DNA of 64,000 nt. Source: Conchocele bisecta. Its lineage: Eukaryota; Mollusca; Bivalvia; Lucinida; Thyasiridae. Location: NCBI GenBank assembly GCA_029237695.1, contig CM055272.1:37228901-37292900 (forward strand), given 5' to 3'. Under the pieces are notes generated by a model. The model did not search any database and had not been told where the DNA came from. It saw nothing but the letters and a program-made list of their open reading frames with translations. The position numbers were made by a program, and so were the translations under genes. The first letter of the stretch is position 1. Each line of letters begins with the position of its first letter. This document shows, one piece after another, positions 1 to 64,000 of this stretch.

Positions 1-518
1 CCCTAGTTTAAAGTAAGTGCTGTAGTGACACCTCATTGTGATCCTCATACAGAAACTCAATATTCCTCCCTAGTTTAAAGTAAGTGCTGTAGTGACACCT
101 CATTGTGATCCTCATACAGAAACTCAATATTCCTCCTAGTTTCTAATAAGTGCCCTGTAAGTAAACACCTCTGATCCTAACAGAAACTCAATTTCCTGTT
201 TAAAGTAACTGTAGTGACACCTCATTGTGATCCTCATACAGAAACTCAATACTCCTCCCGAATTTAAAGTAAGTGCTGTAGTGACACCTCATTGTGATCC
301 TCATACAGAAACTCAATATTCCTCCCTAGTTTAAAGTAAGTGCTGTAGTGACACCTCATTGTGATCCTCATACAGAAACTCAATATTCCTCCCGAATTTA
401 AAGTAAGTGTTGTAGTGACACCTCATTGTGACCCTCATACAGAAACTCAATATTCCTCCTGAGTTTAAAGTTAGTGCTGTAGTGACTCCTCATTGTGATC
501 CTCATACAGAAACTCAAT
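1..518. repeat. 67-bp minisatellite array
   Basis: A unit of 67 bp beginning CCCTAGTTTAAAGTAAG repeats head to tail about seven to eight times. It starts at base 1, so the array probably continues left of the window. The unit near 140-200 is degenerate and shortened; most others differ by one to a few bases (for example CTAGTTT versus CGAATTT). No spacer-like unique sequence lies between units and no reading frame is preserved, so this is ordinary satellite DNA. Confidence 0.93.
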
Positions 519-544
519 GAGGAACTGTCTATGAAGCAGATATA

Positions 545-1110
545 CCTCAATCAGTCAACCAATCAATAAATTAATTAAAGGAGTCGGTGGAAGAAGGGGT
601 CTCAGTCAGTAAGGGACTTAACCCTTTGCTACCACTGCCCCTTCAATTAATCAATTAAATCAAATCAATTAATCAACCAATCAGTCAGTCGAATGAAGGG
701 GTCAGTGGAAGAAGGGCCCTAAGTGCAACAAGGGCATCGTTATCACTAAGCTAATCCCCTCGGTGTTAGCCATGATAACGCATTTGCCTTACAAACAAGG
801 TGAACATACGACGTGGGTCATATGCAAAACAAAGCACCATCCCTAGACAGACATTGTGGCCAAATATATCAAAATCGGTGAAGCGGTTATTGAAAAATGA
901 AAGGTGTTACTAATGTACACATGTATGCACGCATGTACGTACGTACGCACGTACATTGACTAACGCTATATCCCCTCTTGCCAATCGGCGAGGGGATATT
1001 AAGGGACTTGACCTCCATTTTACCACTGACCCCTTCTATTACTCAATGAAATCAACCAATCAAATAAAAAAAAGCAATCAATCAATCACATATCAATCAA
1101 TCAATATATT
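545..1110. repeat. AATC-rich low-complexity DNA with a dispersed-repeat remnant
   Basis: Degenerate (AATC)n tracts at about 545-690 and 1040-1110 flank a remnant at about 728-1000. The remnant shares blocks with the region at 13420-13740 in opposite orientation, including the CATACGAC..GTGG block and the ATCCCCTCG..GTTAGCC end. It ends with an inverted CCCCTC pair near 974-1000. This appears to be a truncated dispersed repeat; no gene is seen. Confidence 0.6.
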
Positions 1111-1239
1111 CAGGTGGAGATAAGGTGTGGGCCCATGCTACTGGATGAAGAAATGTCTATGAAACAGATATACCTTATGTATTGGTATGATAAGGTAAAT
1201 TGTTTTCTCTTCGTGATTGCATGTCTGTTTCACCCAATA

Positions 1240-1598
1240 CAGTGCAACCTCTCTACAACAGCCACCCATGGGAAGACGCAAAACTGGCTGTTGTAGAGAT
1301 GTGGCTGTTGTAGGGAGGTTAATGCTGAATTAAATTTTGTCGTCCGCTGTTTATTTATTTTCTTCGATAATTCTAATCAAAAACATGCTTTGGCAACATT
1401 TTAGAATCATTTCCAATGGAAATGATTGTAAAATGCTGTCAAAACATGTTTTTATTGAGAAAAACAGCAAAATCAGATGACAATTTTCGTGCTCAGCTCG
1501 GGTCAGATACAGAGGAAATCATCCATTTGGGATATAAAACGCGGCTGTTATAGAGAGGGTGTTGTTGTAGAGAGTGGCCGTTCAGGGAGGTTTGACTG
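1240..1598. mobile_element. TA-flanked foldback MITE (CAGTGCAACCTCTCTA family)
   Basis: The element runs from CAGTGCAACCTCTCTA to a matching inverted end at 1598 and is flanked by TA on both sides (1238-1239 and 1599-1600), the mariner/Tc1-type duplication. It is split by a second foldback element whose end begins at the TTAA at 1319-1322. Relatives lie at 2227-2298, 37174-37379 and 48618-48866. No coding capacity is seen. Confidence 0.75.
1319..1505. mobile_element. Nested foldback MITE (ATGCTGAATTAAATTTTGTC end)
   Basis: The centre is a hairpin around TTTTAGAATCATTTCC and its complement (about 1402-1437), with outer arms containing AACATG and ACAGC. Related copies lie at 39305-39515 and 53368-53576. 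The left junction is TTAA (1319-1322), suggesting TTAA targeting as in the 39.3-kb copy; the right edge here is less certain. It sits inside the TA-flanked element at 1240-1598. Confidence 0.65.
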
Positions 1599-1599
1599 T

Positions 1600-2226
1600 A
1601 TTAGAAACACAAATATTTAGATAGGGTAAACTGGGATAACTGTTATCATTGCCAATGATTGTTTTAACCACAATATGAATCTGTGCAATCTCGGCTGTAT
1701 AATTACCTCCCTTATTGACTCACTGATAGGTTTCTAAGAAAGAAAATACAACATACAACTCGACAGAGCCTCACCCATCCCGTTTCCTAAGCCTTGCCAG
1801 ATATGTTTTCCCATTCACGGCACTAACCTACTATTCTCTATAACCGACCAACAAATCAGCCAACCAGCCACAGGTGAATAACATGTGGCAGGAATTCTGA
1901 ATGATAACATTTTCCTGATTATATTTAGAAACCAACAAAAAGTCGGAGGAGAATTAGGTGTTAGTGGTGGATTTTTTTGGTCGCCATGGCAATTTTCTGC
2001 TTGTTTCTAAACATAATGGGGAAATTTTAAACATTTTACCATCCCTGTTAAGCGTTACTCACCTATCCAATCAACCACCCAATTAACTAACCAATTAACC
2101 AGCCAATTAACTAACCAATTAACCAGCCAATCAATCCATTTCAGCCAAGCCCCATGATGTTGTTCTACCGATTGAAGACACCAGACTGAGTGACACATGC
2201 ACACAGTGTAATAGGATTACTCGTGC
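1600..2226. other. Anonymous DNA with an element fragment
   Basis: From about 1767 to 1840 there is a fragment matching the right half of the elements at 37638-37790 and 54590-54733 (CTTGCCAGATAT followed by ACGGCACTAACCTACTATT). From 2050 to 2140 there is an (ACCAATTAACC)n-like tract. Nothing else is recognised. Confidence 0.55.
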
Positions 2227-2298
2227 AATGGAACCTCTCGAAGCCGGATAACCTGGGGACGTCCCCAGGGTGTCTGGTTTAAGAGAGATTCAACTGTA
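2227..2298. mobile_element. Short deletion derivative of the TA-flanked MITE
   Basis: A 72-bp near-palindrome reads in from CAATGGAACCTCTCG and out through AGAGAGATTCAACTG, followed by TA. The centre is CTGGGGACGTCCCCAGG. The ends match the CAGTG..AACCTCTC family at 37174 and 48618, with almost all internal sequence lost. Confidence 0.6.
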
Positions 2299-2404
2299 AT
2301 TCTGGTAAATGAGCTCTCCAAGACGCGCTTTCATAATTTGCAATCATGAATTGTCATGATTTGCAATTCATGAATCAATCAATATTGCCATTAGAGATTT
2401 CAAT

Positions 2405-2800
2405 GACTGTCTGTTTCACGAAATCTGCCCAAATAGTATGGCTATATACACAATACAAAAACAATATTTTTTTATAATATTAAATTTTATCAACATTTAA
2501 AAAATGAGACTTTTTATTTCGTGAAATTTGGTTCAATAGTTATTTTATTGCCCATGGATGTTAAATCCCCATAGACAAATTCACTCTGTGAAGATGTCTA
2601 TGGGGATTCAGCATGGGGAAAGTATTCTAATTTTAGAAATAGTGGACCGATTTTCAAAATCTAACTTTTGTTTTCCTAGATCATTTCCTAGCTATCTAGC
2701 CAGGTTTCAGAGGCCATTTTTTTTCTTCGTTTTTCGACGACTCCTGCACATGCACCAGTTGTTTTCCCCACGAATGTTAAATTCCCATGGACATATAATT
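2405..2800. mobile_element. Truncated hairpin element (CTGTCTGTTTCACGAA family)
   Basis: The left end CTGTCTGTTTCACGAA and the internal blocks TTTTTATTTCGTGAAATTTG and TTAAATCCCCATAGACA match the complete element at 11062-11632. The middle carries the inverted pair around CCCCATAGACA...TGTCTATGGGG at about 2567-2605. The right half is lost or overlaid by the next repeat. Confidence 0.6.
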
Positions 2801-3445
2801 CCAGCACAAAAATATTTACACAATTCCCTAACATTTGATTGGTCCGTAGCAAGTCTCTGTCCAAAATTTATATCCCAGTAAACTCCCACGCCGAACTACT
2901 TTCCGTAACCGTGAGACACAGTTAAAATAATTCTTAAGAAAACGGAAAATAAACACATTTTCTTGATTAATTTATTTCAAATGCTGGAATTATAAGGAAT
3001 GAATGGCCTTTTTGTGGAATTTATCGGAGATATAAACTTGGAAAAGTCGCGGGAATACTGGACAAGGCCTTCCCGCGACTTTTCCAAAAAATATTTACAC
3101 AATTCCCTAACATTTGATTGTTCCGTAGCAAGTCTCTGTCCAAAATTTATATCCCAGTAAACTCTCATGCCGAACTACTTTCCGTAACCGTCAGGTGCAG
3201 TTAAAATAATTCTTAAGAAAACAGAAAATAAACACATTTTCTTGATGAATTTATTGAAAATTCTGGAATTATAAGGAATGAATGGCCTTTTTGTGGAATT
3301 TATCAGGGATATAAACTTGGAAGGAAAAGTCGTGGAAATACTGGACGAGGCCTTCCGGCCTTCGTCCAGTATTCCCGCGACTTTTCCAAGTTTATACCCC
3401 GATAAATTCCACAAAAAGGCCATTCATTCCTATAATAGCTAGACC
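2790..3445. repeat. Repeat with partial tandem duplication and inverted arms
   Basis: A block containing AAAATATTTACACAATTCCC occurs at about 2810 and again at about 3088. A block containing GGAATGAATGGCC occurs near 2996 and 3275, with its complement at about 3410-3435. A related hairpin is at 34967-35395. Reading frames in this stretch are repeat translations and not genes. Confidence 0.65.
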
Positions 3446-3870
3446 GGAAATTTGGTATGTAGCTTCCTTATGATGCGTATTTCTATTTTTGATTCAATCC
3501 CCGGGTCTCCCCCTTTTCGACTTAGAATTTGACAATTTTGCCTTGTAAGTCGTAATACTTTTAAAACCTAATAGCTACAGACCTGAAACTCGGTATTTAG
3601 CTTCCTTATGATGAGTAGATGCGCACAGTTTATTTCTATTGTTTAGTCGAACCCGGGGTCATGGATTATCTCCCTTTTCAACGTAGAATTTTCCAATTTT
3701 GGCTTGTAAGTCGTAAAATATTTAAACCCTATTGCCACACATGTGAAACTTGCTACATACCTTCTTTATGATGAGTAGATGCGCACAATTTATTTTGATT
3801 TTGATTCGACCCCCTGGGTCATAGATTATCTGCCATTTTGGACTTGGAATTTTGCCTTGTTTTTATTATC
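3433..3870. repeat. Degenerate tandem repeat, period about 140-170 bp
   Basis: Three diverged units begin near 3435, 3570 and 3738. Each has AATAGCTA or ATTGCCACA, then CTTCCTTATGATG (or CTTCTTTATGATG), then a CCGGGTC or CCTGGGTC block. Shared words such as TTGTAAGTCGTAA mark the unit. No function is inferred. Confidence 0.6.
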
Positions 3871-4049
3871 AAAGCAATATGTGGGGCATGCGTGTTCTAT
3901 GAACACAGTTTCTAGTTTATTTCCATTTTTATCAACAAACACATAGTTTGGCAAATCATGTTTTATTGTGAAAAAAGGCAAAATATGAACCAATAGACGA
4001 TGTCAATTTTCGCTTCCCGCATTCTAAGCATTAAGTACCTCGAGGTTTC

Positions 4050-4345
4050 CAAGTAGTCGATTTCACCAACATTGCAAAGTATACTTTTCTAGCAAAGTAT
4101 ACTTTGAGGGAGTAATCATTTATTTTTCCTGAAATGCATTATTTCATATAGAACTAACAACTGCATATATTTGATGATTAAAACTATGCAGAATTATTAT
4201 ACTGAATTTATTACATTATCACAGCCAAATTGGCTGTGATAATGTAATAAATTCAGTATAGTAAAAATTAATAAATTTATCATAAAATTAAAAATTTCTC
4301 CCTCAAAGTATACTTTGCTAGAAAATTTTACTTTGCTAGGACATT
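4050..4345. mobile_element. Palindromic MITE, CAGTAGCC family, copy 1
   Basis: The terminal region reads AGTAGTCGATTTCACCAAC and is followed by twin AAAGTATACTTT motifs. The core is a near-perfect palindrome around ACTGAATTTATTACATTATC (about 4200-4260). The right terminus is decayed. About ten relatives of roughly 305 bp occur in this window. No reliable target duplication is visible for this family. Confidence 0.82.
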
Positions 4346-4468
4346 TTTCCATGAAAGCTGTTATTTTACTAGAAAAGAGGTAAATGCGGCATCCGTATTC
4401 TATGAACAAATTTTATGGATTATATGTATCAAAAAATGTGAAAGACTCATTAAATGAGATAACATGAA

Positions 4469-4865
4469 CAAGGTGTATGATCACGTGGTACTAACAACAA
4501 CAACAAGTACCGATTCAAAGTACGTATTCTTTTATAGTGTCCTTATTACGTAACGGATTTTGATAAAATATGCCGCATCAAACGTGTCTTGTTAAGCTGC
4601 ATTTGGTGGTCTCTGTATTTTTGCTCAAACTTCTGTCGTTTTTGCGATGAATCGATTTCCGTGTCTCCGACACGGAAATCGATTCTTCGCAAAAACAACA
4701 TATGTCTGTGCCAAGCTCCCTAGGTCACCAAATGCAGCTCATGAAGACGCGTTTGCTGCGCCATATTTCATCAAAATCCGTTGCATATTAAGGAAAATAT
4801 CAAATAGCACATACTTTGGAGTGGGCGACGTTGTTGTTGTTGTAACCACGTGATCATGCACCTTG
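4469..4865. mobile_element. MITE with 5-bp target duplication (CAAGGTG family), copy 1
   Basis: Terminal inverted repeats read CAAGGTGTATGATCACGTGG at the left and the matching inverted form at the right (ends CACCTTG at 4865). The flanks are a perfect 5-bp duplication, ATGAA (4464-4468 and 4866-4870). A central palindrome lies around CCGTGTCTCCGACACGG. Copies at 24496-24889 and 48906-49291 carry different perfect 5-bp duplications. A 5-bp duplication with short inverted repeats fits a non-autonomous hAT-type element, but no transposase is visible to prove it. Confidence 0.88.
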
Positions 4866-5044
4866 ATGAAGGGTTACTGAAATATTCAGAATCTTTATAC
4901 ATGTGGCCGTTGTTATGTTACACACACATGCCACCATTAACATGGCCTTCACTTTCCAGTAGCCTATTTCACCAACATTGCAAAGTATACTTTTCTTGCA
5001 AAGTATACTTTGAGGGAGAAATTTTCAATATTTTATCAATTTTT

Positions 5045-6006
5045 AGCCAGGTTTTTTGAGAAAAAAAATCCAGGCTATTGGATTGGCGGAAGCCGGGCGG
5101 GCGGGCGGGCGGCGTCCACAATCAATGTTAAGTTTTCGTGTTTGAGTCCATTTCTTTGTTACTGTACCACCTAGGACCACCAAACTTTCACAGCTTCATA
5201 ATCAAGGGGTGCCCACCACATATCACTATCCAACATGTTACCTTTTTTTTAACTTGACCCATTTTTTCCGCCCAGTCGACTTAGCCATTTTCAATGTTAT
5301 GTTTTCGCGTTTACAATGTTAAGTTTTTGTGTTTAAGTCCATTTCTTTGGTACTGTACCACCTAGGACCACCAAACATTCACAGCTTCATAACCAAGGGG
5401 TGCCTACCACATACAACTATCCAACATGTAACCATTTTTTTTACCTTCACCTATTATTTCTACGTAATTGACTTAGCCATTTTCAACGTTAACTTTTTAA
5501 CGTACGTCTGGTTAAAGTTTTTTGGTTAAAAGTTTTTTGTTATACTATATCTCTGCAACTGCTTCACCCATTACCTTGAAACTTCACATGGGTGTTTATC
5601 ATCATCCATATTTTCATTCTACCCCCCAACCGTGCGGCCCCTATGCCCAATGTCAAGGTCAAATTACTGAATTTTGTTGTTAAAGTTTTTTCGTGTACTA
5701 TATCTCTGCAACTGCTTCATCCATTACCTTGATACTTCACATGGGTGTTTATCATCATTGTCAGCGTGATATCGTCGGCATTTTGGCATACGTCCGTCCG
5801 TACGTCCGTGTGTCTGGTTAAAGTTTTTTGGTTAAAGCTTTTCCATCTACTATATCTATTTTGTTAGTGTCCATGCCTCGCCCCAAGGCGCGACATGCAG
5901 GCCACGGCCATCTAGTCTACAAAAAGTGGGTATAATTATGTTATCCAAGTGTCTATGCTTGGAAAAAACCTGGCCTTCGTGGCTTTGCCTCGTTTATTGT
6001 TATTAC
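5045..6006. mobile_element. Insertion with CCAGGTTTTTT ends and internal direct repeats
   Basis: This stretch interrupts the MITE. Its ends carry inverted CCAGGTTTTTT/AAAAAACCTGG blocks (5047 and about 5972). Inside are two diverged copies of a block with TACTGTACCACCTAGGACC (about 5162 and 5350) and two copies of a block with TATATCTCTGCAACTGCTTC (about 5547 and 5699). A CGGGCGGGCGGGC run sits at 5093-5113. No protein is recognised. Confidence 0.6.
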
Positions 6007-6151
6007 CGGTATACTGAATTTATTACATTATCACAGCCATTTTAGCTGTGATAATGTAATAAGTTCAGTATAATAATTCTGCATACTTTTATCATCAAAT
6101 ATATGCAGTCGTTAGTTCTATATGACATAATGCATTTCGGAAAATATAAAT

Positions 6152-8352
6152 GGGCTGTGCTCTGGGAAGACCAGCCTTAATGACACAATTTTTGATTTTC
6201 ACTTTTTTACATTTTCTGATGCAGACACCTTTCACACACAATATGTTTAATAGTTTTTGTTTTATCTCACTTTTTGTAGCACCATGTGAATCAATCACAG
6301 AAAAAAACGTAACGTCATCAAGAAAATGACGTTATTGAAACGGCGATGTTTGGACAGTGCAACTGAACAGCCTACAGTAGAAATGAGTGTTCATAGACTC
6401 ATTGACGATGCTTGCTGTAAACTGTATTTGCTGATACATTACACTAAATGTATCTACAATTGTTAGTATATATACTATCAAACATTGATCAGAATAAAAC
6501 TATGATATGTACATGTAGTGAACAAAACAAACGCACAACTATCGATTTTAAATCTATAATTAGCCGACCCGTGGCTTCGTAATTTGCCACCATCGCCATA
6601 ATAGATTCATATACGTGTGTCATCAGAAAGATACATTGTAATTATTTCAGAATTGACGTCCTTTACAGTCATTTATTGATTTAGACAATACGTCACCAAA
6701 GACCAAAAAACAAAATGGCATTCCTGTAGCCTATTTCATCAACATTGCAAAGTATACTTTACTAGCAAAGTATACTTTGAGGGAGTAATCATTTATTTTT
6801 CCTGAAATGCATTAGTTCATATAGAACTAACAAATGCATATATTTCATGATTAAAAGTATACAAAATTATTATACTGAATTTATTACATTATCACAGCCA
6901 AATTGGCTGTGATAATGTAATAAATTCAGTATAATAAAAAATAATAAATTTATCATAAAATTGAAAATTTCTCCCTCAAAGTATACTTTGCTAGTAAAGT
7001 ATACTTTGCAATGTTGATGAAATAGGCTACTGGTGTTGGAAATTGTAAATTATATGCACATCTAGCAGTCTCCTCGACGAACAAACGGTGCTTGTTCAAA
7101 AGTATAGTAAACTATTTCAATGCAGAAGTCCCCCCCCCCCCACCTTTCCATAACATGAAATCCAGGATCCGCCCCTGAAAAAGCACCGTGGCGTACCTAC
7201 ATGTATTTTGCATAACTGCACACTATAACGCACTCGGTGATTTACACACTAACATTGATTTTGTTGAAATGACGCTATTGTTCGTTTAATGTGTGCATGT
7301 GCATTTGCTTTATATTATTTACATGCCTCTTTACGGCCTCTTTACGGCCTCTTTACGGCCCTTTGATAACAAACAAAGCACGCAGACGTGCATTATTTAG
7401 TACAATGTAGTACAATGTAAGAAAATTAACAACAATCTGCCAGTCGGACTTCTTAAATGTGTAAATGTTGGAGACCTGTGCATCTGTGCAGTCTGATCAG
7501 TGCAATGATTGCAAATATACTAGTAAAATTACTATACATTCATATAACCATATTTACAAGTGGTCATTTTAAAGAATATTTACATTGTTATCAAACAGCA
7601 ATTGTACGGCTGATTCAATGTGATATTTTTGAAAGTCGCTAAATATTACGTGACACCGTACATGTAAGTAGTATCAGATACAGATAGAAATCAATAGGCT
7701 ACATCCTTGGTGGCTACAATTATGTATGACAATTATCATGATTATTGTGTCGCAGTAAATATGCATGTGACACAATACCAACACACTAAATACTAAAACA
7801 TGTTTGGCCCAGTGTCACCATGATGCGATATGCCAGGAGCGGCGTATGTTTTGGCACTACCATAATTTTACATCTGTGATACGCTTATTTTTCTGAAAAT
7901 TTCCAAATTGTATTTTTATGTTGATTTTTGAAACATTTGACAGGCGAAACAGTAAATTAAACGAATTAAGTCCTGTACACAGTTCTATTTGTTACATAAT
8001 ACTGATTCTGTGATGGTGTTATCTAAAAATTACCGGTTGTATGGTTATTTAGTTTCAAATGTCAATTTATAAAAAATAATCAACAAAATCACTACGTGTT
8101 TCCTTGAAGGAAACCTAAAAACAGACCACTGTCTGAACCACTATGGAAACAACTGTAAAATTCTGCTACGCGTATCCAGCATTAAAATGTTTGTGACCAC
8201 AAGTAGTAAAGCGTACGGCTATAAATAGGACAACGTCAACTTATTGCAATGACGTAACTATTTCAAGTGTCAAATTTAAGCGTAACTTTGCGACATCATT
8301 TTCAGGCTTTCATGACGTTGTCATTAAGGCTGGTCTTCACAGAGCGCGGCCC
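6152..8352. mobile_element. 2.2-kb non-autonomous transposon with 4-bp target duplication
   Basis: The ends are inverted: GGGCTGTGCTCTGGGAAGAC then CAGCCTTAATGACA at the left, and the complement ending GCGCGGCCC at the right. AAAT flanks both sides (6148-6151 and 8353-8356), and the interrupted MITE makes the site clear. Both ends are rich in TGACGT words. The element at 27317-34906 shares its ends. Inside are another palindromic MITE (6724-7032), a fragment of a GGATCC element (7126-7178) and a threefold TTTACGGCCTC repeat (about 7321-7360). No transposase frame is recognised. Confidence 0.75.
6724..7032. mobile_element. Palindromic MITE, CAGTAGCC family, copy 3 (intact)
   Basis: This is one of the best-preserved copies. 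The ends are CTGTAGCCTATTTCATC and its inverted mate, with twin AAAGTATACTTT motifs on each side and a central palindrome of roughly 70 bp around TTATCACAGCC at about 6878-6940. It could fold into one long hairpin. It lies inside the insertion at 6152-8352, which itself split another copy of the same family. Confidence 0.88.
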
Positions 8353-8447
8353 AAATGATTTCTCCCTCAAAGTATACTTTGCTAAATAAGTATACTTTGC
8401 AATTTTGATGAAATCGGCTACTGATCTTTGTGAGGTCGTTTATGTTC

Positions 8448-10501
8448 TTTTTAGCTCACCTGAGCGAAGCTCATGTGAGCTATTGTTACCGCAATGTGTC
8501 CGTCGTCCGTCGTCCGTCGTCCGTCGTCGTCCGTGAACATTTTCAAACGTCTTCTCCTCGGTAACCATTGGGTCTATAGTCACCAAACTTCATGGTCATG
8601 GTCCTTAGGTAGGGGGATTACAAAATTGTTAAAATTACATCATTACGTAATCCAAGATGGCCGCCGTCTAAAAATAGCACAAATTCTTAAAAAAATCTTC
8701 TTCTCAAGAACCGCCAACCGGATTTCGACAAAACTTGGTAGGAATGATCGATGTACATTGCTCTTTCAAAGTTGTTAAAATGGTGACCCTGGGGTCAAAA
8801 ATGGGCGTGACCCGTGGGGTCAAATTGGGGTCAAATTTTATTTTTAACTGAATATGGTCATTTCATATATCAAATTGAAGGTATCAATGAGGCGATCACT
8901 CTGGTGCATTTTTTGTCGAAATCGGATTGTTAAGTCATCCAAGATGGCCGCCGAAAGGTCAAAAGGTCGTTCTTTTATTAGAGATTTCAAAATTCTTCTT
9001 CACATGAACCGCTTGGCCCATGGTAGCCAAACTTAAAATGTTATGGTCCATGGGTGAAGCCTTTTCAGATTTGTTTTAAAATGGAGGTCATCGCTAATCC
9101 ATCCAGGATGGCCGCCGTCTAAAAATACATAAATTATTAAAAAATCTTCTTCTCATGAACCGCTTGCCGGATTTCGACGAAACTTGGTAGGAATGATCGA
9201 TGTACATTGCTCTTTCAAAGTTGTTAAAATGGTGACCCCGTGGTCAAAAATGGGCGTGGCCTGTGGGGTCAAATTGGTGTCAAATTTTATTTTTGACCGA
9301 ATATGGTCATGTCATATATCAAATTGAAGGTATCAATGAGGCAATCACTCTGGTGCATTTTCTGTCGAAATCGGATTATTATGTCATCCAAGATGGCCGC
9401 CGAAAGGTCAAAAGGTCGTTCTTTTATTAGAGATTTCAAAATTCTTCTTCACATGAACCGCTTGGCCCATGGTAGCCAAACTTAAAAGTTATGGTCCATG
9501 TGTGAAGCCTTTTCAGATTTGTTAAAATGGAGGTCACCGCTAATCCAAGATGGCCGCCGTCTAAAAATAGCATAAATTCTTAAAAAATCTTCTTCTCATG
9601 AACCGCGAGCTGGATTTCAACGAAACTTGGTAGGAATGATCGATGTACAATGCTCTTTCAAAGTTGTTAAAATGGTGACCCCGGGGTAAAAAATGGGCGT
9701 GGCCCGTGGGGTCAAATTTTATTGTTGACCGAATATGTCATGTTATATATCAAATCGAAGGTATTAATGAGGCGATCACTCTGGTACATTTTTTGTCCAA
9801 ATCGGATTGTTATGTCATCCAAGATGGCCGCCGAAATGTCAAAAGGTCGTTCTTTTATTAGAGATTTCAAAATTCTTCTTCACATGAACCGCTTGGCCCA
9901 TGGTAGCCAAACTTAAAAGTTATGGTCCATGGGTGAAGCCTTTTCAGATTTGTTAAAATGGAAGTCATCGCTAATCCAAGATGGCCGCCATCTAAAATAG
10001 CATAAATTCTTAAAAAATCTTCTCATGAACCGCTAGCCGGATTTCGACGAAACTTAGTAGGAATGATCGATGTACATTGCTCTTTGAAAGTTGTTAAAAT
10101 GGTGACCCCAGGGTCAAAAATGGGCGTGGCCCGTGGGGTCAAATTGGGTCAAATTTTATTTTTGACTGAATATAGTCATGTCATATATCAAATTGAAGGT
10201 ATCAATGAGGCGATGACTCTGGTGCAATATTTGTCGGAATCGGATGATTATGTCATCCATGATGGCCACCAAAAGGTCCATTTATTCAAGATTTTTAACG
10301 TCTTTTTCTCAGGAACCACATGGCCGATGCTGGGTGAAGCATTTTCAGATTTTGTAAAATGAGAGTCATCGCTTAATCCAAGATGACCGCCATCTAAAAA
10401 TAGCACAATTTTTTTAAAACACATGAACTCAATGTCACATTCTCCTCTGGTGTTCATGGAGTCAGGTGAGCGAATTAGGGCCATCATGGCCCTCTTGTTT
10501 A
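8448..10501. repeat. Complex element with a 0.40-0.45-kb tandem unit
   Basis: The left end has AGCTCACCTGAGC with an inverted GCTCATGTGAGC, then a run of CCGTCGT. The right end has AGGTGAGCGAATTAGGGCC. Between them a unit repeats: AGATGGCCGCCGTCTAAAAA-type blocks lie at 8653, 9101, 9548, 9978 and 10380, spaced about 448, 447, 430 and 402 bp. Each unit also holds a second GGCCGCCGAAA block, a TGAACCGCTTG block and GGGGTCAAA words. Similar 60-residue frames recur once per unit; they are translations of the repeat and not genes. Confidence 0.82.
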
Positions 10502-10504
10502 TGG

Positions 10505-11061
10505 TCCCTACTGTTCCTTTCACTGACAGCGAGGAGGGGGGGCATGCGATTGGGTTCATCTTTACTGCCAGTGGAATCCCTCGGGTACAATTTTGGCTTT
10601 TATGTTTCTTGAGAGTTGAATCCAGTCATACACATTTCAAGAGAGGTAAGATTATTGCTAATCCTAATACATTTAGGGAGTGTGGCTATTAAGTGATTCA
10701 GTAGCTGATTTCACCAAAATTGCAAAGTATACTTATCTAGCAAAGTATACTTTGAGGGAGCAATCATATATTTTTCCCAAAATGCATTATTTCATATAGA
10801 ACTAACCACTGCACATATTTGATGATTAAAAGTATGCAGAATTATTATACTGAATTTATTACATTATCACAGCCAAATTATAAATTTATAAATTTATCCA
10901 TAAATTGAAAATTTCTCCCTCAAAGTATACTTTGCTAGATAAGTAGACTTTGCAATGTTGGTGAAATAGGCTACTGGTATGATGAAGACCTGGCACGAGA
11001 TGATGTTATTCTAATTTCAGGGCTGAATATATATTTTTATGGCCCCGGTCTCAGTAGACCT
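10505..11061. repeat. Dispersed repeat interrupted by a palindromic MITE
   Basis: Sequence on both sides of the MITE (10505-10698 and 10977-11061) has relatives at 15940-16690 and 22120-22440. Shared blocks are GAGAGTTGAATCC and the stretch ATTTCAGGGCTGAATATAT. In all three places a palindromic MITE lies within or next to this repeat. Confidence 0.55.
10699..10976. mobile_element. Palindromic MITE, CAGTAGCC family, copy 4 (core half lost)
   Basis: The ends are CAGTAGCTGATTTCACC and GGTGAAATAGGCTACTG. The right half of the central palindrome is deleted after TTATCACAGCC, leaving a 278-bp copy. The flanks show no clear target duplication. Confidence 0.82.
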
Positions 11062-11632
11062 ACTGTCTGTTTCACGAAAGCTGCCCAAATTTTACGGCTA
11101 TATAAACAATTCAAAAACAAGATTTCTTTTGATAATATTAAATTAAAGGAAAAATTAAGAATGAGCCTTCTTTTTATTTCGTGAAATTTGGTAAAATATT
11201 GATTTTATTGCGAAATTCTTTTTTCCCCATGTTAAATCCCCATAGACATCTTCACGGAGTGAAGATGTCTATGGGGATTTAACATGGGAAATATTTTTGA
11301 ATTTTAGAAATACTGGACCGATTTTTAAAATTTAACTTTTGTTTTCTTAGTTAGATCATATCCAAGCTATCTAGTCAGGTTTCGGAGTCAATTTCCAAAT
11401 TTTTTCGTTTTTTTACTCCTCCCACACTTCCTTACCACTTTTTCCCCCATGTTAAATTCCCATAGACAAATCAATTTTTCGTAATAAAACCAATATTTGA
11501 CAAAATTTCACGAAATAAAAAGAAGGCTCATTCTTAAATTTTTCTTTAATTTAATATTTTCGAAAACAGTATTGTTTTTTACTTGTTTATATGGCCGTAA
11601 AATTTTGGCAGCTTTCGTGAAACAGACTATAG
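11062..11632. mobile_element. Hairpin element with long terminal inverted repeats
   Basis: Inverted ends containing GTCTGTTTCACGAAAGCTGC lie at both sides and extend inward through the TTACGGC, AAGAATGAGCC and TTTCGTGAAATTT blocks for roughly 150 bp. Inside, AAATCCCCATAGACATCTTC and its complement form a second hairpin at 11235-11285. Both ends abut TA, consistent with but not proof of TA targeting. Relatives lie at 2405 and 50770. Confidence 0.75.
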
Positions 11633-11994
11633 TGTTTTACTGTGTGTTCATGCGTGTGTCCGTGCATCCGGTTAAGAAGTTCGCCAGAGTTTTCCAATCT
11701 GCCACAGGAGGCCTGTGTCTGCCGACAGACCACATTTTCTTGTTGATGTACATATTCAGTTATGAATTTGGGACTTTTCAGTCTAAGCTGTTGACAGATC
11801 ATTAAACATCAACAAATAAACTTTCATTGACAAACTCCTCAGGCGGCTCGACATACATGCCACAGACTATGTATTTTATATCTGTTTTATATATTTTATT
11901 GTACTTCTCATTCGTTATTGATATGTTATTTGCATGTTGAACGTCACATGATTTTTATGTTGGATTTAAACCCCTTTCAAACACTTATAAATGA

Positions 11995-12358
11995 ATAGGT
12001 TACTGAACCTGGAAAATTACGAGTTTCTTTTCTTAGAACAATTTCCGGGACATCCTTGAAGTTAGCAGTGGCAGAGTTGGTCGCTTCTACCAACTCTAAA
12101 AATAACGCTGATAATTCCCAGAATTCCTAAGGAAGTTACTCAAGATTTTCCAAGTTTGGTAACCTATTTATAAAACTTTAACAATTTATCAAAAAAAATC
12201 ACATTAACAATGTTTTCTTGTAAACAATTATTGGATTTACAAGTATTGAGCATAGGCTGTTTTGCTCAATACATGTAAATCTATCAATTGAAATTTCCAG
12301 ACGATCCTAAATTTGCACTTGGGACATTTTAGTAGTACAAAGTTTAGTGAAACGGCCA
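11995..12358. mobile_element. Two adjacent foldback elements
   Basis: The first (about 11995-12172) has arms ATAGGTTACTGAACCTGG and CCAAGTTTGGTAACCTAT around a CAGAGTTGG/CCAACTCT loop. The second (about 12178-12358) matches the family at 14022-14252, with TTATTGGATTTACA, a palindrome around GAGCATAGGCTG and the end AAAGTTTAGTGAAACGG; its left terminus is missing. Confidence 0.65.
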
Positions 12359-12419
12359 CCTGGTCTATAAGGAATATGTTCATCTGATGTCACTTATATT
12401 TGTCATTGAATGTAGTTAT

Positions 12420-13035
12420 TGAACACTTTTAAGCATTTTTTTGGTTAAGAAATATTTAAACGAAGAAAGAAAAACAGCATACAATAATGCTGAATTAAGT
12501 ATCGCTAAATATTGGGACAATTGGGACACAGCCGTTGGATTTTTATATTGTAAACTTTGTTTCTGTAGCATGTTATTATCATTAATAAGAGTTTATCATT
12601 TGTTGATTGTTTTTGTAATTAAAGTATGCATGTATGTATGTAGCTAGACTACATATCATGAATATTGTTTCTGTTGTCTTGATTTCACATTTTTCCCTGA
12701 ATGGAGAAAGGCGCACCCATCTACTGGACAGAAATTTCGTTTGACCTTTACCTTGGGCAAACTGAGCACGGGTGGAACAGGGACGGACAGTATGGATGAT
12801 AAGAGAATGGATATATACGTTATTTCACCTTGACCTTGGACATGGGGAGAACATGGTTGGGACGGAGAATTAAAATATGGATGATAAACATGCAAAGTTT
12901 CAAGCCAATGGTCCATATGCTTAAATAAATTATAACAGAACGGAAAACGTGACAGACGCACAGGCAGCTTTTGCATTCCTATATCCCATTTTCGCTACAC
13001 GATGGGATAACAATGGTACAATCTAGCCACTATTA
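12420..13035. other. Anonymous DNA and a dispersed repeat end
   Basis: From 12700 to 13010 the text resembles a molluscan dispersed repeat with GGACAGAA, ACCTTGACCTTG and a terminal TATATCCCATTTTCGC block. From 12420 to 12655 only AT-rich DNA with a short ATGT run is seen. No supported gene. Confidence 0.4.
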
Positions 13036-13279
13036 TTAACCCTTTGAACCCCGAAAGCCCGCAATAGCTGGATTGCAAACTGCATATCCAGATGAGCCGG
13101 CTCGTAACGAGCCGTCTCATCAGGATTTGAACTTTTTGCGAGTAATTTTCATATTTTTAGAACAAAAACATCCCCTTTTCATAAATGGACTAATCTGAAA
13201 ATTATTTTGTGACGATTGGATTGGTCGGAAAATTAGCATATAACAGTCCATTCCAGTTGCTTAGGGTTGAAAGGGTTAA
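13036..13279. mobile_element. TTAA-flanked MITE (piggyBac-like), family 1
   Basis: Flanked by TTAA at both ends (13036-13039 and 13276-13279), with ends CCCTTTGAACCCC and GGGTTGAAAGGG. The core palindrome contains GATGAGCCGGCTCGTAACGA. TTAA duplication with CCC.. ends is typical of piggyBac-type elements. Relatives lie at 23594, 35989, 36228, 36810 and 48295. No transposase is encoded. Confidence 0.88.
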
Positions 13280-13379
13280 CCCCAGACTAACTGATAGTGA
13301 AAACTCTTAAGCTAACTCGTAATAGTGAATACACTATAACCAATCATCAAATCCTCCAGAATCCACCCAACATTATATT

Positions 13380-13750
13380 ATATCACCTCCCCCCCCCCCC
13401 CCCCCCCCCCCCGATGAGCAAGAGGCGATATAGCTTAGTCCATGTACTTGCTTACGTGCGTGCGTTAGCAACACCTTTCATTTTTCAATAACGTATGAAC
13501 CGCTTTACTGATTTTGATAATATTCGGCCACAATGTGTGTCTATGGATGGTGCTTTGTTTTGCATACGACCCACGTCCAATCGCCCAAGGTCAAGGTCAC
13601 TGAGGATGTTCACCTTGTGTGTAAGGCAACACTGTTAAAATGTTTTTTGTTTGTTTTATTATTATTATTATTATTATTATTATCAAGGCTGCCAGCGAGG
13701 GGATTAGCCTAGTGAAAACGATGCCCTTGTTTGAATAATGAATTGCTATT
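13380..13750. repeat. Dispersed repeat with long C run and ATT microsatellite
   Basis: A C run lies at about 13388-13412. It is followed by sequence related, in inverse orientation, to 728-1000, then an (ATT)n tract at about 13659-13683 and the end GAGGGGATTAGCC. Frames through the C run give polyproline and are artefacts. Confidence 0.6.
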
Positions 13751-14021
13751 TATCCTCGTAATAATGTTTTTGTTTCACAAATTATATAATGCGTGAATAG
13801 ATAACGTAATTACCTCCTTGTTGCGTTTTCAAATCGTTTCAGTAAATATCCGACAATAATAATTTCAAACATGAAATCATTGACTGATCATGGATGTACA
13901 TATACGTGGCGTACACTACCAAACTTAATAGTTATGGCAACACATGTGTTTGTTTTGTTCAAGGTGGTGGCTGGGGGCTCTACTTTGTTGATATGCCTCT
14001 CGTATATGCAGTGACGCTTCT

Positions 14022-14252
14022 GGGGGCCGTTTCACTAAACTTCGTATGACTAAAATGTTCGTAAGTGCAAAATTATGATAGTCTGTAAATTTCACATCAA
14101 CAACGTTTTCTTGTAAACAATTATTGGATTTACATTTATTGCGCATATGCAGCCTATGCTCAATAAATGTAAATCCATCAATTGAAATTTACAGCCGATC
14201 CTAAATTTTCACTTACGAACATTTTAGTCGTACAAAGTTTAGTGAAACCCTG
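14022..14252. mobile_element. Foldback MITE (GTTTCACTAAACTTCGTA family), copy 1
   Basis: The ends GGGCCGTTTCACTAAACTTC and AAGTTTAGTGAAACCC are inverted, with further paired blocks ATGTTCGTAAGTG/CACTTACGAACAT. The centre pairs TTACATTTATTG with its complement around GCATATGCAGC. Relatives lie at 12178, 47855 and 61047. It can fold over almost its full length. Confidence 0.8.
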
Positions 14253-14908
14253 ATCTGTAACACTTTCATGTAGTCTACTTATAAAGAATATATTGCTTAC
14301 ATATGGGATTTTTAAGGGATTAAATGCGAGGGAGCGCTAGCGACCGCAGCATTTAGTTCCTGAAAAATCCAATATGTGAACAATAACATACTTATAGTTC
14401 AGCCAAGTGTACACTACAATGCCCAATCCGAGTATTGATTTTCCATTTCTTGTCGAACAGTTAATCATTAAATCTGGTAATATATAACTTATTGGGGTTA
14501 AAGTTGCAATGTGTGAAATAAGTAGAACACCGGGTTCATGCTGCCCAGTGATTGGCCTAGAAAGTAGGGCGAACTATAATGTTTGTTAGGGAGGCATGTT
14601 GATTGAGTCACTCATAGAATCACGAACAGTGTAGACCCATGTCAGACTGTGCAGATGCGCAGGCTGGTCTGGGTCTACACCTGGTCGCAAATGCCATACT
14701 TGGGTGGGTGTGGGGGAGGGCGAACATTGTGGCAAATAGGGATTGCATTTTCGGTTCATTTAACGGTTACTAAAAAGGCCAATATCATTGAACCGTAAAT
14801 ATTTTGTTATACTTTAACCAAACAAATTACCCCCCTCCCCAATAACAGGCAAATCATGCTCATTCACCCACGCCCCCACCCCTTTCTTCAGTATCACATT
14901 TACAATTC
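14253..14908. other. Anonymous DNA with a short palindrome repeat
   Basis: The stretch at about 14630-14690 contains GTCAGACTGTGCAGATGCGC with GGTCTGGGTCTACAC, a member of the recurrent GATCAG/GTCTACAC repeat also seen near 26354, 27120, 39790 and 60120. A paired motif GGAGCGCTAGCGACC lies near 14332. Nothing else is recognised. Confidence 0.45.
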
Positions 14909-15411
14909 TTAAAGGTACATGCCCAATCAATAGGCACACACTTATTTATAACAGACATCATCTGAGACATTTTCTGGCAAAATAAACATTGATTCACCAT
15001 GACCCTACGTATTGATTGACATTATTACATATTTTATATCAGACGTAAATTGACACACTGATATCAGGGGCGATAACCGTATTTTCTTAAAATGTTAACG
15101 GACATTACTATTTATTATCCCTATATATTTCTTTGATGTGCAATGATCATACTTTCTAATCTGTCGAAAATATTATTTTTTCAGGTGACGCATTTAATTA
15201 GTATAAATAATTAAAAATATCGTGCCTCATTTGCATATGAAAATAGCATGATACCACCGCGAGTCTATCAGTAAAATAAATATTACTAAATGATTAGATC
15301 TGTAAAGCGGGCACTCGTAATTTTTAGAACTGGTGAAATAGTGACAATTATACACGTATTTAATTCCTATAAAGAACAGTGTGTGCCAACTGAGTGGGCA
15401 TGTACCTTTAA
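14909..15411. mobile_element. TTAA-flanked MITE (piggyBac-like), family 2, copy 1
   Basis: TTAA flanks lie at 14909-14912 and 15408-15411. The ends read AGGTACATGCCCAATCAATA and its inverted mate ending TGGGCATGTACCT. At 503 bp it closely matches the copies at 50964-51474 and 60355-60877 throughout, including a CGATATCAGGGGCGATA-like block. No coding capacity. Confidence 0.9.
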
Positions 15412-15630
15412 ATAGAGGGACGTCGATGGCGCGCCATCACAATATACCCAATTTGCATGGGTGTCAAATAAAAAAATCGATATATACTTTAAACGTTTTA
15501 ATTCTTACAATAAATGTGGTATGTGGTTGGTCGGGTGAACGCGACGGCGTAAATTAACGGTAGGATATAGGAATCATGATTTGCCTGGTTTAGTCCTCAT
15601 GTACGTTTTTATCTTTGGCTCTTTTGTTAT

Positions 15631-15939
15631 CAGTGGCCGATTTCATCAAAATTGCAAAGTATACTTTCCTAGCAAAGTATACTTTGAGGGAGCAATCATT
15701 GATTTTTCCGAAATGCATTATTTCATTTAGAACTAACGATTGTATATATTTCATGATTAAAACTATGCAGAATTATTATACTGAATTTATTACATTATCA
15801 CAGCCAAAATTGGCTGTGATAATGTAATAAATTCAGTATAATACAAATTAATAAATTGATCCTAAAATTGAAAATTTCTCCCTCAAAGTATGCTTTGCTA
15901 GGAAAGTATACTTTGCAATGTTGATGAAATCGGCTACTG
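15631..15939. mobile_element. Palindromic MITE, CAGTAGCC family, copy 5
   Basis: Ends CAGTGGCCGATTTCATC and GATGAAATCGGCTACTG; the core palindrome around TTATCACAGCC is at about 15776-15843. It lies next to the dispersed repeat at 15940-16690. Confidence 0.86.
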
Positions 15940-16690
15940 GGAGTGGAAGTGGTTTATTGCCCATTATAAAAGTATTAAGAGTATTACTGGCCCTACTGCT
16001 TTCGGGAGGGGGCCAAGTGATTCTGGTTTGGCAAGGACCTTGCATCAGATCAGGATTATTCTGATTTCAGGGCTGAATATATAGTTTTTATGCCACCGGG
16101 TTTCGAAGAAACGGGTGGCATATAGTGTTTCGTCCGTCCGTCCGTCCGTCCGTCTGTCTGTCTGTCCAGGCACACATTAGGGTACTTATGGGATAGGGGG
16201 CGTGGCCTAAGACAATAGAAGACAATGGAACTTATTCCGTACCCCGTAAGCCTATTGTGTCTTACGGGGTATTTCCTTTGATATTTTATATAGCAAGTAC
16301 CCCCTAAGGTCCGAAATGTAAGTTCGTCCGGGCCAACGTCCGGGGGTTTGAGAGCTTAGGGGCGTGGTTAGGAACAAAAGATTCCTTTGTAATATTCCGT
16401 AAGCTCATAAACTCTATTGTTGTTTAGGGGCTTTTTCTTTGTTCTTCAAACAATGGAAATACCCCATAAACCCAAAATGTTGGACCGTCCGTCCGTCACA
16501 CTTTTCGGTTAACCACTTTGTCACAGTTTCTCAAATATGCTGCAGGTGGCATCCGCGTTCGACAGACGCATTTCTTGTTTTATTGTAAATACTCGGTTCT
16601 GATTTTGGGATCCCCCCACCCCCATTTGTACAGGTAATATATGAGATTTAGTACTAAACACATTGACCATTAAATGACCTTAGCTGTTGA
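15940..16690. repeat. Dispersed repeat with inserted CCACCGGGTTTCG element
   Basis: The outer blocks (15940-16088 and 16579-16690) match the repeats at 10505 and 22120: the ATTTCAGGGCTGAATATAT block, then GGATCCCCCCACC and a TTAAATGACCTTAG block. Between them is an insertion at about 16089-16578 with (CCGT)n and (CTGT)n runs near 16130-16166 and two diverged copies of a TTACGGGGTA/TTTAGGGGCT block. It resembles dispersed elements with GGTGGCAT ends. No gene. Confidence 0.5.
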
Positions 16691-17500
16691 TAGGCTGTTA
16701 AACCCCAACAAACAATAAAGGTGACGGATGGAGGACGGACGGACGGACATCGTGACGAAAACAGTATACCCATATTTTTGCTTTAAAAATGGTATAATAA
16801 CCCCCCCCCCCCGACCCCTCTGGTAACGCCCCTGTTATGCATACAAACACTATTTGTATACGCATATAAATACAATACACCCGATTCCAGGTGTTGCTTA
16901 CCTAATACCGCATACCTGTGGAGCGCGGTGGTTTCCCGAGTGACATAGGCACACTTTGGCCAATCAGATCTTCAGCATGTGTTACATAATTATATAAATA
17001 GACGCTCGCTCCACTGTCGTGTGAATAAGGGGTGGGGGGGGGGGGGGGACGCACCCCGCTAAATTAGCCGAGGTCCGCTATTTTTCAAACAGCAATCTCA
17101 ACAAATCTTGAAATGCATTAATATACAGGTAATTTTCATGAAAATGTCACAATTTACCACCGTTGAAATCCGAATGTAAATGACTTAAAATGCAGGAGAG
17201 TGCATTTCAGGCCATGTAGGTTTAAAAAAATTCAGGGGGAGAATGCCCCCGGACATCCCTAGCGTACTCGCTCCACTACGTGGGGCTCGCCCCTGACGCA
17301 CACACCTCCCCCAATAGAAAGTCCTGCGTACGGGCCTGTGTATTCATCCCTTCCCTGCTCCCCGTAGGGAGGCGTCGTAGTAAGCGTCTGATCGTTCGTC
17401 TGTCCATCCGTCCGTCTTATTTTTTTTAGAAAAATTAATTTTGGATTGAAATTTTTTATAATTTATGTTTCCTTTCACCAAACGTTTTGATATTGTGCAC
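16691..17500. other. Mixed repeat fragments with C and G runs
   Basis: C run at about 16801-16812; G run at 17034-17049. From about 17037 to 17337 lies the right part of an element ending CCTGCGTACGGGCCTG, the same end as the element at 48196-48588; its left end is missing. A tetranucleotide run of CGTC/CCGT type is near 17390-17415. No supported gene. Confidence 0.5.
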
Positions 17501-17539
17501 ACATGCCGTTCTCTAATGAATCTCTATCATGCTGTGACT

Positions 17540-18147
17540 CATCCATGATGCCCCCCCCCCCCCCCCCCCCCCCCCCGCTCGCTAACTCCAAGGTCAAGAT
17601 CACAGTCCTATCAGGCAACATGAATGTGCTATTTGATATGGAGCTACACTGGTCACCAAACCCACAAGCCCCATTCTCCAGTTACAGCCACATATAAGAA
17701 CAACAGGGTGAATATCATTTAGACAATCTCCACCTTTAAATGGCACTGCGTCGCAGATATATGTAGTATGGCAGCTTAAAAGGGACATGCGAATGTTTTC
17801 TGTCTCGTTCCCATGACATGTCATCTCGTTACCATGAGTTAGCCATCTCGTTTCCACGTCATAACATCCTGTTCGAGCAATATAGTTTCCACGTCATAAC
17901 ATCCTGTTCGAGCAATATAGCATCTCGTTTCCACGAGATAACGTCTCGTTATAATATAACGACATATTCAGCCAACAGTATGCATATATTTCTCCCCCAT
18001 TTTGATTGGCAATGATGCTACCTGTTCAATGGTTGACTATGTCATGGGAACGAGACAATTAACTCGTTCGAGCGAGATGCGTGGGAACGAGATAACTACG
18101 TTTGATCGAGATGCTATCTCGTGAGGACGAGGTGCTAATCAGCGTTG
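17540..18147. repeat. C run, element fragment and CTCGTT/ACGAGA short repeats
   Basis: A C run of about 27 lies at 17551-17577. From 17590 to 17790 is a decayed relative of the GTGGCTGTGACTGGAG elements. At 17851-17920 a 35-bp unit beginning TTTCCACGTCATAACATCC occurs twice exactly or nearly so. Further GTCTCGTT and ACGAGATAAC words continue to about 18130 on both strands. No gene. Confidence 0.6.
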
Positions 18148-18328
18148 TTAATCAGCATTGACGACTTTCGCGGAAGATAAAGTAATGTGTTGTAAATAGC
18201 CACAAACATTTATTTATTTAATCGTAGAAAAATCATTTGTCTACGATTACATAAATAAATGTTTGCGGCTATTTATAAAACATTACTTTATCCTTTATCT
18301 TCCGCGAAAGTCGTCAATGCTGATTATC
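18148..18328. mobile_element. Foldback element with long arms
   Basis: Arms of about 80 bp pair almost perfectly: the left begins AATCAGCATTGACGACTTTC and the right ends GAAAGTCGTCAATGCTGATT. The loop is short, around CATTTGTCTACGATTA. No terminal target duplication is clear. One copy only in the window. Confidence 0.75.
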
Positions 18329-19507
18329 AACAAAGTACAATAATTGAAGTTTAAAATGTGACTTGTGCATTTTCAATCGGTTGTGTAGTTTAAAAGTTAC
18401 GTAAGAAAAGGTAATAGTCTCCTATATAATTCCATATAAAAATCGCCGCTACTGATGCAGACTTTCTACAGGTAAGGTGGCCGCGAAAGTTGGATATGTA
18501 ACCACGGTCAATCAAGTGTTGTACACAATTTGCCCCATATGACCACGCGAGTGTTGTATAGTAATTCCATATCGGTTAGATACCACCAAATAGTTTTACT
18601 ATATAATTTAACCGAATGCCATCCAATAAGGCCAGTCTCTCCTACTTTCACTATTCGTATGTATAATGTGGGGCCCACTTGTACATGACCTGCAGCCAAT
18701 CTGTACTGGTTCTGCATGAACTAAACAATAGGTTCACTTACTCCTAAGAAAGAAAAATCCAACCTTGTCATATCCCCAATATTGTTTACATTTTTTGGCC
18801 ACGGAAACGTGACCAACAGGTTCAGTGTTTTCTTTTAAATGCTCCAAATATGCTGAAAATTGGTGTTAAAAGCACCTCAAAATGTTCCTCCATTGAAACT
18901 GGGTAGTAATGGATCAAGATTTGCAAGCAAACGGTGTCTGTGACCTCAAAACACCCGCACTATTGTTTTATACCGGACTATTTTTGCATACACCCTGGGC
19001 GATTTCGCACCATTTGGTATCCTCTAACCTATACATTGTACATCGATAATTGAGACAGTATGAAATGTACATTCATGCATATGAACATAATCGCATATGC
19101 AACATCATTTTTACCCAGTATTAATGTTTATGTTTACCCATCTGAAAAAGACACCAACATCTATTTGACAAACACTATTTGCTTATGAGTAATATCATAT
19201 AAAATCGATACGTTGTGTATGCTCAACATGTGAAAAACATCAATTATTTTCACATATGAATTTCGTATCCGGCATTTTTGCGGTGTACAGGAAATTTAAG
19301 CTAATGTCAATTAACAATTGGTTTGAACACAATTCAATTCATATAATGCATGCTTCGGAAGGTTAATTCTCTATAGCAAACCAGATCCGGAGTGATAATC
19401 CGATAGATGTATTACGTCAATGCCTGATTAACACAAGCAATGGATCACATTAACACTTTGTTGTAGAATGGTAATACGATGGTAATGTTAATCGTGAAAT
19501 ATCATAT
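18329..19507. other. Anonymous AT-rich DNA
   Basis: No coding frame longer than about 70 codons, no repeat structure and no RNA-gene signature that I can support. It may be unique host intergenic or intronic DNA, one of the longest repeat-poor stretches of the window. Confidence 0.4.
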
Positions 19508-19737
19508 CAGGCGCGGATACATAAATAATTGCAGGGTGGGGGCGTCTATAATTACAAGTCGGCATATCCGACCTCCGCGAGCGGGAAATTGTAAAGTAGG
19601 GGGGTCTGGGGAAAAAAGTCATCCAACTATTCGAGTATTGTAGATTTTCTTTTTGTTTTATTTGCCGGGAGCAGGGGGCGGGGGGGGGGGGGGGGGGGGT
19701 GGGGGGGGTCGGACCCCCCACCCTGTATCCGCGCCTG
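19508..19737. mobile_element. CAGGCGCGGAT element with 5-bp target duplication, copy 1
   Basis: Ends CAGGCGCGGATACAT and TGTATCCGCGCCTG; flanked by a perfect CATAT duplication (19503-19507 and 19738-19742). It contains a very long G run at about 19677-19708. Relatives: 25816-26203, 26516-26818, 38390-38680 and 50406-50636, plus fragments at 7126 and 34187. Confidence 0.82.
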
Positions 19738-19751
19738 CATATGTATTTGTA

Positions 19752-20064
19752 TATACAATAGAACCTCACTAAACCGAACACCAAGACAACATCTGTGATC
19801 CTATCTTTGATGGGTTTCCTGGCCATTTATCTCACATGTTAATGTATGTTCATGATTGCAAAGCACGCACATACGTATCAGAATGGTCATATGCCTGATT
19901 TACAGTGCAACATCTCTAAACCGGACACCCTGGGGACCCAACATCTCTAAACTGGATACCCTGGTTACCCAACATCTCTAAACCGGACACCCTGGTTACC
20001 CAACTTCTCTAAACCGGACACCCTGGTTACCCAACATCTCTAAACCGGACACCCTGGGGACCCC
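19752..20064. repeat. 31-bp tandem repeat in a CTCTAAACCGG element
   Basis: From about 19909 a 31-bp unit (AACATCTCTAAACCGGACAC, then CCTGGTTACCC) repeats five times, at 19940, 19971, 20002 and 20033. The unit is made of the terminal sequence of the TA-flanked MITE family at 37174 and 48618, so the array probably grew from one MITE end. Confidence 0.8.
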
Positions 20065-20867
20065 ATGGTAGTTACTTTCATGTAATTAGTTATCGTTTAG
20101 TTAAGGGTGGGAATTGGTTCAAAGATCCTTTCATGCCCGGCATTTTCATATGAGCCGCCGACTGACAGATGAAAACGATCAGCGTAATCCGCGCAGTCTG
20201 ATCAGGCCATACACTGTCTGCAATATACTCACTGAAATACCTATGTGTGACCGTGCATGCTTATCAGAATAGTTGTGTTGCGAATGCGGTAAGGTAACTT
20301 TTCACAGCTAGCGGCCTACGTGACGATTGATGTAGTGGTCACCTATTTCGAGCACATGCCTTTGAAATTACGCTGGTGCTCATGAAAAGCCAAATGGCAC
20401 GATATCAACTTCACATACAGTCTTGCTCTTGATGCAATCTTCTCCTCTCTCTCTTTTGTTTTAAATAAATAAATTCGATTCGCCTCTTGCTCTACTTAAC
20501 AGTTTTTAATCTGACGAAGAAACAGTTTATTATTAATTCGTGTTAGAGGTTGAGTGACACTTATTGAATCATAATTCAGCTTGTCAAATCAGATGTGCCA
20601 TATCATCTAATAGTAGCATTATTTTCATTGATAAATTCAACACGATGCTCTACGTATACGAGATAGCAACATCAAAATCATGAATCTAGTATAATCTAGT
20701 ATAATTATTTATCAACTACATTGTATTTAATAATGATACTAGTGTTGCAATGCTACTATAATTAAAATACCAAACTTACACAAATTTAAACCATTTTTGT
20801 CATACTTTTAACAGTATATATCTATCTATCGCTTATAAATAGAAGATTTTTGTAATTTTATTACGAC
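20065..20867. other. Anonymous DNA
   Basis: The start (AAGGGTGGGAATTGG at about 20105) is shared with 52702 and is followed by diverged sequence with GATCAG words. The rest is AT-rich DNA with TAGTATAAT repeats near 20690. Nothing else is recognised. Confidence 0.4.
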
Positions 20868-21176
20868 CTGTAGCCGATTTCATCAAAATTGCAAAGTATA
20901 CTTATCTAGCAAAGTATACTTTGAGGGAGTAATCATTTGTTTTTCCCGAAATGCATTATTTCATTTAGAACTAACGACTGCATAAATTTGATGATTAAAA
21001 ATATGCAGAATTATTATACTGAATTTATTACATTATCACAGCCATTTTGACTGTGATAATGTAATAAATTCAGTATAATAAAAATTAATAAATTTATCAT
21101 AAAAATGAAAATTTCTCCCTCAAAGTATACTTTGCTAGAAAAGTATACCTTGCAATGTTGGTGAAATAGGCTACTG
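20868..21176. mobile_element. Palindromic MITE, CAGTAGCC family, copy 6
   Basis: Ends CTGTAGCCGATTTCATC and GGTGAAATAGGCTACTG, central palindrome at about 21012-21082. It is the first of three copies standing in a row and separated by a duplicated 165-bp spacer. Confidence 0.85.
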
Positions 21177-21813
21177 ATCTCAGATATGCGTGCCGAGTGA
21201 TGAATACACCATATTTTAGTTCTGTACATATATCTACATATGCACACCCACATGTATTATTAACGTGGGTTGGGCGGCTGGTCGGGAGCATGCGAAAGGT
21301 AAATTTAACGACAGGGTTCATTCTTACTGGAATCCCGATATCCCTGTAGCCGATTTCATAAACATTGAAAAGTATACTTATCTAGCAAAGTATACTTTGA
21401 GGGAGTAATCATTTATATTTCCCGAAATGCATTATGTCATATAGAACTAACGACTGCATATATTTGATGATTGTAAGTATGCTGAATTATTATACTGAAT
21501 TTATTACATTATCACAGCCAAAATGGCTGTGATAATGTAATAAATTCAGCATAATAACACAAATTAAATGTATCCTAAAATTAAAAAATTCTCCCTCAAA
21601 GTATGCTTTTCTAGAAAAGTATACTTTGCAATGCTGGTGAAATAGGCTACTGATCTCAGATATGCGTGCCGAGTGATGAATACACCATATTTTAGTTCTG
21701 TACATATATCTACATATGCACACCAACATGTATTATTAACGTGGGTTGGGCGGCTGGTCGGGAGCATGCGAAAGGTAAATTTAACGACGGGTTCATTCTT
21801 ACTGGAATCCCGA
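21177..21813. repeat. Segmental tandem duplication: spacer plus MITE copy 7
   Basis: The spacer at 21177-21343 (ATCTCAGATATGCGTGCCGA to AATCCCGAT) is repeated almost identically at 21653-21813. Between them lies MITE copy 7 (21344-21652, ends CTGTAGCCGATTTCAT and GGTGAAATAGGCTACTG). The simplest reading is one duplication of a roughly 475-bp block made of a MITE and its flank. Confidence 0.8.
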
Positions 21814-22119
21814 TGTTACCAACATTGCAAAGTTTCACCAACATTGCAAAGTACATTGTATACCTATCTAGCAAAGTATACTTTGAGGGAGAAATTTATA
21901 AATTGTTATTATACTGAATGTATTACATTATCACAGCCATTTTGGCTGTGATAATGTAATACATTCAGTATAATAATTCTGCATGCTTTCAATCATAAAA
22001 TATATGCAGTCGTTAGTTCTATATGAAATAATGCATTTCGGGAAAAATAAATGATTCCCCCCTCAAAGTATACTTTGCTAGATAAGTATACTTTGCAATT
22101 TTGATGAAATCGAATACTG
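21814..22119. mobile_element. Palindromic MITE copy 8, rearranged left end
   Basis: The left end is partly duplicated (CAACATTGCAAAG occurs twice, at about 21820 and 21840). The core palindrome around CACAGCCATTTTGGCTGTG is intact (about 21904-21974), and the right end is GATGAAATCGAATACTG. Its orientation is opposite to copies 6 and 7. Confidence 0.78.
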
Positions 22120-23087
22120 GTTTAGCTCTCTGGTCCATTTTATTTTTGGATTTCTTGTTGTCTGAGAGTTGAATCCGGTAATACCGATTATAATAGTATT
22201 AACATTAGTACTAAGCTTAGTACTTTTATGGTGGGGGGGGGGGGGCGGTTGGCTGTGTGACACTAGTGTGGTTAGGACCTGGCACCAGACAAGGTTATTA
22301 TAATTTCAGGGCTGAAAATATATTTTTATGTAAGTATTCAGTTTTGATTTTTGGATCCCCCCCCCCATCTATACAGGTGAAATGCGGGATTCGACAACGT
22401 TAACCTGGCCTGTTGACAGGCCGTTAGATATTATTAAATACATTAATTAATAAGATTAATTTGCGGGGGGTGGGTTTTTTTTTTTAGAAATTATGTTCAT
22501 GATATTGAAAATTAATGAGAATGGAAGTTGTATGATATCATTGGTCGCCAATTTATTTTCCGAATGACAACTTGTATTTACAAGTGGCATAGTAATACCA
22601 GTTAGTTAATACCGATCCTGTGAAATGTGTCGATTGGGGCGCAGCAGTTTTGTGACACCATGGGATGACTGCGTTTATCATATAACACGAGTATATATGT
22701 ATGTTCATGCTAAACATGCATATGTGTATATATAGTCCGGAGTGTATATGCATGCAGCTCCATACTATGCAACAAGTACATGTAATGTTGTATATGTATT
22801 TGTTGAAATCTATTACTGTTTGCTCAACGTTTTAGCGAGCCGTCTCTTGTAATTCTTTTATAATGGCAATTGTATGTGTGCCTGTTTTTTACTGTTGTTC
22901 TTTGTTTTATGATGTACAGTTGATGATACGTAAATAAACAATTTAACCTTACCTTACAAATTATGCTTTCTTCAACTTGCACAGGTTCGGAAATTCATTA
23001 TAAAATTATCTCCCCAGGGCATGTGTCGGTAAACTTTAATACGACACAGAAGTCCGTAAATACAAACTTGAAATTTACATTAGCACT
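22120..23087. other. Dispersed repeat, then anonymous DNA
   Basis: 22120-22440 is related to 10505-11061 and 15940-16690 and has a G run at about 22233-22247. At about 22915-22957 there is a GTAAATAAACAATTTAACC then CTTACCTTAC tail that looks like the 3-prime end of a retroposon, but no body is recognised. The rest is anonymous. Confidence 0.4.
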
Positions 23088-23420
23088 GATCGCTACGGAA
23101 GCCCATTAGGGCCACTTCACTTTTTTTTTTATCTTTTCTTGAATTTTCGAGATCTTTTCTTGAATTTTCAAGATGTTTTCTTGAATTTTCAAGTTCTTTT
23201 CTTGAATTTTCAAGATCTTTTCTTGAAAAGAAAAAGAAAAGATCTTGAAAATTCAAGAAAAGATCTTGAAAATTCAAGAAAAGAACTTGAAAATTCAAGA
23301 AAACATCTTCAAGAAAAGATCTTGAACATTCAAGAAACGAACTTGAAAATTCAAGAAAACATCTTGAATAAATGGAAATTAAAAAAAAATGAAGTGGCCC
23401 TAATGGGCTTCCTTAGATCG
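23088..23420. mobile_element. Foldback element built from inverted arrays of a 21-bp unit
   Basis: The terminal inverted repeats contain GGAAGCCCATTAGGGCCACT on the left and the complement on the right. The interior is an array of a 21-bp unit (TCTTTTCTTGAATTTTCAAG-A) on one strand followed by the same unit inverted, meeting near 23228. Both strands are open over much of it, giving seven-residue peptide repeats, but this follows from a unit divisible by three and is not evidence of a gene. Confidence 0.82.
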
Positions 23421-23593
23421 CCGATATTGGCACATCTTTATATTAGTAGATGTGTTCACTTCTATTTACTTGTACATGTGGGCACACACTGGCAGCATTC
23501 TTGATTCACATTATTGAGATAATTGTTTTTATCTTTGTACATGTACTAAACGCATTGACCCGGCCTTAAATGACCTTAGCGGTTGATAGTTCG

Positions 23594-23840
23594 TTAACCC
23601 TTTGAACCCGAAAGCCCGCTATAGCGGTTTATGCAAACAGTGCAGATCCAGATGAGCCGGCTCGTAACGAGCCGTCTCGTCAGGATCTGCACTTTTTGCA
23701 AGTAATTTTCATATTTCTTAGAACAAAAACACCCCCTTTTCATAAATGGATGAATCTGAAAATCATTTTGTGACCGTTGGATTGGTCGGAACATTAGCAT
23801 ATCACAGTCCATTCCAGTTCCTTAGGGTTGAAAGGGTTAA
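23594..23840. mobile_element. TTAA-flanked MITE, family 1, copy 2
   Basis: TTAA at 23594-23597 and 23837-23840; ends CCCTTTGAACCCGAAAG and GGGTTGAAAGGG; core GATGAGCCGGCTCGTAACGA. Same length and order as the copy at 13036. Confidence 0.9.
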
Positions 23841-24490
23841 ACCCAACATATAACAAAATATCTTTGTACGGTTATTTTTATAGTACGAAGTGTAGTGGAG
23901 CAGGACTATGTTTATCACGGTTTGTTTGTGCGTACTAGCAGTTGAATAGGGCGCAATCTCCTTGCATTCTGATAAAATAAAACCATGCGGTTGATATGTA
24001 TAGGCCATTTGCAGTCCATTCGTTGAACAATATAATAATGTGTATTTCAGAATTCGTAGTGAAACTTTTACTCGAAGTGTTATATTTCATGGGACTCTTT
24101 TAGTGCACTTTAAGACCCTGTGATTCGGATATGCGAAGAAAGTGATGAAGCAGATTTGTCAAAAAAATATTGTAATTATAATTTTACATCGTATTTTCGA
24201 ACTCAGCGGTACTTATGAATCGCATGAAAAAGAAATTGTGATTATCCAAAAATAACTGCAAAATAACTAGCGTTGCTTACTAATTTAATTTTATTTGTGT
24301 TATTTATATTATATAAAATGATGTCTCTATTAATGAAAGACTCTTTCCAAATGTGATATTGCTTGACTATTTCACAACTACAACAAAAACAGTATTTCCT
24401 AAAATATCCTTTCTGGTACGTGTGTAATGACAATGTCTAACCAAACTATCTCCCCTGTTTATCACATTTTCCTATAGTATAAACTTGAAT
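23841..24490. other. Anonymous AT-rich DNA
   Basis: Nothing recognised. Short frames are not supported by composition or motifs. Confidence 0.4.
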
Positions 24491-24495
24491 ATAAT

Positions 24496-24889
24496 CAAGG
24501 TGTATGATCACGTGGTACTAACAACAACAACAAGTACCGATTCAAAGTACGTATTATTGTATAGTGTCCTTATTACGTAACGGATTTTGATGAAATATGG
24601 CGCAGCAAACACGTCTTCATGAGCTGCATTGGGTGGTCTCTGTATTTTCGCCTTAACTTCTGTCGTTTTTGAGAAGAATCGATTTCCGTGTCTCTCCGAC
24701 ACGGAAATGGATTCTTCGCAAACACGACATAAGTCTGTTCCAAACTCCATAGACCACTAAATGCAGCCCATGAAGACGCGTTTGTATTTCATAAAAATCC
24801 GTTGCATATTAAGGAAAATATCAAATAATGCTTACTTTGGAGTGGGCGACGTTGTTGTTGTTGTTGTAACCACGTGATCATGCACCTTG
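24496..24889. mobile_element. MITE with 5-bp target duplication (CAAGGTG family), copy 2
   Basis: Ends CAAGGTGTATGATCACGTGG and its inverted mate; perfect ATAAT duplication at 24491-24495 and 24890-24894. Near-identical in layout to 4469-4865, with the AACAACAAC and GTTGTTGTT stretches just inside the ends and a central CGATTTCC/GGAAATGG hairpin. Confidence 0.9.
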
Positions 24890-24894
24890 ATAAT

Positions 24895-25815
24895 GGGAGA
24901 TGACCACGACAAGTATGCTTTTGGTCAAATCCCACGAACTATTCACATGTACTTGTTGTTGTTGTTATTGTTGTTGTTGATAAGACAAATTATTATGTAT
25001 AAACTTAGTTTTTCATACATACATATATTTTTATTTGTTTATATTTTATTATAATTTGTTTAAATGTCTTACAAATTACATTAACGTCTGCATGGGATAG
25101 TTTACATGTAGAAAGTTAGTCTCACTGTGATGAAAACTAATAACTAAATGCACATTTCATTTGTGTCCATCATTTGTCATGCCTACAGTACATGAAGGAT
25201 CTGGAAGTATGTTCTCTGCGATATTGTCACATTGAGGTCATACAGCAACAGTGATAACCATCGCCGTTACACATATTTCCCTCTCCACCAACCAATCATA
25301 AAAAGAACACAATACTATCGACAACATAAGTGTTTGTGTGAGGTTAGAACTCTCGACCAGATAGAACAAAAGTTCTGCAAAAGCATGGACATTCACCGGC
25401 TTCGATACCACTGAGCCAGACACTGCTTGTCTATTTGAGCACCAAGATACACTATTATTGCGACATGCATGCACGTGCACTCCATTATATATTCATTATG
25501 CACGAAAACGAGGCTATGATATGATAATACACATGGTTTACCTATTTTTGGACTCATCAATTGACCTCCAGCAACTTATTATCGTCTGTCATTGATACAC
25601 TTTTTTTCCCCTACCACTGCGTGGTCTGAGATTATTGCAAATAAAGGCATTGCTCTGTTCTGTTCTGTATTAACGGTAACATTATAACTTAATACATCTT
25701 GTTTAATGTAATATAACGCACACGTTTTGGAAATCAATCAAATAGAATGGTGTGATCATGCGCATTGCATGGAGTGAAAAAACACGTACATGTATTGAAT
25801 ATCTGAGACATTATC
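24895..25815. other. Anonymous DNA with a possible tRNA-like segment
   Basis: A (GTT)n tract is at about 24954-24980. On the minus strand at about 25325-25420, GGCTCAGTGGTATCGA and GAGAGTTCTAACCTC resemble RNA polymerase III A and B boxes, but the segment between them does not fold convincingly as a tRNA; at best it is a SINE head. At 25610-25670 AATAAAGGCATTGC followed by TCTGTTCTGTTCTG looks like a retroposon tail on the plus strand. Confidence 0.35.
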
Positions 25816-26203
25816 CATGGGCGGATTCAGGGGGGGGGGCCCCTAAATTCGCCGAGTAAATATTTTTTACAAGTTACAAGGCACCTTTCTACATTCGTTT
25901 CTATGTATTACATGCATTTTTCGGTCGTTGTCTTATTGTTTCAAAATTTAAAACGTTTTCAATCAAAAATCATGTCTAAACATACTGTGACAGTGTCAAT
26001 ATTTTTGCTCCAAAATGAGCCAGAACGCAGGAAATGCGATGTAGATTTCAACAAATTTGAATCCCCCCGGGAATCCCCCCGGACCCCCCTAGCTCTATCC
26101 CGAGCTCCGCTCGGTCTACGAACGATGCTCGTTCGATAATATAGTCAAGTATTGAAAAATAATTACGCCCCCCCCCCAACCCGAAATCCTGGATCCGCGC
26201 CTG
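25816..26203. mobile_element. CAGGCGCGGAT element, copy 2 (inverted)
   Basis: Ends CATGGGCGGATTCAGG and CCTGGATCCGCGCCTG; perfect TTATC duplication at 25811-25815 and 26204-26208. G run near the left end (25829-25837) and C run near the right (26166-26177). Interior words such as AATCCCCCCGG are shared with 26516-26818 in opposite orientation. Confidence 0.82.
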
Positions 26204-26353
26204 TTATCCGCGACAGCGTCGTTAAATCCTGGTGTTACAAACCTGCCACCCCGAAGCAGACAGGACATCCGGGTTATATATATAGACACGCATAATTAAA
26301 TATGTTTATGATCTAGCGAAATATCGCTAGAGAAATATGTCGTATGGTCTTTG

Positions 26354-26417
26354 TGACCAGTGTAGACCAAGATCAGACTGCGCGAATGCGCAGACTGATC
26401 TTGGTCTACACTGGTCT
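26354..26417. repeat. Palindrome GTGTAGACCAAGATCAGACT / inverted
   Basis: An almost perfect inverted repeat centred near 26386, with arms of about 28 bp reading ACCAGTGTAGACCAAGATCA and back. The same GATCAG...GTCTACAC words recur near 14650, 27000, 27110, 39800, 47100 and 60130, so it is a dispersed palindromic unit. Confidence 0.7.
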
Positions 26418-26515
26418 ACATTGGTCTACATAAGCCCCCATCAGGATCTGCACTGTTTGACATTCATTCAGTGAAACAGGGATTCCTGCTTTCAACGATC
26501 AGTAGATGTGGATGT

Positions 26516-26818
26516 CAGGCGCGGATCCAGGATTTCGGGTTAGGGGGGTGGGTGGCGTAACTATTTTTCAATATTTCACTACATTATCGAACGAGCTACT
26601 ACGCTCGTTTGTAGACCGCAGAGCTCAGGATAGCGCTAGGGGGGTTCGGGGCATTCCCCCCGGATTGTTTTTTGAAATCTACATCGCATTTCCTACGTTC
26701 TGGCGCATTTTGGAGTAGAAACGTGCCTTGTAACTTGTAAAAAATCTTAACTTGGCGAATTTTAGGGGGGGGGGGGGGTCCGGGTCCGCCCCCCCCCCCT
26801 CCCCTGAATCCGCCCATG
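26516..26818. mobile_element. CAGGCGCGGAT element, copy 3
   Basis: Ends CAGGCGCGGATCCAGG and CCCTGAATCCGCCCATG. The flanks GATGT (26511-26515) and GCTGT (26819-26823) are a 5-bp duplication with one mismatch. G run at about 26765-26778 and C run at about 26790-26799. Polyglycine and polyproline frames here are artefacts. Confidence 0.75.
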
Positions 26819-26895
26819 GCTGTGGATGTGTATTGAAGACATTGGGATTATTGGATGTGTGACAAGTGTAGCTCCTTATCAAATAACACACCATT

Positions 26896-27316
26896 GTAGC
26901 CTGGTAACTATTTATTTTGCTTTTTAGAAGCTGCTTAACTTGACGGGTGTTTCATGGCTGGAATGGCGAACAGAGTAAATCCTCATCAGACTTTGCGGAT
27001 GCACAGGGTGATTTGGATCTACACTGGTCGCAAAACCCACAAGCCCCCATTTCCCCAGACACAACCACATATGTGGCTTGACTAGAGACATTGGGCTGAT
27101 GGGTTTTGCGACCAGTGTAGATCCAGATCAGCCTGTGCATCCGCAAAGTCTGGTCTGGATCTGCACTATTCGCCATTCCATCAATGGAACACCCATCATT
27201 CTTCTAACTAGGAATATAGATCGTTATCAGGCTACAGGAGTGTGCTATCTGATCAGGAGCTGCCCTGGTCACAAATCCCATAAGCCCCATTTCTCCAGAT
27301 ACAACCACATATATAT
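26896..27316. repeat. Compound of GTGGCTGTGACTGGAG-type elements
   Basis: Two overlapping or adjacent copies: 26896-27075 ends in CCCAGACACAACCACATATG, and 27068-27310 begins ATGTGGCTTG and ends CCAGATACAACCACATAT. The interiors carry GTGTAGATCCAGATCAGCC and GCATCCGCAAAGTC blocks. Better copies lie at 39735 and 61680. Confidence 0.6.
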
Positions 27317-27916
27317 GAGCCGCGCCGTGCGAAAACCGGGCTAACTGACACAATTTTCAGTTTTTACTTTTTCGCGTATTCTGAATTGTACAGCTTTTAA
27401 AAGCCATATGCCGCAAAAATTATCAATGTATCCCAATTATATTTCATTTTAGAAGTATGTTTAGGACGCGTGGTAAAAACTTATATGACGTTTTAGATCA
27501 ATGACGTCGAAATTACGACGTTTTTATCAACGGCGTATACAGGGGGTGTTGATCAAATACCCGGACAAGTCCTATATATTTGTCATCTTTTATCGCATGT
27601 CAACCAAATTTAGATATATCGGCCAAGTGTCTCCCATTAGGCCAAGACAAAGTATGAAGTAGCTCGTGTTGCAGTTGCTAATGTAACGTCATGTTTTAGA
27701 TTGCGGCCCAAGTAATGTAATTTCGTATGAATAATTTTCAAATAAGGCAGAGTCAGAAGTGTTGGCGTTTCCCTGTTGTTTGCTGCTGTCTGAAATAATT
27801 TTGGGGAATACTAGCGACATTATTTAACATTTCGTATGCGACGAAACATTTTAAAAATCTGACATCATGACCGGAAATGACGTAGTTTAACGACTGCCAG
27901 CTCTGTGTAAGATAAT

Positions 27917-28555
27917 ATGCCGGAAAAACCAAGAGATTATATTAAAGTTTGTATTTTAACACAAAACACGAGATATTGATGATGAGAGAAAGTCCATCAT
28001 CGGGATGACAATATACGAACGATACAGTCGGATAGACAATGGACATGAAGGCGCGAAAGGCTTGGCCAGGAATGGACGTACAAAAGTGACGTCGTCAGAT
28101 GTTGTGACCCAAAGAAAAAGTCTCGGTCGACTGACCACTTTTCGTGAAATTCCAGATCATTGTGTGATTAAAAAGATTTAAATATAAGGAGACATATGGC
28201 TAGATGGATCCCGATGATGGTGAACATGTAGCAGAAGGCCAGGCGAGTTACCAATTTCTCTCGAGTTTTAGGATAGTTGAAATGACATCGGTACATTTTT
28301 CCAATTGAGTGGTTACAGTGGATGAATCTATTATCAAATATCGTCGATTGAGGCGTTATTCAATCCTCCATATTCGCCCAATCTTGCCCTATGTGATTTC
28401 ATTTTTTAATACCGTACACGAACAGCCGCATAAAGGGAATCCACTTCGACAACGTCAGCAGTCAATAATGTTACTGCTGGTATTTCAGGTGGTATGTTTG
28501 AACAAAGGTGAATTGCATTGCCTGACTTAGCTGTCGGAAGTGCATGTAGTATAAA
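27917..28555 (+). pseudogene. Mariner transposase relic
   Basis: Mariner transposases cut and paste their own element at TA sites; this one is dead. From the ATG at 27917, twenty codons (MPEKPRDYIKV...) match a mariner N-terminus before a TGA at 27977. In another frame from 28005 the helix-turn-helix region follows (IYERYSRIDNGHE, then GRTKVTSSDVVT), to a TAA near 28180. ARWIPMM with a TAG appears near 28200, and VTVDES at about 28310 is the first catalytic-aspartate motif. Most of the catalytic core is then deleted. NPPYSPNLALCDF at 28362-28400 is the family signature around the last aspartate, followed by a C-terminal remnant with stops. About 213 codons remain of a usual 340 or so. A possible left end CAGGGGGTGTTGATC follows TA near 27538; no right end was found. 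Confidence 0.85.
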
Positions 28556-29783
28556 AAAAAGATGTTATACCGTTTATTTTTAAAAACTAATAACCCATTG
28601 TGCGAGCACGAATGAAATCATGGACATGTTCTTCTTCCATTGAACAATATGGAGCATAACATTAACATAACGTCATTTTGACGTCGGGCCCCATATCGCG
28701 TGATGACGTTGTGTTGGTAACGATAAAATTACCCATGATATATTAATGATGAGTTGTGCATATGAAATCGATGTAGCATTTATCAATCATCATGGATGTG
28801 AATGTTCAGTTAACCCAAGGCATAATTTATGGATGTTGCAGCATAATAATACTGGTTATTCAACCAACACCGGAAATCGAAAACTCTTACAAGCAACCTA
28901 TCCGCGATGTTCGGTGACTGGTAATAATGTGATGCGTTTCAACGAGTGACCGTACAACTTTATGTACCTATTGTGCTTGCAAATCTTCTAAAATTATCCC
29001 GCGGGACCATAACGCAAACCGCGTAAATATACATGTAATACATAATTGGATGTTGCAGTTGCAGGTTATGCATATAGGATGCCCATCCCCCATATAAATC
29101 CGCCACAAGATCATTTTAGATATGTATGACGAATGACTTTCATATCATGATAAAATGTTGTTATTTTAATTGCTACAGACCAACATAAATAGAAAGAAGT
29201 GATAAACAGATCACATAAAAACTTTCAATTTCTTTTTATTTTCATTTCAATATGAAATACATTTCAGACACACCGATTGGCATTCATGGATGAAATATAT
29301 TCCATAGGGGCGCTTGTCCCCGAATCCCCAATCCCCACCCTTCGTCGCCGGATCATATGATTGTGCCCACACGTAATTTTCACGATAATTGTTTACTATT
29401 CCAATATTATATCATAAGGATGTGGACGGATTTGCTGCAAATGGAGTATTTGTTTGTAAACATTGTACTTGTACATCTGCAGTAGGCTGCTTATAACATT
29501 AACTTTGTGACAAAACACGACGTCGGGCAGATTTGGTAGCGCGATACCTTATAATTGTTGCCATGTGTCTTTCTTGAGGATCGAATTACCATCGCCTGAT
29601 TCAGACATACATTATTATGCGGTGAAGTGATAATCTGATGATTTTATTCTACAAATCGTGCGAAAAGCAAGTTTATGACCGTCAAATTTCCAATTAATTT
29701 CAAGATTCGAAAACTCCACCGACCTCACTGTGTGTTTTGTGCATCATGTATTGCTTATACACAAACAATCAAGAAGCATTTTG
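28556..29783. other. Interior of the composite element, no gene seen
   Basis: AT-rich with TGACGT-rich text near 28665-28710 (AACGTCATTTTGACGTC). Short frames here have no recognisable motif. It lies between the mariner relic and the nested locus A element. Confidence 0.4.
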
Positions 29784-30771
29784 AAATAGTCGAGTAGGCA
29801 CTCCTATGAGTTCCATAGTGAACCTAGACATTCTGTTTCCTATACACTTTTATTGTTGTTTCATCTTTATATGGTTCCCTAGAACAAAGTTAGCTTTGTT
29901 GCCCAAATGGCAACTTTGGGCAACTCTTGCAATTTGCATAAATCCAAGATGGCCGCCAGTCGCGATTTTCAAAATGTTAATACAAAACTAATTGTCATAT
30001 AATGCTGCATAATACCATTTGTTATTTGTTTTCGGGTGTCTAGAATCGTTTTGCGATGTTATATTTAGTATTAAGGCTAATGAATTGTTTGTTCTCACTT
30101 TTTTACATCCAAGATGGCGCCCAAAATCCTATTTTTGTCGCTATTTTAACAACAAAACTGAATAAATACTAGAAATAAGCGAGAATTCATAGTCACACAA
30201 CATTGTGGACACTTGAGATATGATTTGAGAATAATTCTTCTAAATTCACGACATTGCTGTTCTGACGCTCATAATAGGGGTACATGTAATGAAAGTATGC
30301 ATGTCAGTTGCTGAAATTTAGGAACCATGCCTGGCTATGAACGGCATAAAAATGCAACCAAGTTACATTTGTTATTTGTGAGTTGTTGTACACCGTCAAT
30401 GTAATGTACTTAACAAATAACACAATCAAGAGATCCATGATAATCGATAAACACAATTACCAAACAAGTGCGGTTTCAATGAACCTGCATATTGGTTTCA
30501 ACGACTGCGCCAGTACTTTCTCAGTCCACGATATAACCGAATTCCAGAGACATCCAGCAGGCATCATTGATGCTGGCAGCAGTCAGTCCTGTGTCGGTAG
30601 TGTTATTCTCCCTCGTCTTATATTCAAGCAGACTAAACCTGCGAGGAATACTCTATTAATTCCTCTTTTACACTATACTGGTCCTAAAAAGAGCATCCAC
30701 TGCTGTGGCCACTATCAAAGCTAGCGGGAATAGCTACACTGAGGTAGCTGCCCGCCAGGCCAATCTAACAG

Positions 30772-31551
30772 TTGTCACCGAAAATGATGTCACGTTGCTT
30801 AGCTGTCTCAGTCTGGGTCCAGACTAGCAAACTAGCCAGAGGTAGCGGTGTACTCAAAGGTGCGAGTTCCTACATGTTTGAGCCTATGATTGATGCCCCA
30901 CCCTCTCACCCAGATACTATTCTCACAACACCTGCTTACATGCAACAGTCACTGGTGGATATGGGGATGAAACGCGTTCATCTGAGCATGGACATGCAGC
31001 TATTTTCTGCGACCAAGCAAATATGCTGGTATCAGCCAATGCAGTTCCAGAATGTAGTCCTTCATCCCGGAGGAATGCATATTATACAGTCATTCAACAG
31101 CTGTATTGCAAAATTAATGAAGGGCTCAGCTATTGAAACGTATATTGCTGCCGCATACCGTGGCATGACAGGTATATATAACGGTAAGTCCTGGGTGAAA
31201 CCCATGAGGGCATTCCGGAACCCAACAGCGGCTCTATTGAGGCGGTTTCTATCTACAGGCCCAAAGCCATTGGAGCAGATAGATCAGTATCTGGAAACTG
31301 CTCGCCTCCACCTGACTGGTCCTCACTGGGTAGATAGCTTCCTTCTCCCGACACTCATTGTCCACCAATTTGAGTGTACAGTGAGAGAAGCAGATATATA
31401 TTTCATGGAACGCATGCTGACAGACATTTTACTCGCTGGACAAGCACAATATGCACGATATATTACCCAATACCTTCTGGAGATGCGTTCACTTGATACT
31501 GAAACGGAGTTTCAGCTGACCAATTTGGAGAACAGACTGCTATCAAGATAG
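30772..31551 (+). pseudogene. Locus A transposase-like core (259-residue fragment)
   Basis: This open stretch has D74 in LSMDMQLF, H103 in GGMHIIQSF and GSAI at 118-121. The corresponding residues in locus B are D129 (VGDQPVY), H158 (GPFHAHMSF) and GSGL at 173-176. The spacings D to H (29) and H to GS (15) are identical in both. Downstream, QYARY (226-230) matches KYGRW in B, followed in both by an LE(M/I)..LD helix. The first 20 or so residues are probably out of the ancestral frame. The conserved D and H could be catalytic, but I cannot name a Pfam family with certainty. Confidence 0.7.
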
Positions 31552-32376
31552 GAAAAGGGTCTCTCAAGGGCATGCCTTTATCTCCTGAACTTGTTAGTGA
31601 GTGGATCGACTACTTCCCCATTACTGTTGACTGTATATAGTATGCTAACTCATGAGATCAGTCCACACAGACAAGGAGGAGGTGAAGCATCGCCGTATAT
31701 TGGATGCATTTGACGGGGTTTTTGTTGAAGCAGAGGTGGAGAAATATCCTCATCCACTGAAAGTCCACAGTCCTATTTTGTACAATGCTGAAGTGAATGT
31801 GGCTGATTCTGTCGATATTGGATCAGCATTGGACAGCAAATACATCAGCAGTCTCCCATGCAGATTATATGACCCTATTAGACAAGAGCAAACAAATAGT
31901 GCCAGTCATCGACATTGAAACCATTTTTCTACATCTTCTGTTAATTGTTCAACGGAGGAGGCAGCTGAAACTTGGGCCACTGGTCCACTATGAACTTTGT
32001 GCTGTACCACCATTGCTTATCGACGAGCAGGGTTGCTTCCACAAATGCAATAAATCGGCGCTAACAAAGCGTCTCGGTGTTGTTGAAATCTCACCCACAG
32101 CTGCTGGGATAGTCATCGTGTACGTTCAGCAGCTATTCTATCGCATAGTGTGGCCTCATGGCGGTAGACCTTCATATCTTATTCCATAAGGTGTCGTTGA
32201 CAAGGATCAAGAAATATCTGCCAAAATAATTAGAGAATGTGGCGAGCTGGTGAATAACTAATCAACTACGATCTCTCTATCACCAGTCCTTTGCCCGAAA
32301 TAGATTTAATTTTGAAGAACAAGAATAACAAGATTGACTGGTGAGTGTTGTATCCAAGTTCTCCATAGGAGAGTAG

Positions 32377-32800
32377 ATAACCATGGATAATCTGGACGAC
32401 GGTGTGTTTAGCCATGATGTGGCAGATATCACCATGATATATTATGTCCTTGAAGATGCAAACTATGGCAAGAACGTTATCCGCATACTTAGCGTTGACA
32501 CAGGTGTGTTTGTCCTACTGGTTTATTAGTTTTATCGAGAGAAGCTACAATGCATGGTGCAGATGGAGAGACGGGACGGGACAGTGTTAGATATTAATGC
32601 CACTTGTACTGAGCTAGGTCCCAAATGTTTGGAATTACTGGGCATGCAAGCCATCAGTGAGTGCGACACTCCATCATACCCATATGACAAAGGCAAGGCT
32701 AAAGCACTGAATACGTTGCTTAGTGCAGACATTTTATACTTGGTTGATGTGTTAGGCGATCGAAGTTGGTGCCACCACTGACGATCTGATGGAGACGGCA
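32377..32800 (+). pseudogene. Locus A XPG/FEN-like nuclease region, catalytic residue lost
   Basis: Three acidic motifs appear in the order of XPG-I/FEN nucleases. ADITMIYYVL lies at about 32415-32450. VDTGVFVLLVY at about 32494 stands where the family expects D-T-D (the second Asp is Gly here). AISECDTPSY (residues 33-42 of the frame at 32554) is followed by KGKAKAL, like the G-x-D and helix-hairpin-helix of FEN enzymes. A TAG at 32527 and a frameshift near 32760 break it. Locus B keeps D-T-D. The role in transposition is unknown. Confidence 0.65.
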
Positions 32801-33032
32801 ACGGTTTTCCTCATAGCTCTGTTTGGTTTGCCACCGGGAACTTCAATAGAAGCTGCCTGCACCAAACTTTTTGCCAGAAAGAAGAAAAGTTATAAAATGA
32901 AGGTGCTGCCCAAACATCCGACAATCTGCTCATGCACATGCGACGTGCCCATCTTCAGGTAATGTCGTGGAAAGCGGCAAACCAACAAGACCCATCAAAC
33001 GATTCGAATGACATCACCCACTTGGTAGATGC

Positions 33033-33396
33033 GTGGCGGGGTTCCATTCCGGGGTCACTCATCAAGGTGAACACACTCCACCACAGTATAATCATGTACT
33101 TAATTGTCAGTGCAAAGCACATGGAAAGATGTGCATGACTTCTGGGTCTTATAAAGAAGATATTTCATGCACATCATACTGCAACTGCTCTGGCGAGGAT
33201 GGTTGCTGCAATCCGCATACTAAGAGGGAATCTGAAATTGGAGGCAGATGATACGACAGGGGATGTTGAGGAAGTTGTTGAGGCAGATGATGTTGAAGAT
33301 GATTTTGAGGACTGTATTCAGGAGAATGGTGACATTTGTAATGGCGCGCTCTTTGATGTACTTGACATTGAGTATCTGATTGATGAATGGGAGTAA
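33033..33396 (+). pseudogene. Locus A Cys8 zinc-binding-like tail and acidic C-terminus
   Basis: In the frame from 33033, eight cysteines stand at residues 25, 27, 34, 46, 50, 52, 58 and 59 (LNCQCKAHGKMC, then SCTSYCNCSG and GCCNP). The spacing suggests a zinc-binding module. A frame change near 33240 leads to an acidic tail rich in D and E, ending at 33396. Locus B has no matching module at its end. Confidence 0.6.
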
Positions 33397-34186
33397 ATAA
33401 AAAAGGTTTCAAAGAATATGTGTATGTATGTATATGCATGTACATGCATTAACAGTAATGGCATACATTGATATGTATTATGCATATTAATGTATACCAT
33501 TGCGCTGACGTTTTCTTTATCTTATCTGATTAATATTGCAAATATAATCTAAGTATTATCATATGAGTAAGGATGTGTTTATAGGTTGGAACCGTTGACA
33601 AAAATCATATCATTCCCGAATAATGTATAAAGTGCCACATATTCTGAACCGGTTCATGTTCTGTCAAATAAAATATTATTCTAAAGTTGCTTGTATCACT
33701 CTGCATTAGTATTTACATAATTACTTCATAGAATAATTGTAGTTGCAAATAAATATGATTTTCATGGTTCATAACAATGTTTGCAATAAACAGTTCTCAT
33801 TGAAATTACTTTTTTTACTAGAAATTCTCATCATTTTGTATAAAAATGTAAAATTTGACCCTAAAACTACCTCTAGACCCTTATGATGACATCCAATTAA
33901 CCATATTATTGCAGAAAACGGCTCCACGTACACGAAAACCTATATAAAGACATATTATACATCATTGTATGACAAGTAGGTAAAAAGTTAGATTTTCAAA
34001 ATGGCGACTGGCGGATTTATGCAAATTACGAGATTTGCCCAAGGTTGCCGCTTGGGCAACAAAACTAAATTTGCTGTATATATCTGTCGGAGTATGAATC
34101 AAGAAAAAAAGTTTATAGGAAACACAATGTCTAGGTTCACAAAATGACTACTCGACTAAAATGCCAGATTGCCGCAGAGGCGATTT

Positions 34187-34276
34187 CCTGACCCCTAGGC
34201 CACGAAAAAAGTCATCCAACTATTCGAGTATTGTAGATTTTCTTCACTTTTTTTTTGCCGGGAGCAGGGGGGTGGT

Positions 34277-34307
<31 letters not shown>

Positions 34308-34371
34308 GTCCGGACTCCCTGGACCCCCCCCCCCCCCCCACCCCCCCCCCCCCCCCTGTATCCGCGCCTGA
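34187..34371. repeat. Fragment of a CAGGCGCGGAT element with G and C runs
   Basis: It shares the block AAAAAAGTCATCCAACTATT and TTGCCGGGAGCAGGGGG with 19610-19680 and ends TGTATCCGCGCCTG. G run at about 34291-34308, C runs at 34325-34357, and a (GT)n tract at 34274-34290. The left end is missing. Confidence 0.65.
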
Positions 34372-34959
34372 CTAGGTTCATATTTAAGGTTATTTAGGAA
34401 TCAAAGTGCAGTGTAACTCGCTGATATGTAGCCAGTTAAATTATGCGTTCACCATTTTGAATTCATGAGGACAACCGACGAAAAAGAGTGACAATGTCAA
34501 AGAACGACAGTTAGGCGACAATGTACAGCGCCTCAAGCATTTGTAAGTCATTGATGCTGCGAGTAACTCGTGCAAGTATCCTTGCTATAATATTTTGTCA
34601 CGACAGCATGGTCATAACGTCAAACATGGATTCACGTTCAGTGACGTCACAAGTGCGTGATGTCACGTCATTACGTCATAATGTGTGTACTGATGCATCG
34701 CGTCTCATATTAGTGAAAGTTTCAGTAAGTTATCATGTTCCGTTATCTGTTCACACTGTTAACTGACACCAATACACGTAAATTGAACGGCAAAATGTAA
34801 ACTTTTACGGCGATGTTAATAGACAATTTGAATCGTCGTTTTTCCGACGTCGTTTACCGCTTTTCATGACGTTGTCATTAAGCCCGGTTTTCGTATGGCG
34901 CGGCCCATATATATTTGTTTATTAAAGTCTCATCAATGTATACACATAAGATAATACAA

Positions 34960-35061
34960 TATAGATACTATAGGAATTAATGGCCTTTTTTGTGGAATTT
35001 ATCGGGGTATAAACTTGGAAAAGCCACTTTCGCAATTGGCGATAAAAACTTACAATTTTCG

Positions 35062-35092
<31 letters not shown>

Positions 35093-35395
35093 CGATTTTT
35101 TTTTATCGCCAATTGTTTATAATTCCCGCGAATTTTCCAAGTTTATATCCCCGATAAATTCCACAAAAAGGCCATTCATTCCTTATAATTCCAGCATTTG
35201 AAATAAATTCATCAAGAAAATGTGTTTATTTTCCGTTTTCTTAAGAATTATGTTAACTGCGCATCACGGTTGCGGAAAGTAGTTCGGTGTGGGAGTTTAC
35301 TGGGATGTAAATTTTGGACAGAGACTTGCTACGGGCCAATCAAATGTTAGGGAATTGTGTAAATATTTTTGTGCTGGAATTATAGTAAAATAGTA
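34960..35395. repeat. Hairpin repeat with a poly-A centre
   Basis: Inverted blocks GGAATTTATCGGGGTATAAA and its complement (about 34995 and 35140), and CAATTGGCGATAAAAA with its complement, flank an A run of about 30 (35060-35089). The outer part is related to 2790-3445 (GTTTACTGGGATGTAAATTT, TTAGGGAATTGTGTAAATA). Confidence 0.7.
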
Positions 35396-35988
35396 CATCA
35401 CCATTCTATAAGAATTATAAGAGACTACACTCACTATAAAACATGTGTTTTGCCACATTAAAAAATGAATATGAATACATGGGTAATATGTACCTACAGT
35501 TATCTAACGTGTTCGTGACACCAGCATCTGATACATGCTATAACGCACATGCACAAACTACATGCAACCTACTGCGTGTATCATGACTATGACGTACCCG
35601 TACACTAAAACACATGATAAACATACGCTACAATCGCTACATAAACCAGGAATAAAAATCCCAGATAAAACATGTCAGGTGATCAGTACAGCTTCGATGT
35701 ATGAGCCTCTGCTTAAGTTATATAATATAATCTAATGTTCGTATCGGTTTCAAATGACTTAATAACCTCACTGATTTCACTGAAAACAATAAACTATGAA
35801 CTCAGTAAACTTGTTTAACAGATATCAAATCACCAGTAAGATTAGTTAAACCGTGTAATAAATATCACTCATATATCATGGAAGATCTTATATGTAATAA
35901 ACACAGGGAAAAACGTCGCATCACCTGATTTCAAGAATGCAAAAAGTTCACACATTACAAATAATTACTAACAGTAACACTTGTGTAG
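35396..35988. other. Anonymous AT-rich DNA
   Basis: No supported gene or repeat. It lies between the hairpin repeat and the TTAA MITE cluster. Confidence 0.4.
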
Positions 35989-36470
35989 TTAACCCTTTCA
36001 ACACCACAGACCTCTATAGAGACAATGTTTGCAAACAGTGCAGATCCAGATGAGCCGGCTCGTAACGAGCCGTCTCATCAGGATCTCCACTGTTTGTTAA
36101 TAATTTTAAACGTCGTACAGATTACCCTTTTAGAAGAATGGGATAATTTGAATGAACAAAATTAATGAAATAGCGTGAAACATTGGCATGAAACATCCTA
36201 TTAAGTTACTTGGTGTTGAAAGGGTTATTAACCCTTTCAACACCACAGACCTCTATAGAGACAATGTTTGCAAACAGTGCAGATCCAGATGAGCCGGCTC
36301 GTAACGAGCCGTCTCATCAGGATCTCCACTGTTTGTTAATAGTTATCAAATTTGAAAAAATTACCCTTTCTGAAGAATGGAATAGCCTGAAAATTTGAAT
36401 GGACCAATGAAATAGCGTGAAACATTGGCATGGAACATCCTATTAAGTTACTTGGTGTTGAAAGGGTTAA
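35989..36470. mobile_element. Two TTAA MITEs (family 1) in direct tandem
   Basis: Copy 3 (35989-36227) starts TTAACCCTTTCAACACC and ends TGTTGAAAGGGTTAT; copy 4 (36228-36470) starts immediately with TTAACCCTTTCAACACC and ends GTGTTGAAAGGGTTAA. The two are nearly identical, with GATGAGCCGGCTCGTAACGA cores. A tandem pair sharing one TTAA suggests either a second insertion into the flanking TTAA or duplication of the element. Confidence 0.86.
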
Positions 36471-36529
36471 ACTGTAATTAAAGTTATCACATATTTGATA
36501 CATTTTCTAGTTTTGTTTCTGCATTTACA

Positions 36530-37056
36530 CAGCACATTGGTAATTGGTCGTGACGAGCCGTCTTATCAGGATCTGCACTTTTTGCAAGTATTTTTCATAT
36601 TTTTGAGAGAACAAAAACACCCCCCGAGTAGTCTGAAAATCATTTTGCGACCATTGGATTGGTTGCAAAATTAACATATCAAAATCCATTCCAGTTACTT
36701 AGGGGTGTAAGGGTGAAATAACTATGATGCGAAGTGTGGACTAGTAGATACCAAACAATGTGCACGCACAGGTTGAAGTAACGGACCAAGATCCATAAAT
36801 ACATGTACATTAACCCTTTCACCCCTAAGTAACTGGAATGGATATTGATATGTTAATTTTGCAACCAATCCAACCGTCACCAAATGGTTTTCAGACTAGT
36901 CCATTTATGAAAAGGGGTATATTTTGTTCTCAAAAATATGAAAATTACTTTCAAAAAGTGCAGATCCTGATGAGACGGCTCGTTACGAGCCGGCTCATCT
37001 GGGTCTGCACTGTTTGCATAAACCGCTATAGCGGGCTTTCGGGTTCAAATGGTATA
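36530..37056. mobile_element. Two more TTAA MITE family 1 copies, one truncated, one inverted
   Basis: 36530-36719 is a copy missing its left end (TGACGAGCCGTCTTATCAGG to GTGTAAGGG). 36810-37056 starts TTAACCCTTTCACCCC, has the core in inverse orientation (GAGACGGCTCGTTACGAGCC) and ends GGGTTCAAATGG, the right TTAA being lost. Confidence 0.78.
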
Positions 37057-37173
37057 CCTAAAAGTATCAATCAGTGGGAAAAAATCATTTGGAAAAAAAT
37101 GTTTAGGCTACTCCCTGTAGAACATGTAGATGAGCCCTTCAAAACATATATGTATCCTTGGCTAATTTATATA

Positions 37174-37379
37174 CAGTGAAACCTCTCCAAATCGGACACC
37201 CTGGGAGGTTTCCGGCTTTGAGAGGTTACAATGCAACTCAGACATTTGATCATTCTGAGCCACAGTTGCGTGCTATGCGACCACGAACAGACAGTATCAC
37301 CCGAGATAAATGACCCAGAAATTCATAAAAATAAAATAACTTGTGTTCTCTTGGTCTCCGGTTTAGAGAGGTTCCACTG
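37174..37379. mobile_element. TA-flanked MITE (CAGTGAAACCTCTCCAA)
   Basis: Ends CAGTGAAACCTCTCC and AGAGAGGTTCCACTG, flanked by TA (37172-37173 and 37380-37381). At 206 bp it fits a non-autonomous mariner/Tc1-type element. Relatives at 1240, 2227 and 48618. Confidence 0.85.
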
Positions 37380-37519
37380 TACTTAGATTCTAGACGCGGT
37401 CGCGGGTAAAACTATCACGTGCTCTTGGCGTTCTTTGCCAACCTTAAGCAGACTAGCGTGAAAACATCCGAGATATTCGATTCATGTCGCGTGAGACGGT
37501 CGTGACTGGAGCAATGATG

Positions 37520-37920
37520 TTTATCCCGTCAACACAGTGCGTATGTGCCGTGAAACACAGTGCCGTGAAACATTTTTGATATCCAGTCAACACAATTTTT
37601 GCATTTTACAGCCATTTGTAGGTGTTGACGGGATACATAGAATAGTAGGTTAGTGCCGTGAATGGGAAAAAATATCTGGCGCGGCACGGAAACGGAATGT
37701 GCTCGGCAGAGCCTCGCCCATCCCCTTTCCTGAGCCTTGCCAGATATTCTTTCCCATTCACGGCACTAACCTACTATTCTCTATCTATTTTCCTTATTTC
37801 TGAACCAAAATATATGTTGTGACCACTCATTTGAACCGTCTCTGATGAGAAATAAAGAAATTCTTGAGCCTTGCCAGATATGTTTTCCATTCACGGCACT
37901 AACCTACTATTCTCTATTTA
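37520..37920. mobile_element. Double foldback element (CCCGTCAACAC / AATAGTAGGTTAGTG)
   Basis: Two hairpins in a row: TATCCCGTCAACACA pairs with GTGTTGACGGGATA (37522-37635), then AGAATAGTAGGTTAGTGCC pairs with GGCACTAACCTACTATTCT (37638-37785). A tail copy of the last arm is at 37868-37918. The same two-hairpin arrangement is at 54472-54733, and a half copy at 1767-1840. Confidence 0.75.
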
Positions 37921-38389
37921 TGGCATTGCATGATTTGTGGCAGGTGGCAGGTGGGAGAATGCGATGGGTAATTTAACGATCGGGGTTCATCCTGGTTTGA
38001 CCCTTACATACTTCTTTTTTGTATGTGACACTTAAATCTGGTTATACCCCTAAAGTGAGATCACAGTTATTTGTCAGAAGAATACATGGGATTTCAATAA
38101 CTGTTTGGCGAATAGTGGGTCTACACAGGTCACATATCCCATTAACTTCTTTATCCAGTCACAGCCACATTATATACATTTTATGGTTATTTACGGTTAT
38201 GGTTATTTAATGTGCAGAAAATATTGAAAACCACACGCCTACCCGAATGTGTTAGTACATTGTATACGATTTTGTACCCGGACCCACTGTGTTTATAAAA
38301 CTTCATCGACATTCAATTTTGTATTCATAGCAGTTTCATAGCAGTTTGATATCGAACAATCAAACAAACAAAATCTTTATAACCAGATG
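37921..38389. other. Anonymous DNA with a GGTGGCAGGTGG/ACAGCCACAT repeat fragment
   Basis: 38090-38175 is a decayed GTGGCTGTGACTGGAG-type fragment (ATCCAGTCACAGCCACAT). The remainder is not recognised. Confidence 0.4.
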
Positions 38390-38602
38390 CAGGCGCGGAT
38401 CCAGGATTTCGGATTAGGGGGGGGGGGGGGGGGGGGGGGGGCGCGTAACTATTTTGCAATACTTGACTATTCGTTCGATAATATAGTCAAGTATTGCAAA
38501 ATAGTCGACCGAGCGGAGCGGAAAAATGCATGGAATACATGGCACTTGGCATGAAACGTGCCTTGTAACTTGTAAAAAATCTTTACTCGGCGAATTTTAG
38601 GT

Positions 38603-38642
<40 letters not shown>

Positions 38643-38680
38643 GCGCGCGCCGGGTCCGTCCCCCACTGAATCCGCCCATG
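38390..38680. mobile_element. CAGGCGCGGAT element with 5-bp target duplication, copy 4
   Basis: Ends CAGGCGCGGATCCAGG and CTGAATCCGCCCATG, flanked by AGATG (38385-38389 and 38681-38685). Two G runs, at about 38417-38441 and 38602-38640, are among the longest in the window. An inner inverted pair, GCAATACTTGACTAT/ATAGTCAAGTATTGC, is at 38456-38502. Confidence 0.85.
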
Positions 38681-39304
38681 AGATGGAAACGTTTAATTCA
38701 AAGATGTCGATGAAACCAGTCAACTCGTTAATTTAATAAATGTCATTGATGAAAGCAAATGTTAGAGTATATTTGTTTCACAAACACAGCATCATATATT
38801 GAATATGTAATGATCGCCCACGTGTTTTCTGTAGCAGCCTAATTTGTATTTGTATAACACTAGTCACTCGCGGATCCAGGATTTCTGGTTAGTAGGAAGA
38901 GGGGTGAAACTTCTTAATTATTGTACTGTATTTTCGGAGACTGCTAGGTGGGTTCGGGATGCCCCCGGAAAAATGATATCGACATCCCATTATAGAGCAA
39001 ACTCAATCTTTACTCGCCTCCCATTCTAGAGCAAACCCAACCCAACTCGCCGAATTTCCCTCCACTGAATCCGCCGTTGATAGTATTAATACACTGTATG
39101 CAATACTTGTGCTTCTATTCCCATATGAGGTTGTTGGAAATTATAATATATACGAGTATGCGCAGTGGTGTTGTTTAACAGCCACACCTACTTATGTTCC
39201 CAATCAGGAATTCTACTCAAGACAGAATGCACAACAATCGGATTATACATTCTAATGAAGCAGAATACAAAACAATCGGAGTAGTTAAATCAGTTTAACC
39301 CTTA
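38681..39304. other. Anonymous DNA with a GGATCC-type element variant
   Basis: 38870-39077 begins CGCGGATCCAGGATTTCTGG and ends CTGAATCCGCCG and is related to the CAGGCGCGGAT family, but no clean duplication is visible. It contains a direct repeat around TAGAGCAAAC. The rest is anonymous. Confidence 0.5.
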
Positions 39305-39515
39305 AAGTGCGGGAACCGAAAATAGTCGTCTGCTGCTGTGTCATATTTTGTCTCTTCTCTCAGTAAAAACATGGTTTGTCAGCATTTTAGAATCATTTCC
39401 ATTGGAAATGATTCTAAAGTGCTGTCAAACCATGTTTTTGATGAGAAAAATGGAGAAAAAAAAATAAACAGCAGACGACAAATTTTAATTCAGCATTGTA
39501 AGTGTTAATGTACCT
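39305..39515. mobile_element. TTAA-flanked foldback element (AACATGGTTTG hairpin)
   Basis: The hairpin pairs AAAAACATGGTTTGTCAGC and TTTTAGAATCATTTCCATTG with their complements. The ends next to TTAA are CCCTTAAAGTGCGG and CATTGTAAGTG, weakly matched. Relatives are at 1319-1505 and 53368-53576. Confidence 0.7.
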
Positions 39516-39734
39516 ATGTCACGCGAGATCTGACGTTTTTGCAAATACCAAAGACTGTATGGCACACCGTATTACTATATACAACCATATATTCACAAAA
39601 CTAAATAAACATTAGACCATTAGAAGATATCTTTACTATATACGTATATATCTTACATATTGTTTATTGCTCATCTCTTTCGTTTCCGTGCGATAACTTG
39701 ACCACCGTTTATCCGAGCTTCGCGATATTTCACA

Positions 39735-40000
39735 TGTACATTAATATGTGGCTGTGACTGGAGAAATGGGGCTTATGGGTTTTGCGACCAGTGTAGACCC
39801 AGATCAGCCTGTGCATCCTCGTGTATATCCAGATCAGCATGTGCATCCGCACAGTCTAATTTGGATCTGCACGATTCGCCATTCGATCAATGAAACAGCC
39901 GTCATGCTTCTAACAAACAACACAGATCATTAACAGGCTGCATGAGTGTTATTTGATCAGGAGCTACACCGATCATAAATCCCATAAATAACAATCCCTA
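39735..40000. repeat. GTGGCTGTGACTGGAG-type element
   Basis: Begins ATGTGGCTGTGACTGGAG with AATGGGGCTTATGGG. Contains GTGTAGACCCAGATCAGCC and a second GATCAGCATGTGCATCC, then ATTCGCCATTCGATCAATGA and a degraded right end (ATCATAAATCCCATAA). Relatives: 26896-27316, 61292-61505 and 61680-61930. Confidence 0.6.
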
Positions 40001-40090
40001 ACATGGGTGAATATGTATATATGGGGAGTTAAAGGTATGCCCACTCCGTAGGTTATACTATAGGGAGACAGACTGAGATAGGTATGTATA

Positions 40091-40664
40091 GTAGAGGCAA
40101 ATTAACACAGATCCGTGACCAATTATCTGAGACAAAGGTTTGAGCACATTTTCCACATCTACATTCAATTACGAAAAAAATGAGCGGGGGTGACCCTCGC
40201 GAAAAATGCTGGCAATTTCTTGCCGACTCGCGAAAACCAAGATGGCCGCCATTTTCAGTCGAATTGGCCATGTGTGGGTTCCTTTTGATCATTGAAGTTG
40301 GTTTTTGTGGCTAAAACTTCTGTTACCATGAGCAGAAAGTATCTGCAAAGAATATTATGTCTGAAAATGCATACAGGATGAAATAATCCAAGATGGCCGC
40401 CATTTTCAGTCCAATTATTCATTAACGGCTACAGAAGGGTTATTTTTGACCAATTGAAGTTGTTTTTCTAGTTTAGAACCTCTGCTAACAGGAAGAGAAA
40501 ATATCTGCAAAGAATATTTTACATGAAAATTGCATAGAGGACAGAAAAAATCCAAGATGGCCGCCATTTTTTCATAAAAATATTCAATTACATGCTTAAT
40601 AAATAGCAGTGAATTCCGTTTTGCAGCCTAAATTTCTGTTTTGAAGAGGACAATGTAATTACAC
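40091..40664. repeat. Locus B left terminal inverted repeat
   Basis: Mirror of 45985-46558. It contains GCCGCCATTTT on the far side of AAGATG at about 40240, 40390 and 40553, marking three internal subrepeats. The AAAATGGCGGC complement matches the YY1-type core, a similarity only. Confidence 0.85.
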
Positions 40665-41059
40665 TATTATGTGGGGGGTGGATTTTGTCCTACCTTGATT
40701 TGAACGGGGGGTTATGTCTGTGTATTTTGGACGGGGGTAACTTGTCCTCAGAAGTAAAACAACATTCATTCATACACTTTTGTTCGATCTATTTCTTGAC
40801 CACGGATTAAATTACATAATGGCTTTCAGATTTATGTATTCAGTTTATTAAAACTTTATTTATTATTAATATATCATATGTAGCTAATTTACTTTAATTG
40901 CTTTAATGATTTAACTAAATTACATGTACATACAATGTGTTACTTATGCTATTAGTTACAACAGTGTGTGTGTCAATGTAATTATTTGATTATCATCAAA
41001 CATCAATAAATAAAAATCCAGAGTTATCTTCCTTGTATTCTTACTTACTTGAATGATGT

Positions 41060-41226
41060 AATGAGCTGAACAGCAGTCTTATCATTGGTCAATTGTGATC
41101 TAACTACGCTGCCATTTATAACCAGTTTTTAATCTGATGTTCATAACTGCATTTGTTGCAGAAGCTGAACAAAGCAGTCTTATCATTGGTCAATTGTGAT
41201 TTAACTACGCTACCATTTATTTTCAA
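41060..41226 (+). promoter_or_regulatory. Duplicated block upstream of the locus B gene
   Basis: A block of about 55 bp with CAGTCTTATCATTGGTCAAT and TTGTGATCTAACTACGCT occurs twice, at about 41067 and 41172. Each holds an inverted CCAAT-type pentamer (ATTGG). It lies 150-300 bp before the first recognisable codons of the transposase gene and after the left inverted repeat, so it may be the promoter; this is inference from position. Confidence 0.35.
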
Positions 41227-42152
41227 AAGTATGTCCTGGCATAAACTTTCTATTATAATTTGATGCATTCAGAAACATAGATGTCTGAACATATGTCTGA
41301 ACCACTAATCAGAGCGCTTCCTCCAATGAAAAGGGGACTGGAAACGGACAAAAGAGTTGTGTATTATATGCGACCTAGAGTGTGATGAGGATAGAAGCAG
41401 TTATCCTATTGATTTATGGAATACGCTGAAGGAATCAGCAAAAGGCTGGAGAGGCCTGGATCGCCATGGAGACATGTATGATAACTTAGCATGGGATAAT
41501 GGACCCAACAGGTATCTTTTTCCACAAAAAGTGTAAAAATGCAGCTTTGTAGCACGAGGAAGCTACAACAAGCCATTGCAAGACAGGAGAAAGTGACCGA
41601 GATAGAACAGGAAGCACAACCGCCAGTAGATGTAGAAGATAGCGACACAGCTTCATCCAGTAGACGACTACGTCACTGCAGTGGACCACTGCACAATAAG
41701 CTGCTATGTATCTGGTGCATGAAGTCAGATAATCCAAACATCCACAGGAAGGGAAATTGTGCCTGCTCCAACAGGAGTGTGCATGGAGAACATTCAAATC
41801 ACACACGGTCTACCTAGAGGATGATACAATGCGAGATCGAATATTAGCGGTTATTGATTCCACATGATCCATTTGCCGCTGAAATTCGGTATCATCGTGG
41901 CTGCTGGAAAAGGTATGTTCAGCCAGTCTACCGTACCGAAGAAGGGGAGGACACTACTCTGCACTTGCAAAGTGGTGAGGTATGCTGAAGTGCAACAGAT
42001 GTTTTTTCAACATGTTCAGAAAGTTGTTTTCGAACTGAAAGAACCAAGGTCATTGCAAGGACTTCTGCTAGATTACAGTCTCATGAAAAACTTTGGATTT
42101 GATATGACTACAACAAAAATCTAGCACATTAAGCAACTGCTACAGAAGGAAT

Positions 42153-42806
42153 TTGAAGATAAAATTGGTTTTCATGTTCGTTTTCACAAGAACAAGAGCA
42201 CCCATTGTTTATGACACATCAGAAGGAGGGAGTTATATAGAGGCTGCAATATATTCATGGGGTGTAAGTGATGAACAATTGCTGAATTCTGTTGCAAGAC
42301 GTTTGAAGCAGAAGCTTACAAATGATGAAATCATGGTATGGCCACCAACTGCTAATGAGTTGGATCTTCCAGAAGAGCCAAATATGCTCTTGCGTATGTT
42401 TCTGACTTGGCTTAGAAATCCGGCTCAAACTTCTTTTAGTACACCATGTGACGAACTAGATATATTGAGTATTGCGTCACTGATATCTTCGTTTGTCACG
42501 AGGAAACGCACAGCCATGAAGACATTATTGTCTGTGACAATCCATGGGCTAACAAGAAGCCGCGAAATAGTGGACATTCTAAATAAACTGTCACTTGGCA
42601 TAAGTTACCAAGATGTCCTCAATCTGTATGCCTCGTGGGCAAAACAAGACATTGAAGAGAATGAGGTTTGCCCAGAAGAGCTGGCAGAAGGCTTTCCTGG
42701 AACGGCTGTCATGGACAATGATGATTTTCAAGACGACACCCTCACTGGTGCAAACACATCACATCGAACCAATGTTATGTTCATTCAACAGAAGATGTTG
42801 CCATAG
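42153..42806 (+). pseudogene. Locus B middle-N region (217 residues)
   Basis: The true frame is entered around TRAPIVYDTSEGGSYIEAA, the first residues being out of register. The helix-rich stretch includes LLNSVARRLKQKL, WPPTANELD and LLSVTIHGLTRSREIVDIL. The last in-frame residues are SHRTNV; the ancestral frame continues as VHSTEDVAIASGS one register away, joining the following 640-residue part. No catalytic motif is recognised here. Confidence 0.7.
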
Positions 42807-42829
42807 CTAGTGGCAGTTCAGATCTATCC

Positions 42830-44752
42830 TTGACAAAGGCTAGTGAGTTGAAGTCAGTAACAGCAACATTGCATAATGTTGAGCCTTATAAGACAGTAAA
42901 GCGTGGTGTTCCAGCTATCAGGCCAGTAGTTGATATCACACCAGAAGACACACACAAACAGCGTCTGAAGGGAACAGTTCATACGTTGTTGCGAACTGAC
43001 TCTGATGGGAAATGTATAGCAGCAGACACACAAAGAGTTGGTGCATTTTCTGGTTTCCATGCCCGAATTCAAAAGAAAAAAGTTGTCAAAAGTAAGCCAT
43101 ACTACTTTCTTACTTTTCCTAAGCCTCCTCAGAAGTCAGTTGTTCATGAAGTGATGTGTAGGATGGTTGCAGCTGCCACCAAGAAATGTATGCCCTTTAT
43201 TCAGCTTGTAGGAGATCAACCAGTATATGCCCTCATGGTTCAGTTGAAGAATGAGAATCCAGAAAATTTTGATCTTATACTTCCATTCCTTGGTCCATTC
43301 CATGCTCACATGTCATTTATATCAGCAATGAATAAAAGATTCAAAGGATCTGGCTTATCGGACATTCTTATAGCAGCCGATGTTATCGCTGAGGGATCAG
43401 TAGATCGGGCACTGTCAGGAAAGCACTATAAACGCAGTATCAGATGTCTGAAAGTGATGTATGAGGCACTTTCTCGTCGAGTCATTCGTCAGGGACTTGA
43501 AAGCGGATTGGAAATATCATCTGAACTCAAACAAGAACTTGAAGTATTGAAAACCCCAGCTACATCTTCCAAGGAGGAGGTGAAGGCACAATATGATGAG
43601 CTAGAATCTAATCCAGAATTGTCTTCTTTTGTAGATGAGGCATTCAAGATAGTTGAAACTGCTGGCAGCCCAATGGCTAAATACTGGTTGAGTTTCATGA
43701 ATATGGTGGAGATTCTCTTGATGAACAATCATGCATTGAGAATCCAAGATTGGGATGCTTTCAAGGCATCACTAAGGATGATGTTGCCTTGGATGCAGAT
43801 ATATGACAACGACAAATATGGAAGATGGCTTGTAGAGTTCTGGCTCGAGATAAGTTGTCTGGATGAGGATAAGTCTCGCTACATGAGAGAGGGACTGTTT
43901 TCGCAGTCAATGACAGGCAGACCATACTCATGTTTGCCCTTGGATCTCTGGATAGAGATGACCATGAACAAAGGATCAAAGATGAAAGCTGGGTGGTCGA
44001 GGATTTTGAAGAATGAGCCTCAGTTGTTGATTCACACTAGGAACGTAAATTTCATCAACAGAGTGAGGGTGTCTCTCCATGCCATTGCAGATTTGGCAAA
44101 TTCCACTCATGGTCACAGTGAGAATTCTCGAACTCGTCTCAGAATCGACGAACAGGCAATACAAGATGTAGATAGTTGCATGACAGAATTTTCATGTGAT
44201 CCATTTGATCTCGCAAGTCCTACATTGCGATCATTGCAGACTGGGATAGTTGCATCAGAACGGCTGGTAATCGATTTTGAATCGGCCCATGCTGATGGCG
44301 AAGCTTCTGTGAACAAGTTCATTGGAGAGAGAATGTTCTCGAGTGAAACATCGTTTGATGCAGCACTCCACAGAAATAAAAGACACAACTTTAGCAATCC
44401 TCCCATTGCTAACGCTGGATCAAAAACAGTTACAAAAACTGATGCAATGGAGAATAGGGCTATGGCAGAAGTCATCACTCTTGCAGAAGGCTGCACTGAC
44501 ACATTTGATCTTGTACAAGTAATGCAAAACCGAGTGACCGAAGAATGTCTTCCCATTTTTAATGTCAATGGAACCATGAGAAAGGGTCAGAAGTCAAAGC
44601 TGATTGAAAAACTAAAGTTTGCAGAACTTTCCATACAAGACCCATACATCGCATTGATTGACATGGGGTTTCTTTGGCGGCTAGCCACTCCATCTGTTGA
44701 AGATAAAGATACCAGGGATGAGAATGTCTTTACATGGGGGAAATTATGCTGA
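42830..44752 (+). pseudogene. Locus B transposase-like core, 640 residues open
   Basis: The longest open frame of the window. Key residues: D129 in LVGDQPVY, H158 in GPFHAHMSF, GSGL at 173-176, E188 in IAEGSVD, and KYGRW at 329-333 followed by LVEFWLEISCLDED. D129, H158, GSGL and KYGRW have counterparts at the same spacings in locus A. The frame ends at TWGKLC, where one extra base in a GGGGGAAA run shifts it; the ancestral frame goes on as NYAEKIFSLACARHRN. An RNase H-like DDE/D fold is plausible but unproven. The start is not the native one. Confidence 0.75.
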
Positions 44753-45050
44753 AAAGATATTCTCCTTGGCATGTGCTCGTCATCGAAATGCACACACTGT
44801 GGTGTTTGTTAACGACACTTACGATGTTCCAAACTTCACCAAGGACAGTGAACATGAACATAGATATGCGGGAGTTTCGAAGAACATCTACATAAAGAAA
44901 GAAGACAGGATTCCTTCGACACGAGAATTTAACGAGATGTTCAAGAATTCCAAAAACAAAAATACGACTTCAGCAATTTCTGAAGAAAGAATTCAGAGAT
45001 ATCACACAGAAGAAAGTAAATGTACAGTTCCTTTACTCAGTAAGAGATAA
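44720..45050 (+). pseudogene. Locus B linker between core and nuclease
   Basis: After the shift near 44734 the frame reads NYAEKIFSLACARHRNAHTV, then FVNDTYDVPNFTKD, an R/K-rich stretch and NEMFKNSKNKN. It ends with a frame change near 45030. The VVFVNDTYDV strand-loop is a plausible part of the nuclease or linker domain. Nothing further can be assigned. Confidence 0.6.
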
Positions 45051-45099
45051 TGTGCTGGGATCTCTCATCTGACAAAAGAAGACACAAGAAAAGTGGAGT

Positions 45100-45909
45100 T
45101 TGAGTGTCAACACCTGGAAGCCGACACAATACTGCTGTACATCTACTCTGCGATAAGGAAAGAAAGCAGGAGAAACAGATGTGGTTGTCATCGATGCTGA
45201 GGATACTGATGTGGTTGTTCTTTCAGCATATGTTGCCCACAAGATAGATGGAGATTTAGGAATCAAACGAAAGTCATCAGTCTATGACAGTAAGTTTCTA
45301 TGCTCAGATTACGACTCCAACATTATTCTTACGCTTCACATTTTCACAGGCTCAGATGCAGCTACCGCATTCTTTGGTCATGGAAATAAAACTGTTTTTG
45401 ATACAGTGAAAACAAGTAATGAAGCACACACGTTGTTGGAGACTTTGGGAAGCTCACTGCCCATGTCCGAAACAACTGTAGAAAGCATGACAGAGTTTAC
45501 CGTGAAATATGTCTACAAAGACAAAGTCAGTAAAACCCTCGCGGAGGCGAGAGCGACAAAGTGGAAGAATATGAAGAAGAAATCCACTCTCAGAATCCCA
45601 CCAGATATAGATTCACACCGTTTGAAGGTTGAGAGAGCCAACTATCAGGTCTACACATTATTGAGATACGATTTACCAGACGCTCCACCTTCCCCACTTG
45701 GACATGGATGGCTAATGAATGGGGAAAAGTGTGAACCACTTCGTTATACCAAACCAGCACTTCCCCAAACATTAAATGACATGATTGCTGGAAGTAAATC
45801 TGTTGAACAAGCAGATGATACATCCTCTGACATTTCAACGGACTCGGACGGTGAAGAGGATGATATGTTCACGATATTTAGAAACCTGAACCACCATTGC
45901 CTTTCTTAA
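45100..45909 (+). pseudogene. Locus B XPG/FEN-like nuclease region
   Basis: First acidic motif QHLEADTILLYIYSAI at about 45107-45155, then a frame change. From 45181 (residue 1): VVIDAEDTDVVVLSAYVAH with D5, E7, D8 and D10, then TLHIFTGSDAATAFFGHG with D59, and GNKTVF. The order EAD, D-x-D and G-x-D with a downstream glycine-rich turn matches the XPG-I/FEN pattern (G-C-D there, G-S-D here). The C-terminus is acidic (SDISTDSDGEEDD) and lacks the Cys8 tail of locus A. The stop is at 45907-45909, just before the right inverted repeat. Confidence 0.7.
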
Positions 45910-45984
45910 GTACAACATTTTCAAGAATATGGCAGCCATCTTGGATTTTCAAACTTGTAAATTTGCTAATTTTAACAAAGTATA

Positions 45985-46558
45985 CAATATAATTACATTG
46001 TCCTCTTCAAAAACAGAAAATTAGGCTTCAAAACGGAATTCACTGCTATTTATTAAGCATGTAATTTAATATTTTGATGAAAAATGGTGGCCATCTTGGA
46101 TTTTTCTGTCCTCTATGCATTTTCATGTAAAATATCTTTGCAGATATTTTCTCTTCATGTTAGCAGAGGTTCTAAACTAAAAAAACAACTTCAATTGGTC
46201 AAAAATAACCCTTCTGTAGCCGTTAATGAATAATTGGACTGAAAATGGCGGCCATCTTGGATTATTTCATCCTGTATGCATTTTTCAGACATAAAATATT
46301 ATTTGCAGATACTTTCTGCTCATGGTAACAGAAGTTTTAGCCACAAAAACCAACTTCAATGATCAAAAGGAACCCACACATGGCCAATTCGACTGAAAAT
46401 GGCGGCCATCTTGGATTTTGCCTCCTCACGGAAATTGCCAGCATTTTCGCGAGGGTCACCCCCGCTCATTTTTTTCGTAATTGAATGTAGATGTGGAAAA
46501 TGTGCTCAAACCTTTGTCTCAGATAATTGGTCACGGATCTGTGTTAATTTGCCTCTAC
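45985..46558. repeat. Locus B right terminal inverted repeat
   Basis: Inverted mate of 40091-40664, ending GTTAATTTGCCTCTAC. It carries the three GGCGGCCATCTTGGATT-type subrepeats at about 46088, 46245 and 46400 (one as GGTGGCCATCTTGG). A further ATGGCAGCCATCTTGG stands at about 45929, just inside. Confidence 0.85.
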
Positions 46559-46780
46559 TATATATATGGAGAGTTAAAGGTATGCCCACTCCGTAGGTTA
46601 TACTATAGGGAGACAGACTGAGATAGGTATGTATATATGGGGAGTTAAAGGTATGCCCACTCCGTAGGTTATACTATAGGGAGACAGACTGAGCTAGGTA
46701 TGTATATATGGGGAGTTAAAGGTATGCCCACTCCGTAGGTTATACTACAGGGAGACAGACTGAGATAGGTATGTATATTC

Positions 46781-47512
46781 TGTAGATACGACATTTTCTG
46801 GCAAAATAAACATTCATTCACCATTACCCAACGTATTGATTGGCATTATTATACATTTTATGTCAGACGTATGCGTTAATATTGACCAGTTTTCAACGTT
46901 TCTGAACATCTATTGGCAATCTCAGCTCGCGAACAAGCAGTTTGATTGACCGAGTCTGAGCTGTAGAACAACTCAGGCTCAGCCAATCAAGCTGATTGAT
47001 TTCAACCACAAAATGTAAGTAATTTTAAATAAAGAATTTTGACAACTATTTTGACAACTAGTGTATAGGCATATATAGTGAATCTGTAAACAGTGAAGAC
47101 ACTAATTAGCCTGCGCATGCGCACAGTCTGATCAGCGTCTTCACTGATCGCCAATTTCGTCCCCTCGAGAATGGTGCGCACATGTCTGACGTATGCATTA
47201 CATGCGCATAGAACGAAATTAAAAAATATCTTCCTGGAAATTATCCGGAAATATTTCTCCAGAATACCGTTCCCATGGTTACCAATAGCATGTTCATCAA
47301 CGATGTTAAATTGTCACCATACTATAACGATCAACATACACAGCTAGGTGCACATGATAAAAGTCAGGGCGTGGTCAGGATTTTAGTAACCTGTATTAAA
47401 CAATTAGTAACAGGGTATATCCATGATATACAGTCAGTTGTGATATAATGGTGATATTTTACAGTTAGTTGTGTTACAGTTGTGATGGTTTAATGTCGGT
47501 TTCTACAGACGC
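46781..47512. other. Anonymous DNA with two small repeat fragments
   Basis: 46785-46872 is a fragment of the TTAA family 2 MITE (ACATTTTCTGGCAAAATAAA). 47085-47150 holds the GCGCATGCGCACAGTCTGAT palindrome unit. The rest is unassigned. Confidence 0.45.
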
Positions 47513-47830
47513 GATGATTCACTGTTCGCTGCGCAACAAACGTGACTTCAATCACGATGATTTACCGTTCGCTGTGCTACAATCGCAGTCGCGATAATTT
47601 ACCTTTACCGTTCGCTGTGCTACAATCGCGATGATTTACTCGCTGTGCTACAATCGCGATGATTTACCGTTCGGTGTGTGTGCTACAATCGCGATTATTC
47701 ACTGTTCGCTGTGCTACAATCGCGATGATTTACCGTTCTCTGTGCTACAATCGCGATGACTTACCGTTCGTTGTGCTACAATCGCGATGATTTACCGTCC
47801 GTTGTGCTACTAATTGTATGAATTGTGCTA
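47513..47830. repeat. 31-bp minisatellite with TCGCGA core
   Basis: The unit GATGATTTACCGTTCGCTGT, then GCTACAATCGC, is repeated about nine to ten times with indels between 47513 and 47830. Every good unit has ATCGCGATGATT. No spacers and no frame. Confidence 0.85.
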
Positions 47831-47854
47831 CACTCGTGATGATTGGTTCGCTAT

Positions 47855-48025
47855 AAAAATGTTCGTAAGTTCAAAATTAGGATCGTCGGAGAATTTTAAT
47901 TGATGTATTTACATATATTGAACATAGACAAGAAAACATGTAGTGTTAATGTGAAATTTACAGACTATCATAATGTTGCACTTACGAACATTTTAGTCGT
48001 ATGAAGTTTAGTGAAACGGGTCCCT
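47855..48025. mobile_element. Foldback MITE (GTTTCACTAAACTTCGTA family), copy 2, left end short
   Basis: AAAATGTTCGTAAGTTC pairs with CACTTACGAACATTTTAG, and the right end is AAGTTTAGTGAAACGGG. The central arm is partly lost. Confidence 0.7.
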
Positions 48026-48195
48026 GGTGATCTTACTGTTAGCTGTACTATAATCGTGTTGTGTTGTGCTACATTCGCGTAAAATACCACTAGTTGTGTT
48101 TCAATTGCGATGATTTAGCGTGTTTTGTTTTTGTTTAAATAGACATAAGAGAAATATATCAAAACAATACATATCGTCAATACATTAATACTAAT

Positions 48196-48588
48196 CAGGC
48201 CCGTACGCAGGAATTAATTTAGGGGGGTGCGCTATCGACGGCGCGAAGGGCTAAACATTGTGTGTTTGCACAGTCACGGACAGACCTCAGCAGATTAACC
48301 ATTGCACCCCTAAATAACTGGAATGGATTTTGATATGTTAATTTTGCAACCCATTGCAATCATCACAAAATGATTTTTAGACCAGTCCATTTATGAACAT
48401 GAGGTGTTTTTGTTCTCAAAATTATGAAAATTACTTGCAAAAAGTGCAGATCCTGATGAGACAGCTCGTCACGAGCCGGCTCATCTGGATCTACACTTTT
48501 TGCCAATACCACTATACAGGCCTGTGGTGTTGAACGGGTTAAGGGGGATGCGTACGCACCCGTCGCACCCCCTCTGCGTACGGGCCTG
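48196..48588. mobile_element. CAGGCCCGTACGCAG element with 5-bp duplication and a nested MITE
   Basis: Ends CAGGCCCGTACGCAGG and CTGCGTACGGGCCTG; perfect CTAAT duplication (48191-48195 and 48589-48593). A TTAA MITE (48295-48542) interrupts it. Removing the MITE leaves an element of about 145 bp. A truncated relative ends at 17337. Confidence 0.85.
48295..48542. mobile_element. TTAA-flanked MITE family 1, nested
   Basis: TTAA at 48295-48298 and 48539-48542; ends CCATTGCACCCCTAAATAAC and GGTGTTGAACGGG; the core is inverted relative to 13036 (GAGACAGCTCGTCACGAGCC). It inserted into the CAGGCCCGTACGCAG element. Confidence 0.85.
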
Positions 48589-48617
48589 CTAATTTAAAAT
48601 ATAATTAGAATATGATA

Positions 48618-48866
48618 CAGTGGAACCTCTCTAATCCTATTCCCAGGGTGTCCGGTTTACAGATGTTCCACTGTAAATCAGGCATATGACCACTCCTATA
48701 CACTCGTTCGTGTTTTGCGATCGCGAACAGTTTTGATGTGTTTCATTGTAATTGAACTCCGATGGTACTGTCTGAGACAGTACCATCGGAGTTAAATTAC
48801 AATGAAACACATCAAAATGACCAACACTTGATTATACATGGTGTGCGGTTTAGAGAGGTTCCACTG
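48618..48866. mobile_element. TA-flanked MITE (CAGTGGAACCTCTCTAA) with inner hairpin
   Basis: Ends CAGTGGAACCTCTCTAA and TTTAGAGAGGTTCCACTG, flanked by TA (48616-48617 and 48867-48868). At 48732-48820 a near-perfect palindrome (TTTTGATGTGTTTCATTGTA and complement around GTACTGTCTGAGACAGTAC) may be another foldback insertion. Confidence 0.85.
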
Positions 48867-48905
48867 TATTAATATTACTACTACATTTACATGTTCCCAC
48901 GGTCA

Positions 48906-49291
48906 CAAGGTGCATGATCACGTGGTTACAACAACAACAACGTCGCCCACTCCAAAGTAAGTATTATTTGATATTTTCCTTAATATGCAGCGGATTTTGA
49001 TGAACTATGGCGCAACAAATGCGTCTTCATGGGCTGCATTTGGTGGTCTAGTTTGGCACAGACTTATGTCGTTTTTTGCAAAGAATCGATTTCCGTGTAA
49101 ACGACAGAAGTTTAGGCAAAAATACAGAGACCACCAAATGCAGCTTAACAAGACGCGTTTGATGCGCCATATTTCATCAAAATCCGTTACGTAATAAGGA
49201 CAATATAAGAGAATACGTACTTTCAATCGGATTGATTCTGGAAGTTTCATTACTTGTTGTTGTTGTTAATACCACGTGATCATACACCTTG
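48906..49291. mobile_element. MITE with 5-bp target duplication (CAAGGTG family), copy 3
   Basis: Ends CAAGGTGCATGATCACGTGG and CCACGTGATCATACACCTTG; perfect GGTCA duplication at 48901-48905 and 49292-49296. Inverted relative to the copies at 4469 and 24496, and missing part of the central hairpin. Confidence 0.9.
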
Positions 49292-49419
49292 GGTCATATG
49301 CGTTTTAAATGTCGGGAAGTGATCACAAGGGCCACTGTTGGTGAGAATGGGAAATCATGCCTAGTACTGCACTTATCGATTCCGGTACGTGAAGCTGTGT
49401 GCGCTGTGGGGGCAGTCCC

Positions 49420-49918
49420 ATAGGCATTCTGCGTGTTTCGGCTTTCATCGGTATAACTCTATATAATTATATATATGAACAAGGCTTCTAACTTTGATCT
49501 GACACGTCCCTTTATCATAACAAAGTAACTCGTTTAAAATTGTAATTTTCAATGCATTCTATGTATTTCTGCAGGATATATACTTCTCAAATGATCATAT
49601 AATCTTGCCACTACAATATTGACTTTAGAGCCTTAAACATATTATTTCATTTGTTATGATACGAGGTTGTGTCCGACCTAGGAAAAGGAGCTGTAATTCG
49701 ATAGTATTTGCACAAATATGTTCTAACTATGTTATTTTAGCAATATAACAATAATTATCAAATGAAAATCTGCACTTTCCGCCAAAATATTCACATTAGC
49801 GTTAATAAAATCGCAGAATGTGTTATGATATGAGGTCGAGTCCAACCAAAGTTAGAAGTATTGTTCATATATATATATAGTTATACCGATGAAAGCCGAA
49901 ACACGCCGAATGCCTGTG
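49420..49918. mobile_element. Foldback element (GGCATTCGGCGTGTTTCGGC), long copy
   Basis: The arms GGCATTCTGCGTGTTTCGGC then TTTCATCGGTATAAC, and the inverted mate ending CGCCGAATGCC, enclose about 420 bp. Inside are a TATATAT tract and an imperfect inverted pair around AAAGTTAGAAG/CTTCTAACTTTG. The flanks show no clear duplication. The short relative at 52430-52572 does. Confidence 0.75.
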
Positions 49919-50165
49919 CATCCACCCACGCGAAACATATACATGTACAATGTATACTGGCGCTGCACTCCGCGTCGGCGTAAAATGTTTCCCGTCGAAA
50001 AAGTACACAAAATGCTTCACGTCGAAAAATACACCGGTTTCCTGACAAGATTCCAGTCAGCTCGACTTAGAGCATTTTGCATAAACACATGTTTCGTCTA
50101 GTAACAGGCGCAACTTTCTAGACGAAATTGTGTTTATGCAGTACGGAGTGACACCATCAGTTAAT
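49919..50165. other. Anonymous DNA
   Basis: Contains a diverged inverted pair around TAGACGAAA/TTTCGTCTAG (about 50092 and 50117). No gene. Confidence 0.35.
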
Positions 50166-50391
50166 AGGCAGGGCCCGGTTGCTCAAAACATCCGTTAGCT
50201 TAACGGACTGTTAAATCCTTAACTGAATGGTTAAAATCTCTGTTTTAACAGAGATTTTAACCATTCAGTTAAGGATTTAACAGTCCGTTACTGTTTTAAC
50301 AGAGATATTAACCATTCAGTTAAGGATTTAACAGTCCGTTAAGGATTTAACAGTCCGTTAAGCTAACTGGTGTTTTGAACAACTGGGCCCA
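50166..50391. mobile_element. Foldback element (GGGCCCGGTTGCTCAAAAC)
   Basis: Ends GGGCCCGGTTGCTCAAAAC and GTTTTGAACAACTGGGCCC. Inside, CTGTTAAATCCTTAACTGAA and its complement repeat, with TTAAGGATTTAACAGTCCGT occurring three times on the right side. No clear target duplication. Confidence 0.75.
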
Positions 50392-50405
50392 GACGAATAG
50401 TCATA

Positions 50406-50636
50406 CAGTAGCGGATTCAGGATTTCACCGAAGGGGCGCGGTGGGGCAGTCTAATTTTCAGTACATAATTACATAATGCTCATGCTATAAGGCACAGTTT
50501 GGTAATATGTCTGAAAATAAACCCACCCTTATTTGACAGCACTTCTCAATTGCAAAAAAACAACAACAACACCAACTGGAATCCTAAAGGGATGCGGGCG
50601 GCATTCCCCCGGACCCCCTCCGTGAATCCACCACTG
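50406..50636. mobile_element. CAGTAGCGGATTCAGG element with 5-bp duplication
   Basis: Ends CAGTAGCGGATTCAGG and TGAATCCACCACTG with a perfect TCATA duplication (50401-50405 and 50637-50641). Diverged member of the CAGGCGCGGAT family, but without the long G run. Confidence 0.8.
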
Positions 50637-50769
50637 TCATAAACATATCCGAAACAATTGGCTAGTTTCTCTGGAGTTTTCAGTCTCCTCCAATTGCAAT
50701 AGAAAACATATATTTTGAGATGTCTTCCACAATGATACACTCACGTAACGTATATAGAAATACTGACCG

Positions 50770-51650
50770 TGGCTAAAACAACTACTGTCTGTTCCACGTT
50801 TAGCTGCCGATGAACTTTTGGCCATTAAACACATTAAATCTAAACAATATTTAAAAGTAAGTACTTTTTCATCAATAACAAAAAAGTCACCCTCCCCAAA
50901 AATATTTATTTGATGAAATTCCATCAAATATTGATTTTATTGCGAAAAAAATCCTATGGGAATTTAAAGGTACATACCCACTCAGTAGGCACAAAATGTT
51001 CTCTATATCAGAGACATCATCTGAGACATTTTCTGGCAGAATAAACATTCATTCACCATTACCCCACGTATTGATTGGCATTATTATAAATTTTGTATCA
51101 AACGTAAATTTTCACACCGATATCAGGGGCGATAACCGTGTTTCGTTGAAATGTTGACGGACATTACTATTTATTCTCTGTATTTAGTTTTTGATGTGCA
51201 ATGATCATACTTTATAATCTGTCGAAAATAGTATTTTTTCGGATGACGCATTTAATTAGTATAAATAATTAAAACAGATCATGACTCATTTGCATATGAA
51301 AATAGCCTGATACAACCGCGCGTCACTATCAGTAAAATAAATGTTACTAAATGATTATATATGTATAGCGGGCACTCGTAACGTTTATAACTTGTGGAAT
51401 AGCGACACACGTATACACTTATTTAATTCCTATACAGAACAGTTTGTGCCTACTGATTGGGCATGTACCTTTAACATGGGGCCTAAAAATATATATTTTT
51501 TAAATATTTTTTTTATTTGTGGACCGATTTTCAAATATAACTTTTCTTTTCTTAGTTACATCATTTTCAAGCTATTGAATGTTGGAAAATTTTGGAAATT
51601 GACTCCCCATGTAGTCACGATTTTGAACGTTTATATTTAGAAGTCGTACA
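50770..51650. mobile_element. Hairpin element (TGTCTGTTCCACG) interrupted by a TTAA MITE
   Basis: The left part (50770-50963) and right part (51475-51650) belong to the family at 11062-11632: CTGTCTGTTCCACG, TATTGATTTTATTGCGAAAA, then AACATGGGGCC, TGGACCGATTTTCAA and TTTTCTTAGTTACATC. The nested MITE sits at the TTAA of ATTTAACATGGG. Confidence 0.7.
50964..51474. mobile_element. TTAA-flanked MITE family 2, copy 2, nested
   Basis: TTAA at 50964-50967 and 51471-51474; ends AGGTACATACCCACTCAGTA and TGGGCATGTACCT. Removing it restores GGGAATTTAACATGGGG, which matches GGGGATTTAACATGGG at 11275, giving an empty-site confirmation. Confidence 0.92.
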
Positions 51651-51808
51651 TGTATGTGATTAATACAAGTGTATTCAGTATATTATATAGATCTATTCCG
51701 GACAAGAAATAATGACCCGCGTGACCCCTGATCATCATATGATTCAAACGTAAGTGCTTCCTAAATGTCTAACACGTAATTATGTGAACATCACCTCGTT
51801 ACTGTATA

Positions 51809-52199
51809 CCAGTGCTCCAGATAAGGAATTAGTAATTGAGTATTGTCACTCCATCATTTCTGAAGCAATAGGGTTTTTCAAAATTTTAATTGGGTAAAAT
51901 AAATATACACTACTGTTTACACATCAACGGACAGCAACTATTGAACAGTTTGCTTCAAAATGAAAACATATCTTGGCATTTCATTAGAATTGAGACAATT
52001 CTAATAAAATACCAAGATGTGTTTTCATGGAAAATAAGAAAAACATGCTATATGTTTAGTCTGTTTATTGTTTTCTGCAGCATGATGGTACCACACAATT
52101 TTTATTGCTTTTTGATACACGCTACTTCTGATTTCAATTGGGTTTTTGGCAATTTGAATTGGGTATTTAAGCAAATACGCAGCTTATCTGGAGCTCTGG
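51809..52199. mobile_element. Foldback element (CCAGTGCTCCAGATAAG)
   Basis: Ends CCAGTGCTCCAGATAAG and CTTATCTGGAGCTCTGG; the flanks share TATA, compatible with TA-type targeting. The central hairpin pairs ATCTTGGCATTTCATTAGAA with its complement (about 51971-52022). A relative is at 59190-59457. Confidence 0.72.
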
Positions 52200-52429
52200 T
52201 ATACTATATGGTCCATAGAGTAACCAACCCGGCCATCTTTGTATGTTCCCATCAGCTAGTTTCACCTCTTGTGTCGTTTGAAACGAACGGAACATGCAAT
52301 GTAGAAATATGATATATGGTCCTATCACAGTTGATTGATTGTATGTGTTGCATAAGTACTACGGTAGACAGATGGTAGTATGATAGTTACACTTCTGAAA
52401 CAATGAGACCCATTCAGTGCCTTCAAATC

Positions 52430-52572
52430 CACAGGCATTCGGCGTGTTTCCGCTTTCATCGGTATAACTATCTACATATAATACAATACGAGGTCGTGTC
52501 CGACGAAAGTTAGAAGCCTTGTTCATATATATAGTTATACTGATGAAAGCCGAAACACGCCGAATGCCCGTG
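52430..52572. mobile_element. 143-bp MITE with 8-bp target duplication (hAT-like)
   Basis: Ends CACAGGCATTCGGCGTG and CACGCCGAATGCCCGTG; perfect 8-bp duplication TTCAAATC at 52422-52429 and 52573-52580. Deletion derivative of the element at 49420-49918. An 8-bp duplication is typical of hAT elements. Confidence 0.85.
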
Positions 52573-52699
52573 TTCAAATCAGCAATAGTGTAAGTTCCTA
52601 ATGAAAATTATTACCCATGTCAATTATGGGACATCATAGCTTGACTGTACAAATGCGTATTTCTTTTTATTTATTTTTTTATTTTTTTGTCTTCTATTT

Positions 52700-53367
52700 A
52701 AGGGTGGGAATTGGCTCGATGACCTTCCATACCCGGACGTATACGTCCATAAAGGCCGAACTTTGAAGTGTTTTATGTGATATATGTAAGTGCAGGGCGG
52801 ACGGATGTCTATAAATGTGTGCCGAAATGGGACACTGCTTAGGTCCAATACGGTCCTGTAATTCCGCGCAGTGTCCCGGTGCACGGGAGGCGGAAGAAGA
52901 GAGGGGGTAACTGGGTAGAACCTGACACCGGTGATGCAGAGCAAAACGGGTCCCAGGTAGAACCAATCCACCACTGGCGGCACTTGACACACAAGTTGGT
53001 GCCATATAATCGGTAAAGACATGTGACACTCGTTCATCGAGTTGCAACAGCCTGGCAGCGCCTCAGCAAGCCGGGGCCGGAAGCAGGCAGATGAGAGCAA
53101 CATTCAGTTGAGCACGAGTATAACCTAGCGATGATATATTGTACTGAGCCGGAGTTATACCGACCGATAAAAACACGACCTGCTCAGTCCAAGGTCGCCG
53201 TTAGAATGACAAATGCGTACTAAAGTTACTGTAATTATATTGTATCAACTGCATAACCCCTTTTGGGGCCCCACTTACCCCACAGCTAGCCTTTGACTAA
53301 AATTATCAGTTATTGAGTTAACATGCTATTCATTTACCCAAAATATAGCATGAGCAGACGGTTTATA
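52700..53367. other. GC-richer unassigned block
   Basis: It begins AAGGGTGGGAATTGG, as at 20105, and from 52720 to 53140 has higher GC than its surroundings (CCCGGTGCACGGGAGGCGG, GCCGGGGCCGGAAGC). Minus-strand frames of 159 and 117 codons overlap here, but neither has a motif I recognise and they are mutually exclusive. It could be a retroelement fragment or a host exon relic; unassigned. Confidence 0.35.
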
Positions 53368-53576
53368 TTAGTGCACGGATTTTACTACGGTTAACCGAAC
53401 ATTATCGTCTGCTGTTGTTTCTCATTTTGTATTGCTCTAATAAAACATGGTTGGGCAGCATTTTAGAATCATTTCCATTGGGAATGATTCTAAACTGCTG
53501 CCAAACCATGTTTTGTTGATAAATATGGAAAATATAAATAATCAGCAGACGACAAAATTTAATTCGGCATTGTATT
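53368..53576. mobile_element. Foldback element (AACATGGTTGGGCAGC hairpin)
   Basis: AACATGGTTGGGCAGCATTT and AGAATCATTTCCATTGGG pair with their complements. The right end CAGCAGACGACAAAATTTAA and CGGCATTGTA match the copy at 39305-39515. Confidence 0.72.
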
Positions 53577-54104
53577 ATTATTCGTTTAAGAGTTCAAGAT
53601 TTATCCAATAGATGGATCTACCGTTCCTGGCATTAAGCCACCAATCATTCGTTCTACACAAATTGGATCTATTATTGATACATTTATTGCAGTTCCTCTT
53701 TGATTGTGTATGTTTATTTTTAGAATTCCAAGAAAAACAGATATCAACACCACGTGAGCCTGTCACAGTGGAATGAGTCATTTGTAAACGGCTCATGAAA
53801 ACTAAACACGCTTAGTTACGTTGATCGCAGACAAAGTGAGCTTACGATTAATATAAAGACGGAATACGTGTATAGATCGACAGCATGGCTAGTTGTGGGT
53901 AAGAATACACTTCAAACAATAACTAATGCATGCATCTGTGTATACTATTGATCGTCTGGCTCCGTAGCTGTGTACGCACGCCTCTGTAGACTGTATTGTA
54001 TTGTGTAGTGGTCGGTATTGTTTACTTCCTTCATATGTTATATAATAAGGCCAGTTGCGGCGCCAGAGGACAGAGGGTATTTTTATATCGTTGAAGCGCG
54101 ATAT
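53577..54104. other. Anonymous DNA
   Basis: Nothing recognised. Confidence 0.35.
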
Positions 54105-54109
54105 TGACC

Positions 54110-54305
54110 GCATATATTTGATGATTAAAAGTATGCAGAATTATTATACTGAATTTATTACATTATCACAAAAAAATGGATGTGATAATGTAATAAATTC
54201 AGTATAATAAAAATTAATAAATTTATCCTAAAATTGAAAATTTCTCCCTCAAAGTATACTTTTGTAGATAAGTATACTTTGCAATGTTGGTGAAATAGGC
54301 ATCTG
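54110..54305. mobile_element. Palindromic MITE, CAGTAGCC family, copy 9, left end missing
   Basis: Starts inside the family at CATATATTTGATGATTAAAA, keeps the core palindrome (about 54140-54210, with AAAAAAATGG in the loop) and the right AAAGTATACTTT and GGTGAAATAGG end. Confidence 0.78.
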
Positions 54306-54465
54306 GGGACATGTTATAATTAGAGGATGGTAGTGGGGAGGGAGTGATTGTGCGTTAGTTGCGAACAGTAACTCTTGCAATCTCTTCCGGTACTATCTTC
54401 GATAATCTCGGCTCTACGGATGTCTTTTATCATGCTTATGGCTACGGACGGTAGGGAGTAGATGG

Positions 54466-54735
54466 CAATTTATCCCGTCAACACAGTGCGTATGTGCCGT
54501 GAAACACGATGCCGTAATCATGATGTGCGATGACTGGGGTTATTTTGTTGCATTTTAAAGCCATTTGTAGGTGTTGACGGGATAAATAGAATAGTAGGTT
54601 AGTGCTGTGAATGGGAAAAATATCTGGTGCGGCACGGAAACGGGAAGAGGTCGGCAGAGCCTCGCCCATCCCGTTTCCTAAGCCTTGCCAGATATTTTTC
54701 ACATTTACGGCACTAACCTACTATTCTCTATAGTA
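54466..54735. mobile_element. Double foldback element (CCCGTCAACAC / AATAGTAGGTTAGTG), copy 2
   Basis: The same two hairpins as 37520-37795: TTATCCCGTCAACACAG pairs with GTGTTGACGGGATAAA, then AGAATAGTAGGTTAGTGC pairs with GGCACTAACCTACTATTCT. GGCAGAGCCTCGCCCATCCC lies in the loop. Confidence 0.75.
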
Positions 54736-55108
54736 TAGTTACTGTTTTCAAGTTGCAGCCTGTAATTCTTTGACCCTCGGTACTGGAGTATTACTAGGTG
54801 CAACTAGGGTAAACGAAGGTGCTTTCTGTAGTCATATCTTAACAACCATATCACAGTCTCCGCCAAAATGTCAAAATGTTACAGGACATTCGGTCTGAAA
54901 ACTTGAAATCTTTACCAGACCGGGCAAAAATTTAACAGTTTTATAAAAAATAAAATTGTTTTTGTGTGATATTTAAGAGCTTTTTAGTTTAAGTTAAGTA
55001 TATCAGTCATATAAGAAAAGCTAGCTATCACCAGAAGCGCATACCAAAGGAAGGTGATTTCATTGAAGGTTAGAATAAAAAAGTAAAAACAAATAAAATA
55101 TATATTTT
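54736..55108. other. Anonymous AT-rich DNA
   Basis: Nothing recognised. Confidence 0.35.
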
Positions 55109-56760
55109 TATACGACCTTTTTAAAAAAAAACGGTACGTATTATGTTTTACCGCATGGCGGGCGAGCGGGCGGCTGAAGAAAAAGTGCATAGTTCGTGTA
55201 CACAACTCCTCCGAAAGTGTTCAGTCGATCGATCTGAAACTATACACACGTCTTCTACACATATTGAAGATGTGCACCTTGGTGTTTTTATGTCGAAACA
55301 ATATTTTTTAATTTAGCCATTTTTTCTACATTATTGTATCCAATTCCCTATCATTTCTAATTTACACTCTACTTTTCTATCTCTGCCTAAATTAGTATAC
55401 TGTACATGTTTAGCACAACGAGATGAAGAAATAATGCTATAGACTTTCAAATTCTCATTAATGTTTCTTGCCTTGGTGACAGCTTCACATTTCTGCATCT
55501 TCGCTGTCTGGCCCATATTCGACGGGCGTATTTTGTGACTTGCGGCACTCTTGTTTTTTTTTATAGTCGGACATTCGGCAATTTTAACGGACATGTCCGA
55601 CGGACCGACGACTTTCGTGGAGACTGCAGTATCATTCTATGACGTATGTAGCGTTCCGTATAGCCGCGGGTTCCATTTATTCGCGGTAAGCACTATTTCC
55701 GGCATAAACAAACAACTATGCCACCTCACCTATCGGTTTTTTACATATGTAAATGTGTAACTAGGACAACGTTTTTGCACGGAATCAAGAAATAATTCAA
55801 AATGTAACATTTCCTGGTAAGTTCTGAATGATACTATTTTATTACAAAGAAGACCAAGTAAATACAACTTACCAATATACCCCACCCACATAATGTGGTA
55901 ATCTCTGACACTATTGATATTTTTTCGTATTTTGAACTTTCAAATCAGCGTCTGCATGCATTGCAAGATATCGTCCGACATCGTTTTTATCACGTGAATA
56001 ATAAAATAAAACATAAAATCATTGCAAGTTTAAAATGATATATTTTTAGTAATTTTTTTTGTCTATTTTCCGGTCAAGCAATGTATCATGTTGTTGTATG
56101 ACATTTAGGCCTTTATTTTTATACGACCGTTTTTAAAAAAAACGGTACGTATTATGTTTTACCGCCGGGCGGACGGGCGGGTGGCTGACAGAAAAAGTGC
56201 ATAGTTCGTGTACACAAATCCTCCGAAACCGTTCAGTCGATCGATCTGAAACTATACACACGTCTTCTACACATATTGAAGATGTGCACCTTGGTGTTTT
56301 TATGCCGAAAAAATATTTTTTAACAAAAATATCACCTTTTTAACTTAGCCATTATTTCTACATTTGTCTATACAATTCTATATAGGGTACATAGTTTGTG
56401 TACACAACTCCTCCGAATCCGTTCAGTCGATCGTTCTGAAACTATACACACGTCTTCTACACATATTGAAGATGTGCACCTTTATGCCGAAAAAATATTT
56501 TTTAACAAAGATATCACCTTTTTAACTTAGCCATTTTTTCTACATTATTGTATCCAATTCCCTATCATTTCTACTTTACACTCTACTTTTCTATCTCTGC
56601 CTAAATTAGTATACATGTTTAGCACAACGAATTCTCATTAATGTTTCTTGCCTTGGTGACAGCTTCACATTTCTGCATCTTCGCTGTCTGGAACATATTC
56701 GACTGGCGTATTTTGTGACTTGCGGCACTGTTGATTAATTGTTCGTTTTACGAACGACAC
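55109..56760. repeat. Two or three diverged direct copies of a TACGACC/ACGGTACGTATT repeat
   Basis: Block 1 (about 55109-55555) and block 2 (about 56130-56745) both begin TTATACGACC, then ACGGTACGTATTATGTTTTA, carry a CGGGCGGCTGA or CGGGTGGCTGA tract, then GTGCATAGTTCGTGTACACA and CCGTTCAGTCGATCG-like words, and end TTTTGTGACTTGCGGCACT. Block 2 has an internal second copy starting near 56390. Between the blocks (55556-56129) the sequence is unassigned. Confidence 0.65.
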
Positions 56761-56837
56761 AATCTCTGAAGTGCCGTAGGAGGAGGAAAACAAATAATAA
56801 AAAAAGGAATTTGCAATTTTACTTTTTTCGTCGGGAA

Positions 56838-59135
56838 CAATAACAAGTAATTTTATTAATTAGAAAAGATATATGTTTGTACATCTATATCTTTGCATAA
56901 ATTATATGTAGTCTTATGTTATTTTAACAATATATTACAGGGTGTGGGATCACGTGGTTTCCGAACGGTGTGATGTTATGATTTTAGATATCTTTAATAC
57001 AAATGGAATGATGATTTTTATGAAACATAGTCCAGGAAATGCGAAACTATTTATCCATTATTGTACAGTTCGCTGTAATCTGTAAACCTGTTGTTTCGAA
57101 GAAGAATTGGTTACCGTCAACGTAAATAAGAGTATAATAAGAACATGTGAATTTAAGAAATACCCAGTACTTGATTCTTAATGAAAGTTTTTGGATTTTG
57201 TAAAGAACATTTAGTGCAACCATAAAACACACAAGACATTGTCTTTGGTGCGCTATATATCATAAAAAAATCATCATGTTTTGGCACCACATCAGAATTG
57301 TCGCCACGGGAAAAATGTTGAAGAAATAAAATCTCAACAAAAATGGACAAGCGAGTTTTAAGGTGTTACTCTATGTTGACAACAAATGTACACATTAAGT
57401 TTCAATTGTACTATATATTCCACATTACACAACGTTCAATACAAATACCCGATGCGAATTCTTATTCTGGGAATGTACCCATTTTGGTCTCGGCCAAGAA
57501 CAACACCTAAATGATAAGGTTATAACATGCATAATGAATGAACGTTAAAAACATTTTTATAGGAATAAATGATAATGCACTTTTGGAACAACTTAATTTG
57601 ATAATGTGTCGTTCTCGTTTATCCTTCAAGTTTTTATGTGGCTATTTTCTGTTATATCTGATTTCTGTTCTTCAAGTAATTTATGAATGATTCAAACATT
57701 ATATCGCGTTTTTCATATTTACAGTTTAATGTGAAATATTTTCCTAGAGTAACGATGAAATTAAGTTGTGCCAAAAGTGCATTATAATTTATTCCTATAG
57801 AAATGTTTTTAACGTTCATTCATTATGCATGTTATAACCTTATCATTTAGGTAAGTTCTTGGGGCCGTCCTTAAAAAATTGTTTGTTTCCTGTAACCCGA
57901 CCCAGAATTTTAGAAGTGGGTCGGTCGGTAGGCAATTTCTTTTTTTTTCTGTCACATTACATATTGAATTTAAAAATTATTAATATTAAAAAGGTACAAT
58001 ATTTTAACACTTGCAAATGCAAGTGTTAAAATATTGTACCTTTTTAATATTAATAATTTTTAAATTCAATATTGCAAGTCTTGCAATAAAAGTATGTTAA
58101 TTGATGTATGTGTTGTTGTATGGACATGTATGCCATTTAGGGCCAGAGATTATATTAACCCTTTTAACCCACTGTAGCACTAAATTGAAAAAAAAAAAAA
58201 ATTGTAAAATAAATTGCAATAAAAAAAATCGGGTCGCACCGTTTTTAGCGGGTCGGTCGGGTTACAGGAAACGGAGATATAATTATGGATGGCCTGGTCG
58301 AGACCAAAAATGTAGCACATGGGACATTCCCAGAATAACTGTTTTTATACTTTCAACATACATACTAACATAGAGCCAAACTCACGTAGGCTACTACTTT
58401 ACTATATTACAGCGATAAAGTAATTTATTTATTCCCAGAATTCGCATCGGGTGTTTGTATTGGACGTTGTGTAATGTGGAATCTATAGTACAATTGAAAC
58501 TTAATGTGTAAATGTGTTGCCAACATAGAGTAACATCTGAAAACTCGCTTGTTCATTTTTGTTGAGATTTTATTTCTTCAACATTTTTCCTGTGGCGACG
58601 ATTCTGATGTGGTGCCAAAACATGATGAATGTTGATGATATATAGCGCACCAAAGACAATGTGTTTTATGGTTGCACTAAACTTTCTTTACAAAATCCAA
58701 AATTTTTCATTAAGAATCAAGTACTGGGTATTTCTTAAATTCACATGTTCTCGATTTTTATTTACGTTGACGGTAACCAATTCTTCTTCAAAACGACAGG
58801 TATGAATGAGATTACAGCAAACTGTACAATAATGGATAAACAGTTTCGCATTTCCTGCACTATGTTACATAAAAATCATCATTCCATTAGTATTAAAGAT
58901 ATAAAATGAAATATTTACTGTAAACATATCTAAAATCATAACATCACACCGTTCGGAAACCATGTGATCCCACACCCTGTAATATATTGTTTAAAAGCTA
59001 TTGTTGCACATGTAAGTGTTGTATTCATTGTACAACGTCATATCAATTAATGTTTAAAATAGCATAAGACTACATATAATTTATGCAAAGATATAGATGT
59101 ACAAACATATATTTTTCTAATTAATAAAATGACTT
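56838..59135. repeat. 2.3-kb inverted repeat with arms of about 650-850 bp
   Basis: The left arm (about 56838-57490) pairs with the right arm (about 58283-59135). Matching blocks include AATTAGAAAAGATATATG, ACAGGGTGTGGGATCACGTG, AACGGTGTGATGTTATGATT, GGTTACCGTCAACGTAAATA and CATCATGTTTTGGCACCAC. The right arm carries an extra stretch of about 60 bp near 58995-59055. The arms are diverged by roughly one base in ten, by eye. No terminal duplication or gene was identified. Confidence 0.82.
57491..58282. mobile_element. Two foldback units in the loop of the large inverted repeat
   Basis: First: 57491-57600 pairs with 57730-57850 (ATGATAAGGTTATAACATGC and ATGAATGAACGTTAAAAACA with their complements). 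Second: about 57866-58272 has ends with TTTCCTGTAACCCGACCC and GGGTCGGTCGGGTTACAGG and itself contains a nearly perfect palindrome (ATTGAATTTAAAAATTATTA and AATGCAAGTGTTAAAATATT, 57964-58073). Four nested levels of inversion are therefore present. Confidence 0.75.
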
Positions 59136-59189
59136 TTTATTATTCATCGTACAGTTTATAACTCCCAACGAAAAAATAATATTGCAATT

Positions 59190-59457
59190 TCTTTTTTTTT
59201 TAACAATATAGCATATTTTCTTATTTTTCCATGAAAAGACATCTTGGTATTTCATTAGAATTGTCTCCAAGGAGACAATTGTAATGAAATACCAAGATGC
59301 GTTTTCATTTAAAAGCAAACTATTCAATAAGTGTGAACTGCTGATGTGTAAACAGTAGTGTGATTCTACTTTACACAATTAAAATTTTGAAATACCCAAT
59401 TGGTTCAGAAATGATGGGGTGACACTACTCAATTAATAATTCCTTATCTGGAGCCCT
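59190..59457. mobile_element. Foldback element (CCAGATAAGG), truncated copy
   Basis: The central hairpin CATCTTGGTATTTCATTAG / CTAATGAAATACCAAGATG lies at about 59241-59300 (the right arm reads GTAATGAAATACCAAGATG). The right end is AATTCCTTATCTGGAGCCCTG. Inverted relative to 51809-52199; the left end is lost. Confidence 0.68.
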
Positions 59458-59629
59458 GTGACTCATTTGTCCCATCAACGCTAAATTATGCTTGTCTTAT
59501 AGAACTAACGAAAAGGAGAATAATTCACATAAGCTCACATTGAGCTTGTTTTCTAATCCTTATTCACAATATCTGTTCATGAATGTTGACGTATATATAC
59601 ATGTATTCAATCTGAAATAAATAGTATTT

Positions 59630-59795
59630 AAACTAGAACTAACGACTGTTATAATTGATGATTACAATTATGCAGAATTATTAAACTACATGTCTATCTA
59701 TTACATTAGCACAGCCATTTGTTGTTAGACAATATTTTAGTTAATTAAATACAAAAACAATTAACGTATACATAAATTGAAAATTTCTCCCTCAA
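59630..59795. mobile_element. Palindromic MITE, CAGTAGCC family, decayed copy 10
   Basis: AGAACTAACGACTG, GATGATTACAATTATGCAGA, ATTACATTAGCACAGCCAT and GAAAATTTCTCCCTCAAA occur in family order. The central palindrome and both termini are degraded. Confidence 0.65.
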
Positions 59796-59799
59796 ATTT

Positions 59800-60354
59800 C
59801 AACGTAATTAGACCTTTACCTTGGATGCATGAGCCGCATGGATTTTGGTGAGATCATTATTATGGAATATAACATACACATCATGTCATGTGTTCATGTG
59901 TCACTATTGAGGAAAACACTGGAAATGACCCGTCCAAATGGCATACAGAAAAACCGTCACATTTTATTTGTGACTTTTAGTTTTGACTCCTACCAATTAA
60001 AGGAGGGATCGTAGTTAGTTATTTCCCTTTGCAAATCTATTTATAGAGATCGGGTTCTATGCTGTAGTTCAGCGATTATTTCTTACTGAATAGCACACAA
60101 ATTAAGTTTTGCGAACAGAGTAGAACCAGATCAGACTGCACACCTGTGCAGTCTGATCTGAGTCTACACTGTTTGCAATAACATTACTAGTCCCGGATCA
60201 GATTGTGCAGATATATAGGATGACCTGGATCGACTCTAGTTGAAAACACCATGCGACATTTTTTACTAGCAATTAGGCACGAAAATATACAATTTTGACC
60301 GGATTTCTATAAATAAATTCAAAAGGAAATAACTAGCTACTATCCTTCATTACA
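59800..60354. other. Anonymous DNA with a GATCAGACTGCAC palindrome
   Basis: 60121-60172 is a short palindrome, AACCAGATCAGACTGCACAC with inverted GTGCAGTCTGATCTG, of the recurrent type. No gene is seen. Confidence 0.45.
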
Positions 60355-60877
60355 TTAAAGGTACATACCCACTTGCCAGGTTATAATAAAGACAGGCATG
60401 TTTTGTTCGTCCATTCGTTAGATATGACATTGTTCGCGCAAACTAAACAGTCATTAACCATTTCCCGACGATATAATTGACATTATTATACTTCGTATAT
60501 CAGACATAAATTTTCACACTGATATCAGGGGCGATAGCCGTGTTTCCTTAAAATGTTAACGGACATTACTATTTATTCTCTGTATTTATTTTTTGATGTG
60601 CAATGGTCATACTTTATAATCTGTCGAAAATATTGTTTTTTTTCAGGTGACGCATTTAATTAGTATAATAATTAATAAATACCATGCCTCATTTGCATAT
60701 GAAAATAGTCTGATACCACCGCGCGTCACTATCAGTAAAATAAATATTACTAAATGATTATATCTGGATAGCGGGCACTCGTAATGTTTAGAACTGGTGG
60801 AATAGTGACACAAGTATACACTTATTTATTTCTTATAAAGAACAGTTTGTGCCTACTGAGTGAGCATGTACCTTTAA
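60355..60877. mobile_element. TTAA-flanked MITE family 2, copy 3
   Basis: TTAA at 60355-60358 and 60874-60877; ends AGGTACATACCCACTTGCCA and TGAGCATGTACCT; same internal order as 14909-15411 and 50964-51474. Confidence 0.9.
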
Positions 60878-61046
60878 TATACTATTTCCAGAAGTCATTT
60901 GTACTAACAAAAAAACATCCATTCAACGCATTATACTTTGCCTTAAATATTTCAAATATAAGTTGGCATATAACCCATCGAAATAAACATTGCAATACTA
61001 TAAAGGCGGCCGGTTAGAAAGTTGGACTATGGACTAATATACACCA

Positions 61047-61286
61047 GGGGGCCGTTTGACTAAATTTCGTACGACTTAAATGTTCGTAAGTGCAAATTTA
61101 TAATGTCTGGAAATTTAAATTGATGGATTTACATTTATTGAGCATAGGCTGCATAAGCAGCCTATGCTCAATAAATTAGAATCCAATAACTGTTTACAAG
61201 AAAACAGTGTTGATGTGCAATTGACAGACTATCATCATTTTGCACTTACGAACATTTTAGTCGTATGAAGTTTAGTGAAACGGCCC
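61047..61286. mobile_element. Foldback MITE (GTTTCACTAAACTTCGTA family), copy 3
   Basis: Ends GGGGGCCGTTTGACTAAATT and AAGTTTAGTGAAACGGCCC; ATGTTCGTAAGTGC/GCACTTACGAACAT; the centre is a palindrome TTATTGAGCATAGGCTGCAT and complement. Confidence 0.82.
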
Positions 61287-61289
61287 ACA

Positions 61290-61932
61290 GGGACGTATAT
61301 GTGGCTGTGACTGGAGAAATGGGCCCACAGTAGATCTAGATCAGCATGTGCTGTTCAGCATCTGCACTGTTTACCATTCCATCAATGAAACACCCGGCAT
61401 GCTTCTAGATCGTTATCAGGCCACAGGAGTGTGCTATTTAATCAGGAGTTACGCAGCTCATAAATTCCATAAGCCCCATTTCTTCCATCACAGCCAAATA
61501 AATGTTGATGCGTCTAGTTATGGACTATAAAATTTAAATAGAAAGGCATGTGTGTAACACTTATCTATAGCAACACAGGTAAATAACCCGGATATACGGT
61601 ACTAGCTATCACGAACGAGTGACAGTCAGAAAATGCATGTTGTATGTGTATGGAGTGATTTGAAAAAAATTACGATTGTAAATGTGGCTGTGACTGAAGA
61701 AATGGGGCTTATGGGATTTGTGATCAGTGTAGCGCCTGATCAAATATCACACTCGTGTAGCCTGATAACGATATTTATCTTGCTTGTTAGAAGCATAACG
61801 GGTGTTTCATGGATGAATGACGAACAGCGGCAGATCCTGGATCAGACTGTGCAGATGCACAGGCTCTGGATCTTCATTGCTCGCGGAACACATAAGCCCC
61901 ATTTCTTCAGTCACAGCCACAAATATGTACCG
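61290..61932. repeat. Two GTGGCTGTGACTGGAG-type elements
   Basis: 61298-61500 (TATGTGGCTGTGACTGGAG to TTCTTCCATCACAGCCA) has lost part of its interior. 61680-61925 (ATGTGGCTGTGACTGAAG to CTTCAGTCACAGCCACA) is complete, with inverted ends of about 35 bp, GCCTGATAACGATATTTATC and GGTGTTTCATGGATGAATG inside. Flanks too short-matched to call a duplication. Confidence 0.72.
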
Positions 61933-62002
61933 GGTATCGTACTTCACATCCGGGTACTTATTTCAGTGGCGTAGCCAGACTGTTGCTGAGGTGTGCGATT
62001 AT

Positions 62003-62105
62003 AAGGTTCGACAATGTCCAGCCGTGGGTAGGCCGCAGGCCGCGGGTTCAAACAGTTCCCGAATGCCACAGCAAACGTTTACCCACGGCTGAACATTGTC
62101 GACCG
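62003..62105. repeat. Foldback with a possible tRNA-like B box
   Basis: TTCGACAATGTCCAGCCGTG and GGTAGG pair with CCCACGGCTGAACATTGTCG. The loop holds GCGGGTTCAAACAGTTCCC, a B-box-like stretch; no tRNA fold is supported. Confidence 0.55.
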
Positions 62106-62565
62106 TTATTGTTACATTTCCGTCGGAAATATCATGCAATTTGAGCATATGTGCAGTACTTCCGGTATTTTGATAACCCGTTCCATTCAAAAAACTGATT
62201 TACACATTCCGGAGCCACAGTACACGTCGCGTGATGCAGCCGCATCAGTTTCAAAATTTAAGTGCGATCGTTGTGAACTGGTCTGGTGACGTAAAGGCGC
62301 GTTCTAGTAACACCGTGAGACACCTGCATTACGTCGGTGTTGGCTTGGCCCCGTTATGAGCATTGTCCACAGTAGCCATCCATGGTCAAACAGCACGCGA
62401 TGTATAAGTATAGAGGTGTACCGCTTTGAGCTGGCGCGTTATTATTGTAAATATTATTGTAAACACGTGCTATTTTTAAATAGTTTACGTCATATGTTGT
62501 AGACATGATATTTGTATACCAGCGCAGCATTAACATTCGATATAATTGCTAATAATAGTAACATC

Positions 62566-62890
62566 GTTTAGTGCTCTAGTGGGTAGATCTGCTGTTTGGT
62601 AATCGGGCGGTCGTGAGTTCGAATCCTGCCAAAGGCATACATTTTTCTCTCGCTTTTACTATTTTGGCACCAGAGGTAACGCACACATCCCGAAACAGTC
62701 GTGCATTTACTTTTGCACAACATTATAAAACACTTCACTTTGAACCTAATCATTGTGAAATGCATTCTGCACATTCGTGTGTTATTGTGAAAGTCCACCT
62801 CGACTCACTACAAATGCAAATATGTTACGGAGAACTCCATGTCGAAAAATAAACCTCTCACTTCAGATAATAAACAAATAAATAAATAAA
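62566..62890 (+). mobile_element. tRNA-derived SINE
   Basis: The head (62566-62640) has an A box (TAGTGCTCTAGTGGGTAG) and a B box (TGAGTTCGAATCC) at tRNA spacing, and AAAGGC where the acceptor 3-prime strand should lie. The acceptor and T stems pair poorly, so it is not a working tRNA gene. A unique body of about 200 bp follows, then an AAATAAATAAATAAA tail ending near 62890. SINEs of this kind are copied by a partner LINE; none is identified here. Confidence 0.65.
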
Positions 62891-62989
62891 CGTGGATGCA
62901 TGTGGTTCATAATTACCATGTCAATTGTTGTTACATGTAATAAAGATGCATTAAAAAGAAAAATAAAGCACAAAAACAATATTTAAAAA

Positions 62990-63110
62990 TAAATATATAT
63001 ATATATATATATATAATGGCCAAAGTGAGGATCGAACGCATGCAGTACAAAATTAAAATCAAGTGTCACCGTTGGCCGCCAGTTTACCCACTGCTCCAGT
63101 ATGAGAAACT
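62990..63110 (-). mobile_element. tRNA-like segment beside a (TA)n microsatellite
   Basis: On the minus strand GGAGCAGTGGGTAAACTGG (about 63080-63100) and GCGTTCGATCCTC (about 63030-63043) resemble A and B boxes about 60 bp apart. A (TA)n tract of about 25 bp lies at 62992-63016. Probably a SINE head; a working tRNA is unlikely. Confidence 0.4.
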
Positions 63111-63266
63111 GTTTTGTCAATCGCAATATATCGATCATGACTATAGCGACGCGCCATAATACACAGGGAAATACCTACAGGAATTCCATGTTTATTTATG
63201 CACCAATGTTTATATAAACAAAGCATGTAAACAACGCCATGTCAGGCTGGTATACTTATACCTGTC
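63111..63266. other. Short anonymous spacer
   Basis: AT-rich sequence between the tRNA-like segment and the endonuclease relic. Nothing recognised. Confidence 0.3.
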
Positions 63267-64000
63267 TCACCTATTCTGTGTTTTGTTTATGACCGGTTTG
63301 TTTGTAAACAAGTAGCAAGTTATCGTCTGCGGACTATAGTCTATAACACTGTTGCCATTGCTTGCCACATACGTGTACTCGCCGGCATTTGCATCATTGC
63401 CAATTCGTCCATTTAAAATACGTAGTCCAGTCTGTTTGCATAAGTTAAGCAATGAAATACCGTTATCATTCGGACGCACTTTGTCTTTTGAAGAACGTGG
63501 CAATGGCATATCAATAATACAGTCATCGGGTAGTACATTTATGTGGTCTGCAGTATCAAATAATACAAAATCCGAGTCATCTGATGTACGTGCATTAAAA
63601 TCGCCACAAAGCATAAAAGTACACATGCCATTGGTATTGCTATCAATTTCTGCCATACAATTCAAGATACGATACAAATATTGGTTTGCAACATAGTACT
63701 TCTACTGGTGCCTGCAGGTAATACATAGCATAAACATAAATATAAGTCATGTTGTAGATTTAACAAGTTTCCGTTAATTTTAAGCCAGATAATATCATCC
63801 TCAATTTTTTTAACAGTATATCTGGCGTAATGTACGAGTTTCGAACATAAATAATAATGCCTCCCGAGTCACGCTTAGAACAAACTATCTTTTCACGCCG
63901 ATTCACATGAAAATGTGTAAAACCAGTAACATTTAAATCGACCATGTTATTTGCCCATGTTTCCGTCAATATTACTATATGTGAATGAATTTTTTTTGAG
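63267..64000 (-). pseudogene. Endonuclease (EEP/APE-like) domain of a non-LTR-type element, 5-prime part beyond the window
   Basis: EEP nucleases nick target DNA for LINE-type retrotransposition. The upstream piece (63969 down to about 63790) begins LTETWANN, with the catalytic Glu of the TETW motif, and has SGGIIIYVRNSY. A frameshift at an A run near 63805 leads to a register reading DDIIWLKING, and another shift near 63690 leads to the second piece (63677 to 63267). That piece has CGDFNAR (D26, N28), RPNDNGISLLNLC, GLRILNGRIGND and NSVIDY (D113). The final S-D-H motif is missing because the homology stops after VIDY at about 63335. No reverse transcriptase follows, so the copy is 3-prime truncated or rearranged. 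It continues past 64000. Confidence 0.8.

Follow-up and report, generated by a model that had tools for sequence, protein, structure and literature searches.

A recently mobile AcademX transposon of Conchocele bisecta encodes a DUF6589 transposase and a predicted XPG/FEN-type nuclease

The AcademX lineage of DNA transposons reportedly goes back to Kojima in 2020, and its nuclease is of the XPG type. In the available part of a published description, AcademX elements carry a nuclease and make 3-4 bp target duplications, whereas AcademH elements carry a helicase and make 9-10 bp duplications (PMC10045372). Our window, a 64,000-nucleotide stretch of the Conchocele bisecta genome, contains a full-length, recently inserted and decayed AcademX DNA transposon. 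The family encodes a single protein of ~1,550 aa with Cys/His motifs, a DUF6589 transposase and an XPG/FEN-type nuclease. Taking classification and architecture together, we consider it highly probable that the element is an AcademX transposon built in this way. It adds a member to an Academ group already known. The initial annotation had called the superfamily poorly characterised in molluscs, but it is better recorded in bivalves, where the accessible part of one report gives 100 curated Academ elements (PMC10294476).

The complete 6.5-kb transposon with visible ends described in that annotation was confirmed by alignment with 20 other genomic copies, a comparison it had proposed. Its ends, however, had each been placed 2 bp too far in, and the element spans 40089-46560. 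The arms (40091-40661 against 45990-46558) are 95.5% identical by blastn over 576 columns (E 0.0), and the inverted repeats, estimated earlier at about 570 bp, measure 571-573 bp. TA adjoins GTAG/CTAC and is followed by an exact 3-bp duplication in all 20 other copies, one of which has a changed base further in. When the duplication test was repeated at 12 shifted positions, 0-2 of the 20 copies passed. A further copy of the same family, L044, has TGA as its 3-bp duplication. The window junction alone can be read as 0, 2, 4 or 6 bp because the target is TA-rich. An exact 2-bp TA duplication was rejected, since the 20 other copies fix the length at 3 bp. Judged from the tandem-repeat unit, the right duplication of the window copy is damaged, with one G gone beside the TA run. 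The insertion into a tandem repeat is real: the 71-bp period is found on both sides, with one more unit left of the element. Median divergence among the 21 copies is 0.57%, indicating that the family moved recently.

Coding matches obtained by tblastn with P0009 extend over 41360-45861 in plus frames 2, 1, 2, 3, 2, 3 and 1. The single large plus-strand gene annotated earlier is not intact in the window copy, where the reading frame shifts about six times and no open stretch exceeds 675 aa. Feature positions are given in Table 1.

Table 1. Features of the element and its insertion site, in window coordinates
Feature	Position	Strand	Basis
Left 3-bp target duplication (GTA)	40086..40088	.	Window; 20/20 exact in other copies
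Left terminal inverted repeat, starts TAGTAGAGGC	40089..40661	+	blastn; copy comparison
TIR box 1, CCAAGATGGCCGCCATTTT, contains YY1-type 9-mer	40237..40255	+	19/19 identical, three subrepeats
TIR box 2, CCAAGATGGCCGCCATTTT	40388..40406	+	19 nt as box 1
TIR box 3, CCAAGATGGCCGCCATTTT	40552..40570	+	19 nt as box 1
Coding piece, first N-terminal Cys/His motif (CxxC...HxxC in relatives)	41360..41506	+	tblastn with P0009; conserved positions in relatives
Coding piece, other frame, second N-terminal Cys/His motif	41560..41928	+	tblastn with P0009; relatives
Coding piece linking Cys/His motifs and transposase	41987..42202	+	tblastn with P0009
Coding piece through first Asp motif (DNDDF, 42714-42728)	42117..42800	+	ORF; tblastn
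Transposase core, PF20231 DUF6589, E 1.7e-10	42812..44740	+	Pfam; tblastn
XPG-like nuclease, first part, other frame	44739..45161	+	tblastn
XPG-like nuclease, EADT / EDTD / GSD motifs and C-terminus, two frames	45051..45906	+	tblastn; relatives
Further YY1-type 9-mer, just inside right arm	45935..45943	-	Sequence match
Right-arm YY1-type 9-mer	46090..46098	-	Sequence match
Right-arm YY1-type 9-mer	46251..46259	-	Sequence match
Right-arm YY1-type 9-mer GCCATCTTG, outermost	46405..46413	-	Sequence match
Right terminal inverted repeat, ends GCCTCTACTA	45990..46560	-	blastn; copy comparison
71-bp tandem repeat hosting element, right side	46561..46778	+	Period 71, 3.1 copies, 97% matches

FEN1, Exo1 and XPG (Rad2) have a common fold and the acidic motifs known as EAD, EDTD and TG(A/S)D. 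The element shares both features and differs in that its nuclease domain sits behind a transposase. The three acidic motifs had been noted downstream of the transposase, and they are present. Absence of an XPG/PIN fold in the C-terminal half had been named as evidence against the annotation; in the predicted model this half folds as XPG/FEN. XRN1, Rat1 and flap endonucleases headed the Foldseek matches of the first model, with E from 4.0e-3. D663, D714, E816, D818, D843, D845 and D894 (P0001 numbering) are invariant in 33/33 relatives. These seven acids, matched to FEN1 residues by motif rather than by superposition, are what we take to be the FEN1 active-site set. Searched against PDB by sequence, the nuclease piece matched nothing but an unrelated entry (E 0.062), and no XPG model was listed by Pfam for the coding pieces. 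The predicted fold and the seven acids together suggest that the domain belongs to the XPG/FEN superfamily. Could it be a passenger captured from the host, with catalysis lost and DNA binding retained? In sequence, the domain is only 9-17% identical to the solved chains listed for the FEN family and XRN, as would suit a passenger. However, a mere passenger would not need the seven acids kept in every relative, and we consider this origin unlikely.

The nuclease domain filled the structure matches, and the transposase part was therefore folded separately, completing the fold prediction of both domains that had been advised. Ranks 1-36 of the resulting search are DDE transposases. The candidate catalytic residues were located in the sequence. 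The second Asp (43214-43216) and a His (43301-43303) lie 29 residues apart and are followed by GSGL, in agreement with the D129...H158...GSGL pattern reported earlier; both columns are invariant in 64/64 aligned relatives. The candidate third acid is a Glu (43955-43957). Among the 33 full-length relatives, the three candidate acids are conserved as D in 32/32 with letters, D in 33/33 and E in 33/33. The core thus appears to be of the RNase H-like DDD/E type. In Hermes (hAT), RAG1/RAG2 and Transib, too, the core is RNase H-like and a long helical insertion precedes the last acidic residue. Their duplications are of other lengths (8 bp for hAT, 5 bp for Transib), and they are not known to carry a built-in XPG nuclease.

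The structural ranking raises another reading, in which the core comes from a different DDE superfamily (hAT, Transib/RAG or KDZ) and acquired the XPG domain by chance. Hermes heads the structural matches, tied with RAG1 and Transib. However, DUF6589 is the sole Pfam family above its cut-off in the coding pieces, whereas a best profile match to another superfamily had been named as evidence against the annotation; the protein has no Pfam match to the families of Hermes, RAG1/RAG2 or Transib. No hAT model was listed at E <= 1, a range in which the filters lose most matches above ~0.1. Nor was any KDZ (Kyakuja/Dileera/Zisupton) model, presumably contained in the library, listed at E <= 1 with filters that lose weak matches. 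The duplication is 3 bp in 20/20 copies, not the 8 bp of hAT or the 5 bp of Transib, and the XPG part is found in all 33 full-length relatives aligned, which argues against chance fusion. This reading is very improbable. The term DUF6589 was not found in any paper of a limited literature collection. Under the AcademX assignment, this Pfam family of unknown function can be identified as the transposase of Academ elements, its fold resembling those of RAG1 and Hermes.

The Academ name rests on duplication length and accessory enzyme, compared with the available part of the AcademX/AcademH description and with a relative from this genome that carries a helicase. In this relative, DUF6589 is accompanied by a RecQ-like helicase, and the duplications are 9 bp in 2/2 copies. 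It shares the DUF6589 core and TAG...CTA ends with our element and differs in carrying the helicase on the opposite strand in place of XPG. The helicase model PF00271 (E 1.6e-13) lies beside a DUF6589 ORF other than that of our element. By contrast, the seven coding pieces of our element gave no Pfam helicase model at E <= 1, and the duplication is 3 bp (20/20) rather than 9-10 bp. As far as the available description goes, AcademX likewise has a nuclease in the same protein, a DDE transposase and 3-4 bp duplications. No tested feature differs; the inverted repeats of our element are long, with arrays of a YY1-type box. The nuclease with 3 bp here, the helicase with 9 bp in the relative and the published split identify the element as AcademX. 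The Academ-like element with a built-in XPG nuclease proposed in the initial annotation is thus supported. A second candidate family in the genome has 3-bp duplications in 8/9 copies and 4 bp in the ninth. The duplication length of L046, one old copy, was not readable. Membership of TE2 was not established by tblastn with the L045 and L046 proteins; a profile search located its transposase ORF.

Direct observation covers the ends, the duplications, the recent multi-copy spread, the predicted folds of both domains and the conserved acidic residues. Transposition may proceed from them as follows. The N-terminal Cys/His motifs probably bind the inverted repeats. The DUF6589 DDE transposase would cut at the 5'-TAG...CTA-3' ends and join them to a target whose two strands are cut 3 bp apart. 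The XPG/FEN-type nuclease would most likely trim 5' flaps, gaps or hairpins on the DNA intermediates, a processing role that we propose tentatively. The accessory enzyme might also set the duplication length, the nuclease trimming a longer stagger to 3 bp and the helicase leaving 9 bp. Within one genome the nuclease type has 3 bp (20/20; 8/9 in the second candidate family) and the helicase type 9 bp (2/2), and the same link is suggested in the available text of PMC10045372. However, the two transposase cores also have very dissimilar sequences, so that the distance between active sites in the dimer could determine the stagger with no part played by an accessory enzyme. The helicase type is moreover represented by two copies, one without most of the helicase ORF. 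We regard this control of length as rather doubtful. The presence of both types in one genome, with different duplications, makes the role of the extra enzyme testable.

Relatives were also sought beyond this genome. A scan with alignment A2 gave 25 pattern matches in viral contigs and 64 in genome contigs, with no confirmed relative. A TIR 16-mer matched viral contigs L001 and L002. Comparing the element with L001 by blastn yielded matches of 17-21 nt only, and the hits were taken as chance.

The YY1-core box in the inverted repeats is a newer observation than AcademX membership. The ~20-nt box AATCCAAGATGGCCGCCATTTT, with a perfect YY1 core, occurs three times per arm, facing inward. Left-arm boxes are spaced 151-164 bp, and outside the invariant 19 nt the left subrepeats are 50-74% identical. 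When left arms were compared by blastn, the box was the sole similarity at E < 1e-3 between this TIR and those of two other DUF6589-type elements. The inverted repeats of lancelet ProtoRAG carry the same YY1 consensus GCCATCTTG, and binding was demonstrated there according to the available part of the report (PMC7481187); here the consensus is a sequence match. The host factor YY1 may conceivably dock AcademX ends, a suggestion we regard as speculative. Given the RAG1/Transib-like fold and the ProtoRAG site, AcademX would then be a second transposon group tying its ends to YY1, and unrelated transposons would rely on one host protein.

The box was rejected as an Academ signature: the genome contains 75,431 occurrences of the 14-mer CCAAGATGGCCGCC and 0 of its reversed control. 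Six YY1-type 9-mers also lie within a repeat at 8.6-10.0 kb. The 9-mer is absent from helicase-type pieces L033, L034, L036 and L040-L043, in a count that left out L035. Helicase-type piece L039, which runs into N at the element's end, has two. TE2 has two in the left arm in 6/6 copies and none in the right arm in 3/6. L045 has two, on one side only, and L046 one per arm. In L044 the left side carries four and the right side three, and one more lies outside.

As the initial annotation had described, the transposon in the window is complete, has long inverted repeats and lies in a tandem repeat, the period of which is 71 bp. Compared with each other, its arms match at 95.5% across 576 columns, and the three largest ungapped blocks (123-150 nt each) are 98-99% complementary. 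The own genome (1.89 Gb, 1,196 contigs) was searched for further copies. At least 19 match positions 1-6468 as a single span, in addition to at least one copy in two pieces and at least two partial copies, all 98-99% identical to the window element. These counts are lower bounds, as 23 of the 209 first-look candidates were scored. Twenty of the 22 other copies were fetched with flanks. In all 20, TA adjoins GTAG/CTAC and is followed by identical 3-bp flanks, which moves the ends from the annotated 40091 and 46558 to 40089 and 46560. Repeated at 12 shifted positions, this test succeeded in 0-2 of 20. One more copy, L044, is flanked by TGA on both sides. In the window copy the left flank is GTA, and the G is absent from the right junction. 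Pairwise substitution divergence among 21 copies has a median of only 0.57% (range 0.14-1.24, 210 pairs), indicating that the family spread recently.

The coding strand is plus. In tblastn with relatives, the protein can be read in order over 41360-45861, passing through frames 2, 1, 2, 3, 2, 3 and 1. The gene is therefore broken in the window copy; the single large plus-strand gene proposed earlier is right as to strand, not as to an intact frame. The deposited protein P0082 (274 aa), which covers 18% of the nuclease piece at 98% identity, stays in frame across positions where the window copy shifts. None of the 21 copies has a full-length unbroken frame; open stretches reach at most 1,346 aa.

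The 675-aa open piece matches DUF6589 in Pfam (E 1.7e-10). It has at least 60 relatives among the matches listed (7,997 candidates scored), and when part of a longer relative served as the query, 95 were found. DUF6589 scores above the Pfam cut-off in 6 of 9 relatives of one set and 4 of 5 of another. Among the organisms named as sources are soft corals, a hydrozoan, a sea spider, a whelk and Antarctic fish. Most of the 33 relatives of at least 1,400 aa (among 156 collected proteins) carry two N-terminal Cys/His motifs. In P0087 numbering, the first is C43, C46, C50, H97 and C100 (kept in 28-31 of 33) and the second C156, C159, H217 and C220 (32 of 33). Two relatives, P0022 and P0102, are filed under Nitrosopumilus and Sedimenticola MAGs, and are probably host DNA inside symbiont assemblies. 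Antarctic-fish transposon proteins P0109, P0111-P0113, P0115 and P0116 carry the source name U3 small nucleolar RNA-associated protein 10, probably a misannotation.

Within Academ, PMC10045372 gives duplications of 9 or 10 bp for AcademH and 3 or 4 bp for AcademX, and ties the difference to the helicase and the nuclease, respectively. With its nuclease and 3-bp duplications, the window element falls within AcademX as that description sets it. Both lineages' duplication lengths were tested within one genome. A DUF6589 search of the own genome gave at least 71 matches (102 of 405 candidates scored); in the control genomes it matched 0 of 14. One family pairs a DUF6589 ORF (E 5.1e-20 in copy L033) with a neighboring opposite-strand ORF containing Helicase_C (PF00271, E 1.6e-13 in copy L036), whose motifs are RecQ-like as judged by eye. 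Both copies with two readable ends have exact 9-bp duplications, CCCGGCTAC and GCTCATACC; in the copy flanked by GCTCATACC, most of the helicase ORF is missing. In a third copy, N begins where the end would be expected, so it was left out of the count. The contrast between 3 bp for the nuclease type and 9 bp for the helicase type is thus reproduced inside one genome, with n=2 on the helicase side.

Locations and terminal sequences of additional elements
Element	Location	Ends
TE2, second element in the window	29787-34158	TAGTCGAG...CTCGACTA
Helicase-bearing DUF6589 element	L033, L034, L036, L039-L043 (G000 C16:5.12 Mb, C13:54.0 Mb, C5:44.1 Mb)	TAGACTGG...CCAGTCTA

The window element is another AcademX member, a kind already known. 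The additions offered here are the corrected ends, the link to DUF6589, the nuclease/helicase pair in the same genome and the TIR box, a sequence of about 20 nt with a YY1 core that is repeated in the inverted repeats. For its family, the analysis establishes precise ends, duplications of 3 bp and a recent spread, along with the predicted folds and the conserved acids. DDE enzymes attach 3'-OH ends to target DNA at staggered positions, and the duplication arises by gap repair. Hairpins on the flanking DNA are a product of RAG, Transib and hAT enzymes, and FEN-family enzymes cleave 5' flaps and related structures. Academ elements may transpose by a similar cut-and-paste, in which their own nuclease would clear flaps, gaps or hairpins, a job that falls to the host in other transposons. 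We regard this processing role as tentative, at somewhat below even chances. That the nuclease directly sets the duplication length is a little less likely still.

TE2 is probably a second AcademX-type element. The transposase-core profile matches its ORF 30769-31548 (E 4.1e-11, among 733 window ORFs), and the two best XPG-profile matches outside the first element lie in it, at non-significant scores (E 0.14 and 0.68). At least 13 near-full-length rows were found with 36 of 574 candidates scored: the window copy and at least 12 others, nine at 94-96% and three at 88-89%. The window copy has a 3-bp duplication, AAA. Of the nine closest copies among those scored, eight have a 3-bp duplication and one has 4 bp.

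Three copies of the 19-mer CCAAGATGGCCGCCATTTT lie in the left arm of the first element. Each pair of subrepeats is identical across the 19-mer; pairwise agreement in the rest of the subrepeats is 98/132, 52/104 and 59/116. When the left arms of this element, TE2 and L046, a distant DUF6589/XPG relative (tblastn E 4.7e-8 and 2.1e-6), were compared by blastn on the plus strand, all matches with E <1e-3 fell on the TIR box (18-31 nt). The window contains 15 occurrences of the 9-mer CAAGATGGC or its complement; the expectation is 0.14 per strand. PMC7481187 gives GCCATCTTG both as the YY1 consensus and as the TR5 element of ProtoRAG repeats, to which YY1 was shown to bind. None of the papers searched contains both Academ and YY1 as whole words. 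The box could be a site for the transposase or for YY1, or else a repeat that is spreading. Three observations count against a special role: the box is very common in the genome (75,431 occurrences of the 14-mer CCAAGATGGCCGCC across G000; reversed control, 0), is missing from the TE2 right arm in 3 of 6 copies, and is present in a window repeat at 8460-10400. This repeat starts near TTTAGCTCACCTGAGC and holds six YY1-type 9-mers within 8.6-10.0 kb, spaced 157, 274-287 or 449 bp apart.

Other DUF6589 loci were also observed. Among the matches scored in the genome, L031 ranks first for DUF6589 and L032 is a close second. The L031 ORF (901 aa) has a weak PHD-finger match below the cut-off (E 0.006). 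L045 and L046 are more distant relatives (tblastn E 3.5e-16 and 4.7e-8); their C-terminal stretches are Cys-rich and look CXC-like by eye.
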